Positions 1 to 44,209 of a stretch of DNA of 44,209 nucleotides are shown here, piece by piece. Position numbers and translations under genes: made by a program. This stretch comes from Candidatus Acidiferrum typicum (GTDB lineage Bacteria > Acidobacteriota > Terriglobia > Acidiferrales > UBA7541), in contig JAOAPV010000017.1 in the NCBI GenBank assembly GCA_025463055.1, forward strand, positions 1 to 44,209, given 5' to 3'. The notes beneath the pieces are model-generated. The model searched no databases. It was not told the DNA's origin and saw only the letters and a list, made by a program, of their open reading frames with translations. Every line of letters begins with the position of its first letter. Position 1 is the first letter of the stretch.

Positions 1-22
1 TGCTTGCTACACCAAGCAAGCA
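1..22. repeat. Perfect 8-bp stem hairpin at the window edge
   Basis: TGCTTGCT (1-8) is followed by a six-base loop and its exact reverse complement AGCAAGCA (15-22). No T-run follows on the plus strand, so this is not a clear intrinsic terminator. It may belong to a gene cut off by the window start. Confidence 0.4.
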
Positions 23-136
23 CCTGAAGAACACCCATGAGGGCGATGGCTAGGTGTACGATGCGGCAAATCGTAGCATCTCACCGTGGGACGCGATCTC
101 GCACACCAATAATCAGGACTCGCGTCCTACACCCCA

Positions 137-403
137 CTACTTGCAGGCTAGGTCGCTCTCTACCAACCTTCGGAACTCATTTTCCGCATCCGTCGTGCTT
201 TGATACTGGCCGCTCTCGCAGTGCTCCTTGATACGCACCAAAATCCGCTGGATTGCGCGGCGGCAGGTAGCGGTTTTATTCGCCTGTAATTGCTTCGCCA
301 AGCGGTCGAGGAAGGCGGTTTCCATGAGAGTTGGATTATATGTCGCTAGAAAAGATAGGCCCACCGCATTAATTGGGACGGAACAGCCGTCTGAGCGCCT
401 CAA
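137..403 (-). CDS. Small hypothetical protein
   Basis: This is a reading frame of 88 codons. The most protein-like part starts at an internal Met at 322 (METAFLDRL) and gives 61 charged, predominantly helical residues rich in Lys, Arg, Glu and Gln. No signal peptide, membrane segment or known domain is recognised. No clear ribosome site precedes either start. It lies 3 bp downstream of another short frame on the same strand (407-595), so the two could be a small operon or the broken halves of one gene. Function unknown. Confidence 0.35.
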   Translation of the reverse strand: MRRSDGCSVPINAVGLSFLATYNPTLMETAFLDRLAKQLQANKTATCRRAIQRILVRIKEHCESGQYQSTTDAENEFRRLVESDLACK

Positions 404-406
404 GTT

Positions 407-595
407 CTACCGCGTGATTTCGAACGCCCCAATAATCTTGCTCAATAATTCCATGCTCAACTGATAGAAGGAGTCCTGCATAGCTAGACGCTCCGCGACG
501 TTGGCCCGCTTGTAGAGTTCGGATTGCGCGGAATAGTGCTTGAAAACCGCCTCTATCTTGAGCCGCATTTCAATATATGCATCGCGCTCGGGCAT
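407..595 (-). CDS. Small hypothetical helical protein
   Basis: This 62-residue frame begins MPERDAYIEMRLKIEAVF and looks like a helical bundle, with charged residues alternating with Leu/Ile/Ala. A weak GGCGG stands just before the ATG. No domain is recognised. Its stop lies 3 bp from the next minus-strand frame. Codon composition looks plausibly coding, but size and lack of homology keep confidence low. No other gene is visible between 596 and 796. Confidence 0.35.
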   Translation of the reverse strand: MPERDAYIEMRLKIEAVFKHYSAQSELYKRANVAERLAMQDSFYQLSMELLSKIIGAFEITR

Positions 596-796
596 GGACC
601 GCCAGGAACTGGCACTAAGGGAACTGGATGTCCCTCAAGCTGCTTCCATCCGCTTAGACGCTAACAGGCGGCTACGCCTGGGATCCACTGTACATTCGAA
701 CAATTTTAGGGCAAGGTCCGGAAGTTCCAACACAATTCTGACTAGTACAGGACACGTCATAGCAGGGTTCTCAAAACTCCACGCCGGGTGCAATAA

Positions 797-1177
797 TCAT
801 TCTCCCCTCGGAATCTCCTCGAGACTGTTGTAGATCCTCAACCCAAGGCTTCGTCCCACACGCACCATTTCGTCCGCTCCAACCGAGGGTCCACCTACGC
901 GAAGCACTCCATCACACTTCGCCAGTACTCGCACTGCGATCGGATGGAATATTTCATTGAACGCATCATCACCCAAGGTCCTGGAGCCGGCAAGCGCAAC
1001 CAGCGGAAGCGCCAACCATTCGCCCAGAATCGGGATGTGTCCGGCACGGAAGATCGGCAGAGCATAAGACTCCATCTCTTCGACGTTTTTTCGGATCAGT
1101 GCGGGATCGTCATTCGTCCCAGAGCGATACGGCCCGGCGATCAAGATCATCATCGATTTGACTGAATTTGAGCTCAC
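797..1177 (-). CDS. DUF4406-type nucleoside 2-deoxyribosyltransferase-like protein
   Basis: The protein has 126 residues. Near its start is MMILIAGPYRSG, the typical opening of DUF4406 and related nucleoside 2-deoxyribosyltransferase-fold proteins. The C-terminal part contains CDGVLRVGGPSVGADEMV, matching the family pattern in which a 'SxGA..E' segment follows a strand with Asp. The likely start is GTG at 1177, preceded about 6 nt away by GAGGGAG; internal ATGs at 1153 and 1150 are alternatives. The fold suggests binding of a nucleoside or nucleotide, but the true reaction of DUF4406 proteins is not established. It is monocistronic and divergent from the gene at 1359, sharing a roughly 180-bp upstream region. 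Confidence 0.7.
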   Translation of the reverse strand: MSSNSVKSMMILIAGPYRSGTNDDPALIRKNVEEMESYALPIFRAGHIPILGEWLALPLVALAGSRTLGDDAFNEIFHPIAVRVLAKCDGVLRVGGPSVGADEMVRVGRSLGLRIYNSLEEIPRGE

Positions 1178-1358
1178 AGATTTCTCCCTCGTAGGATCGT
1201 CTTAGGACGCCGACCTTGCGCAATGTACACCACCGCGTTGTGCAACAAGGTACACAGCTATTAATAATAAAAAAGGAGATAGCCGAGAGGATTAGGCGTA
1301 TAGTGTTGGCACTCGCACTACAAAACGCGATCCTTCGCAAGATCTGGGGCACTTAGAA

Positions 1359-2900
1359 ATGGCAAAGAAGACACTCCCCGGCGAACAGAACTCTCCGTCG
1401 ACATGGATAAAGGGCATATCGGATTCTCGTCTTAGCGAAATGCTTGCTAAGCGCGCGCGCCTAAACGCCCCCGCCTCAACCTCCGGGACCGAAATCGCGC
1501 GCCAACCAGGCTTTGTCTTCTTGCGTCCACCGTGTAAAGGCATCGATTGCCCGGAAAATGGCGGTGACGGCCCGCCCCATGACCCCTGCAGAGGGTTGCC
1601 GTTTGTCTGGCCGCCAGTGGTCGCGGTCAAAATCCTCGCGCCTGACTTCACCTGTCCTGAGCAATCTGTCCTGGATCAGATTAAGCAGGCCGTCGCAAGA
1701 AATCTCGCACCATTCAAGTTCACGAACCCGGACGTGCGAGTGAGCTGTGGCGGTGAACCTCCGTTCATTACCGTCCTCATATGGCCGAGTCAGGTAGCAC
1801 CGAACTCCTGCAACGACCTAGCGAGACGTCGCGCCGAATTGCCGGGCTACATGAATCAGAATGGGGGCTTCGGAATTTACATCGGCGCGGGCTTGATTAG
1901 AAACCTTGCACAGGCGGCACTTGACGCCACGCGTACACTGGATGGAGACGGTGCGCCCAGCAACGACGGACCTATACATTTGACGGGTCTATCCGTTGAC
2001 TTTATCGAGCACGACGTGACTAAGACGACTCTCAATAATATTATTAAGACCTACATTACCGGCTACGATGAACGGCCCTGGCCTGATGTCGGGTTCACCG
2101 TGACCTTGACCGACGTGCTCTGCAATATCCCTACTTTGCATGCTGTGTCGACGTCCAATGTCGATAAAAGCGGCCTCGATGAGTTCCTTGCCGTGGCTCT
2201 TTTCCCCGTCGCATTTGTCTCTTCCATATTTCCTCCGTTAACGTTCCTGCTTCTTAACGATCTCGAGGCGTACCAAGTTCAACCGCATGACTCGAACACG
2301 GGCGGCGTCGGCGCACGCCTTCTTGCGACAATACCGGATGAGATTCCGTTGCCACACACGGGAGGCTTGCCGAACAGCATTGCACTGGCACGGCTAGGTC
2401 CCGGAGGCGCTGGGGGGCTTCCGACGGTCATGTCGGAGAGCAGAAAGAAGCTCGTCATCAACTACGGCCAACCGATTGTAAACGACTCAGGACTTTACGT
2501 CTCAGGCGCCGTGCAGATCCCTTTTCCTGATCGCGTGCCTGCGGTTCATATCATCGGTCCCACGAGTTTGGCGATGGATCTCAATGCCACTCAAACCTTT
2601 GGGTACTTCAGCGTTGAGCCTACCGATTTCTACGGAAAGCTTTCCTTCGTTTGGACCGGAGGACCAGTTGTCAACATACCGTCGCCGAATGCGAAGAGGA
2701 CGGCCATCTTCTTCCACAGGGGAACCGCGCGACCGGGGGACAGTATAGATTTCACCGTCAGCGTTCACGTTTCCGACACCGATGGCAGCAGCGTGACGAC
2801 GTCACTCACGGTGACCGTCTCCGTCAGTGATCGAAGTGATGGTCTCCCCCCCATATGTAAGATCAAACCTTGGTTGGCGGAATGTCAGCCTCCGAGCTGA
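1359..2900 (+). CDS. Hypothetical protein with C-terminal Ig-like/PKD-like domain
   Basis: The protein has 513 residues and is not recognised as a whole. The N-terminus (MAKKTLPGEQNSPSTW) has no signal peptide. Residues about 50-110 are Cys/Pro-rich with CKGIDCPENGG. A hydrophobic stretch around residues 278-300 (VALFPVAFVSSIFPPLTFLL) could be a membrane or buried segment. The last 120 residues (from about VPAVHIIGPTSLAMD) alternate beta strands and end in Thr/Val/Ser-rich SLTVTVSVSD, like PKD/Ig-type domains of surface proteins. Six or more cysteines are spread over the chain. No obvious SD precedes the ATG. An intrinsic terminator follows at 3027. Function unknown; a secreted or structural role is only inference. 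Confidence 0.6.
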   Translation: MAKKTLPGEQNSPSTWIKGISDSRLSEMLAKRARLNAPASTSGTEIARQPGFVFLRPPCKGIDCPENGGDGPPHDPCRGLPFVWPPVVAVKILAPDFTCPEQSVLDQIKQAVARNLAPFKFTNPDVRVSCGGEPPFITVLIWPSQVAPNSCNDLARRRAELPGYMNQNGGFGIYIGAGLIRNLAQAALDATRTLDGDGAPSNDGPIHLTGLSVDFIEHDVTKTTLNNIIKTYITGYDERPWPDVGFTVTLTDVLCNIPTLHAVSTSNVDKSGLDEFLAVALFPVAFVSSIFPPLTFLLLNDLEAYQVQPHDSNTGGVGARLLATIPDEIPLPHTGGLPNSIALARLGPGGAGGLPTVMSESRKKLVINYGQPIVNDSGLYVSGAVQIPFPDRVPAVHIIGPTSLAMDLNATQTFGYFSVEPTDFYGKLSFVWTGGPVVNIPSPNAKRTAIFFHRGTARPGDSIDFTVSVHVSDTDGSSVTTSLTVTVSVSDRSDGLPPICKIKPWLAECQPPS

Positions 2901-3026
2901 ATGCACGACGATACCGTCGCATGGCCAAACCGTTCCGACGCCGTCGGACAGACCCACGTTGGTTGATTCTTAATGAAAATGTTCAACCACGGCGGGTGGC
3001 AAACAGGTTTGGAAGAAATTGGGTGC

Positions 3027-3062
3027 CGCATCCCTTCGCGCCTCTCGAAGGGTGCGGTTTTT
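3027..3062 (+). terminator. Intrinsic terminator after the 513-residue gene
   Basis: The arm CGCATCCCTTCG (3027-3038) pairs with CGAAGGGTGCG (3046-3056), with one bulged T, across a 7-nt loop. A run of five Ts (3058-3062) follows. It sits 127 bp past the stop at 2900. Its 3' arm and T-run form part of the left copy of the direct repeat that brackets the Ubl cassette. Confidence 0.65.
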
Positions 3063-3072
3063 GAATTTTCCT
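3045..3072 (+). repeat. Left copy of 28-bp direct repeat flanking the Ubl cassette
   Basis: This matches 6649-6676 in 25 of 28 positions (mismatches at repeat positions 12, 23 and 24), in the same orientation and 3,604 bp apart. The shared core reads TCGAAGGGTGC, one variable base, then GTTTTTGAAT. The pair exactly brackets the ubiquitin-like cassette. Weaker similarity may extend about 20 bp upstream. Confidence 0.6.
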
Positions 3073-3079
3073 CGCAGCC

Positions 3080-3193
3080 AACTTCGTTCCATGCGATCGG
3101 ATCTTCCGGCACCTCCTCGTTTGCCGTGAAATACATCATCCGCTTCTCAAGCTCAGAAAGCGGCACGCCCTCAATCTGCGCCTGCCCAGCCAT
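3080..3193 (-). pseudogene. N-terminal remnant of an unidentified gene at the cassette edge
   Basis: Read on the minus strand from Met at 3193, about 38 residues look coding: MAGQAQIEGVPLSELEK and then RMMYFTANEEVPEDP. The 'PLSELEKRMMYFT' opening resembles the start of a small bacterial hypothetical family whose name I cannot give. After 'IAWNEV' the frame runs into the left direct repeat and becomes unstructured, so the gene seems cut there. It lies 57 bp downstream of the ThiF stop and could have been the last gene of the Ubl operon. It may also be an unrelated remnant captured at the boundary. Confidence 0.4.
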
Positions 3194-3249
3194 CGCAACA
3201 AGGCAAAAAAAGGCACATCGGGGTAGCGATGATTGTTTCCAGCTCTGTT

Positions 3250-4053
3250 TCACAGCTCAATAGGAATGGGATCCCCCAAATCGTCGTCCGAAAAGTGCGG
3301 GCAAAATCTTAAGGCCAGATTCCTAAGGGTGAGGCTCTCTTTCAGGGTGTTCTCGTTACCGTCGAATACGATGTATGTAAATCTTGGCGCACGCTTGGTC
3401 CAGCCGGTGACCAGATCCACCGCCAGTCCCACAGCAGCCGATGCGAGAATACCGTTTGGCCAGACAACTTGTGGGCGTCCTCCGGCCTTTCCATACTTCT
3501 CGGCTTCCTCCTTCAATTTGGCATCGGTTAGAAATCCCATGCAGCGCATGCAAATGTTGCCCGGCGAGGAAAGAATCACCTGTCCGCCAATGACGGGCGG
3601 CTTTTCGCCGTGCACGTCCATTCCGATGTCAATGTAGTGCATCATGTACCGCCTGCACGCCATCTCAAGCTCGGAACGCCCCTGATAACCGTCGATGCAT
3701 CCGAACACAATTTCGCACTCACGCAGAAGTTCAGGCCTTTCCTGCCAGCGTCCTGCGAAACTCCTAACTTCGGCGCTCGGCTGTAGCCCAGAGATGACCG
3801 TCTTCGCAATGTGAAGTTTCGGCGTCTCTGCCCGTACATCGAGACTCTTTGCCCCGACCAATCGATTCAGATTGGACTCTTCGACGATATCTCCATCAAA
3901 CAGCACGTACCGCCGAAATCCGATATGCGCCAACTGCTGAACAACATGCGAGCCACCCCCGCCAAGACCGGCTAGCCCCACTGTGCAGTTCGCTATACGC
4001 TCATCGGCATCCGGTCCCAGAAACGATTGCCGCGCAAATCTCTCGGTGGCCAT
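3250..4053 (-). CDS. ThiF/E1-like adenylyltransferase of a prokaryotic Ubl system
   Basis: The protein has 267 residues. The nucleotide-binding loop is LAGLGGGGS (about 28-35), followed by the acidic DGD (53-55) and NLNRL (61-65), the usual Mg-ATP-contacting elements of E1/ThiF/MoeB enzymes. Cysteines that could form the Ubl thioester or bind metal are C133 (ACRRYMM) and C168/C171 (CMRC). The family adenylates the C-terminus of a ubiquitin-like protein and may then hold it as a thioester. Here the partner is presumably the tandem Ubl encoded three genes upstream. Its ATG overlaps the JAB stop codon (TAATG), so the genes are translationally coupled. Only one CxxC pair is evident, unlike E1s with a four-Cys zinc site. 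Confidence 0.9.
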   Translation of the reverse strand: MATERFARQSFLGPDADERIANCTVGLAGLGGGGSHVVQQLAHIGFRRYVLFDGDIVEESNLNRLVGAKSLDVRAETPKLHIAKTVISGLQPSAEVRSFAGRWQERPELLRECEIVFGCIDGYQGRSELEMACRRYMMHYIDIGMDVHGEKPPVIGGQVILSSPGNICMRCMGFLTDAKLKEEAEKYGKAGGRPQVVWPNGILASAAVGLAVDLVTGWTKRAPRFTYIVFDGNENTLKESLTLRNLALRFCPHFSDDDLGDPIPIEL

Positions 4054-4577
4054 TACGCTGCGCTCCTGTCAAAAACTCCAAGGGGATGCCCGATTACACA
4101 GATCTTCGAAGCGGCAACGACTTCGTTTTTCCGTGCAGACCACACCCACGCGGAACCGTGATTCAAACTGAGGATCAGAATTCCATGAGCCGCTTCAGTT
4201 CCAACCGCGTGGAAGCCTCGCACCATCTCGGGAAGCTCGCGTCGGTCCACCACGCTCATACCCGTGTTTCCTTTATGCCCATGCAAGTGAACGTGAAAAA
4301 CGCCTTCTCGCGTTCTCCGTCCGCGATAGGCCGCCTGCATCCCCCAAGTAATCGCCTCACAGCCGATGCGGGCACCCACCCCATGGTCCTCTATATATTG
4401 ATCGTCTGGGATGGAGTGGTAACCATGCAGCAGCACCAGGTTTCCCGAGTCTGCGAGCGAGCCGAGACGCGCCAGCACAAAACCCACGCGCTCGGCAGCA
4501 AACGGGTGGGGCCTCGACAGATCCTCCAACATCGAGGCGTACAAAGAACCGTTCATCTTTATCGATATTCTTTTCAT
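4053..4577 (-). CDS. JAB/JAMM (MPN) metalloprotease of the Ubl cassette
   Basis: The protein has 174 residues from the ATG at 4577, chosen because it overlaps the E2 stop as ATGA. JAMM elements: a likely catalytic Glu, E30 (AAERVGFVL), and the segment HVHLHGHKGNTGMSVVD (95-111) carrying the His cluster, S108 and D111. Canonical JAMM spacing is HxH, seven residues, then SxxD. Here H97/H99 leaves eight and H99/H101 leaves six, so ligand assignment is unclear. The family removes or trims ubiquitin-like proteins and desampylates conjugates. In this operon it would process the tandem Ubl (which ends in Gly plus three residues) or remove it from targets. Confidence 0.85.
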   Translation of the reverse strand: MKRISIKMNGSLYASMLEDLSRPHPFAAERVGFVLARLGSLADSGNLVLLHGYHSIPDDQYIEDHGVGARIGCEAITWGMQAAYRGRRTREGVFHVHLHGHKGNTGMSVVDRRELPEMVRGFHAVGTEAAHGILILSLNHGSAWVWSARKNEVVAASKICVIGHPLGVFDRSAA

Positions 4578-4921
4578 CTCGTAAATCCCGTCAGATGAGC
4601 CAACAAAATGTCCACGAGCCTCGGGGCTGTTAGGGTGACCCGCCAAGAGAACGCAAACCAGTTCCTCTCGCAGATGCGCGCGTTGCTAACGTTCCAGTTT
4701 CTGGAGAATGCAGATTTAACCTGAACTGAAAAGTAGAGTTGCGACGGGTAGCCATCTGCGCCATTAAAGGGGCGAAGCAATGCATCGCACTTTTGGGGTT
4801 CGCAGCCATTCGGTAGCTGCAAGTCCTCGAGAAGCAAATACATGCGGCCCTCCATGAGACCGATCACTTTCCCACAGTAGGGCCTCAGCGCCTCAATTTG
4901 TTCCGTCGGATAGTCAGTCAT
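4574..4921 (-). CDS. E2-like protein (prokaryotic E2 family E type)
   Basis: The protein has 115 residues. It shows LQLPNGCEPQKCDALLRP followed by ADGYPSQLYFSV, the strand-turn pattern of bacterial E2/UBC-like proteins near ThiF and JAB genes, and ends with a helix containing LVDILLAHL. Four cysteines are present: C16, C40, C45 and C84. C84 (ARICERNWFAFSW) lies after the YP-containing strand, where classical E2s carry their active Cys before a Trp, so it is the best candidate. It starts 6 bp after the Ubl stop and overlaps the JAB start. Role by family: accept activated Ubl from E1 and pass it to a target. Not all E2 family E proteins keep the Cys. Confidence 0.8.
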   Translation of the reverse strand: MTDYPTEQIEALRPYCGKVIGLMEGRMYLLLEDLQLPNGCEPQKCDALLRPFNGADGYPSQLYFSVQVKSAFSRNWNVSNARICERNWFAFSWRVTLTAPRLVDILLAHLTGFTR

Positions 4922-4927
4922 GTCCGC

Positions 4928-5434
4928 TCACGATGACGCCCCCGACTGCACTTGCGTGAAGAAAATCTCACACCCTTTAATTTTCACGGGCCGATCGGGC
5001 GGCACGGGCATCGGCGGACCCTCCTTCTCCTCCAGCAGGACGTAACCTTCGGGCGTCTTGTTCACCTTGCCCAAAATCTCTGCAACAGTGCGGTCTCCTC
5101 TTTCGATACGGTAAGCAAGCCCATCGATAAAGATTTCGACGACATCTTTGTGAGCTGTAATGAAGCCCTTAAGCCCTTTCTTCCGAAGATCCACTTCTTC
5201 CTTTGGCTCAACCACATCGTTTTCACAGTGCGTGAACTCCTCGATGAGTTCGAACGCGCAGGGACGCTTGCCGACCTTTCCGAGCAAAAACTCCCCGGTG
5301 GGCCGCGGCGTATCGATCTCGAACTTCTCTCCATCGATTCGAACGTGGTACCTGTGCGCGTGCGGGACTTCCGCTCCGCGCTGCGCATATTCGAAGATAT
5401 CCACTGCTGGTTCTTGGCTCTGCGGAAAGTCCAT
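4928..5434 (-). CDS. Tandem ubiquitin-like (multiubiquitin-type) protein
   Basis: The protein has 168 residues from ATG 5434, which is preceded by GAGGAGG at a 9-nt spacing; frames extending upstream run through the promoter and are rejected. It holds two beta-grasp repeats. The first (about 25-93) starts HRYHVRIDGEKFEIDTP and the second (about 96-160) starts VEIFIDGLAYRIERGDRT. Both show strand-turn-strand, the helix-leading 'T..E(I/F)L.KVGK/KVNK' and a closing strand (GLKGFITA / CEIFFTQVQ). The C-terminus is VQSGASS, so cleavage after the single Gly would expose a conjugatable end. It is the first gene of the Ubl operon, divergent from the XRE gene. It may be used whole, or as separate units if cut between repeats. 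Confidence 0.85.
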   Translation of the reverse strand: MDFPQSQEPAVDIFEYAQRGAEVPHAHRYHVRIDGEKFEIDTPRPTGEFLLGKVGKRPCAFELIEEFTHCENDVVEPKEEVDLRKKGLKGFITAHKDVVEIFIDGLAYRIERGDRTVAEILGKVNKTPEGYVLLEEKEGPPMPVPPDRPVKIKGCEIFFTQVQSGASS

Positions 5435-5511
5435 GATTGGGTGCCTCCTCGAGTTGTGCAGTCCGCTCCACAAAGGTCTTTGCTTTTCGCCAAGACACGT
5501 CGTGTGCGATA

Positions 5512-5576
5512 ATTCTCGTACACGAGAATACGCAAAAGGCGAATTCTCGTCAAGTAGCTTTTCTCGCAGGAGAGAA
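5512..5576. promoter_or_regulatory. Operator-like palindromes in the divergent Ubl/XRE promoter
   Basis: ATTCTCGTACACGAGAAT (5512-5529) is a perfect 8-bp inverted repeat with a 2-bp centre. A further half-site ATTCTCGT occurs at 5543-5550. A second, looser dyad TTCTC/GAGAA spans 5561-5576. All lie between the starts of the Ubl operon (5434) and the XRE gene (5612). These are natural binding sites for the adjacent XRE protein (inference). Confidence 0.55.
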
Positions 5577-5611
5577 GTACAATCCCACCAACCCACCTCT
5601 AAAGGAGGCAA

Positions 5612-5995
5612 ATGGCTGACGGCATTGATGTTGCACGGCTCGGACGCCTTGTTCGAAAAAAACGCGAGGAAGACGATCTTTCCCTCCGCGACCTCGCTAA
5701 AATCACAAAAATGAAAATCCCGACTCTTTCTAGAATTGAACGCGGTGCCTCGAAGGATGTGGCCACTGCGTCTTTCCTCGCTTTATCGGAGTGGCTAGGA
5801 GAAGACTTGGAAGAACTGCGCCCACAAAAACCAAAACCCATCGTTCGAAAGAAAAAGGTCGTCGAGCACACCCCAGACATTGTCGAAGTCTATCTTCGCG
5901 CCGATAAAAACCTAGACCGCCAAACCGCCGAGGCGCTCTCCCATCTCTTCCGCAACGCTTACGACAACTACATGAAGTCCCTAAAGAAAGGGTAG
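5612..5995 (+). CDS. XRE-family HTH transcriptional regulator
   Basis: The protein has 127 residues. A helix-turn-helix of the Cro/C1 type spans about residues 8-65: LRDLAKITKMKIPTLSRIE is the scaffold and recognition helix, followed by ALSEWLGEDLEEL. A Lys-rich linker (RPQKPKPIVRKKKVV) leads to a C-terminal helical part (about 90-127) that may dimerise or contact the ImmA-like partner. The start is certain, since AAAGGAGG (5601-5608) precedes ATG 5612 closely. It overlooks palindromes at 5512-5576 and is followed one base after its stop by the ImmA/IrrE gene. XRE-ImmA pairs usually work as a repressor relieved by proteolysis or inactivation. Its target here is probably the Ubl operon and itself. 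Confidence 0.9.
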   Translation: MADGIDVARLGRLVRKKREEDDLSLRDLAKITKMKIPTLSRIERGASKDVATASFLALSEWLGEDLEELRPQKPKPIVRKKKVVEHTPDIVEVYLRADKNLDRQTAEALSHLFRNAYDNYMKSLKKG

Positions 5996-5996
5996 T

Positions 5997-6587
5997 GTGC
6001 TATTGCCGTTCTCCCTGCGAGCCCGAGCGTGGGAACCACATGGCATTGCTCTGCGCAAACGGCTCAATCTTTCAACCCATCACCTGCTCGATCCCTTCAA
6101 ACTCGCGCCATTAATCGGCCTTCGTCTTCTTGATTTGGACGATGAATGTGCGGGGTTGCCAAAAGCTTTTCGCCAACAACTGCTCGTCCATGGAAAGAGA
6201 CAGTGGTCCGGCGGCGTGTACGCCCAGCCGCTACCGGACGGTTCGCGAATTTGTATTCTCAACTCGCGGCACGATCCGCGCCGCATCAAAATCACGCTTA
6301 TGGAAGAAGTTGCGCACATCTACTTGAAACATCCGCCCACCGGTCTCATTCGCTCTATGGACGGATTACGGATGAGGGGATACGACAAGAAGCAGGAGCA
6401 AGAGGCCTATGGAGTGGGAGCTGCTGCACTTCTTCCGTGGGCTGCGATATTTCCGGCAGTCAATCGAGGAATGGCGATTGATGAGCTTGCTGAACAATTT
6501 GAAGTGAGTTCGCAGTTAGTCGACTATCGCATCAAAATCACGGGGGCCCACACACTCTACAAAGCCAGGCAGCGCTCCCTCACCTAA
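5997..6587 (+). CDS. ImmA/IrrE-family (DUF955) metallopeptidase-like protein
   Basis: The protein has 196 residues from a GTG codon one base after the XRE stop, implying translational coupling. The family's metal site region reads LMEEVAHIYLKH (101-112), where the usual HExxH is EExxH: the first His is Glu103, while E104 and H107 remain. The downstream ligand helix QEQEAYGVGAAALLP (about 133-147) is intact. Relatives such as ImmA cleave XRE repressors of mobile elements. A protein lacking one zinc ligand could be a non-proteolytic sensor or use a variant site. The C-terminal part (AIDELAEQFEVSSQLVDYRI) is the helical segment usual for the family. A perfect palindrome overlaps the stop codon. 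Confidence 0.85.
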   Translation: MLLPFSLRARAWEPHGIALRKRLNLSTHHLLDPFKLAPLIGLRLLDLDDECAGLPKAFRQQLLVHGKRQWSGGVYAQPLPDGSRICILNSRHDPRRIKITLMEEVAHIYLKHPPTGLIRSMDGLRMRGYDKKQEQEAYGVGAAALLPWAAIFPAVNRGMAIDELAEQFEVSSQLVDYRIKITGAHTLYKARQRSLT

Positions 6588-6601
6588 ATGCCCGGGCATT
6601 T
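6586..6601. terminator. Perfect palindrome overlapping the ImmA stop
   Basis: AAATGCCCGGGCATTT is a 16-bp perfect palindrome that begins inside the TAA stop of the ImmA-like gene. With almost no loop and only TTTA after the GC core, it may serve as a weak terminator or 3'-end stabiliser, or as a dimer-binding or recombination site. Confidence 0.4.
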
Positions 6602-7134
6602 ACTGAACGGTTTGCGCGCCTGGCTGGCCTGATCCCCAGCTCGTTCCGTCGAAGGGTGCCGTTTTTGAATCGTCCTTCCACGATATTCAATCGATTGAAC
6701 TTAAGTTTACTATTGATATACGTCCAGATCTGTGGTATCTTGCGCTGTGTTACCTCGAACAAACCTCGCTGATCGGTTGGTTCACTCTCCCTCTAACTCC
6801 CAATCTTTCAACAGCTTGCCGCCTCTTGTTTACCCTGAGCCTCGAAGGGCAATCTCTTGCCTCTCTTTTTTCGACCGCCGTTCTTTGTTTTCAATAGCTT
6901 GCGGCCTCTTTCCCCAAAATACCGGGGGTGGCATACCCTTCCTGGACACTCGGGTGCGATTTTCAATCCGCCGTGCATCTACCTTTAGAATCAACACTTG
7001 CAAAAGTGTATCAAAACAAACGACTTCAACTCCCTTTAGAATCAACACTTATGCAAAAACCGGGGGAGGGTGAGGTTATTGTTAACTAGCCCTCATCCGC
7101 GAGGTTCGGACGAAGGCGCGACGGCGAGCATGGA
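6602..7134. other. Intergenic region with two exact 18-bp direct repeats
   Basis: No convincing gene is seen. CCTTTAGAATCAACACTT occurs exactly at 6982-6999 and 7033-7050, a 51-bp period. The first copy runs into a hairpin (ACACTT gcaa AAGTGT, 6994-7009). Two CCGGGGG-containing motifs also occur, at about 6922 and 7061. A plus-strand frame at 6732-7073 has no domain, no ribosome site and Ser/Arg/Phe-biased composition, and is not accepted. Confidence 0.5.
6649..6676 (+). repeat. Right copy of 28-bp direct repeat flanking the Ubl cassette
   Basis: 25 of 28 positions match the left copy at 3045-3072, in the same orientation. Unlike the left copy, no complementary 5' arm precedes it, so it does not form a terminator hairpin. 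It lies 62 bp after the ImmA stop. Confidence 0.6.
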
Positions 7135-7551
7135 TCAGGGAGTGCAGCCGCCGAAATCCTTGGTGAGCTTCTCGACTTGAAAAGAGGTCTTTCCGCTGGA
7201 GTCCTTGACCTTCTTGCCTTTTACGGTAACGCGCTCGCCCGCTTTCAGTGCGGCGGAGTCCCCGGACAGGGCGTAGGCTTTTTTGTCTTTTTCATTTTGC
7301 AGGGTCAAGCCGTCCGCGCCGGAGGCGACGCACCCGGTGATCGAGGCATGCTTGTGGGTTTGGTGATAAACGAGGACGCCCACGACGGTGAGCCCGGCGG
7401 CCACGCCCGCGATGATGCCAACGATCTCGCCGTTGCTCGGACCGATGTGGCCGCCGCCGCTTTGCGGGAAAGCCGGCATGGCCAGAAGCAGACAGAGCGC
7501 CAGAGCGATGGAGGCACGGGCACGGAAGGAATAGTCATCGTCTCCTCCCAA
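7135..7551 (-). CDS. Small exported protein with one hydrophobic segment
   Basis: The frame encodes about 138 residues. A signal peptide is visible (SIALALCLLLAMPAFPQS), followed by SGGGHIGPSNGEIVG and a hydrophobic stretch (IIAGVAAGLTVVGVLVYH) that may anchor it. The C-terminal domain starts ITGCVASGADGLTLQN and continues with KAGERVTVKGKK, a small beta-barrel-like layout seen in exported acidobacterial proteins. The start is odd. The frame opens only with TTG 7551, whereas a good AGGAG stands before an ATG at about 7536 in another frame (MTIPSVPVPP). That suggests either TTG initiation or a one-base indel inside the signal peptide. Function unknown. It is divergent from rnpB. Confidence 0.65.
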   Translation of the reverse strand: MGGDDDYSFRARASIALALCLLLAMPAFPQSGGGHIGPSNGEIVGIIAGVAAGLTVVGVLVYHQTHKHASITGCVASGADGLTLQNEKDKKAYALSGDSAALKAGERVTVKGKKVKDSSGKTSFQVEKLTKDFGGCTP

Positions 7552-7651
7552 GGCAAGCTTAGAGTTTAGTCGCCTACTCGGTCGCTGCGATCTTTACTTC
7601 TCTCGAGTTGCCTGGAGGTAACCGCGGGAAAGAAGACGCGGGATTTCGAGC

Positions 7652-7657
7652 TATAAT
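7652..7657 (+). promoter_or_regulatory. -10 box of the RNase P RNA gene
   Basis: A consensus TATAAT lies 7 bp before the predicted 5' end of the RNase P RNA (about 7664). No good -35 hexamer stands at the usual distance. Confidence 0.6.
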
Positions 7658-7663
7658 GAAAGC

Positions 7664-8262
7664 AGCGGACGGGCCGGGTGATCGCTGGTCCCGAGCAATC
7701 GGGGCGGGAGGAAAGTCCGGACACCGTCGTCGTAGGCTCGCAAGAGCCGGTGACGAAGTAGGGCAACGCGCCTGGTAACGCCAGGGGACGGCCACGCAGG
7801 CTCCGCTGCAAAGTGGAGTTTCACGCTTCGGCGTGTGGCGTCGGGTTCAACCCGATGCGGTGCGGCTCAGTTACGGAAAGTGCCACAGAGAATATACCGC
7901 CGGCGGCTCAGCACGGTGGCATCGCGCAGGGAAACCTGCGAGACGTCTTCGCAAAGCTGATTCGTTTGGCAAGGGTGAAAAGGTGGGGTAAGAGCCCACC
8001 GCTCCGATGGCGACATCGGAGGCATGGAAAACCCCGCGTGGTGCAAGGCCAAATAGGAGGGGAGAGCCGGCCCGGCTCGATGAGCAAATTCGCGAAAGCG
8101 AACGCGCTCCCTCAGCGATAGCGCAAGCTGTCGCAGAGGAGAACCCTCGGGTAGGCTGCTCGAGTCACGCCGCGAGGCGTGACCTAGAGGAATGATCGCC
8201 GCAGCGCGCAGGCGTTTCCGCCTGCACGCCGCACAGAATCCGGCTTACAGGCCCGTCCGCCT
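7664..8262 (+). ncRNA. rnpB: RNase P RNA, bacterial A type, extended
   Basis: This is the catalytic RNA of ribonuclease P, which matures tRNA 5' ends. Diagnostic conserved pieces occur in order: GAGGAAAGTCCGGAC near 7710, CCTGGTAACGCCAGG near 7770, CCACAGAGAA near 7882, a GGTGAAAAGGTGGGGTAAGAG block near 7975, GCAAGGCCAAATAGG near 8043, GGGTAGGCTGCTCGAG near 8150, and ACAGAATCCGGCTTACAG near 8234. Helix P1 pairs GCGGACGGGCC (about 7665) with GGCCCGTCCGC (8250-8260). The length of about 597 nt exceeds E. coli's 377. Extra hairpins appear between the 7710 and 7882 blocks and between the 7882 and 7975 blocks. A T-run follows P1. Confidence 0.95.
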
Positions 8263-8300
8263 ATTTTTCAACGGCTTACGGACATTTTGTACGGCTTCAG

Positions 8301-8468
8301 TCAACTCTTTCCATCGAACGCGAAGGACTTCCAGATCATAAGAAGTCCTTCATGTGAGTGTTTCGGCCGAAGCCTGAGCAAGCCGAAATCCGCGTCGCGC
8401 TTGCGAGCGAGATCGAGCAATTTCTGGCGGACGGGCGCAGGAACGTTTTTCGGGGCTGGATTGGTCAA
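8301..8468 (-). pseudogene. AbiEii-type nucleotidyltransferase toxin, N-terminal remnant
   Basis: Directly after the AbiEi-like stop, a TTG opens a frame reading TNPAPKNVPAPVRQKLLDLA then RKRDADFGLL. This is the characteristic opening of AbiEii/AbiGii toxins ('KNxxxSVRxRLLxxAxxxxxDFxxLL'). After about 33 residues the similarity ends and the frame terminates at 8301, so more than 200 residues of the nucleotidyltransferase domain are missing. It overlaps or abuts the antitoxin exactly as in intact AbiE operons. The toxin cannot be active. Confidence 0.6.
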
Positions 8469-8650
8469 CTAGAGAGACTCCAGATACGGACGCATGACAT
8501 TGCCAACACGGCAGACCTTTGCGGAGGCCCAGAGTTCGTCCATCGTCGCCTTCTTCGAGCGGCGGGATTCCTTCAGCGCTTCGATGGCGACATCGGGCCG
8601 ATCTTGTTCCGGAACTTGAAACAGTCGGCGACCACATAACCCACAGACAC
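8469..8650 (-). pseudogene. AbiEi-type antitoxin, C-terminal remnant with frameshift
   Basis: On the minus strand the frame reads VADCFKFRNKIG, then after a one-base shift near 8594-8600 continues DVAIEALKESRRSKKATMDE and LWASAKVCRVGNVMRPYLES before a stop at 8469. This is the conserved C-terminus of type IV AbiEi antitoxin/regulator proteins. The upstream two thirds, with the winged-helix domain, are absent. The fragment is followed without gap by an AbiEii start. It is clearly a decayed toxin-antitoxin locus lying between rnpB and the GAF-ANTAR gene. Confidence 0.65.
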
Positions 8651-8731
8651 ACTCAAGTCGGTCGATTGCGGAAGTCCCTCAGAAATTCCCGGCGACACTC
8701 TACGGCGTGTCCATCTCCGGTTTTTTCGCTA

Positions 8732-9592
8732 TCATGCCTGCGGCCGCTTGAGCTCTTCGGCTAGAACGACCGCCTCGGCAATTTCCTTCATCGACTTTCT
8801 TCGTTGCCGGCTGTGCTTTTGCAGTGTTAGGTAAGCCTCTCCTTCGTCAATCTGGAGGTTTCGCTGCAGAATTCCTTTAGCGCGCTCGATCACTTTGCGG
8901 TTCTGGAGTTCTACAAAGAGTCGCGAATTTTCTCCTTCGAGCCGCGCCATCTCCACTTCCGCCCCGACTAAGAACCCGATCGTAGAGATAAGTTGCACCT
9001 GTTCTTCCGTATGCCGGTGCGGCTCACGATGCTGCAGATTGATCACGCCGACAAGTTTCCCTCGGCTGAGAACCGGCACCGACAAAAACGCCTCGTAGCG
9101 GTCCTCTGGCAGCTCGTTGAACGATCGAAACCGAGGATCGATCGAGGCGTTCCGCGCCAGCGCTACCGGTTTTTTGTGCTCCGCGACCCAGCCCGTGATT
9201 CCCTGTCCCATTCGCAACTTCAGCCGGTTAATTTCTTTCGTGTGAGGATTTTTGGAAGCTTTCAGGACGAGGTCGCTGCCCTCGAGCAAATAGACAAAGC
9301 ACGAATCGCAGTTCCCGACCGCCGAGATGAATTCGACAACGCGCGCGAGCACCGCTTCGAGCGGATCAGCTGTGGCAATACGGCTGCCAATCTCATGTAG
9401 AAAATCAATTCCAAGATTTTCGCGTGCAATTCCAGAATTCTCGCACGCACCGTCATTTGTGGCCATCGCGCTCTGCATGACGGCGAGCCTATTGGTCGGA
9501 AGCGAACGCGTCAAACTCAAAGTTACGCTTTGACCAAACCATTCTGCCAATAACTCAAGGCCAGGCTGTGGGGCGGGAAGAGACGCATCCAC
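8732..9592 (-). CDS. GAF-ANTAR transcription antiterminator/regulator
   Basis: The protein has up to 286 residues. A GAF sensor domain spans about 60-200, with IGSRIATADPLEAVLARVVEF, GQGITGWVAEHKKPVALA and LSVPVLSRGKLVGVINLQH. A short coiled linker (EMARLEGENSRLFVELQNRK) leads to a C-terminal ANTAR domain (about 215-280), with ERAKGILQRNLQIDEGEAY and KSMKEIAEAVVLAEEL. ANTAR domains bind paired RNA hairpins and prevent transcription termination; the GAF part would sense a small ligand. The gene starts 27 bp after the TonB receptor stop and is probably co-transcribed with it. Starts at 9478 or 9466 are alternatives, and the SD does not decide. Its RNA target is not identified. Confidence 0.85.
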   Translation of the reverse strand: MDASLPAPQPGLELLAEWFGQSVTLSLTRSLPTNRLAVMQSAMATNDGACENSGIARENLGIDFLHEIGSRIATADPLEAVLARVVEFISAVGNCDSCFVYLLEGSDLVLKASKNPHTKEINRLKLRMGQGITGWVAEHKKPVALARNASIDPRFRSFNELPEDRYEAFLSVPVLSRGKLVGVINLQHREPHRHTEEQVQLISTIGFLVGAEVEMARLEGENSRLFVELQNRKVIERAKGILQRNLQIDEGEAYLTLQKHSRQRRKSMKEIAEAVVLAEELKRPQA

Positions 9593-9619
9593 TGGAATGC
9601 TACTCTTCCCGGCATGGGG

Positions 9620-12600
9620 TTAGAAGCTGATCCGCGCGGTCAGTTCAACCGACCGAGGTCCAGCGCCTTCCGCCGTTTGCAGCCCGGTCAGAGTGCCGAA
9701 TCCTTGCGTGTCGACAGCCATGTTTGGCGGTTCGTAGTTGCGATGGTTCAATAAATTTGCGACTTGCGCCCCGAACTGTAGTCGAAGACTCTCGGTGAAC
9801 TTAACGGTTTTGATCAGCGACATCGAGACGGATTGTGTCCCGGGCCCGACAACGCTGCCTACCCCGGCATTGCCAAATCGTCCGATAGCGTCTCCTGGCA
9901 CAGAGAAGGCCGCAGCATTGAGAAACAGAGGTCCATTGGGACTTGTGAGGCCGTGTGCGTAGGGCGAGACTCCCTTGACGACATCCGGCCGGGAGAAATA
10001 CGCCGTATTCACCTGGTTTGTTCCGGCTGGATCGGCGCTGGTGTCGTATGGCGTGAGGAAAGGACCGCTTTGCGCTAAAACGACTCCGGCCATTTCCCAA
10101 CCGCCGAGCACGCGGTCAATAAAGGCATTGCTGCCGCTGAGGAATCTCTTGCCGCGTCCAACAGGGAATTCATAGAGATAAGTAACCAGAAAGCGATGAC
10201 GCCGATCATAAATTACGTTTCCATAGTCGAGTCCCGGATGGAATCTGTCAGACATCCAGTTCCCACCGGCTCCCACGAACGCCGTTGGATTGCCTCCTCC
10301 TTCGTTCGAGAGGTCTCGCGTGAACGAATAACTGCCCTCGAATTGCAGGCCGGAGGAATAACGCTTCTTCAGATCAACAGTCAAGGCATTGTAATTGCTC
10401 TCTGCCTGGTTGTAGACACTCTGCAAGACGCTCCAGATTGGAAAAGGACGGTTCGCACCTGCGACTGCGTACCCCTGGGTGTTGGCTGGAATCTGGTTAA
10501 GATCAATCATGGTTTCGAGGTTCTTGCCGTGACTTCCGGTGTAGGAGAGACGGAGACCCGTACCGAAACCCAAGTCCCTTTCAAAGGTCAAATTCCACTG
10601 TTGCACGGAGGGATCGTGATAGCGGGTGGGAAACGCGTAGTAAAACGTTTGTGAGCCGGAAACGTTCAGATTCGCCGGAAATGGAGAAGGATATGTCAGG
10701 GCCGCATTTCCGCTGCTGTCGAAGCTCTGGTAGTAGTAGGGCACGCTGCTCGCGTGAACTGCCCAGCCGGAAACCAGGGAGAACCCGAGCGGCGCCTCGA
10801 TGAAGCGTCCATAACCACCTCGGACAACTGTTTTATCGTTGTGGAATGGGCGCCACGCGAATCCGACGCGGGGACCATAGTCCGATTTGTCGGTATACCG
10901 GAGCTTGTCCGGAATTCCCGCTTGGGCAGCTGTCAAAATGGGCGTTGGAGCGATTGATTCCGCGAAAGCGGGTATCGTCCAACTCAATCCCTTCGCATTG
11001 GGCACGACCACGGCCCCGGTTACGGCCTGCCCGTTCACGGTGCCCTTCCAGTTCGGCAGGAAGTCCGCCGTGTTATAGGCGGTGTCCTTGAGGGGGGGAT
11101 GAATTTCGTATCTCAAACCAAAATTGAGGGTCAGACTTGGTGTAACTTTCCAGTCATCTTGCGCGAACACGGCGTACGAATAACCCAGGCCATTCATAGC
11201 CGGATTGTTCACCTGCGAGAGCACCGTGTAGTCCGGATATCCCAACAGGAAGGCGGCAAACGGGTCGCCCACGACCGGAGGACTTGTCGCCGTGGGAGCA
11301 TTGCCGTTGATGTCGTTGCAAGTTACGGAACAATCGAACGTATACTGCCCGGAACGTGTGTTCCCGAAAACGTTGTCGTCATGATCGGTCATCCTTCGGA
11401 AATCTCCGCCGAACTTCAGCGTGTGATTGCGCTTCGTCCAAGTGACATTGTCGATGATCTGAAAAATGTTGCTGCGTTGCAGCGATGGATTGGCTCCTGC
11501 TGTTTGCTGAAACCCGGTAATCTGAAAGTTTGGTGCAGTGGGGATCTGATCGAGCGTAACGCCTGCGGGAATCACCAAGCCAAGTTGGCTAAGAATCCCA
11601 GCAGTATTTACGTTAAAAGTTGTTTCAGCATGCAGTCCGTTGAATCCGGCTCGCAGCTCATTGATCAAGGTAGGCTTGATCACATAGTTGTGGGCTACGG
11701 TCAGGCCGGAATCCTGTTCGGGTTGAGAGAAAGGCCCCAGGGCAGGAGAGCCACTCGTGGCGCAGAACCCCTGGCAGTTTGGATAAGGAGCTGAAGTTAC
11801 CTGGCGTTTCTTATAGGTCCCGCGAGCATATATTGACTGCTTTGAATTGATTCTTTGATCGAGGCGCAAGTCCGCTTGGTTGCTGGAAATGGGGGCTGGG
11901 AAATTCACTTGGTAGTTATTCGAAAATGTACTCGCCGATCCAACGTTAGGCAGCGGATACAAGCTGTTCATTACGTTTGCGGCCAGAGACGAAACAGGTA
12001 CGGACCCGCACGGAATTGGCGTTCCATTCGGTTGGTAAACCTGCGTGCCATTCAAATAACCGCAAAGATTTCCGCTTCGCATGTCCAGTGAGGAAACGCT
12101 TTCCAGTAGCGGCGTTTGTCTGGGTAACCGCAAACCCTCATAGCTCATGAAAAAGAAGGTGCGGTCGCGCCCGTTGTAAAGCTTCGGAAAACTAACCGGC
12201 CCGCCGAAAAATCCTCCAAAATTATTCATCACTAGTTTGGGCTTGGAGGTTGCGAACGGATTGCCGGCGTTGAGCGCGGCATTTTCATGATTTTCAAAAA
12301 TTCCGCCATGATAGGAATTCGTTCCGCTCTTGGACGTCGTAGTGACGTCGCTGACGCCGCTGAACTCAGCGTTGTTGTTTGTCTCGCTTACTCTGATCTC
12401 CTCGATGGAGTTAAACGAAGGGAACAGCTCGTTAATCGGGCCACTGCTCTCCACATTCACGCTGCTGATGCCATCAATTGTGTACGACATAAGCGCCGGG
12501 GTGGCCCCAGCGACGGTTAGATTCCCGCTGTCGTCCGTTTGCACGCCGGGCTGGGTCGTTAGCGTGGAAATCGGACTCGTCGAACCTGCGGAACGCGAGT

Positions 12601-13105
12601 AGATCGCCACTGGCAGATCGACAAGCTCCCGGCCGGTCTTGATTTCGGCCAGGTTCGATTCGTCGGTCGTTACGATGGCTCCAGCCGTTCCCTCGACGGT
12701 CACGGTTTGCGTTTGCGAGGCAACCTTCAAGCTGGCATCCACTCGTTTCGTCTCTCGCGACTGGAGGTCCAGCGTGGTGAATTGGATCTTCTGAAAGCCC
12801 GACAGTTCCACCGTCAATTCATATGTTCCGGCTTCGACATTGACAAATGAATAGGATCCAGCCTGATCGGTGGCTAGCGTCCTCACAGCGGACGTGCCCC
12901 TATTTGTCAGCATCACGGCGGCACCGGGAACCACGTCCCCGGACGGATCCTTCACGGTTCCAAGAATGCTTCCGAACGTCGACTGACCGAGTGTGGGCAC
13001 AGCCGAAACAACAAGTAGCAATGTGGCAAGCGCCATAAAAATCAATAGGCCCATACTGCGCGCTCGTCGTGACTTCAATCCGATATGCTCTCTGCAGTCC
13101 ATCAT
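9620..13105 (-). CDS. Oar-like TonB-dependent outer-membrane receptor
   Basis: The protein has 1,161 residues from ATG 13105, preceded by GGAGG at 7 nt; a longer frame to 13348 lacks an SD and a coherent N-terminus. A signal peptide lies within the first 45 residues (LLIFMALATLLLVVSAVPTLGQ). A carboxypeptidase-regulatory-like domain follows (GTVKDPSGDVVPGAAVMLTN ... GSYSFVNVEAGTYELTVELS), then a plug domain with YTIDGISSVNV and EIRVSETNNNAEF, then a long beta-barrel ending in Phe (VELTARISF), the usual outer-membrane targeting residue. These receptors are abundant in Acidobacteriota and import large or complexed substrates; the substrate here is unknown. It heads an operon with the GAF-ANTAR gene and is divergent from the qhp locus. 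Confidence 0.93.
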   Translation of the reverse strand: MMDCREHIGLKSRRARSMGLLIFMALATLLLVVSAVPTLGQSTFGSILGTVKDPSGDVVPGAAVMLTNRGTSAVRTLATDQAGSYSFVNVEAGTYELTVELSGFQKIQFTTLDLQSRETKRVDASLKVASQTQTVTVEGTAGAIVTTDESNLAEIKTGRELVDLPVAIYSRSAGSTSPISTLTTQPGVQTDDSGNLTVAGATPALMSYTIDGISSVNVESSGPINELFPSFNSIEEIRVSETNNNAEFSGVSDVTTTSKSGTNSYHGGIFENHENAALNAGNPFATSKPKLVMNNFGGFFGGPVSFPKLYNGRDRTFFFMSYEGLRLPRQTPLLESVSSLDMRSGNLCGYLNGTQVYQPNGTPIPCGSVPVSSLAANVMNSLYPLPNVGSASTFSNNYQVNFPAPISSNQADLRLDQRINSKQSIYARGTYKKRQVTSAPYPNCQGFCATSGSPALGPFSQPEQDSGLTVAHNYVIKPTLINELRAGFNGLHAETTFNVNTAGILSQLGLVIPAGVTLDQIPTAPNFQITGFQQTAGANPSLQRSNIFQIIDNVTWTKRNHTLKFGGDFRRMTDHDDNVFGNTRSGQYTFDCSVTCNDINGNAPTATSPPVVGDPFAAFLLGYPDYTVLSQVNNPAMNGLGYSYAVFAQDDWKVTPSLTLNFGLRYEIHPPLKDTAYNTADFLPNWKGTVNGQAVTGAVVVPNAKGLSWTIPAFAESIAPTPILTAAQAGIPDKLRYTDKSDYGPRVGFAWRPFHNDKTVVRGGYGRFIEAPLGFSLVSGWAVHASSVPYYYQSFDSSGNAALTYPSPFPANLNVSGSQTFYYAFPTRYHDPSVQQWNLTFERDLGFGTGLRLSYTGSHGKNLETMIDLNQIPANTQGYAVAGANRPFPIWSVLQSVYNQAESNYNALTVDLKKRYSSGLQFEGSYSFTRDLSNEGGGNPTAFVGAGGNWMSDRFHPGLDYGNVIYDRRHRFLVTYLYEFPVGRGKRFLSGSNAFIDRVLGGWEMAGVVLAQSGPFLTPYDTSADPAGTNQVNTAYFSRPDVVKGVSPYAHGLTSPNGPLFLNAAAFSVPGDAIGRFGNAGVGSVVGPGTQSVSMSLIKTVKFTESLRLQFGAQVANLLNHRNYEPPNMAVDTQGFGTLTGLQTAEGAGPRSVELTARISF

Positions 13106-13833
13106 GACTCTGCCTCCATCTATCCTTGCGAGTTCGGTTTCGCGAACGCGAAAACACGGGGTCGTGATGCATCCACCGGGTAGGAAGAAGACAACCTCCG
13201 CGCGAGCGGGGAATACGGCCGGCGCTAGGAACGTCTCTGTTCCTCGGGCGATGGATTTGTTTGCTCGTCTTGGAGCGCGCTCCCCTGGGAGCGTTTCGGA
13301 ACGGCTAGGTGGACACAACGGGGTGTCGTTTGTCTCGCCGGAGGGCACCGAACAACTTGCGTATCAGGTACACCCCAAAGAGTTCCGAGAGAGCGTTGAC
13401 CGCGATCCCGGAAAGTTGGCGTGTATCTTCGGCCTTCGCTGCGGAAATGCAAACGCAAAAATTGAATTCTATAAATCGCGAATGCGCTGCACGCGCGTCG
13501 GGATCACGAATTCTTGTCCCGATATCGATCTACTGAGAAAGCAATTCGGGAAAGCCAGCTCATACAATATCCGCTTAAACCCTCCTGGACGAGATCAACG
13601 CTTTATAATTCTTCGGAAGCAAATCTTCGAGCAGGCGGATACTAGAAGCAATCACAATCGAATGTATCTATTTTTTGAGGTTGTATTCCTCCGCGAAAAG
13701 CAGATTATGCGGGACACGTTTTTCGCTTACCCTCATTCGCTGTTCCTGTGGTAGGCACGGCACCAAGTTGTGCCTCTGTGACTCAGCGCTCCCCGTCCGA
13801 GCCGCTCAAATTGTCAGACCGAAAGGATGCGCA
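13106..13833. other. Divergent regulatory region between TonB receptor and qhpA
   Basis: This 728-bp region has no supported gene. A long plus-strand frame (12993-13754) overlaps the receptor start antisense and has no domain or ribosome site. An inverted repeat AGGCAC/GTGCCT spans about 13754-13776, 58 bp before qhpA. An AT-richer stretch lies near 13460-13480 (GAATTCTATAAATCG) and 13655-13690. The region should hold both promoters. No QhpR-type AraC regulator gene is present. Confidence 0.45.
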
Positions 13834-15594
13834 ATGGCGCGGCGTGACCGTCTCAGCTCGCTACATCGATCCACAACAGCTTTGCTTCTCGTTGTATGGC
13901 TCGCATTCTCCGCGCGCTCTCTCTTCCCACAAGACTCGCCGGCTGCGGCAACTTCCAAGCCGGCGGAGTCGCCGAGCGAAAACGGCTTTCCGGTGAACAA
14001 CGCGCTGGTCGTAAGCAAATGTGGCGGCTGCCACGCTACCGACGCAAAAGGCAACATGTCCCGCATTTCCTGGATTCGCACCACTCCTGAAGGCTGGGAG
14101 GAAGCCATAAAGCGCATGGTTCGACTGCACAGCGTCGCGCTCGATCCATCTGATGCCCGCAAGATTCTTCATTACCTTAGTGACGAGCACGGACTCGCGC
14201 CGGAAGAGGCTAAGCCCGTCGAGTATTTTCCCGAAAATCGCATGATTGATGAGCGTGTGCCCAGCGAAGCGATCACGCGCTCTTGCGTTGCCTGTCACGC
14301 TTTGGCAAAGCCGCTCTCTTGGCGCCGCAGTCCCGAAGACTGGAAGCTCCTCATCAATACCCACATTGCTTTCTTCCCATGGGTCGATAGCCTCAATTTT
14401 CAGCGACCGCCGCAACGTCCAGGCGATCCGCCGCCTCCGTCGGGAAGCGATACACGCGCCCCCGTCGAGCAGGCGCTCGCGTATCTCAATCAAGCTGGAT
14501 CGCTACACTCGGCGGAATGGGCCGACTGGCACGCTCGCATGCGCTCGCCGAAACTGGATGGCCGCTGGCTTGTTTCTGGCACGCAACCTGGCAAAGGGAA
14601 ATTTTTTGGTGCCGTCGAGATCGCCGCGATTCCCACCGGCGATGGATTCACAACAAAAACAAAACTGACCTTCCCCGCCGACAACTCGACAGTCACTGCG
14701 TCCGGCAAAGCCATTGTTTATACCGGCTACGCTTGGCGCGGACGTTCCACTACGGACAAGGCCGGCGCAGCTCCCAACGATCTATCAACCACCCGTGAAG
14801 TGATGATGCTTTCCAAAGATCAGTCGCGGTTGGAAGGCCGCTGGTTTTGGGGGGCGTATCAGGAATTTGGCATGGACGTCGAAATGCGCCGGGCATTGGA
14901 CGGGTCAACGATCTTGGGTATCGACAAATTCGCCTTGAAGACCGGAAGCTTCGCGAGCGAAGTGCAGATCTACGGTGATCGGCTGCCCGCAAATCTCTCG
15001 CCCTCCGACATCGATCTTGGTGTCGGGACCTCAGTCAAGAAGGTAGTCAGCAGCACACCCACTTTGGTGAAAATTATTGTGGACGTGGCAACCAATGCGA
15101 TGCCGGGCAAACGCGATGTAGCCATTAGAGCTGCCGTCGCCCCTGGTGCGTTTGCCGTTTACGATCACATCGATTACCTGAAGGTTTCGCCGCAAACTCC
15201 GCTCTCGCATCTTGGCGGCGACCCGCACGCGAAGGGCTACTGCCAACTTGAAGCTATTGCGTACGCCAATGGCCCGGACAGCAAACCTAACACCGCGGAC
15301 GACATTGAGCTCGGTCCCGTAAACGCGAAATGGAAACTCGAAGAATTCGTCGCCACTATGGGCGATGATGACATCGATTTTGTTGGCACTCTCGACGCCA
15401 ACAGCGGCTTGTTCGCGCCCGCTCTCGACGGCCCGAATCCTAAGCGCAAATTTGGCCGTAACAATTACGGTGATGTTTGGGCTGTCGCGACATTCAAATC
15501 CGCGGGCTCGGACCAGCCTCTTACCGCTCGCAGCTATCTAGTAGTAGCCATTCCCCAATACATGCGATGGGATCAGCCAGAGGTGGCACAGTGA
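13834..15594 (+). CDS. qhpA: Quinohemoprotein amine dehydrogenase alpha subunit (di-heme)
   Basis: The protein has 586 residues from ATG 13834, with AAAGGA 6-7 nt upstream. The signal peptide is TTALLLVVWLAFSARSLFPQ. Two c-type heme sites are visible in the N-terminal cytochrome domain: C63GGC66H67 and C151VAC154H155. Long beta domains follow, with FFGAVEIAAIPTGDGFTT and GYAWRGRSTTDKAG, the layout of the QHNDH alpha subunit. The periplasmic enzyme oxidises primary amines; electrons leave the CTQ cofactor of the gamma subunit through these hemes. It is the first gene of an operon; its TGA overlaps the qhpD GTG start (GTGA). Size and order match Paracoccus and Pseudomonas loci. Confidence 0.93.
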   Translation: MARRDRLSSLHRSTTALLLVVWLAFSARSLFPQDSPAAATSKPAESPSENGFPVNNALVVSKCGGCHATDAKGNMSRISWIRTTPEGWEEAIKRMVRLHSVALDPSDARKILHYLSDEHGLAPEEAKPVEYFPENRMIDERVPSEAITRSCVACHALAKPLSWRRSPEDWKLLINTHIAFFPWVDSLNFQRPPQRPGDPPPPSGSDTRAPVEQALAYLNQAGSLHSAEWADWHARMRSPKLDGRWLVSGTQPGKGKFFGAVEIAAIPTGDGFTTKTKLTFPADNSTVTASGKAIVYTGYAWRGRSTTDKAGAAPNDLSTTREVMMLSKDQSRLEGRWFWGAYQEFGMDVEMRRALDGSTILGIDKFALKTGSFASEVQIYGDRLPANLSPSDIDLGVGTSVKKVVSSTPTLVKIIVDVATNAMPGKRDVAIRAAVAPGAFAVYDHIDYLKVSPQTPLSHLGGDPHAKGYCQLEAIAYANGPDSKPNTADDIELGPVNAKWKLEEFVATMGDDDIDFVGTLDANSGLFAPALDGPNPKRKFGRNNYGDVWAVATFKSAGSDQPLTARSYLVVAIPQYMRWDQPEVAQ

Positions 15595-17024
15595 CCGTCT
15601 ATTCATTAGGTGAATTCCGCCGGTTCCGCGGGCAGAGCGGCGATTTCCTGTATCTGGTCCCGAGCGGCGGCATCTTCTCTCTCGATGAAGCTTCCGCGGC
15701 GATTCTCGACAAGCTCTCGGATGGGCCGCTCTCGCGCACAGACCTGATCGGCTGTGTGTCGCAAAAAATCGGCTACTCGCCTTTGGATGTCACCGAAACC
15801 GTTCAAGAACTCAGCCAAGTCCACGCTATCCGTGACGGCTCTCCAATCTCCACCGCTCCGCAGCAACTCCCGGAGCATTTCCCCTTACAAACCTTGGTGA
15901 TGAACCTGACGAATCAATGCAATCTTTCCTGCCAGTATTGCTACGAATTCGGCGAAGACAAAATCGCGACTCCCGAAGGCAAAAAGAAGTTCATGGATCG
16001 CGAGACCGCGAAGTCCTCAGTGGACTATCTGCTGTCGCAATCCGAAGGGCGCCGCTCCGTGCACATCACTTTTTTCGGCGGCGAGACGTTGATGAATTTC
16101 CCAATGCTGCGCGAAGTCATCGACTATGCCAGCGAGCAAGCCGCCCGCAAAAACGTGAAAATCGATTTCAGCCTTACCACCAACGCCACGCTTCTTACTC
16201 CCGTCATCATCGACTATCTGGCCGCCAACAAAGTCGGCGTAACCGTCAGCCTCGACGGGCCCAAGGAGATGAATGACGCGTTTCGCGTCTTCTCCAATGG
16301 CCGCGGCAGCTACGACATTATCGAGCCTAAAGTGCGTGAACTCCTTGCTCGCCATCACACCCGGCCTATCGCGGCGCGTGTGACCATGACTTCGCAAGCC
16401 ATGGACGTGTTCAAGATTTACCGCCACCTGAAACACGATCTTGGTTTCCACGAAGTCGGCTTCGCTCCCGTAACCTCTTCCGCGAATCGCTTGTACTCCA
16501 TCGGTGTGCCCGGCATGAACGACGTCTTCTCTCAGTTCGGCGAACTCGCCCAAGAATATCTCTCCTTCGCTCTTCGCGGCGAACTGCACGGCTTTTCCAA
16601 CGTCAGCGATACACTCGCGGAGCTGCATCAGGGTGTGAACAAGTCGCATCCGTGTGGAGCTGGCCTTGGCCTCCTGGGCGTCGGACCTTCCGGCGACATC
16701 GCTCCCTGCCATCGCTTCGTCGATTCCGATCAGCACAAACTTGGAAACGTCACTACCGGACTCGATAAACAGAAGCAGTCGGACTTTTTGAACCGCGGCA
16801 ACATTCAATCCAAGACTGATTGCCACAGCTGTTGGGCGCGTCCGCTCTGCGCAGGCGGCTGTCATCACGAAGCCTTCGTGCGCTATGGCGACACCGGACA
16901 CCCAAATCTTCATTATTGCGACTGGATTCGCGGATGGACGCATACCTGTCTCGAAATCTATGGCGCTCTGGCCGAGAGGAATCCGGCATTCCTGGACTAC
17001 TTCGCGGAAAGGAAGGCGGTATGA
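15591..17024 (+). CDS. qhpD: Radical SAM/SPASM QHNDH maturase
   Basis: The protein has 477 residues from GTG 15591, which overlaps the qhpA stop; longer frames intrude into qhpA. The SAM-cluster motif is C110NLSC114QYC117 (CxxxCxxC) after LVMNLTNQ. HITFFGGETLMNFPML is the GGE region. The C-terminal SPASM part carries many cysteines: HPCGAG, IAPCHRF, DCHSCWARPLCAGGCHHE, HYCDWIRG. An N-terminal PqqD/RRE-like domain (1-95; SLDEASAAILDKLSDGPLSR) would bind the QhpC leader. The family forms the Cys-to-Asp/Glu thioether bonds in the gamma subunit in the cytoplasm. It is coupled to qhpC through an ATGA overlap. Confidence 0.94.
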   Translation: MTVYSLGEFRRFRGQSGDFLYLVPSGGIFSLDEASAAILDKLSDGPLSRTDLIGCVSQKIGYSPLDVTETVQELSQVHAIRDGSPISTAPQQLPEHFPLQTLVMNLTNQCNLSCQYCYEFGEDKIATPEGKKKFMDRETAKSSVDYLLSQSEGRRSVHITFFGGETLMNFPMLREVIDYASEQAARKNVKIDFSLTTNATLLTPVIIDYLAANKVGVTVSLDGPKEMNDAFRVFSNGRGSYDIIEPKVRELLARHHTRPIAARVTMTSQAMDVFKIYRHLKHDLGFHEVGFAPVTSSANRLYSIGVPGMNDVFSQFGELAQEYLSFALRGELHGFSNVSDTLAELHQGVNKSHPCGAGLGLLGVGPSGDIAPCHRFVDSDQHKLGNVTTGLDKQKQSDFLNRGNIQSKTDCHSCWARPLCAGGCHHEAFVRYGDTGHPNLHYCDWIRGWTHTCLEIYGALAERNPAFLDYFAERKAV

Positions 17025-17359
17025 AGCATCTTCGGGCTGTGAATCGCAAGGCGCTGCGCATCGAGGAGCATGTTGCGCCAGCTCGCGAGGACGATGTGGT
17101 CGCCCTCCAAAATCCGGCCGGTCCCAAGCCGCACATACCCATGGGCTGCTCGCTCGTGTTCTTCCCCGGATGGGAAGTCGATTCCGCGGGTGGCACCGCG
17201 GGCCTTTGCCAACCGGTCGAGCGCGACCTCTTTGATTGCTACGTCACTTGCTTTTGGCCCGCGCATGTCCCCGACCATTTAAACAATTCGCCCGATTGGA
17301 CTAGTAAATGCGCGGTAGGCACCAAGGACTGGCGCAACGTCGATATAGTTTTCCCATAG
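17021..17359 (+). CDS. qhpC: QHNDH gamma subunit, CTQ-bearing cross-linked peptide
   Basis: The protein has 112 residues from ATG 17021, overlapping the qhpD stop. Aligning Cys43 with Cys7 of the mature Paracoccus gamma subunit puts every modified residue in register: C43/E52, C63/D69 and C77/D85 for the three thioether bridges, and C73/W79 for the cysteine tryptophylquinone. One additional Cys lies at 97. The same register makes the leader about 36 residues (the Paracoccus leader is 28), ending near NPAGPK. The leader is needed for QhpD action, is cut by QhpE, and the peptide leaves through QhpF. There is no Sec signal, as expected. It is the catalytic subunit of the periplasmic enzyme. Confidence 0.94.
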   Translation: MKHLRAVNRKALRIEEHVAPAREDDVVALQNPAGPKPHIPMGCSLVFFPGWEVDSAGGTAGLCQPVERDLFDCYVTCFWPAHVPDHLNNSPDWTSKCAVGTKDWRNVDIVFP

Positions 17360-17384
17360 TGTTTTGTAATTTTGACGGAGGCGC

Positions 17385-18557
17385 ATGATGCGCTCGATTC
17401 TTTTTTCGCTGTTCTCAGCCTTGCTCGCCGTTTCAGCATACGCGGCGCCCGGCGACGGCGCCGGGTTGATTTACCTGGCCACCTGGCCGCATCAAATCCT
17501 TGTCTTCGATACCAGCCAGGAGAAAATCATCGACCACATCGATCTGACCACTGACATAGCTCAGCAGATCGTCGTTTCACCCGACAAGAAAAAACTCTAC
17601 GGTTACACGGTTAAGGACAACTCCATCGTCACTATCGACCTCGCGGCGCGAAAACAAGTCAGCGTCTTTCCGTTGAATGAACCCAACCGCAGCGTGCGCC
17701 TGCTTGGCCTCGCTCCTGATCCCAGCGGCAAGTTTCTTTATTCCGTCGGCCCTTCGGTCGTAAAGCAACCCGATCACTATGACATCGAGCCCACCAAGTT
17801 CATGGTCATTGACCTCGACAATCACAAGATCACCCGTACCGTCGACTTTCCGAAAGACGAGAGCCTCTCAGGCTTCTTCCGCCTACAAATGAAATTCTCA
17901 CCCGACGGAAAATATTTCTACATGTTTCTCGGCAATGTTCTGATCTTCGATAGCCAGACCCTCCAGCTCGTAAAGAAAATCGACCTCGTGGACCCTCACG
18001 TTCCCGGAATCGGAAACGTCATCTTTAACCCCGTCGAAGAAGAACCGGCCGAAGATCCCAACGAGGAGCCTGGCAAGCTCACCAATGTTTTCATGTCCAC
18101 GGATCCCTACGTCCATCGAGCGGTTTTCGGTATCGCCAAAATCGATCTCGCCAACCTCTCGTTCGATTTCACGCCTATTGCTCCTGCGACGACGCTATCC
18201 ATGACCCCGCTGCTCTACACTCCTGATCATTCTGTCGGCTACACAATCGCTATCAACGGCACGCCCGGCAATCGCCGTTGTGAGTTTTGGGCTTTCGATA
18301 TGAAAACGCGCAAACTCATCAACAAAAAAGAATTCGAGGGCCGCAACCGGTTTTCTTTCGGCCTCTCCGCTGATGGCACCAAAATCCTCATCTACGGCGC
18401 TGGCTACGAGATTGACGTCTACGACGCAAAAACGTTTGAGTTTCGACGCAACATCCCCTTGCCCGGTGATATGACCAGCAACATCATCGTCATGCCCGGC
18501 CCTGCAGCTATGGCTCGTTTGGCATCATCTGCAAGCAGCTCTGCGGCGGTCCACTGA
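17385..18557 (+). CDS. qhpB: QHNDH beta subunit, first copy
   Basis: The protein has 390 residues with a signal peptide (MMRSILFSLFSALLAVSAYA). GGAGG at 17377-17381 fits the ATG at 17385 or 17388. The mature part is a repeated-blade beta propeller of YVTN type: LIYLATWPHQILVFD, EKIIDHIDLTTD, VSPDKKKLYGYTVKDN, LAPDPSGKFLYSVG, FSPDGKYFYMFLGN. In the known enzyme the seven-bladed beta subunit covers the gamma subunit and helps form the active site between chains. It lies 25 bp after qhpC. A second full-length beta gene follows directly, with clearly similar sequence throughout. Confidence 0.92.
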   Translation: MMRSILFSLFSALLAVSAYAAPGDGAGLIYLATWPHQILVFDTSQEKIIDHIDLTTDIAQQIVVSPDKKKLYGYTVKDNSIVTIDLAARKQVSVFPLNEPNRSVRLLGLAPDPSGKFLYSVGPSVVKQPDHYDIEPTKFMVIDLDNHKITRTVDFPKDESLSGFFRLQMKFSPDGKYFYMFLGNVLIFDSQTLQLVKKIDLVDPHVPGIGNVIFNPVEEEPAEDPNEEPGKLTNVFMSTDPYVHRAVFGIAKIDLANLSFDFTPIAPATTLSMTPLLYTPDHSVGYTIAINGTPGNRRCEFWAFDMKTRKLINKKEFEGRNRFSFGLSADGTKILIYGAGYEIDVYDAKTFEFRRNIPLPGDMTSNIIVMPGPAAMARLASSASSSAAVH

Positions 18558-18616
18558 GGAATGCCCCGCATCGCCTCACCCGTGGTGCTTCAACTCGCCG
18601 CAAGATCGGAGTCGCG

Positions 18617-19783
18617 ATGTTGACTCGCGTTTCGCGCTGCGTGCTTGCCTGTTTGGGCCTTCTGCTCATCGCAACATCCAATCGCGCTGCGGACAGTTTT
18701 AGCCAACTGATCTTTTTCGGGACGTGGCCGCATCACGTCGTTGTCTTCGATTCCGCTCAGGAGAAAATCGTAGACAACATCGACCTCAAGACCGACGTTC
18801 CTCGCACGCTGATCCTGTCTCCCGATAGAAAGAAAATCTACGCGTCAACGCTCAACGATAACGCGATCGTCACCATCGACGTCGCCACTCGGAAGGTCCT
18901 CTCCTCTTTCACTCTCAATCAAGGCAATCAAAACGTCCGGCTAGTCGGTCTCGCCCCTGATCCCACCGGCAATTATCTTTACGCGATCGCCACCATCATC
19001 TCAAAAAAAATGGACCACTATGATGTAGATCCTGCGAAGTTTGTCGTCATCGACCTCGCAGCGAAAAAAATAACACGCACTGCCGCCTTTCCTCCAGACG
19101 AAGGCACATTTGGCTTCCGTACCACTATAAAACTCTCGCCCGACGGTAAAGTGCTGTATCTCTTTCGTGAAAACATCCTGGCCTTCGATACGTCGGAGTT
19201 CAAGCTCCTCAAGAAAATTGATCTCGCCAAACCGCAGGTCCCTGATATGGAGAATTTGTCTGTCAATCTTCTTGATGATCCCAACGAGCTTCCCGGAAAA
19301 ATCACCAGCGTCTTCAACGCAGCCGACGGGATCATTCATCGGCGGGTCTTTGGCATCGGTACTGTCGACCTCTCCAATCTCTCATTCGATTTCACACCTA
19401 TCGCTCCAGCACCCGGCACCATGACTCCACTCTTCCTCACCCCCGACCGTAAAACTGGTTACACCGTCTCCATCACTGGCGATCCCGGCAACCGACGGTG
19501 CGAGTTCTGGGCCTTCGACATTGCCTCCCGTAAACTTATCCGGAGCCGCGAATTCGACGGTCGGACGCGCTTCTCCTTCGGCCTTTCTGCCGACGGCACC
19601 AAGCTCCTCATCTACGGCGCCGGCTACCAGATCACGGTCTACGACGCCACTACGTTTGAGCAGCGCAACGATGTCGACGTTCCCGGCGACATGACTACCA
19701 ATTTCGTCGTTCTGCCGCTGACCTCTTCCTACGCCTCAGCGCCAGTCGGTAGAAATAACTCCTCCTCTCCGGTCCGTCGATGA
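18617..19783 (+). CDS. QHNDH beta subunit, second copy
   Basis: The protein has 388 residues with its own signal peptide ([20 protein letters not shown]). It aligns end to end with the preceding gene: [15 protein letters not shown] against [29 protein letters not shown] against LAPDPSGKFLYSVG, and both end with an [11 protein letters not shown] - YDATTFE/YDAKTFE - PGDMT series. Identity looks like about 60% by eye. Both copies are intact, so this is a retained duplication rather than decay. It may give alternative enzymes with different substrate pockets, or one copy may serve another partner. It is separated by 59 bp from copy one. Confidence 0.9.
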
Positions 19784-19796
19784 TGCAGAGGTGCCC

Positions 19797-20912
19797 ATGA
19801 ACGCCAAGGCAACAATATTCGTTTTTGCGGGTTGTTTCGTCGCCTTTACCGGCGTTTCCTTTCGCAGCGCAAGCGATGAACCTGCGCCAGCTACTTGGAA
19901 TAAACAAGCCGCCGCCAGCTATCTCGATGCTCGTCAAACTTGGTGGATGCACTGGCCTAAAGCCGCCCGCGACCATGACACTTTCTGCGTCTCCTGCCAC
20001 ACAGTGGTCCCCTATCTCCTGGCTCGCTCCGCTCTGCGTTCGGCTCTCGCGCAACCCGCCATTTCAAGCGACGAGCGCAAAATCCTCGACAATGTTCAAA
20101 AGCGCGTGCTGCTTTGGGACGGGCTCGAGCCCTTCTACAGCGATGAAAAAGTTGGACCTATGAAAACGCCGCAATCGCGCGGCACAGAATCGGTCCTCAA
20201 TGCTCTGATCCTCGCGTCGTACGAAACTCAAGATGCGGCGCTGCGTCCCGCTTCAGCCAAGGCGTTCGCCAATATGTGGGCGTTGCAGCAGAAAACCGGC
20301 GAGAAAAGAGGAGCCTGGGCTTGGCTGAACTTCCAGATGGAGCCTTGGGAGGCTGAGGACTCGCAATTCTACGGCGCCACTCTGGCGGCCATTGCTGTTG
20401 CGATGGCTCCGAACGACTATCGTTCTTCGCCGCAAATTCAGCCCAACTTGCAGTTGCTTCGCGAATACCTGCACCGCGGCTGCGAAGCGCAATCGCTAAA
20501 CAATCGCGTCATACTCCTCTGGGCGTCCACGAAACTTCCGGGCCTTCTGACGCCGGAGCAGCAGATTGCGCTCACGTCGAGAGTCCTCTCCCTCCAGCAA
20601 CCAGACGGCGGCTGGAGTCTTTCCTCTCTCGTCGGCGCGTGGAAGCGCGGAGATAACACTCCGCTGGAAACAAAGAGCGACGGCTACGCCACTGGCACGA
20701 TCGCATTTGCCCTGGAACAGACCGGGCTATCTCGCAGCAATCCTCAATTGCGCAAAGCCCTATTCTGGCTCGCCTCCAACCAAGACACGAAACGAGGCCT
20801 TTGGCCGGCGTATTCCTTGAACAAGCAGCGCGATCCATCCGCCGATGGCTGGCTCTTCATGAGCGATGCCGCCACGGCGTACGCGGTTCTCGCTTTGACC
20901 GAGGCTAACTGA
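19797..20912 (+). CDS. c-heme protein with squalene-cyclase-like alpha/alpha toroid
   Basis: The protein has 371 residues from ATG 19797, with GAGG 5 nt upstream. The N-terminus is a signal peptide ([19 protein letters not shown]). A single c-type heme motif C64VSC67H68 follows, then helical repeats of the prenyltransferase/squalene-oxidase type: [88 protein letters not shown]. No DxDD or DDTAD catalytic acid motif of real cyclases is seen, so cyclisation is unlikely. It sits inside the qhp operon, 13 bp after beta copy two and before the exporter gene, where Paracoccus has no such gene. A role as electron acceptor or assembly factor for QHNDH is plausible but untested. Confidence 0.8.
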
Positions 20913-20983
20913 TGCCCGCACAACCGGAACTCCGCCGCTCCGCATCCGCGAAACACCGCGCGCGAAGAATCTCAGGATGAGCC

Positions 20984-22747
20984 GTGCCGTCTAGGATCAC
21001 GAACATCCCATTCACTGAATACCGGCGTGCCCTTGCGTTCGTTTCGCCGTATTGGGGAAGACTCGCACTGGTCGCCGCCCTGGGGTTGTTTTCCACCGCC
21101 GTGGGTCTCGCGCAGCCTTACATCTCCCGCCTCCTGATTGACGACGCTCTCGTTCGCCACAATCTTCGCGCGCTGTGGACTATCGCCACCTTGATGGTCG
21201 TCGTCACTATCGCCGGCTTTGCGCTCAACATCTGCTCGAGTTATCTCTACGTCCGCTTCTCCGCGGAGTGCCTCTTCGACATGCGTCTTGCGGTCTACCG
21301 CCATCTTCAGAAGCTTTCGCCGCGTTTTTTCGCCAAGAGCAAGCTCGGCGACCTGGTTTCCCGCATTAACAACGATATTGGCGAAGTCCAGCGTATCTGT
21401 GCCGATACCTTGCTGTCTTTCCTATCGAACATTCTCTTCTTCGTCGGCAGCGTCGCCATCATGATCTCCCTGAACTGGCGTTTGTTTCTCGTCGGCGTCG
21501 CGCTCCTGCCGCTTAGTATCTTTGCTCTCCGCCATTACCAGCATCGCCTCGCGGCGGAAGCAAAGACCATGCGCGAGCGCAGCTCGGAACTGGGCAGCTT
21601 CCTGATCGAATCGATCCTGGGCATGCGTCTCGTTGTCGCTACCGCTAACGAGGAGCGCGAAACCCAGGAATTCCGCCGCCGTAATTCCAATTTCATCCGC
21701 TCGCTGCTTTCCATGCAGTGGATGTCTTTCCTCGGCGGCGCTCTTCCCGGGTCTATTCTCACCGTTTCAAGCGCCATCGTTTTTCTCTACGGCGGGAAGC
21801 TGGTCATTGATGGGCGACTCACCATCGGAGGCTTGGTAGCCTTCATGGCGTACCACACGCGCCTGCTCTCACCGGTGCAAACCCTGCTCGGCACTTACAC
21901 AAATCTGGTAACCGGCGGCGTCTCCCTCGGCCGCGTCTTCGAACTCTTCGACACGCCTGTGGAAGTCCAGGAATCCGCGAGCGCGGCACCGTGTGGCAGA
22001 CTTCGGGGCGAAGTTTCCTTCAATCACGTCCGGTTCCGATTCTCGCCGGATACTTCCGTACTCGAAGACGTCTCCTTTCGCATTCCCGCCGGATCTATCT
22101 GCGCCGTGGTTGGTGCAAGCGGTGCAGGAAAGTCCACTCTTGCGGATTTGGTTCTTCGCTTCTATGACCCGGATTCCGGCGTCGTAACCATCGACGGCCA
22201 CGATGTTCGAACGTTGCGGCTCAGCGATCTTCGGCGTGAAGTCGCCCTAGTCGAGCAAACTCCCTATCTCTTCCGTGCTTCCGTCCGCGAAAACATCGCC
22301 TACGGAAGACCTGGTGCCACTTTGGACGAAATCCGGGCCTGCGCTCGGGATGCCGCGCTTGATTCCTTCATCGCCTCGCTCCCCGAAGGCTATGACACCA
22401 TCATCGGCGAGCGGGGCAGCACCATGTCTGCGGGTGAACGACAGCGAATTGCCCTGGCCCGCGCTCTTCTCCGTAATCCTTCCGTTCTCGTCTTGGACGA
22501 GCCTACTTCTGCGCTCGACCCCGTTTCCGAAAGCAGCGTTGCCGATGTGCTTTCCGGCGCGTTCGCGGGCCGCACCGTCATCCTCATCACACATCGCATG
22601 TCTCTCGCGGAAAAGGCGGACAACATTGTCGTCTTGAAGGATGGCCGGATCGTTCAGCAAGGGACTCCTCGCGAGCTAATTTCTTCGCACGGTGTGCTCG
22701 AACACTACTTTCAAGTTATGCGAAGCCCAGTCGCGGAAATCGCATGA
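20984..22747 (+). CDS. qhpF: ABC transporter (fused permease-ATPase), QhpC exporter
   Basis: The protein has 587 residues from GTG 20984, with AGGA about 7 nt before. Six transmembrane helices fill residues about 20-305. The ATPase half has Walker A GASGAGKST (377-385), Q-loop ALVEQTPYLF, signature MSAGERQ (481-487; LSGGQ in most exporters), Walker B VLVLDEPTSALD and switch His in LITHRMS. It is a type I exporter half-size unit, acting as a homodimer. In QHNDH loci this protein carries the cross-linked gamma subunit across the inner membrane. Its stop overlaps the qhpE start (ATGA), tying protease and exporter together. Confidence 0.9.
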   Translation: MPSRITNIPFTEYRRALAFVSPYWGRLALVAALGLFSTAVGLAQPYISRLLIDDALVRHNLRALWTIATLMVVVTIAGFALNICSSYLYVRFSAECLFDMRLAVYRHLQKLSPRFFAKSKLGDLVSRINNDIGEVQRICADTLLSFLSNILFFVGSVAIMISLNWRLFLVGVALLPLSIFALRHYQHRLAAEAKTMRERSSELGSFLIESILGMRLVVATANEERETQEFRRRNSNFIRSLLSMQWMSFLGGALPGSILTVSSAIVFLYGGKLVIDGRLTIGGLVAFMAYHTRLLSPVQTLLGTYTNLVTGGVSLGRVFELFDTPVEVQESASAAPCGRLRGEVSFNHVRFRFSPDTSVLEDVSFRIPAGSICAVVGASGAGKSTLADLVLRFYDPDSGVVTIDGHDVRTLRLSDLRREVALVEQTPYLFRASVRENIAYGRPGATLDEIRACARDAALDSFIASLPEGYDTIIGERGSTMSAGERQRIALARALLRNPSVLVLDEPTSALDPVSESSVADVLSGAFAGRTVILITHRMSLAEKADNIVVLKDGRIVQQGTPRELISSHGVLEHYFQVMRSPVAEIA

Positions 22748-23475
22748 CTTTGCGGGTACGCATCGGCATGATTGACACGGGTGTGAACGTCGCGCACCCT
22801 CACGTCGGCAACATCGCCGGCGGCGTCACCATCGGGCCGGAGGGAGAGACCGCGGACTACGAAGATCGGCTCGGTCACGGCACCGCTATCGCCGCCTTGC
22901 TCCACCAGCAAGCCCCTGAAGCGCAGCTAATCGGGGTGAAAGTCTTTGACCGCAGCCTTGCCACAAATCGAGACACTGTCATTCGCGCTATCGATTGGTG
23001 CCTGCGAAACGAAATCGACATCATCAATCTCAGCCTTGGCACCGCCAATCCGGCCCATCGCATTGGGTTCGAGGACGCCGTGCGCCGCATTAGCGCTAAT
23101 GGCAAAGCCATTGTCTCCGCCCACGATATCAACGGCACCCTCGCCCTGCCCGGCTGCCTCCCCGGCGTAATCGCCGTTGTGCCGGACACGACCTGCAGTG
23201 ATTCGATCCATGTCTTCAGGCCCAACGGGACTTCCGAATCTGCAAAGCCCACGGAACTCATTGACTCGAGGCCAGGAAAAATTATTTTCTCCGCTTCACC
23301 GTATCCCCGTGAAATTCCCGGTGTCCCCCGCGATCGTAACATCCACGGCGTAAGTTTCGCCGTAGCCCACGTCACGGCAGCTCTAGCCCGCCTCTGGCCC
23401 ACCGCGCCCGTCTCGCAAGATTGGGAATCCACTCTCGCCAACGCGTTGTTAAGTTTTCAGACTGTAGAAGCGTAG
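22744..23475 (+). CDS. qhpE: Subtilisin-like serine protease, QhpC leader peptidase
   Basis: The protein has 243 residues, short for a subtilase and without signal peptide or propeptide, so it works in the cytoplasm. The catalytic triad is visible: D11 (GMIDTGVN), H45 (GHGTAIA) and S204 (HGVSFAVAHV). Segments NEIDIINLSLG and SAHDINGTLALPG match the substrate-binding core. In Paracoccus the counterpart removes the QhpC leader after cross-linking. It overlaps qhpF by four bases and is the last plus-strand gene of the operon. It ends 57 bp before the convergent qhpG gene. Confidence 0.92.
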   Translation: MTLRVRIGMIDTGVNVAHPHVGNIAGGVTIGPEGETADYEDRLGHGTAIAALLHQQAPEAQLIGVKVFDRSLATNRDTVIRAIDWCLRNEIDIINLSLGTANPAHRIGFEDAVRRISANGKAIVSAHDINGTLALPGCLPGVIAVVPDTTCSDSIHVFRPNGTSESAKPTELIDSRPGKIIFSASPYPREIPGVPRDRNIHGVSFAVAHVTAALARLWPTAPVSQDWESTLANALLSFQTVEA

Positions 23476-23531
23476 ATCGTAAGACACGCGGACTTTGCGG
23501 CCGCCCGATTTAGCGAGCTCTTTGACTTCTA

Positions 23532-24581
23532 CTAAAGCCGCACAAAATCAAAATCCACCAATCGGTACCGCGGTGCCGATTGCTCACCTATTTCTTTTCT
23601 CGCCCAAGAGACCCCGTCGTCCAACATCGCCAATTCTTTGCTCCAGAACGGCGCTCTGCTGTTGACCTGATAAAACGTCCGGCACATCTCCAGGTGGCGC
23701 AAAAACCCCAGCCTCATCCGCAGCGAAAACTCCGCCAGCACTTCGTCCGCGTCATCTCCACGCAGAAGTGCCCGGACCGTTGCTGCTGCCAGGATGGCCT
23801 GCCGCACCGCTGCTCCTGTCCCTTCTCCCGACAGCGGATCGAAAGACATTGCCGCGGTTCCGCAAGCGATCCAATCCCCTCCGTGCAATTTCGACAGCGT
23901 CCGCGGATAAGCGGCGAACTGAGCGGCCTCCGGCTCACGGTTCAGCCTTTCGATCTGTTCGCAAACGAGTCGGCTGCCTTGCAGCAACGAAGCGGGTTCG
24001 CCTCCCGTACAGATGAGCAACCCATCTTCATTTCCAATCGCAATCAGAAATAGCCAACCACTCTCCACCGATTCCGCCCAACACGCATCCTTTTCCGCCG
24101 ACTCGCGGAGCCTGACCTCCGTAACTCCCGCCACCCGCGAACCAAACCGCAATTCCGGTGCCAGCTCCTCCGAACCCTTCGAGGTGAAGATGTTCCACTC
24201 CACTTCGTCCGGTCCATCGCTAGTCGAGGCTGGAACGCGTGCCTGCAAACGCTCCCCAATCGCCTGGTCCCCCACGATCACCGCGGAATGAGGAAAGGTC
24301 TCCGCCTTCGCACCATTCCAAGCCACAACTCGCTTGCGAATCTTTGGCAATCCATCAAACAGTTTTTCATTTTGGAAGATTTCACCCAGGAGGGCCTGCG
24401 TTCCGTTACTGATCAAGACCGCCGGCAATTTCGGCCGCGATGTCTGAGCGGGAACAATCGTCGATTGTTGTTCGCGCAACAACGTCGCACAGCAGCATGC
24501 TGCAATCCCCTGGCCGTGTATCGCAATGCGCGCAGTCATGGGGTTACGTCTTTGCGCAGGTCCAAATCCGGGAGCAGCCAT
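23532..24581 (-). CDS. qhpG: FAD-dependent monooxygenase of CTQ biogenesis
   Basis: The frame has 349 codons; initiation at Met 24539 (MTARIAIHGQG, 335 residues) is equally likely because no clean SD favours either start. The Rossmann FAD fingerprint is IAIHGQGIAACCCATLL near the N-terminus. The FAD-ribityl motif SFDPLSGEGTG lies near residue 270, after GDWIACGTAAM. In the known pathway QhpG hydroxylates the precursor tryptophan of the gamma subunit, starting quinone formation. It is encoded on the opposite strand, convergent with qhpE, whereas the other qhp genes form one plus-strand operon. It would need its own promoter in the region above 24581. Confidence 0.88.
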   Translation of the reverse strand: MAAPGFGPAQRRNPMTARIAIHGQGIAACCCATLLREQQSTIVPAQTSRPKLPAVLISNGTQALLGEIFQNEKLFDGLPKIRKRVVAWNGAKAETFPHSAVIVGDQAIGERLQARVPASTSDGPDEVEWNIFTSKGSEELAPELRFGSRVAGVTEVRLRESAEKDACWAESVESGWLFLIAIGNEDGLLICTGGEPASLLQGSRLVCEQIERLNREPEAAQFAAYPRTLSKLHGGDWIACGTAAMSFDPLSGEGTGAAVRQAILAAATVRALLRGDDADEVLAEFSLRMRLGFLRHLEMCRTFYQVNSRAPFWSKELAMLDDGVSWARKEIGEQSAPRYRLVDFDFVRL

Positions 24582-24754
24582 CGTCCTTCACTGTCAATGA
24601 CTTGACCGAAACGGGGGCAGGCATATTTTTCTCGACACTCTCAATACCACCATTGCACGCAACCATCGTAGCATCGTGCAGAACTTCAGAAAAAAACGCC
24701 ATCGGCAAAATTCGACTGCGATAAGACGAGGGCCCGAGGGTGCAATTCTATGTA

Positions 24755-24827
24755 CCGTTTGTTCCGCTTGGTCGGATACATGGGTGCAACCCGCTGAGGG
24801 CGCAAACCTTATTTAGCTGCTTGTCCT
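24755..24827 (+). repeat. Duplicated element, copy 1
   Basis: It starts CCGTTTGTTCCG and, 54 bp further, reads TTATTTAGCTGCTTGTCCT (24809-24827). The second copy at 25000 has the same two blocks 55 bp apart. The middle is more diverged. Confidence 0.5.
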
Positions 24828-24999
24828 CCCACCCCACCGCCCCGGAATCTAATACCTCTGCAGCCGCGGGTGCTTTAGGAGCATTCAGTAGTGGTTAGAG
24901 CGGTCAGAAACACTTATCGTTCCCATGTTGTTCCCACGCAGGGCGGGTTGGCAAATCATCGGAAACCGTGTTGAGACGAGGCAGGCTTGTGACCGCGTT

Positions 25000-25073
25000 C
25001 CGTTTGTTCCGATTGAGTAGGGCAGGGAATTATAACGTATGGAGGAGGCAGACTTTATTCAGTAGCTTGTCCT
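25000..25073 (+). repeat. Duplicated element, copy 2
   Basis: It has the exact block CCGTTTGTTCCG (25000-25011) and TTATTCAGTAGCTTGTCCT (25055-25073), which matches copy 1 in 17 of 19 positions. It lies 245 bp from copy 1. Confidence 0.5.
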
Positions 25074-25682
25074 TAGGTCGCCCACCACCCCCTATGAACA
25101 GGTGAGTTCTCGTAAGGCTCGGTTAAACGTTCAGGAACGAGATGAATCTCGAACGCCGATATTTCACAGATCGGGTTCCTAATTTCAACGAGTTAGCAGG
25201 CATTGTTTTGAGGGGATTCTCGAACATCAGGCCTAAAGCAGTCGGAGGGAAGCGGAGGGTGGCCCAGAGGGACTGGCTGCGATCAGGCTGACACACCAAT
25301 TCAAGATGTCGTTGCAAACGGGCAGCTTCGTCCGTGCGAGCTAGTCCTCGAAACGGGTGATCTACGTATGAGATGCACTTCCTCCTGCGCTAAGTCCTGC
25401 CGCCACTGCAGAAATCAAGGGACCGGCGGTACACTCGCTGAACAAGTTGGACAAACGCACGCGACACGGTATGGGATGCCTCCCCAGCCCGGCTCTTTAG
25501 TTTTTCACTCTACGTTTGTAAAAGTAACAGGCCCGAAATCGAGACTGGATTTGATAAAGAAGACCACTCTGTTTTTCGAATCTAGCGGATTGAAATATTG
25601 ATGTTGTCAAAAGTGTTAAGCGAAGCGAGGTTCTTTACGGGGCATCCACGTCCACTAACTCATTTGTTAGCGGGAGGGACAA

Positions 25683-25826
25683 ATGTCACGGGAAATTCTC
25701 GTCAAGTCAGCTATCTTCACGCTTCTTTTCGGTGTCATCTCATTTTTAGGTCCGGCAGAAATTAAAGGCCAGGGCGGCGCAAGTGGAACCATCACTGCGA
25801 CGGTGTCGTTAACTTGGTCATTCTGA
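25683..25826 (+). pseudogene. 5' remnant of an Oar-like TonB receptor gene
   Basis: This 47-residue frame has a strong SD (GGGAGG five bases before ATG). It encodes a signal-like N-terminus (AIFTLLFGVISFLGPAEI) followed by GQGGASGTIT, the sequence found at the mature start of many acidobacterial carboxypeptidase-regulatory/TonB receptors. It then goes ATVSLTWSF and stops, where an intact receptor would continue into the regulatory domain. Most of the gene (more than 1,000 codons) is missing. It is followed 157 bp later by the amidohydrolase gene. Confidence 0.5.
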
Positions 25827-25982
25827 AAATAGAGCGACGCGATTCTTGCAGTACTGCAATGCAGGCATGTTGGATCGGGCGGAAAATCAAGCAGGTACGA
25901 CAAACTGTGCAATTTTGGGACTTGCGGCAAGAAGCGACGCCTTCGGGATCGCTTCACGACAGATCGCTCAGAGGAGACGCTG

Positions 25983-27340
25983 ATGAATATGTATCTGAGA
26001 GGGGCTAGCGCGGTGACCTGCCTGTTGGGCACGCTCGTTTTTTCCTCACCTGGCTGGTGCCAAGCTCGCGCCCTGCCTGGCAAGGATGTTGCCGCCATCT
26101 ACGATCGGCTCTTGCCGCAGATCGAAAAAATCCCCATCGTGGACATGCACGCGCATCCTGGATACTGGGACGACACCGACGTCGATGCGATGGCGGTGAC
26201 CACAACGTCCCTTGATCCGGCGCGGACGCGCACTACCAACCCAGAGTGGCGCGCGGCCTTCAAAGCCCTATACGGCTATCCATATTCCGATGTTTCGCCC
26301 GAGCATCTTCGCTGGCTCGACGAGAAAGACGATGAGCTTCGCAAGCAGTGGGGCAACGAGTATCTCTCTAAAATGTTGGACAAGGCGGGTATCCAAGTCT
26401 CCGTAGCCAATCGTGTGGCCATGGACTACCTGGAGAACAACCCGCGCTTCCGATTTGTTTTCTTCGTCGATCCGTTTATGTTTCCGTTCGACAACAAGGA
26501 TCTAACCATCAATCCGGACCGCGCCGTGTTTTTTCCCATCCAGGAGAATGCGCTACACCGCTATCTGGCGCAGGCTGGACTTCAGGGGCTTCCGAGCGAT
26601 CTTGCCGGTTATGAGGCGGCCATCCGCAAGGTCCTTGAACTGGACAAGCAGCAGAACGGTGTCGCGATAAAGTTCGAGGCGCCCTATTTCCGGTCACTCG
26701 TAAAAATCACGGATCCGCCTCGTGAGCAGGCAGAAGCGATCTACAACAAGTATCGAGCGGGCGGCACGCCATCCGCAGACGAATATGTTGTGTTCCAGGA
26801 TTATGCCTTCCGCTACCTGATTGCCCAGGCGGGCGTCCTGCATCTCCAAGTTCATATCCATAGCGCTGTGGGTAGCGGTAACTACTATCACCTTTCCGAA
26901 GGCAACGCGATGGATTTAGAGAATATTCTTCGTGATCCGCGCTATAAAGAAATCACGTTCATCATGATTCATGGGGGCTATCCTTACGACCAGCAAGCGA
27001 TCTGGCTGGCTGCACTACCCAACGTTTATCTCGACTCGTCCGAGTTCAGCCTGCTGGTTTCTCCCCAGGAGTACAGCCACATTCTGCAACGCTGGCTGGA
27101 AATCTTTCCGGAAAAAACGTCTTCGGCTCTGATGCGTTCCCTTATTCCAGAGAGGTCAACGTCCCGGCCACGTACTGGCTGGCTGTGAAAACGGCGCAAA
27201 CCGCAGTGGCCGCGGCGCTCGCGGAAATGGTTTCCACCGGCCAAGTGACCGAACCTAGAGCTCTTGAAATCGCGCGCGGCTACTTCCACGACAACACCGC
27301 TCGCCTCTTTGGCATCGAGCTTCTGTCCCAAAAGCAGTAG
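25983..27340 (+). pseudogene. Amidohydrolase-family protein, interrupted by one frameshift
   Basis: AGGAG stands 6-7 nt before ATG 25983. The signal peptide ends near SSPGWCQA. The metal-dependent hydrolase opening VDMHAHPGYWDD (HxH) is clear; further motifs are LHLQVHIHSAVG, FIMIHGGYPY and NVYLDSSEFS. The frame breaks in the A6 run at 27112-27117. Adding one A restores EKNVFGSDAFPYSREVNVP, including the conserved Asp-bearing strand, then ATYWLAVKTAQTAVAAALAE and a stop at 27340, giving 452 residues. Without it the protein ends at 27188 with 401 residues and a foreign tail. This may be a real mutation or a sequencing error. Membership in the TIM-barrel amidohydrolase superfamily is firm; the substrate is unknown. 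Confidence 0.8.
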
Positions 27341-27409
27341 ATTCCCGTGCAGGAAGGAAGCGAGAGAAAGTTTTTGGACTTATGTCTTTCATAACGCGCC
27401 ACACTAAAC

Positions 27410-27628
27410 TCAGGGAGCCGTGACACTGACCAGACGCTTAGAAAGCCCCAGCGTGAGTCGGCTTGGAAGTGATTGATATCCTTTGGGCTCGAGAGAACGC
27501 CTCTTAGAGTTCGGCATATATATGATTCCTGAACAGGGTGGGGCACTCAGCAAACAAATTTTCGCCTGGCGCAGCGCGAGAACAAAAAATACCGGAAGCA
27601 GTGCTCCCACAAGTCCGCCGATGTTCAT
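27410..27628 (-). pseudogene. Possible N-terminal scrap of an AEC-type transporter
   Basis: The start MNIGGLVGALLPVFFVLAL resembles the first helix of auxin-efflux-carrier-type transporters (compare ALVPVVFVAGLGWLVGRLG of the intact gene at 31760). After about 20 residues the frame loses membrane character. The rest of 27341-27650 holds nothing recognisable. This is a weak call resting on one short segment. Confidence 0.3.
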
Positions 27629-27650
27629 GAAAGGTTTTTTTCTGCGTTGC

Positions 27651-28995
27651 CTAGAACTCCACTTTTGTTCTGAACCCTAAGACAACGGCGTGATTCGTGC
27701 CTCCGCCCACGTTGGCGTAATACTGGATCACAGGCTGCACAAGGAGCATTTGCGCAACGCCCAACAGAGTGTTGAACTCAACGCCTTGCTCGGCCTTGAA
27801 AGAAGACATTCCAGGAGGGAGGAAATCTGGGCTCAGGCTGTTTCGGACATAGCCCAGCGACATGGTGTTGTGAATGTGCAGAGGCAACGGCTCATTGAAG
27901 CGCAGCCCTGCCGTGAGTAGTGTGTTGTTGCGGTTGACATCCGGAGGACTCCAGTCGTACGCAAACGTCGCGTCCAAACCCTTTGCTCCTTTAGGGTCCA
28001 CGCGCCAGAGGGCTTGGCTCGCCATCCAGTACAAGAGGTAGTTTCCCGACACCGGCGTCGCACTCGTCGGCGACGTGAACATTCCGGGATTGTAGGAGGC
28101 GCCGAACTGATAAAGTCCGGAATATCCTTTTCGGTTCTCGACGTTGTCAAAGGCCCGCACCGAAGACGCCTTCTTGCCAGGAGTGAAGCCGATCTCCGAC
28201 ACGCTCATTGGAGTTCCATTGAACTGCAGAACCAGACCGGTTGGGTTTTGTGAAAAAGGTGACCGGACCGCGGCCAGCACCATCGATTTCACATAAAAGT
28301 TGTGGATTGGTACGACGCGGATTTCCATCGCTGGCGTCGAGGGAGGATCGAAGGATTCGAAGTCCGTGAATAAATTGCCTAAGGCATAGCCCATCGGCTC
28401 GAAGATGAAGGACGCTGCGTAGTGTTGGGCTCCGTAGAAATCTTGACCCGCGAACTGACCTACGCGCGCAGTGATACGTTCATCCAGCCATCGCTTCTCG
28501 ATCCACCATGAATCGAGTCGACATGTATTCGCGCTGGACATCCCACTGGGACTGGTCAGGAGCCCCAGATATGCTCCGAGATTGCCACCACCCTGCCAGA
28601 GCGCGGTCGCATGGAAATACAACCCTTGCTGACCAATCAACGCGCCAAAATCGATGTCCACCGTTCCCCGGAATCGATTCCAACTCGCAAATCGCTCTTT
28701 CTGCTCGCTCTTGAGATTCCAGAGCGAATCGCTGACGTACTGGAAATCAAAGTTCACTCCACGCTCTGCCAAACGCGTCCGCTCGCCGCCCCAGTCCCCG
28801 AAAAGGTGCCCGTGCGGGCCCTGGCCCGTCTCGTGACTGTCCGGGCCGGGGAGCGGTTCCTGCGGTTCCACTTTCACAGTCTGGGAACGGACCGGAGATG
28901 CAAATATAGAAAGCCCGCACCACAATAGAAGCAGAAAGCGGAGCTTTCGGTCGTGCCTGCAAAATTTTGATCCAATGGTTGTTGAGGAATGCCAT
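27651..28995 (-). pseudogene. OprB-like carbohydrate porin, apparent frameshift near its start
   Basis: About 430 residues are OprB-like: HLFGDWGGERTRLAERG near the mature N-terminus, GQFAGQDFYGAQHYAASFIF in the barrel, and a C-terminal aromatic residue (FRTKVEF). The signal core is KLRFLLLLWCGLSIFASPVRSQ in the same frame but without a usable start codon. An ATG at 28995, in another frame, encodes MAFLNNHWIKILQARPK and joins the signal if one A is dropped at 28945-28947, giving a normal precursor. As read, the porin is open to the preceding membrane protein, producing a spurious fusion of 719 codons. An outer-membrane diffusion channel for sugars or other small solutes is the family role. 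AGGAGG directly abuts the ATG, so the start is uncertain. Confidence 0.65.
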
Positions 28996-29029
28996 CCTCC
29001 TGGGATCCACAATCTGATCGGTGGCCTTC

Positions 29030-29810
29030 TCACTCGCTCGCGAGAGGGGCTTTGTTGGGCATCGGCCTCGTGTCCATTTCCTCGAGGGCGATCTTCTGCA
29101 CAAGTCCTGCGATCGTCTTTTCGCGTTTCGGGTCGCAATCTAGACACGCAGAGACCAATCACCATTGCGAGTAGCAGGATCGCGGCTCCGAACACTCCCG
29201 GCTCTCCAAGCCAAAACACCATAGCGGCTCCCACCGTAGCGCCGACGATGAAAACCAACCATATTCCGCCGAGAAGTCTGACCTTTTGATCGGACGCTAC
29301 TAACTTTTCGCGTGCTGTCGTTTCAGAGCTGTGTTTTTGGGCTTCGGTTTTTAGTAGCGACGTGATCGTCCCCGTGAGATACGTCGTGTGAACGCTGATG
29401 CCTCCCGCCTGACTGAAGGCCCCATTTTGCAGGCCGAGTGCGAGAGACATACAGCCAACAAATAGTCCAAACCTGGCGGTCAAATGAGACGTCAGAGCCA
29501 AATACGCGACCGCAATCAGAACTATCTCTACTCCCATGACGACAGGAAGGAGAAATCGAGACGGAGTCCTCGTAAATCGTTCCGAGACTAGGACCACGAT
29601 GAGTCCGGTCAGGAAAAGACAGATTGCTGAGATGTGCCGTAGGAGAGTTCGCCAATCCTGGCCGGCTAAACTAATCGCCGCCAAAACGAGCGTGCCCGTG
29701 ATGTGGCCTGTAAAGGTCTTGGCAAGGACGTAGCCCGCGGCATCGCAATACCCGCCAACAAAGGCAAGCCCCAACGAAAGCCAAGAATCACTCGAATGAT
29801 GTTCTGACAT
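29030..29810 (-). pseudogene. DUF1275 (YoaK-like) inner-membrane protein, frameshifted tail
   Basis: The N-terminal 230 residues are a clear DUF1275 protein: LGLAFVGGYCDAAGYVLAKT, FTGHITGTLVLAA, then SVHTTYLTGTITSL and further helices, six or seven membrane spans in all. At the A-run at 29118-29121 (complement) the reading frame shifts. Removing one A gives a coherent tail RKTIAGLVQKIALEEMDTRP that stops at 29030 with PLASE. As it stands, the frame runs on into the porin gene. DUF1275 proteins are of unknown function. The gene starts at 29810, about 157 bp from the malic enzyme stop, with a strong hairpin between them. Confidence 0.7.
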
Positions 29811-29915
29811 AACGACGGTTCATCTGGGAGTTACGCGAATTATCGCTGAACCTGCTTCGTGTAATCCGCCTGTTTAGTTCTAAGCAAGGCCAGGGCAGGG
29901 AACGACGATGGAATA

Positions 29916-29943
29916 CTGTGGACGGCGCACCTGCCGTCCACAG
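29916..29943. terminator. Strong 11-bp hairpin downstream of malic enzyme
   Basis: CTGTGGACGGC (29916-29926) pairs perfectly with GCCGTCCACAG (29933-29943) across a 6-nt loop. It lies 23 bp beyond the malic enzyme stop and before the DUF1275 start. No U-run follows on the minus strand, so it may stabilise 3' ends or act as a factor-assisted terminator. Confidence 0.5.
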
Positions 29944-29966
29944 CTACGGCGTCTGACTTCATTTAC

Positions 29967-31619
29967 TCAAGCAACCGCACCTACCCGCGTTTCCTCTGTT
30001 CTGTATTCCGGCTTGTAGACCTGCTGGCGGATGAACGCCACCATGTCAACCGGACGAGCCACCCGCGCCAGCCCGGAGTCGAAGACGAGTTTCGCCACGC
30101 GCGCGGCCGTTTGGATCTCGGTTTCAAGAATATTCGACTGCAACGGGTACAGGAGACCCTGCTTCAGCAACTCGGATGGCACCTGATCCGCCACGGCCTG
30201 CCCAGCCTCAATGAACATCTCGTCCGTGACTCGTTTCGCCTGCGTAGCGAAGATCGCCATACCGACAGCCGGGAATATGTAGAAGTTGTTCGCTTGCCCC
30301 GGCAGAAATGTCTGGCCGTTGTAGTGAACCGGCGGGAACTGCACGCCGGCTGCGTAGATCGCCTTGCCCTTCGACCACGTATAGGCTTGCTCCGCTGTGC
30401 ATTCGGCATGCTCGGTCGGGTTCGATAGCGCAAGGATCACAGGCCGGGCATTAATTCTCGCCATCGCCTCGATAACTCTTTGATTGAAGGCGCCGCCAAT
30501 CGTGCTGACGCCAATGATCGTGGTTGGCTTGATGCTCTCGATCGCGGCGACGAAATCGCGCGTCGGCGCGTGCTCGTGTGCATACGGCTTCTGGAAATCG
30601 ACGAGGTCCTTGCGCGACGCCTCGAGCAGACCGTTGATATCGAACATATAGACGCGGGACTGCGCTTCCTTGAGGCTCATGCCCTGGCCGACGAGCGCCG
30701 AACAGAGCAGGTTGGCAAGGCCAATACCGGCCGAGCCGGCGCCGAGGAATAGATACTTTTCGTCCTTCAGTTTTGTACCTTTGATCTTGGCCGCGTTGAT
30801 CATCCCCGCAAGCGTGATCCCCGCCGTTCCTTGCACGTCGTCGTTGTAGACGCAGTACTTGTCGCGGTAGCGCTGGAGCAAGTGCACCGCGTCCGTCCCC
30901 GTCCAATCTTCGAAGTGAATGCAGCATTTCGGGAACACTTCCTGCACCGCCTCGACGAATTCGTCGACAAAAGAATAAAGATCCGCAGTCGCCGGGCGCG
31001 TCTTGCGCATCCCCAGATACAAAGGATCGCGCAGGTATTGCTCGTTGTTGGTTCCTGCGTCGAGGTACATAGGCAGCAGGTATTGCGGCGGCACTCCAGC
31101 GCAGGCGGTGTAGAGCTGCAGTTTACCGATGGGGATGCCCGCACCGTTTGCGCCCAGATCACCAAGCCCAAGGATCCGGCCGCCGTCCGTGACGCAAATG
31201 AAGCGAACGTCTTTCTGCGGCCAGTTCTTCAGAATATCTTTCACCTTGCCGCGCCGCGTGATCGATAGATACATGCCACGCGCCTGGCGGTAGATATGGC
31301 CGAACTTCAGACATGCTTCGCCGATGGTCGGGTCGTACACAATCGGGAGAAAGCGCGCCGGGTCCGACATGACGGTTGCGTAGAAGAGCGTTTCGTCGTG
31401 ATCGAGCAGATTCATGAGATAGATATAACGATCGAGATCTGTGTCCTTCTTGCTCAACTGCATCATCACGCGCTGCAACTGCAGTTCTTGCGTTTCCGTT
31501 AGGTCGGGAACGAGGCCCACAAGGCCGAGTGCCTGCTTTTCGGCCTCGCTGAAGGCGGTCGACTTATTGAGCGATGGATCTTGAAGCAATTCGATTCCAC
31601 GTTTGGTGGTGGTGGTCAT
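29967..31619 (-). CDS. maeA: NAD-dependent malic enzyme
   Basis: The protein has 550 residues, the usual length of the SfcA/MaeA class. It decarboxylates malate oxidatively to pyruvate in the cytoplasm. Family blocks visible: YDPTIGEACLKFGHIYRQ; FICVTDGGRILGLGDLGANG (active-site and substrate region); FEDWTGTDAVHLLQRYR, where the family usually has FEDF; VYNDDVQGTAGITLAGM; and the nucleotide-binding LFLGAGSAGIGLANLL. Later segments IIGVSTIGGAFNQRVIEAM and ILALSNPTEHAECTAEQAY are typical. ATG 31619 has AAAGG about 9 nt upstream. It is flanked by a putative C4-dicarboxylate carrier and fumarase on the same strand, together forming a malate-centred block. Confidence 0.95.
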   Translation of the reverse strand: MTTTTKRGIELLQDPSLNKSTAFSEAEKQALGLVGLVPDLTETQELQLQRVMMQLSKKDTDLDRYIYLMNLLDHDETLFYATVMSDPARFLPIVYDPTIGEACLKFGHIYRQARGMYLSITRRGKVKDILKNWPQKDVRFICVTDGGRILGLGDLGANGAGIPIGKLQLYTACAGVPPQYLLPMYLDAGTNNEQYLRDPLYLGMRKTRPATADLYSFVDEFVEAVQEVFPKCCIHFEDWTGTDAVHLLQRYRDKYCVYNDDVQGTAGITLAGMINAAKIKGTKLKDEKYLFLGAGSAGIGLANLLCSALVGQGMSLKEAQSRVYMFDINGLLEASRKDLVDFQKPYAHEHAPTRDFVAAIESIKPTTIIGVSTIGGAFNQRVIEAMARINARPVILALSNPTEHAECTAEQAYTWSKGKAIYAAGVQFPPVHYNGQTFLPGQANNFYIFPAVGMAIFATQAKRVTDEMFIEAGQAVADQVPSELLKQGLLYPLQSNILETEIQTAARVAKLVFDSGLARVARPVDMVAFIRQQVYKPEYRTEETRVGAVA

Positions 31620-31759
31620 ATTTATTACCTTTCTTTACTGCATTTCCTGGGATCTGCGCTTTGCCATTCGTTGGATAAACGAAGGGTCAAACTCTTTCTC
31701 CGTCACAGAGCCGAGCCGCTCGGCTTGTTTCGGCCTAAGGTCTCTCTCCACGCCGTTAC

Positions 31760-32692
31760 TCACGCCCAAATCTTCTGTACGACATATATCCACATCGCCA
31801 TCGTGAGAACGCCTGCGATATTGCTGAGAACGACGGCCGAAGTCGTGGGCTGCTCATCGATCCCGTAGGTAGATGCCAACATGGCGCTCGCCGTGGCGCA
31901 TGGACAAGCAGCAGCAAGAACCACGCCCTTGGAAAGCACTCCTGAAAACTGGAACGCGAGGACCAGCGCGAGCGCCACCGCGGGTTGAACGAAGTTCTTC
32001 AGTACGAGGACACTAATGGCCATTTTATCCAGGCGCGGCGTCAAGCCGCTCAGCATGACGCCCAGGGCAAACAGCGCTGTTCCGCCCGCCGTTCCGCCCA
32101 CTAACTTGATTGACGCTTCTGCGAGCGGCGGCAATTTCACTCCGAAAAGCACCAACGCGGCACCTAGGATCGGCGCCCACACCAGGGGTTTCGTCACCGT
32201 TGATTTCAAATTGTCCAGTAGGGACTCATGTTTTGTTCCGCTCATCTGTCCGAGGAGGACAATCGTTATTGGAACCATCAGCACGCTAACGACGAGATTA
32301 CCGACGATGATTGGAAGCAAACCCGGTGAGCCGATTACGGCCGTCAGTACGGGCAAGCCAAAGTATGCCAAGTCCGGAAAACTGGCATTCATCGCAAGCA
32401 TGCCCGCGGATGGCGTAGTGCGACGGAAGGCTATGCGAGCAAGACCAAAGCCCACGGCCCAAGTCCCCATCAGTGCAACCGCCAAAGTCAAAAGGTAACG
32501 CCCATTCTCGAGTTGACTTGGCGAGAAGCTGAACACTCCCACGAACAAAGCCGCCGGTAGAGCAACGGTGACGATAAATGTGGTGATGGAACGTATGCGT
32601 TGAGGGTCCAGCACGCCGAGCCGGCCGACCAGCCAACCTAGACCCGCAACGAAAACGACCGGGACCAAAGCTTGAAGGATCGTCGCGAACAT
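31760..32692 (-). CDS. AEC-family (auxin efflux carrier-type) transporter
   Basis: The protein has 310 residues from ATG 32692; upstream codons to 32767 read as a charged, non-membrane extension and are not included. Ten hydrophobic helices are evident, beginning LQALVPVVFVAGLGWLVGRL, with a central FPDLAYFGLPVLTAVIG and C-terminal VLAAACPCATASAMLASTYG. Bacterial members move malate, malonate and related organic acids. Its position between malic enzyme and fumarase genes supports malate as the substrate (inference). Confidence 0.85.
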   Translation of the reverse strand: MFATILQALVPVVFVAGLGWLVGRLGVLDPQRIRSITTFIVTVALPAALFVGVFSFSPSQLENGRYLLTLAVALMGTWAVGFGLARIAFRRTTPSAGMLAMNASFPDLAYFGLPVLTAVIGSPGLLPIIVGNLVVSVLMVPITIVLLGQMSGTKHESLLDNLKSTVTKPLVWAPILGAALVLFGVKLPPLAEASIKLVGGTAGGTALFALGVMLSGLTPRLDKMAISVLVLKNFVQPAVALALVLAFQFSGVLSKGVVLAAACPCATASAMLASTYGIDEQPTTSAVVLSNIAGVLTMAMWIYVVQKIWA

Positions 32693-32869
32693 TCGCTCAT
32701 CATCCTTGTGAAGGTCTCTCTGATGCCCTTGGGCGTCGCCTGGGGCATCGCCGAATATTGACGGCACGCATCCCGAACAGCTCTCGGCGCGCTCCGAAAT
32801 CTTCAGTGCCCAAGCCGGCGCGGATCAAGCGCCGTTGATTCCACAGCGAACGACTATCGTCGGTTGCTT

Positions 32870-34282
32870 CTACTTGGCGGCTGCCGCGGCTACATACGGC
32901 TTGACCATTTTTCTTGGATCGACAACGCGATCGAACTCAGCCTCCGTCACAAAGCCGAGCTTGAGCGCGGCCTGCTTCAGCGTGAGGTCGTTGTCCATTG
33001 CGTAGTGCGCAATCTTCGAAGCTTTGTCGTAGCCAATCACCGGCGATAGCGCCGTCACGAGCATCAGCGAACGCTCTACGTATTCGTTGATCTTCTTCAC
33101 ATTCGGCTTTGTCCCTTCCACCAGGAATTTGCGGAAGTTCGTGCAGCTGTCGGTCATGAGCGTGATTGAGTGCGTAACGTTGTAGATGATCAGAGGTTTG
33201 TAGACATTCATCTCGAGGTAACCGCCCGCACCACCGAAGCCCACCGCCGTGTCATTCGCCATCACTTGGACGGCGACCATTGTCAGGGCTTCTGCCTGGG
33301 TCGGGTTTACCTTGCCGGGCATGAGCGTGGAGACCGGCTCGTTCTCCGGAATCTGCAGTTCGGCGAAGCCGGCCCGCGGGCCGCAGGACATTAATCGGAT
33401 GTCGTTGGCGATCTTGTAGAGTGATACGGCCAGCGTGCGTAGTGTGCCGGAGAGCTGTACCTGAGCGTCGTGAGCGCCCTGCACCGTGAACTTGTTCGGT
33501 GCGCTGACGAACGGTAAGCCTGTGAGCTTGGCGATCTCCGCTGCAGCCGCCTCACCGAAGCCGGGCGCCGAGTTGATACCGGTGCCCACTGCCGTGCCAC
33601 CGAGCGCAAGGCGATAGACACCCTTTAGCGCGTCGTCGATCCGCTCGAGATCGTCCGCGAGCACGCCCTCATAGCCCGACCATTCTTGCCCGAGCGTCAG
33701 AGGTGTGGCGTCTTGCATGTGGGTACGGCCGATCTTGATGACGTCGTCCCACTCGTTGACTTTCGCAGCGATTGCATCGTGCAGCTGCTTTACCGCGGGG
33801 ATTAGTCGCTGCTTAACACTGACCGCCGCAGCAATATTCATCGCCGAAGGAAATGAGTCGTTCGACGACTGAGCCATGTTGACGTGATCGTTGGGGTGAA
33901 CCGGCGTCTTGCTCCCGAGCGGCGTGCCCGCGATCTGACAGCAACGGTTCGAGATCACCTCATTCACGTTCATGTTGAACTGCGTGCCGCTGCCGGTCAT
34001 CCACACATGCAGCGGGAACATGTCATGGTGCTGACCCGAGAGGATCTCGTCGCAGACTTGAACGATCAGATTCCGGCGCTTGTCATCCAGCCGCTTGCCG
34101 GCATAGTTGGCATTCGCAGCGGCTTTCTTGAGGACGGCGTACGCGGTAATCATCTCCCGCGGGATTAAGTCCTTGCCAATGCTGAAGTGCTCAATCGAGC
34201 GCTGAGTCTGCGCGCCCCAGAGCTTGTCGGCTGGAACATTCACCTCGCCCAAGCTGTCGGTTTCTTTGCGAAGTTCTGCCAT
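32870..34282 (-). CDS. fumC: Class II fumarate hydratase
   Basis: The protein has 470 residues, normal for FumC, converting fumarate to malate as a homotetramer without an iron-sulphur cluster. [31 protein letters not shown] with catalytic H188, and the mobile loop at 317-324 are present in near-identical register to the E. coli enzyme. The loop reads V317-S318-T319-LMPGK instead of the common GSSIMPGK: the catalytic Ser318 is kept, but Gly317 and Ser319 are substituted. AAGGAG lies 8 nt before ATG 34282. Downstream come the AEC transporter and malic enzyme genes. Confidence 0.95.
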
Positions 34283-34317
34283 CTTATTTCTCCTTGTTTT
34301 TTAGGAACTCGCGGCAG

Positions 34318-34443
34318 TTACAAAATGCTGCCCTCGTACACCTGCTCGAACAACTTCACGTTCTGCCGGTAGTCCACGTGAACGCCGACAAGCACGGGTC
34401 CAGGAGTGTCGAACGTTTTTCGCAGGGTAGTAGTGAGACACTC
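34318..34443 (-). pseudogene. C-terminal fragment of acetolactate synthase large subunit
   Basis: About 41 residues read TLRKTFDTPGPVLVGVHVDY then RQNVKLFEQVYEGSIL and stop at 34318. This matches the end of the third (TPP-binding) domain of acetolactate synthase, where the PGPVLV.V.VDY block precedes the C-terminal helix. The remaining roughly 500 residues are absent. The fragment lies 36 bp upstream of fumC on the same strand, directly after an unrelated ribbon-helix-helix start. Confidence 0.5.
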
Positions 34444-34498
34444 CCTGCACGAGGGCTGCAGATGTAGAGATTTGGTAGGCGCGGTGGCGGCAGCTCTG

Positions 34499-34615
34499 AA
34501 AATATTGGCTGAGCGCCGCGGTAACAACGCTATCGGGCGAAGTAGCCCGGCGGGCAACAGCATTATTTAGAATGGTCGCGAGGGAATCCGGGATAACCAC
34601 AGTAAGAACTGGCAT
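34499..34615 (-). pseudogene. Ribbon-helix-helix antitoxin-like N-terminal fragment
   Basis: From ATG 34615 the frame gives MPVLTVVIPDSLATILNNAV followed by ARRATSPDSVVTAALSQYF, a ribbon-helix-helix pattern (beta strand, two helices) as in ParD/CopG-type antitoxins. After about 39 residues the frame continues as featureless sequence to 34301 over the acetolactate synthase fragment. It is probably a truncated antitoxin or small regulator. No toxin gene is visible nearby. Confidence 0.4.
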
Positions 34616-35175
34616 GACATAACCTTTTTTTGACCTCCCTGGCTCTAGAGGGCTTCGACATCGCTGGTTCTCTTTTTCCTATCCGTCCGCGACGCCCTGT
34701 TCTCGCCGGATCCACCCGCACATATACGATGCACAGTTGCGGAGTTCGATACCCTGTTGCAAGCTTGCGCATTCTTTTCTCCGCACCCACTAAGAGCGAA
34801 AGGCCTAATGCGAGGAGTCCCGCCAAGGAGCGCCAATTATTCGGAATCGGAGGTGTACAGACTTCTGCGGAAAGCCTCGCGAGCCTCTACGCTCCGTCGT
34901 GGCTTTACACTGCACGCTGCGTTCTTTTTTATTGGGAGGGCCAGGAACTGATGCAAAGTACTGAGAACGAGGAGCATACAAGCAGGGCTGGGTTGACCGA
35001 CGCTCAGAGTCTGGCGTCTCGATATCCAACCCTCGGGACAACGTGTTCATATATCGACTTCGGGCATCGACTGGTGGTGCACATGAATCCGCAGACGGGT
35101 ACTTTGATTCGACGAATGGTGCGGCGCATTCATCCAGAAGATCGACCTCGGGTCGGACCCGTCCGCCAAATGTTT
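34616..35175. other. Gene-poor stretch between fumarase block and glycan operon
   Basis: Frames of 60-195 codons exist on both strands but none shows a domain, a signal or a coherent start. The most plausible would be an 88-codon plus-strand frame from ATG 34951 (with AGGA upstream), ending at 35217 over the acetyltransferase 3' end. It is not accepted as a gene. Nothing else recognised. Confidence 0.35.
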
Positions 35176-35757
35176 TTACAGATTCGGTTTCTTGGGCAAA
35201 GGCCTGAGGCGTCGTGAAAATTCTTTCAGCGTGACGTGAGCAGAGAGTGGAATTCCGCAAGTTGCGATAGGAACCGCTGGATTGCCTTGCACAACAGTCA
35301 TCGGCGGCACCGATTGACTTACGACACTACCGGCAGTGACCACAGCGCCTCGTCCGATAGTGACATTGGGAAGAATGATCGCGCCAGGCCCGATGAAAGC
35401 ATCCTGCTCAATTTTTACGCCCTGCGTCTCGCGGAAATGGGCGATGACCGTTACGCGCATACTCAGCGAGGCGCGATCTTCAATAGTGATGAGAAAAGGG
35501 CGAGACGTATCCAAAATAACGTCGTAGCCGATCCACACGTCTTTTCCCATGTGCACGCCGCGCCATCGGTGCAAGCTGAGACGTAGACTTCGCGCGCCGG
35601 GCAGAATTCTAGCCAGGTGCTGAAAGAGACGATTCCGAAAGCCCCTTAAGATGTTCTCTTTCACTTCTTTGTGGGGTTCCCGCGGCGCCGAAGCGACGAC
35701 GAGATTCTGAGCGTCCCCAGCCTCTGTGTGTTCAAGACGCGATGTGGTGCTGGACAT
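35176..35757 (-). CDS. WcaF-like hexapeptide-repeat acyltransferase
   Basis: The protein has 193 residues. Left-handed beta-helix repeats are clear: VWIGYDVILDTSRPFLITIE, RASLSMRVTVIAHFRET, then VKIEQDAFIGPGAIILPNVT and IGRGAVVTAGSVVSQSVPP, ending VVQGNPAVPIA. This is the usual C-terminal layout of WcaF/LacA-type O-acetyltransferases. It is the third gene of the FkbH-ACP operon, overlapping the ACP gene by 26 bp. The donor could be acetyl-CoA or, given its neighbours, an acyl group held on the carrier protein (inference). Confidence 0.85.
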   Translation of the reverse strand: MSSTTSRLEHTEAGDAQNLVVASAPREPHKEVKENILRGFRNRLFQHLARILPGARSLRLSLHRWRGVHMGKDVWIGYDVILDTSRPFLITIEDRASLSMRVTVIAHFRETQGVKIEQDAFIGPGAIILPNVTIGRGAVVTAGSVVSQSVPPMTVVQGNPAVPIATCGIPLSAHVTLKEFSRRLRPLPKKPNL

Positions 35758-35989
35758 AGTTTTGCACCGCTGAAAAAGAAACTAAGTTGGGCAAGTCGGT
35801 AAGGCTGACCTGCACGCCGAATTCTTCCTGAACAACGGAGATCAGCGTCACCGAAGCCAAGGAGTGCCACCCCGGAACCGATTCGATGCTCGCGTTGCGA
35901 ATTTGTTCTTCGTCCAAATCTGGAAATACGGACGAAAAGCAGCGAACCAGACGATGCTCAAGATTTTGCGTTTCCTCGAGATTATGCAT
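35732..35989 (-). CDS. Acyl carrier protein (FkbH partner)
   Basis: The protein has 85 residues. Four-helix ACP pattern with phosphopantetheine Ser in PGWHSLASVTL (W-H-S-L instead of the classical D-S-L), followed by the acidic recognition helix LISVVQEEFGVQVSLTDLPN. ATG 35989 overlaps the end of the FkbH gene, indicating tight coupling. In other systems FkbH-type enzymes dephosphorylate 1,3-bisphosphoglycerate and load glyceryl on such carriers. The replacement of Asp by His before Ser is noted but occurs in specialised carriers. Confidence 0.85.
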   Translation of the reverse strand: MHNLEETQNLEHRLVRCFSSVFPDLDEEQIRNASIESVPGWHSLASVTLISVVQEEFGVQVSLTDLPNLVSFSAVQNYVQHHIAS

Positions 35990-37721
35990 TTACGGCCGCC
36001 TTTGCCTGATGGAACAGAGGTGGACATTTTTCAGAGAAATCCACACGCGAAACGCGAACGTCGTCGCTAAGCGGAGTGGTGGTTATGCTTGCGAGAAAAT
36101 CCTGAATCGGTTTATTGCGATCTGTGGGTTGGTAGGCAAAAGTAATCTCTTGCAGATCGAAATTCTCGAAGAGCCAGCTAAGAGATTGATGCTCGATGCG
36201 CCGGGAAAAAGCGCGGCAACTCATCACCCAGCAGTCAATGGCGGCTGCTTTGCCCTGCATCCGGCCAAGCAGAACGGCAATCTTGCCAAGCGCACCATAC
36301 TTATCGTCGTAGCTCACGGTCATCAGAAAGATGGCCGGGTCGTTGAAATACGCCATCCATGAACTCTCGGTGACGCGTTTTCCGTTTAAATTGAACTGGT
36401 TCGTTTTATTGATTAGCTCGAACGCCCGGTGATCTTCCTTCTCTTTCCCAAAACTAATGGTGACGCTAGCTTGAGCGTCTTGCAGAAAGCTATCGAGGGA
36501 AGTTCCTTCGCCATTTGAAGAATCAGGAAGCGGCGCCGCTGCCCGAATGCTTTCGAGACGAATGGAATCTTCTTCGGAAACGGTTGTCTTTCCAAAGGCA
36601 TCCCGCAAGCGCCGCAGCAGTTGCCAGAACGTTTGATAATCCGGCTTGGGAAACACCAGGCATTCCATGTCCGGGAAAGCAGCTTTGACTTCGGCAAGCT
36701 CCATCGGACTATCGTCGATGAAAACCACGCTATCGGCGGCGATGTTCCAGGTTTTCAGGATGCGGCGAACGGATTCCGATTTTGGGCCCCAATGAACGTC
36801 GATCGGATAGAGCGATTGCTTGTCAATCAGCAGATCTTCTCTCTCGAAAGCTTGTTGCACCAGCGCAGGTTCATTCTTGCTGGCGACAGCCGTCAAAATG
36901 CCCGCACTCGCCAGCGAGGCAAGGAACTGCTGGTAGAGGCCGTGAATGTGCGCTCTCTGATCAAGATGCCACGAAATTCCGTCAACGCCGTTCTCACCCA
37001 AAATTCCAGACCATAGCGTGTCATCCAGGTCTGTGATCAGTCCCTTCTTGGGACTTGGATTCCGGATCAGAGCGGCCAGCAGTTCGGCTAGAGCGGACGC
37101 GTGCGATATGCGATATGGGAAACCAGCGGAGAGCTCTGATTGGATATCAAAGCGATTTGATGGCGGCGAGACTTCGTCCAAATGAGAGGCACTAAGGATG
37201 CGGATGCGAGATTTCGTCGCAAGGGAAGCGCCGAAGCTGCTGAGCGCCTGCCGCAACTCAAGTTCATAAGCAGAAGCCTGATGGCTCGGAGTTGTGAAGA
37301 GCGGGGGCAGCGGCAGCGTGGGCAGCGAAATATAAGTCGGAACGGAAGCCCCCTCGGTGAGAATCGCTTTCTCGAGACGAGCGAGCATCCGGTGCGCGGA
37401 TTTCACGATGTCTGGTAGGTCCGCAACGCGCCAGCCACCTAAATTGCGAACGCCGAGCCGGAGGTCCAGGTCCTGCCATTCGATTGCCACAACTAAGACA
37501 TCGCAGCCCTCAGGTCGAATGCCTTCGATATTGCCGGCGAGATCTCCGAACAGTCCGGTGGTCGTTTCGATGCGTTCGACAGGTGATCGCTGGCACAAAG
37601 CAGCCTTGAGGAACGTCTCGAAGTGCAGAGGGGTGAAGCCACAAGCCAAGCAGATCCTGAGAAGAGGAGCGGTCTCAGGCAGTGGGCGTCTGATAACAGC
37701 CAAGGCGTCGATAAGTTTCAC
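35982..37721 (-). CDS. FkbH-like HAD-IIIC glyceryl-ACP synthase
   Basis: The protein has 579 residues. The HAD phosphatase core is KGLITDLDDTLWSGILGENG with DLDDT as the DxDxT motif; further motifs are LTAVASKNEPALVQ and DSVVFIDDSPMELAEVKAAF. The N-terminal 190 residues form an SGNH-like extra domain and the C-terminal 150 a GNAT-like domain (FELINKTNQFNLNGKRVT), the known FkbH layout. Relatives transfer D-glycerate from 1,3-bisphosphoglycerate to an ACP for use as an extender or lactyl-type unit. It is followed by its ACP with an 8-bp overlap, then the WcaF-like transferase. Confidence 0.9.
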   Translation of the reverse strand: MKLIDALAVIRRPLPETAPLLRICLACGFTPLHFETFLKAALCQRSPVERIETTTGLFGDLAGNIEGIRPEGCDVLVVAIEWQDLDLRLGVRNLGGWRVADLPDIVKSAHRMLARLEKAILTEGASVPTYISLPTLPLPPLFTTPSHQASAYELELRQALSSFGASLATKSRIRILSASHLDEVSPPSNRFDIQSELSAGFPYRISHASALAELLAALIRNPSPKKGLITDLDDTLWSGILGENGVDGISWHLDQRAHIHGLYQQFLASLASAGILTAVASKNEPALVQQAFEREDLLIDKQSLYPIDVHWGPKSESVRRILKTWNIAADSVVFIDDSPMELAEVKAAFPDMECLVFPKPDYQTFWQLLRRLRDAFGKTTVSEEDSIRLESIRAAAPLPDSSNGEGTSLDSFLQDAQASVTISFGKEKEDHRAFELINKTNQFNLNGKRVTESSWMAYFNDPAIFLMTVSYDDKYGALGKIAVLLGRMQGKAAAIDCWVMSCRAFSRRIEHQSLSWLFENFDLQEITFAYQPTDRNKPIQDFLASITTTPLSDDVRVSRVDFSEKCPPLFHQAKAAVNA

Positions 37722-37946
37722 GATGGTACTGCCAAGACTTCTTTACGCAGCAAAATCATGTACGAAGAGGCCTCTTTAAAGGCTGTGCTGGGGAGCCAGA
37801 ACAGGCAATCGAATGCGAATCTAAACTGTCAAGACTGGCTGGGCGAAGCCGAGGCTGTGAAAACGAGAGTCGCGAATCAGCTTGAAAACACTGATCAAAG
37901 GTCATTTTATCATATTTTTCGCGAGTCATCCGATTGCGCTTGCGGC

Positions 37947-38954
37947 TCAAACAACGTCCAAATGCATAGAGGGAACCGGTTCAGGGGATGGTTCGCCGTT
38001 AAAGACCGTCAAATAGCAATGTAGCGTTCGAGGCGAACTGCGGAAACGGGCGGCGCGGAAAGGCGCGATGTCGAAATAGCCCAAGCAGGGAAGAAAGGCC
38101 ATCTGCGCTCCAGCTTGGATGCCGCGATCGAGCATTTTCGCCACAAGCACCAGGCGTTCTCCGTTTTCGAGTGTTCCCCATAACACATCTTCGATTAGCA
38201 GACATTTTGTTCTTTGCGGATTGGCGGCGAGCATCAAATAACCGGTTAACAGTCCTTCCTTGCCTTCCGAGCGATGATACGCAACGAGTCCATCGGGTCT
38301 CTGCAGTTGCCATCGCGCTTCGTCTTCCGTCCAGACACGTCTGAGAGGTGTGTTGCCCTCAATGAAAGCCGCGGCTCCGCGGAATTCCGCGGTCAGATCT
38401 TGCGAATTGTCGGCGCGAGAAGTCACGACTTTTGGTTGCAGGAGTCGCATTAGGTAGTGAACAGAAAACACGCGCTCGGTCGGGAGCTTTAGCATGCGGC
38501 AGCATCCGAGGATCATGCCGTTCATCGGCTCGCCCTCGACGCAGTAGTTCACCATGCCGTGGTAGCCGGCAGACTGCGCTCGCTTGACCAGTTCGCTCCA
38601 GAGAACAACCCCATAGCCTCTCTTTTTGTATTCGTTAGAGACAGAAAGAAGAGTGCACAGTATTATGCGAAGTTCGCGCCCTTTGTATTGTATGGTGCGC
38701 GGAAAACCGGCCACAAAGGCGCATGGTTTTTCACCTCCGTAGAGAACAGGAGCGAGAGAATAGCTCGACCCCGGGTAGTTTAGATAGGAAGCAAGGAATT
38801 CGGGTGTATAGAACAGGCCCTGCTGGCCGTTTTCTTTCCAGGACTCCTGGATCAGCCCAGCAATTTGTGCGAAATCACCGCGGAAATCCCCTATCTGAAT
38901 AGACGAATCGCGCGCGGTTTCTGGCGCCTCAACCTTCAGGTTTGCGCTTTCCAT
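37947..38954 (-). CDS. GNAT-fold N-acyltransferase-like protein
   Basis: The protein has 335 residues, with AGGA about 8 nt upstream of ATG 38954. The fold can be read from IILCTLLSVSNEYKKRGYG (the strand-4/P-loop region that binds acyl-CoA), VLWSELVKRAQSAGYHGMVN and YCVEGEPMNGMI. The C-terminal half is a second, diverged GNAT-like unit (RPDGLVAYHRSEGKEGLLTG). It lies 225 bp upstream of fkbH on the same strand and is divergent from the glycosyltransferase at 39068. A role transferring an acyl or aminoacyl group to a glycan is suggested by context only. Confidence 0.7.
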   Translation of the reverse strand: MESANLKVEAPETARDSSIQIGDFRGDFAQIAGLIQESWKENGQQGLFYTPEFLASYLNYPGSSYSLAPVLYGGEKPCAFVAGFPRTIQYKGRELRIILCTLLSVSNEYKKRGYGVVLWSELVKRAQSAGYHGMVNYCVEGEPMNGMILGCCRMLKLPTERVFSVHYLMRLLQPKVVTSRADNSQDLTAEFRGAAAFIEGNTPLRRVWTEDEARWQLQRPDGLVAYHRSEGKEGLLTGYLMLAANPQRTKCLLIEDVLWGTLENGERLVLVAKMLDRGIQAGAQMAFLPCLGYFDIAPFRAARFRSSPRTLHCYLTVFNGEPSPEPVPSMHLDVV

Positions 38955-39067
38955 TCACGGTATCCTAACCGCCAATTAGATGCACGGAAGTTAAGACACG
39001 GTGGCGGCGATGCAACAATGTGCGACCTACTCGCCTTTTCGAGTATCAAAGTACCGAGAGCATCTAA

Positions 39068-39976
39068 ATGGGCATGACAAGCTTCAGCATCATCATTACG
39101 TCGCATAACCAGGCGAATTTTATCCGGGACGCCGTGGACTCCGCGCTGGCGCAATTGCATGGACCGCACGAAATAATTGTAGTGGACGATGCGTCGAGCG
39201 ACGGTTCGCAAGCAATTCTCGAGGAGTATGTCGACACAGTTCGCTTAATCAGGCTCCAAAACAATGTTGGCGCCGGTAGCGCTCGGAACGTCGGTATCGA
39301 AGCAGCGCATGGGGAATTTTTGGTTTTCCTTGATGGAGATGACGTCTTATTGCCGTGGGCTTTGGATGCGTACAGGCGGATTCTCGATAGTGAACGCCCT
39401 CAAATCATTCTGAGTACAATGCGTTGGTTCGAGCGCGGAGCTCCAAAATTGGATGAACGTATGCCGGAGCATGTCCAGGTAGTCGCGTACGAGACTCTAT
39501 TGGAGAAAGATAGGCCCTACCGCGCGAGCGCCAGCGCTTTGGTTATCAACCGCGATGCCTTCACGAAGGTGCAGGGATGGACCAATGACGCTTTCCCCTT
39601 GGACGACTTGGATGCGTTGATAAAACTATTTCATTCGGGCCGAACCGTGCAGGTTCTTGCGCCTCCCATGGTTTGCTATCGCATTCACGCGGCGAATTCG
39701 ATTCATCAAGTGGCCATATGCGCTGCCGCGCTGCGCCGAATTATGAAAAAGGAAGCGCGAGGGGGATATCCGGGCGGGCAAGCAAATCGCGGGCAGAGGT
39801 ACGCGTTTCTTGGGGGGCCCGCGCTGTTTTGGGTGAGAAAGGCCTGCAAGAGTGGCTTGTATGGCGAGGCGCTGCGCCTCTTGGCGTCAGCATGGCCAAT
39901 GATTTTCGCCGCCGGAGTTCGCAAGGTGGGTGTTTCGGTGAAAGGGCGCCGCGCAGTACAGACGATCGCGTTGTAG
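39068..39976 (+). CDS. Family 2 glycosyltransferase
   Basis: The protein has 302 residues. It has the GT-A opening FSIIITSHNQANFIRDAVDS, then EIIVVDDASSDGS and GEFLVFLDGDDVLLPWAL with the DGDD (DxD) nucleotide-sugar-binding motif. The C-terminal portion ends in short hydrophobic helices without clear membrane spans. Inverting GT2 enzymes build polysaccharides from nucleotide sugars at the membrane. ATG 39068 or 39074 may be used. It opens the plus-strand operon of the glycan region, 113 bp from the divergent GNAT gene. Confidence 0.9.
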   Translation: MGMTSFSIIITSHNQANFIRDAVDSALAQLHGPHEIIVVDDASSDGSQAILEEYVDTVRLIRLQNNVGAGSARNVGIEAAHGEFLVFLDGDDVLLPWALDAYRRILDSERPQIILSTMRWFERGAPKLDERMPEHVQVVAYETLLEKDRPYRASASALVINRDAFTKVQGWTNDAFPLDDLDALIKLFHSGRTVQVLAPPMVCYRIHAANSIHQVAICAAALRRIMKKEARGGYPGGQANRGQRYAFLGGPALFWVRKACKSGLYGEALRLLASAWPMIFAAGVRKVGVSVKGRRAVQTIAL

Positions 39977-40196
39977 TTTACAAATTACAGACATAAAGGG
40001 CTTTACAGGCCCGCCTACAGTGGGCGTGGGGAATTCACCCTATATACTTAGGTTCAACCGATCAAGTACGCTTCGCTTGGGAAAACTGGCAGCGGTTTTG
40101 AGCGGATTTTTGTTAACCATCCAAGCCCACCCGTTAGGTCATCCCGCCTAGCACTTCGCCCTGCCAGACCAACATATACGAATTTGGAAAGAGTGA

Positions 40197-42014
40197 ATGG
40201 CGGCACATTTCTTAAGGGGCGACGCTTCCGCGAGCGGATGTCCCAAGGCATTGTTGCTCCGCGGGGAAGCCGCATCACCTGAAGACGAGAAGCTCGCAGC
40301 GTTGCTCGATGTGCTCGGCGTTTCTTGGGAGGCCGTACGCGCCAAGGACATCGCAAGCCGCGCCGAGTGGAACGCGCCCGGTGGCGAGCCATTTTGCGTT
40401 ATGAGCCCGGCAAGTTGCATGGCCGCTCTCGTGGGGCCCGCTGCGAACGCTGGCGGTGCGCTGCCGGACTGGATGGCCAAAGCGGAATCTGTCTACGTTT
40501 ACGGATTCCTAGAGGACAACGATTCACAATCTCTGCTGCGCTTTCTGACGGGCGATCCTTGCGCCAACGTTCGTAGCGCGACTGCGCAACAATCTTTCGT
40601 CTCCGTAACAGGCGATTTTCCGGAAATGTGCGGTCCCATGTCTGGTATTCAGTTCCAGGCGCGGACTCAAGGCAAACAATCGGTATTCGACTTGTGCCCG
40701 CGGACCGATTCATTTCAAAGCATTCTGAGCGCGAGTGACGGGCATTTATTTGTCGCAATGCAACGTGAAGGTGCGCAGCTATTTCTGAACGCGTCGACGA
40801 ATGTGATCGACGTCGCTGCGCTTTGCACGAAATATTTCGACGTGAGGGAGAATTTTTTCGATACAGCTCCGATTGTGATGTATGTGAAGTGGGTGTTTGG
40901 AGCAGACACTGCGTCCGAGATCAGCGCGTGCCTCATTGTGGACGATCCGCCGCTCAAGCCGCGATATGGCTTTTTGAAATATCAAGATGCTCTGCGGTTG
41001 ATGGACGAGCACAACTTTGCCATGACGGTCGCGTTCATCCCTTGGAATTGGCGCAGAACAGACGCACGCACTGTGCGGCTTTTTCATGAACACCCGAACA
41101 GGTTATCGGTCTGCATCCACGGATGCGATCACACGGCCAAGGAATTTGCTGAGCGGTCTGCCGCTGTCTTGAACAAGAGGATCAACGTCGCGAGCCAAAG
41201 GATGCGGCTCTTCGGGCGACGAACGCAGTTGCGCCACGATGACATCATGCTCTTTCCTCAAGGCGCATTTTCGGCGGGTGCGGCGCGAGCCCTGAAGTTG
41301 AATGGATTTGTCGCGGCCGCGAACACCGAGGTTGTGCCGGTACACAAAGACGAGAACAAGACCACGGTCGGCGACCTACTGAGCCTGGCGATAACGAAAT
41401 ATGCGAGCTTTCCGGTGTTCACGCGGCGATATCTAGCCCATGGCGTGGAGAACTTCGCCTTTGATGGACTATTGGGCAAGCCCTGTTTCATCGCGGCTCA
41501 CCACGACGATTTTGCAGGTGACGCGCGAATATTGCTTCAAGTGATTGCAAAGCTCAACTCCTTGAACTGGAATCTTCGTTGGCGTTCGCTAGGAGACGCA
41601 ATAAGCCACAGCTTCAGCGTTCGGACCCGCGGTAAAGGTGAACGATGCGTTGAAATGTATGGCGCCGGCCTGATCTACAAGAATTCGCATGAGTCTGCGC
41701 AACGCACGACATTTATCAAAGAGGAGAGCGATTTCGATTGCGTGAAAGCCGTGACGGTGAATGGACAACCGGTGGACTATTTGCATCAACGGGGATATCT
41801 CCGGTTTGAGGCGATGGTACCGGCAAACGAACGCGCGGACTTGCGCATCCTTTATTCTAGCGGCCAAACCTTGCCTGCTGGCGAGGACGGCCTCAACTAT
41901 CGCGCAAAAGCCGTACTCAGAAGGTATCTTTCGGAGTTTCGCGACAACTACCTTTCCCGGAACGCTCATTTGCAGCAAGGTGCGATCCGGATCAAAGAAG
42001 CATTGAGACTCTAA
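40197..42014 (+). CDS. NodB-like polysaccharide deacetylase-type protein
   Basis: The protein has 605 residues, with GGAAAGAG about 6 nt upstream of ATG 40197. The central part matches a NodB-type barrel: ISACLIVDDPPLKPRYGF (paired Asp), TVAFIPWNWRRTD, RLSVCIHGCDHTAKEF (the HxxxH pair) and FPQGAFSAGAARAL. The N-terminal 240 residues are not recognised and no signal peptide is seen. The C-terminal 150 residues (from about SFSVRTRGKG) look like a beta domain. Deacetylation of a sugar is the family reaction, but the substrate is unknown. It ends 6 bp before the adenylation gene. Confidence 0.7.
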   Translation: MAAHFLRGDASASGCPKALLLRGEAASPEDEKLAALLDVLGVSWEAVRAKDIASRAEWNAPGGEPFCVMSPASCMAALVGPAANAGGALPDWMAKAESVYVYGFLEDNDSQSLLRFLTGDPCANVRSATAQQSFVSVTGDFPEMCGPMSGIQFQARTQGKQSVFDLCPRTDSFQSILSASDGHLFVAMQREGAQLFLNASTNVIDVAALCTKYFDVRENFFDTAPIVMYVKWVFGADTASEISACLIVDDPPLKPRYGFLKYQDALRLMDEHNFAMTVAFIPWNWRRTDARTVRLFHEHPNRLSVCIHGCDHTAKEFAERSAAVLNKRINVASQRMRLFGRRTQLRHDDIMLFPQGAFSAGAARALKLNGFVAAANTEVVPVHKDENKTTVGDLLSLAITKYASFPVFTRRYLAHGVENFAFDGLLGKPCFIAAHHDDFAGDARILLQVIAKLNSLNWNLRWRSLGDAISHSFSVRTRGKGERCVEMYGAGLIYKNSHESAQRTTFIKEESDFDCVKAVTVNGQPVDYLHQRGYLRFEAMVPANERADLRILYSSGQTLPAGEDGLNYRAKAVLRRYLSEFRDNYLSRNAHLQQGAIRIKEALRL

Positions 42015-42020
42015 GGAGCT

Positions 42021-43664
42021 ATGGATAAAGGGAGTTTGCTAAATGACCGGGTTCGCTCGAATGCGGTCGGATTCGAGGAGCAACGCTCTTTGTGGTCCGG
42101 TTTCATACGCTCAGCGCAGCGCTTTCCGCAGAGGCCCGCTGTTGTGGCTGAGGGGAAGGTCCTCACTTACGAGGAACTGTACGAGCTGGCTTGCCGAATT
42201 GCCGCTACGATTCAGAGATATCCGGAATGTTCTCCGACGCCGCTTACCGCGGTGTTTGCTTACCGGAGCACGACGGCCTTCGCAGGTGTTCTAGGGGCGC
42301 TATTAGCGGGAAACGGTTATGTTCCGCTGAACCGAACGTTTCCAGAAGGTAGAACGCAAGTAATGTTCGAGCGTTCGGAATCGCGGACCCTGGTCGTAGA
42401 CGCAAAAAGTTTGCCGCAATTGAGTGGATTACTAGAAGGTGCGCGGGAGCGAGTGTTGGTGATGTTGCCGGACATGTCCGACGTGGCGCAGCTCGAGGCG
42501 AGATGGCCTAAGCATCTTTTTGTGGGAGCAGGTGGGCTGCAGGCGTCGTCGTCGTGGCGAGAAGCGGCGGTTCACCCTGATTCACTGGCCTATTTGCTTT
42601 TTACTTCCGGAAGTACGGGCACACCGAAGGGAGTGGCTGTTGCCGAGCGAAACGTTCTTTCCTTTCTCGACTACATGGTCGACCGCTACGAAGTAACCGA
42701 GAATGATCGATTGTCCCAGATGTTCGACATGACCTTTGACCTCTCAGCTTTTGACATGTTTGTGGCCTGGGAGCGCGGTGCGTGCGTGTGCTGTCCATCG
42801 CAAAAGGAACTGATCAAGCCGGACAGTTTCATCAAGAACAGCAAGCTGACGATGTGGTTCTCGGTTCCCTCGACGGCAGTCTTCATGAAACAGCTTGGAC
42901 TATTGAAGGCAGGACGCTATCCCGAACTTCGCGTTAGTTTGTTTTGTGGCGAGCCTCTGCCGGTTTCCTCTATTCAAGCATGGTGCGAGGCTGCTCCGAA
43001 CTCGATTGTCGAGAATTTGTATGGCCCAACGGAGCTGACGATTGCCTGTACGCTGTATCGTTGGGATTCTCAGCGCTCCGCCTCCGAGTCTGAGATGGGA
43101 ATCGCGCCGATCGGGTATCCCTATCCCGGGATGACTTATTTGGTTGTTGACGAGGAATTAAACGAGGTTGTCCCTGGTGGAGAGGGTGAACTCCTGATGA
43201 ATGGCCCGCAAATGTCGCTGGGGTATTGGAGGGATACGAAGAAGACCTCAGAGGCTTTCATAACTCCGCCGGGTCAGACGGAGGTTTATTATCGAACCGG
43301 CGATCGAGTTCGCCGCCCCCGTTCGGGCGGTCCGCTGATCCATCTGGGCCGAATCGATTCGCAGATTAAAGTTTTGGGCCATCGTGTGGAGCTCGGCGAA
43401 ATCGAGGCTGTGGTGCGTAAGCATTGCGGGTCTGACGCTGTCGTAGCGGTTGGATGGCCATTTACATCGAGCGGCTATGGCGGCGTCGAGGTGTTTATAG
43501 AGGGCAGAGAACAGGGCAATGAGTTGCGCGATACTGTTCGTTCTGAGCTGCCGGAGTACATGGTGCCCCGGCGGTTTCATTTCAAGGACAGATTGGCGCG
43601 CAATTCCAACGGTAAGTTAGATCGGAAGGCCATTTCGAAATCACTGGAAGGGAACAATGAATGA
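42021..43664 (+). CDS. Amino-acid adenylation (AMP-binding) enzyme, DltA/NRPS A-domain type
   Basis: The protein has 547 residues. Core motifs run in order: LLFTSGSTGTPKGVAVAERN (ATP loop), MTFDLSAFDMFVAWERG (substrate-pocket Asp), ENLYGPTELTIA, YRTGDRVRRPR, GRIDSQIKVLGHRVELGEIE and NSNGKLDRKA (catalytic Lys). There is no attached carrier or condensation domain, so it must load a free carrier protein, here the ACP whose gene overlaps its end. AAGGAG stands close before ATG 42021. The pocket Asp points to an amino acid substrate, perhaps D-alanine as in DltA (inference). Confidence 0.9.
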   Translation: MDKGSLLNDRVRSNAVGFEEQRSLWSGFIRSAQRFPQRPAVVAEGKVLTYEELYELACRIAATIQRYPECSPTPLTAVFAYRSTTAFAGVLGALLAGNGYVPLNRTFPEGRTQVMFERSESRTLVVDAKSLPQLSGLLEGARERVLVMLPDMSDVAQLEARWPKHLFVGAGGLQASSSWREAAVHPDSLAYLLFTSGSTGTPKGVAVAERNVLSFLDYMVDRYEVTENDRLSQMFDMTFDLSAFDMFVAWERGACVCCPSQKELIKPDSFIKNSKLTMWFSVPSTAVFMKQLGLLKAGRYPELRVSLFCGEPLPVSSIQAWCEAAPNSIVENLYGPTELTIACTLYRWDSQRSASESEMGIAPIGYPYPGMTYLVVDEELNEVVPGGEGELLMNGPQMSLGYWRDTKKTSEAFITPPGQTEVYYRTGDRVRRPRSGGPLIHLGRIDSQIKVLGHRVELGEIEAVVRKHCGSDAVVAVGWPFTSSGYGGVEVFIEGREQGNELRDTVRSELPEYMVPRRFHFKDRLARNSNGKLDRKAISKSLEGNNE

Positions 43665-43932
43665 AGTTAGTTCCGAACAGATTCGGACATTCCTTCAGCA
43701 ATACATTTTGGAAAAGTCGCGAGCAGGAGGAAAAGACACGCCAGGCGAACTAGCAGATGATTGCGATTTGTTACTGTCCGGAATGATCGATTCTCTCGGG
43801 TTATTGGATTTGATGACCGCGATTCAGGAACACTGTCAGCGGGAGATTGATTTCGAGGCGCTCGATCCGGAGCAACTTACGGTGGTGGGCCCTCTTTGCC
43901 GCTATGTATCGGGGCAATTAGCTAGCCGCTAA
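43657..43932 (+). CDS. Acyl/peptidyl carrier protein (adenylation partner)
   Basis: The protein has 91 residues. Phosphopantetheine site DSL in SGMIDSLGLLDLMTAI, with flanking helices (EQIRTFLQQYILEKSR and PLCRYVSGQLASR). Its ATG overlaps the adenylation stop by eight bases. Together they form a DltA-DltC-like loading pair; the final acceptor is unknown. It differs clearly from the first carrier at 35732, so the two operons charge distinct carriers. Confidence 0.88.
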   Translation: MNEVSSEQIRTFLQQYILEKSRAGGKDTPGELADDCDLLLSGMIDSLGLLDLMTAIQEHCQREIDFEALDPEQLTVVGPLCRYVSGQLASR

Positions 43933-43980
43933 AGGTTGAAGTACACCGGCCCCGCTTCGAAGTTGTGAACTGAAAATTCT

Positions 43981-44209
43981 ATGAAACTTTATAGGAGTTC
44001 GGTTGGTAGCCGCATTGAACGCGGACGCAGACTGCCTGCCGAGCCGCTGCAAGAGGCTTATCCTTTACAGACCTCTTTACCGCTGAACATCAAATCTCCT
44101 TGGGAACACTTACCAACCCACTTTCTTCGACACGAATTTCTGACCGCTACGATCCTTGTTATTGTGGCGTCATTCGCTGTTAGAGCCCCCCTGCTTGTTC
44201 TCGGAACGA
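43981..44209 (+). CDS. Partial protein with N-terminal cytoplasmic part and membrane helix
   Basis: The frame is open from ATG 43981 to the window end (76 residues). It starts MKLYRSSVGSRIERGRRLPA and reaches a hydrophobic segment TATILVIVASFAVRAPLLV, probably the first membrane helix of a larger protein. Position after the carrier gene suggests a membrane transferase or glycan enzyme (MBOAT or glycosyltransferase), but the family cannot be told from this fragment. No strong SD is seen. Confidence 0.55.
   Translation, partial: MKLYRSSVGSRIERGRRLPAEPLQEAYPLQTSLPLNIKSPWEHLPTHFLRHEFLTATILVIVASFAVRAPLLVLGT

Follow-up and report, generated by a model that had tools for sequence, protein, structure and literature searches.

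What does a protein that combines a c-type heme motif with the fold of a terpene cyclase do in the gene cluster of an amine dehydrogenase? This question is raised by a 44,209-nucleotide stretch of DNA from Candidatus Acidiferrum typicum (hereafter, the window), which is contig C14 of a 5.33-Mb genome in 146 contigs. Its cluster of qhp genes for quinohemoprotein amine dehydrogenase (QHNDH) encodes, in order, QhpA, QhpD, QhpC, two QhpB-like propellers, the protein in question (hereafter, the toroid protein), a QhpF-type exporter, QhpE, and, on the opposite strand, QhpG. The toroid gene starts 13 bases after propeller copy 2, and the exporter gene lies 71 bases downstream on the same strand. With a QhpB-like propeller on one side and a QhpF-type exporter on the other, the location between beta-type and exporter genes assigned by the first-pass annotation was correct. 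For the propellers, QhpE, and QhpG, qhp models were the best matches yet scored below their cut-offs, and the exporter had no match to a qhp-specific model. A promoter scan found 3 promoter-like sites, compared to 4.5 expected by chance, and a terminator scan found 18 terminator-like sites, compared to 13.2 expected by chance.

Table 1. Positions in the window of the qhp genes, the toroid gene, and features of the toroid protein.
Feature	Position	Strand	Basis or remark
QhpA, diheme alpha subunit of QHNDH	13834..15594 (ORF open from 13675; start uncertain)	+	TIGR03908, 506 bits (cut-off 274)
QhpD radical SAM maturase	15567..17024 (start uncertain)	+	TIGR03906, 606 bits (cut-off 453)
QhpC, CTQ-bearing gamma subunit	17021..17359	+	NF037958, 130.5 bits (cut-off 50)
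QhpB-like beta propeller, copy 1	17385..18557	+	TIGR03907, 76 bits (below cut-off 223)
QhpB-like beta propeller, copy 2	18617..19783	+	TIGR03907, 77 bits (below cut-off 223)
CxxCH toroid protein, 371 aa	19797..20912	+	ORF, profile searches, AlphaFold model, structure match
Signal-peptide-like hydrophobic N-terminus	19797..19880 (end approximate)	+	Read from sequence
CVSCH, heme c attachment motif, aa 64-68	19986..20000	+	Loop between helices 1 and 2
QQPDGGW, aa 267-273	20595..20615	+	Only strict QW-type motif
Met355 codon, candidate second heme ligand	20859..20861	+	Start of ring-closing helix
QhpF-type ABC exporter	20984..22747	+	ABC_membrane and ABC_tran; position in qhp locus
QhpE-type subtilisin	22744..23475	+	NF049966, 151.7 bits (cut-off 165)
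QhpG-like flavin monooxygenase	23532..24581	-	NF049967, 75.7 bits (cut-off 240)

Several other features of the window were recorded. The tandem QhpB-like propellers are 55% identical; QHNDH has one beta subunit. An Oar-like outer-membrane receptor gene (OMP_b-brl_4, CarboxypepD_reg; 9620-13348, minus strand) adjoins QhpA, similar receptors occur between the toroid gene and QhpA at three other loci (L111, L122, L150) and beside the toroid gene at three more (L103, L116, L119), and receptors of this type may occur widely in these genomes. Genes for a ThiF-family protein, an unassigned product, a Multiubiquitin protein, and an M78 peptidase form a small ubiquitin-like set at 3250-6587, and an AMP-binding enzyme and its neighbors at 40197-43664 resemble part of a biosynthetic cluster.

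A single CxxCH motif on a terpene-cyclase-type toroid

The toroid gene starts with ATG, preceded by AGAGG at 19787-19791, and a GTG codon is in frame two codons upstream. Export of the protein was judged from hydropathy alone: a hydrophobic stretch like that at its N-terminus, where AlphaFold confidence was low, was found by a crude hydropathy test in 65 of the best 80 of 224 relatives. The protein was modeled as a single alpha/alpha toroid, with no separate cytochrome domain, and confidence rose from a pLDDT of 83.4 with 15 sequences to 92.6 (pTM 0.89) with 73. VIA-align placed model residues 31-371 closest to squalene-hopene cyclase among solved structures (1sqc; Z 21.5, rmsd 3.7, 273 residues aligned); other class II terpene cyclases came next, ahead of GH88/GH105-type and epimerase toroids. 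Sequence searches pointed weakly in the same direction, with matches to Pfam SQHop_cyclase_C (PF13243; E 0.0048, 16.4 bits, cut-off 26.1), TIGR01507 (E 5e-5, 21.8 bits, cut-off 431.1), and, in the PDB, squalene-hopene cyclase (E 0.001); the cyclase matches span the C-terminal 75 residues. No Pfam or NCBIfam model scored above its cut-off, and up to E 0.1 the only Pfam match was SQHop_cyclase_C, with none to a cytochrome c profile.

The toroid protein thus shares its fold over residues 31-371 with squalene-hopene cyclase and small class II terpene cyclases (1sqc, 8paj, 8pak, 7xq4, and MstE 6sbc; Z 18-21.5, 13-20% identity), and the QxxDGGW motif is common to both. Unlike these enzymes, it has a CxxCH motif, is predicted to be exported, lacks DxDD, and falls below the Pfam and NCBIfam cut-offs; it is also one toroid of 371 residues, whereas squalene-hopene cyclase has two domains and 620 residues. 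DxDD is the proton-donor motif of the squalene-hopene cyclase family, and a regular-expression search of the toroid protein for D.DD gave no match, in agreement with the first-pass statement that the cyclase acid motif is absent. The co-occurrence in one protein of a hydrophobic N-terminus, one CVSCH (the only CxxCH in the chain), and cyclase-type helical repeats, also proposed there, is borne out by the sequence, the AlphaFold model, and the structure match.

A signal-like N-terminus, a single CxxCH, and a conserved methionine elsewhere in the chain are features of monoheme c-type cytochromes, but the toroid protein has neither a cytochrome c match in Pfam nor a separate cytochrome domain in its model. 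A heme c site on a non-cytochrome fold has a parallel in a Cache sensor domain whose c-type heme motif derives from a cytochrome (PMC12889525); that domain is extracytoplasmic, as predicted for the toroid protein, but has another fold and a sensor role. In the literature searched, a partial set with most subscription journals outside it, we found no description of such a heme-toroid protein, and a similarly partial search on QHNDH in Acidobacteria returned nothing naming it. Plasmid records yielded a single relative (47.6% identity), encoded in Sphingobium sp. RAC03 and recorded as a 'hypothetical protein'; no qhp name occurs among its 21 annotated neighboring features.

Conservation of CxxCH and Met355

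The CxxCH motif was present in all 15 aligned relatives among the 20 matches from a phylum-wide sample (the five left unaligned were L015, L020, and the weak partial matches L017-L019, and the L020 region also has the motif), in 81 of 81 core sequences, histidine included, and in all four distant relatives aligned. Given its presence in every aligned relative and core sequence, CVSCH is not a chance occurrence. Cys64, Cys67, His68, and Met355 were invariant in 11 of 11 core rows from the unbiased phylum sample. Met355 was also found in 81 of 81 core sequences, a count biased by one retrieval pattern that contained this methionine. Position 355 is isoleucine or leucine in the four distant rows, which retain CxxCH, and methionine ligation, if it occurs, would therefore be limited to the core family.

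Among 69 core rows, positions conserved at 95% or more made up 30 of 121 in odd-to-even helix loops versus 2 of 40 in the loops on the other side; the corresponding counts for helices were 24 of 87 (even) and 13 of 85 (odd). On these counts, a pocket is conserved on one face of the toroid, which carries CxxCH as well as Met355 at the beginning of the last helix; the two sites are adjacent in ring order, and the same face includes Trp, Asp, Glu, Lys, Arg, and Asn residues. The even helices are presumably the inner ones, and Met355 may reach the iron of a heme bound at CVSCH. The host genome has three matches over cut-off to PF01578, a cytochrome-c-assembly family.

A distant group of CxxCH toroids without Met355 includes L063:8668-11658, L061, and L065. 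An amidase gene follows the member in L063, and a secreted protein of one similar type, with no family match, adjoins those in L061 and L065.

Recurrent but not obligatory linkage to qhp genes

Relatives of the toroid protein in the phylum-wide sample and in a scan of named genomes were mostly from Acidobacteriota. In a class sample (an even draw of 319 genomes, with the toroid gene called at E 1e-40), 74 genomes had the toroid gene and 36 had QhpA. No QhpA was detected in 58 of the 74, and 20 of the 36 QhpA genomes had no toroid gene match at this threshold, so the toroid protein is not reserved for QHNDH and is not required for its production. Co-occurrence was nevertheless enriched, both in the class sample (16 of 36 QhpA genomes versus 74 of 319 overall; Fisher p 0.002, kinship uncorrected) and in the phylum sample (8 of 11 genomes with strong matches versus 13 of 286 without; p 2e-8, kinship uncorrected). 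The two genes were 0.4-5.1 kb apart in nine of the 16 class genomes that have both (G000, G389, G451, G481, G484, G490, G529, G638, and G656), compared to 0.06 pairs expected within 10 kb under random placement in 6-Mb genomes. In the other seven, they were on different contigs or far apart, and two genomes of the phylum sample (G225, G241) also had both genes far apart. G656 has two copies, the qhp-linked one being the more divergent. Three QhpA-type genes lie within about 20 kb on one contig in each of two genomes (G451:C81 and G490:C41).

The named-genome scan, which covered the best 80 of 224 relatives and flanks of at most 10 kb, often shorter, placed qhp genes in the same locus for 13 of these 80 relatives (two on the basis of QhpG or QhpE alone) and found none within the available flanks for 67. 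QhpA scored over its cut-off in 30 of the 78 genomes of this set, drafts whose completeness is not stated, and was absent at that level from 48. The linked arrangements differ. The toroid gene lies between propeller and exporter genes in the window and L154, after QhpE and before QhpA in L122, upstream of QhpA on the same strand in L150 and G451, divergent from QhpA in L132, L133, and G529, facing QhpB in L124 and L135, and beside QhpG in L143, L095, and G656; in the window, L154, L122, L150, and G451, it is inside a co-directional run. L133 is the cultured strain Paracidobacterium acidisoli 4G-K13. In a 92-row tree, the 14 qhp-linked rows required 12 changes, at least eight of them forced by starred branches, and 79 of 500 label shuffles required as few (quick tree, SH-aLRT only); a single qhp-specific clade was rejected on this basis, the qhp-linked copies being dispersed through the tree of the family. 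A protein dedicated to qhp was likewise rejected, given the class genomes that have the gene and no detected QhpA. Copies from bins labeled Beta- and Gammaproteobacteria (L145, L164) sit among Acidobacteriota on the tree, reflecting either binning error or transfer.

Repeated arrival beside qhp genes in differing orders supports a functional link that is not obligatory. In the first-pass annotation, the protein was 'tied to QHNDH'; the recurrent linkage upholds this idea in part, but the wording was too strong because homologues are mainly outside qhp loci (including 65 of the 74 class genomes) and have mixed neighbors there. The context of homologues is accordingly divided, with most copies elsewhere and qhp linkage recurring all the same. 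The same annotation held that the protein was not part of the described pathway, and it is indeed outside the set given in the QhpG paper, qhpABCDEFGR (PMC7876137). Like those components, the toroid gene is located in the qhp cluster, and it is repeatedly found next to qhp genes; unlike them, it is missing from many genomes with QhpA and occurs in others without QhpA.

Immediate neighbors outside qhp loci (83 genes; first 25 of 93 families listed) were heterogeneous. Amidases, at 4 of 83, were in slight excess over 1 of 83 control genes located more than 3.5 kb away (first 25 of 98 families listed), aldehyde dehydrogenases accounted for 3 of 83, and the other listed families for at most 3. A second shared context outside qhp was rejected on these counts. 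At one locus (L115), the toroid gene is followed by a gene for a PQQ-type dehydrogenase that includes a cytochrome c domain. In most qhp loci without a toroid gene, a search out to 7.5 kb found no additional gene for a small heme c protein, and we thus saw no 'acceptor slot'. Candidate cytochrome c ORFs were present in 4 of 20 such loci, two of them doubtful, and in 2 of 14 qhp-linked toroid loci, with none in the window; replacement of the toroid gene by another cytochrome c gene at qhp loci was rejected on this comparison.

A candidate electron acceptor for QHNDH

The toroid protein probably belongs to an as yet undescribed type of electron carrier. The small carrier that serves QHNDH varies among bacteria, with cytochrome c550 and azurin as examples, and the toroid protein is dispensable for this enzyme, as judged from the QhpA genomes that lack it. 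The simplest role for a dispensable, apparently heme-bearing, periplasmic protein encoded beside a dehydrogenase that passes on electrons from its diheme subunit is that of acceptor. Our tentative reading, to which we give somewhat less than even weight, is that it is periplasmic, carries one c-type heme on a fold other than that of cytochromes, and accepts electrons from QHNDH in some Acidobacteriota while doing something else elsewhere. The protein would be exported to the periplasm, and heme would be attached at CVSCH on a loop of the alpha/alpha toroid rather than on a cytochrome c fold, with His68 as one iron ligand and Met355, at the mouth of the toroid, as the likely second. In this genome, the diheme alpha subunit of QHNDH would be its electron donor, and the respiratory chain would be the recipient of the electrons. 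It would be an exchangeable, lineage-specific acceptor, not a part of QHNDH or its maturation, and in genomes without QHNDH it would serve other periplasmic redox enzymes.

The main rival is a catalytic role, because the last oxidation to CTQ is left open in the QhpG paper, where the alpha-subunit hemes are offered as a suggestion (PMC7876137). Substrate would bind in the toroid cavity and a heme at its mouth would carry out redox chemistry, for example, in a MauG-like role, the final periplasmic oxidation that turns dihydroxy-Trp into CTQ, or a reaction on amine or aldehyde products. The polar and aromatic residues of the conserved face exceed the needs of a simple electron carrier, the nearest folds are enzymes with their active site at that face, and amidases and aldehyde dehydrogenases are among the neighbors outside qhp loci. 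The neighbors there are mixed, however, Met355, if a ligand, would leave no open site on the iron, and the QhpA genomes without the toroid gene mean that the protein is not a general finisher of CTQ. We regard an enzyme as unlikely, albeit with an appreciable share of the probability. Even a redox role would leave QHNDH aside if the toroid protein were a free-standing periplasmic heme protein whose gene occupies the same kind of accessory region as qhp. The preponderance of copies outside qhp loci, their heterogeneous neighbors, and the genomes in which both genes are present and unlinked fit an absent or weak link of this sort, but the excess of close pairs over random placement, in several arrangements and with the toroid gene repeatedly inside co-directional runs, makes it clearly unlikely.

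The first-pass annotation had also offered a chaperone. Location among maturation genes, between QhpB-like and QhpF genes, would suit a chaperone, assembly factor, or sensor for QHNDH, but the many genomes with only one of the two genes disfavor such roles, and the set qhpABCDEFGR suffices elsewhere according to its description (PMC7876137); we consider them highly improbable. It is very unlikely that the CxxCH motif holds a metal ion or a disulfide bond in place of heme. The fold is not that of a cytochrome and matches no cytochrome c family in Pfam, as such a role would allow, but the protein appears to be exported, the motif is kept with its histidine throughout the core family, and the host genome has genes for heme c assembly.

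The electron-acceptor reading, if true, would mean that a terpene-cyclase fold has been turned into a heme c protein, and it would widen what counts as a c-type cytochrome. It would also provide a testable answer to which carrier takes the electrons of the amine dehydrogenase in Acidobacteriota and give a name to a protein now annotated as hypothetical. Possibly, although we would not yet favor it over its negation, the toroid protein represents a new class of c-type heme protein, with heme held by His68 and Met355 at the mouth of a squalene-cyclase-type toroid, that serves as a periplasmic redox partner across Acidobacteriota and Gemmatimonadota and has been repeatedly recruited as the acceptor for a CTQ amine dehydrogenase.
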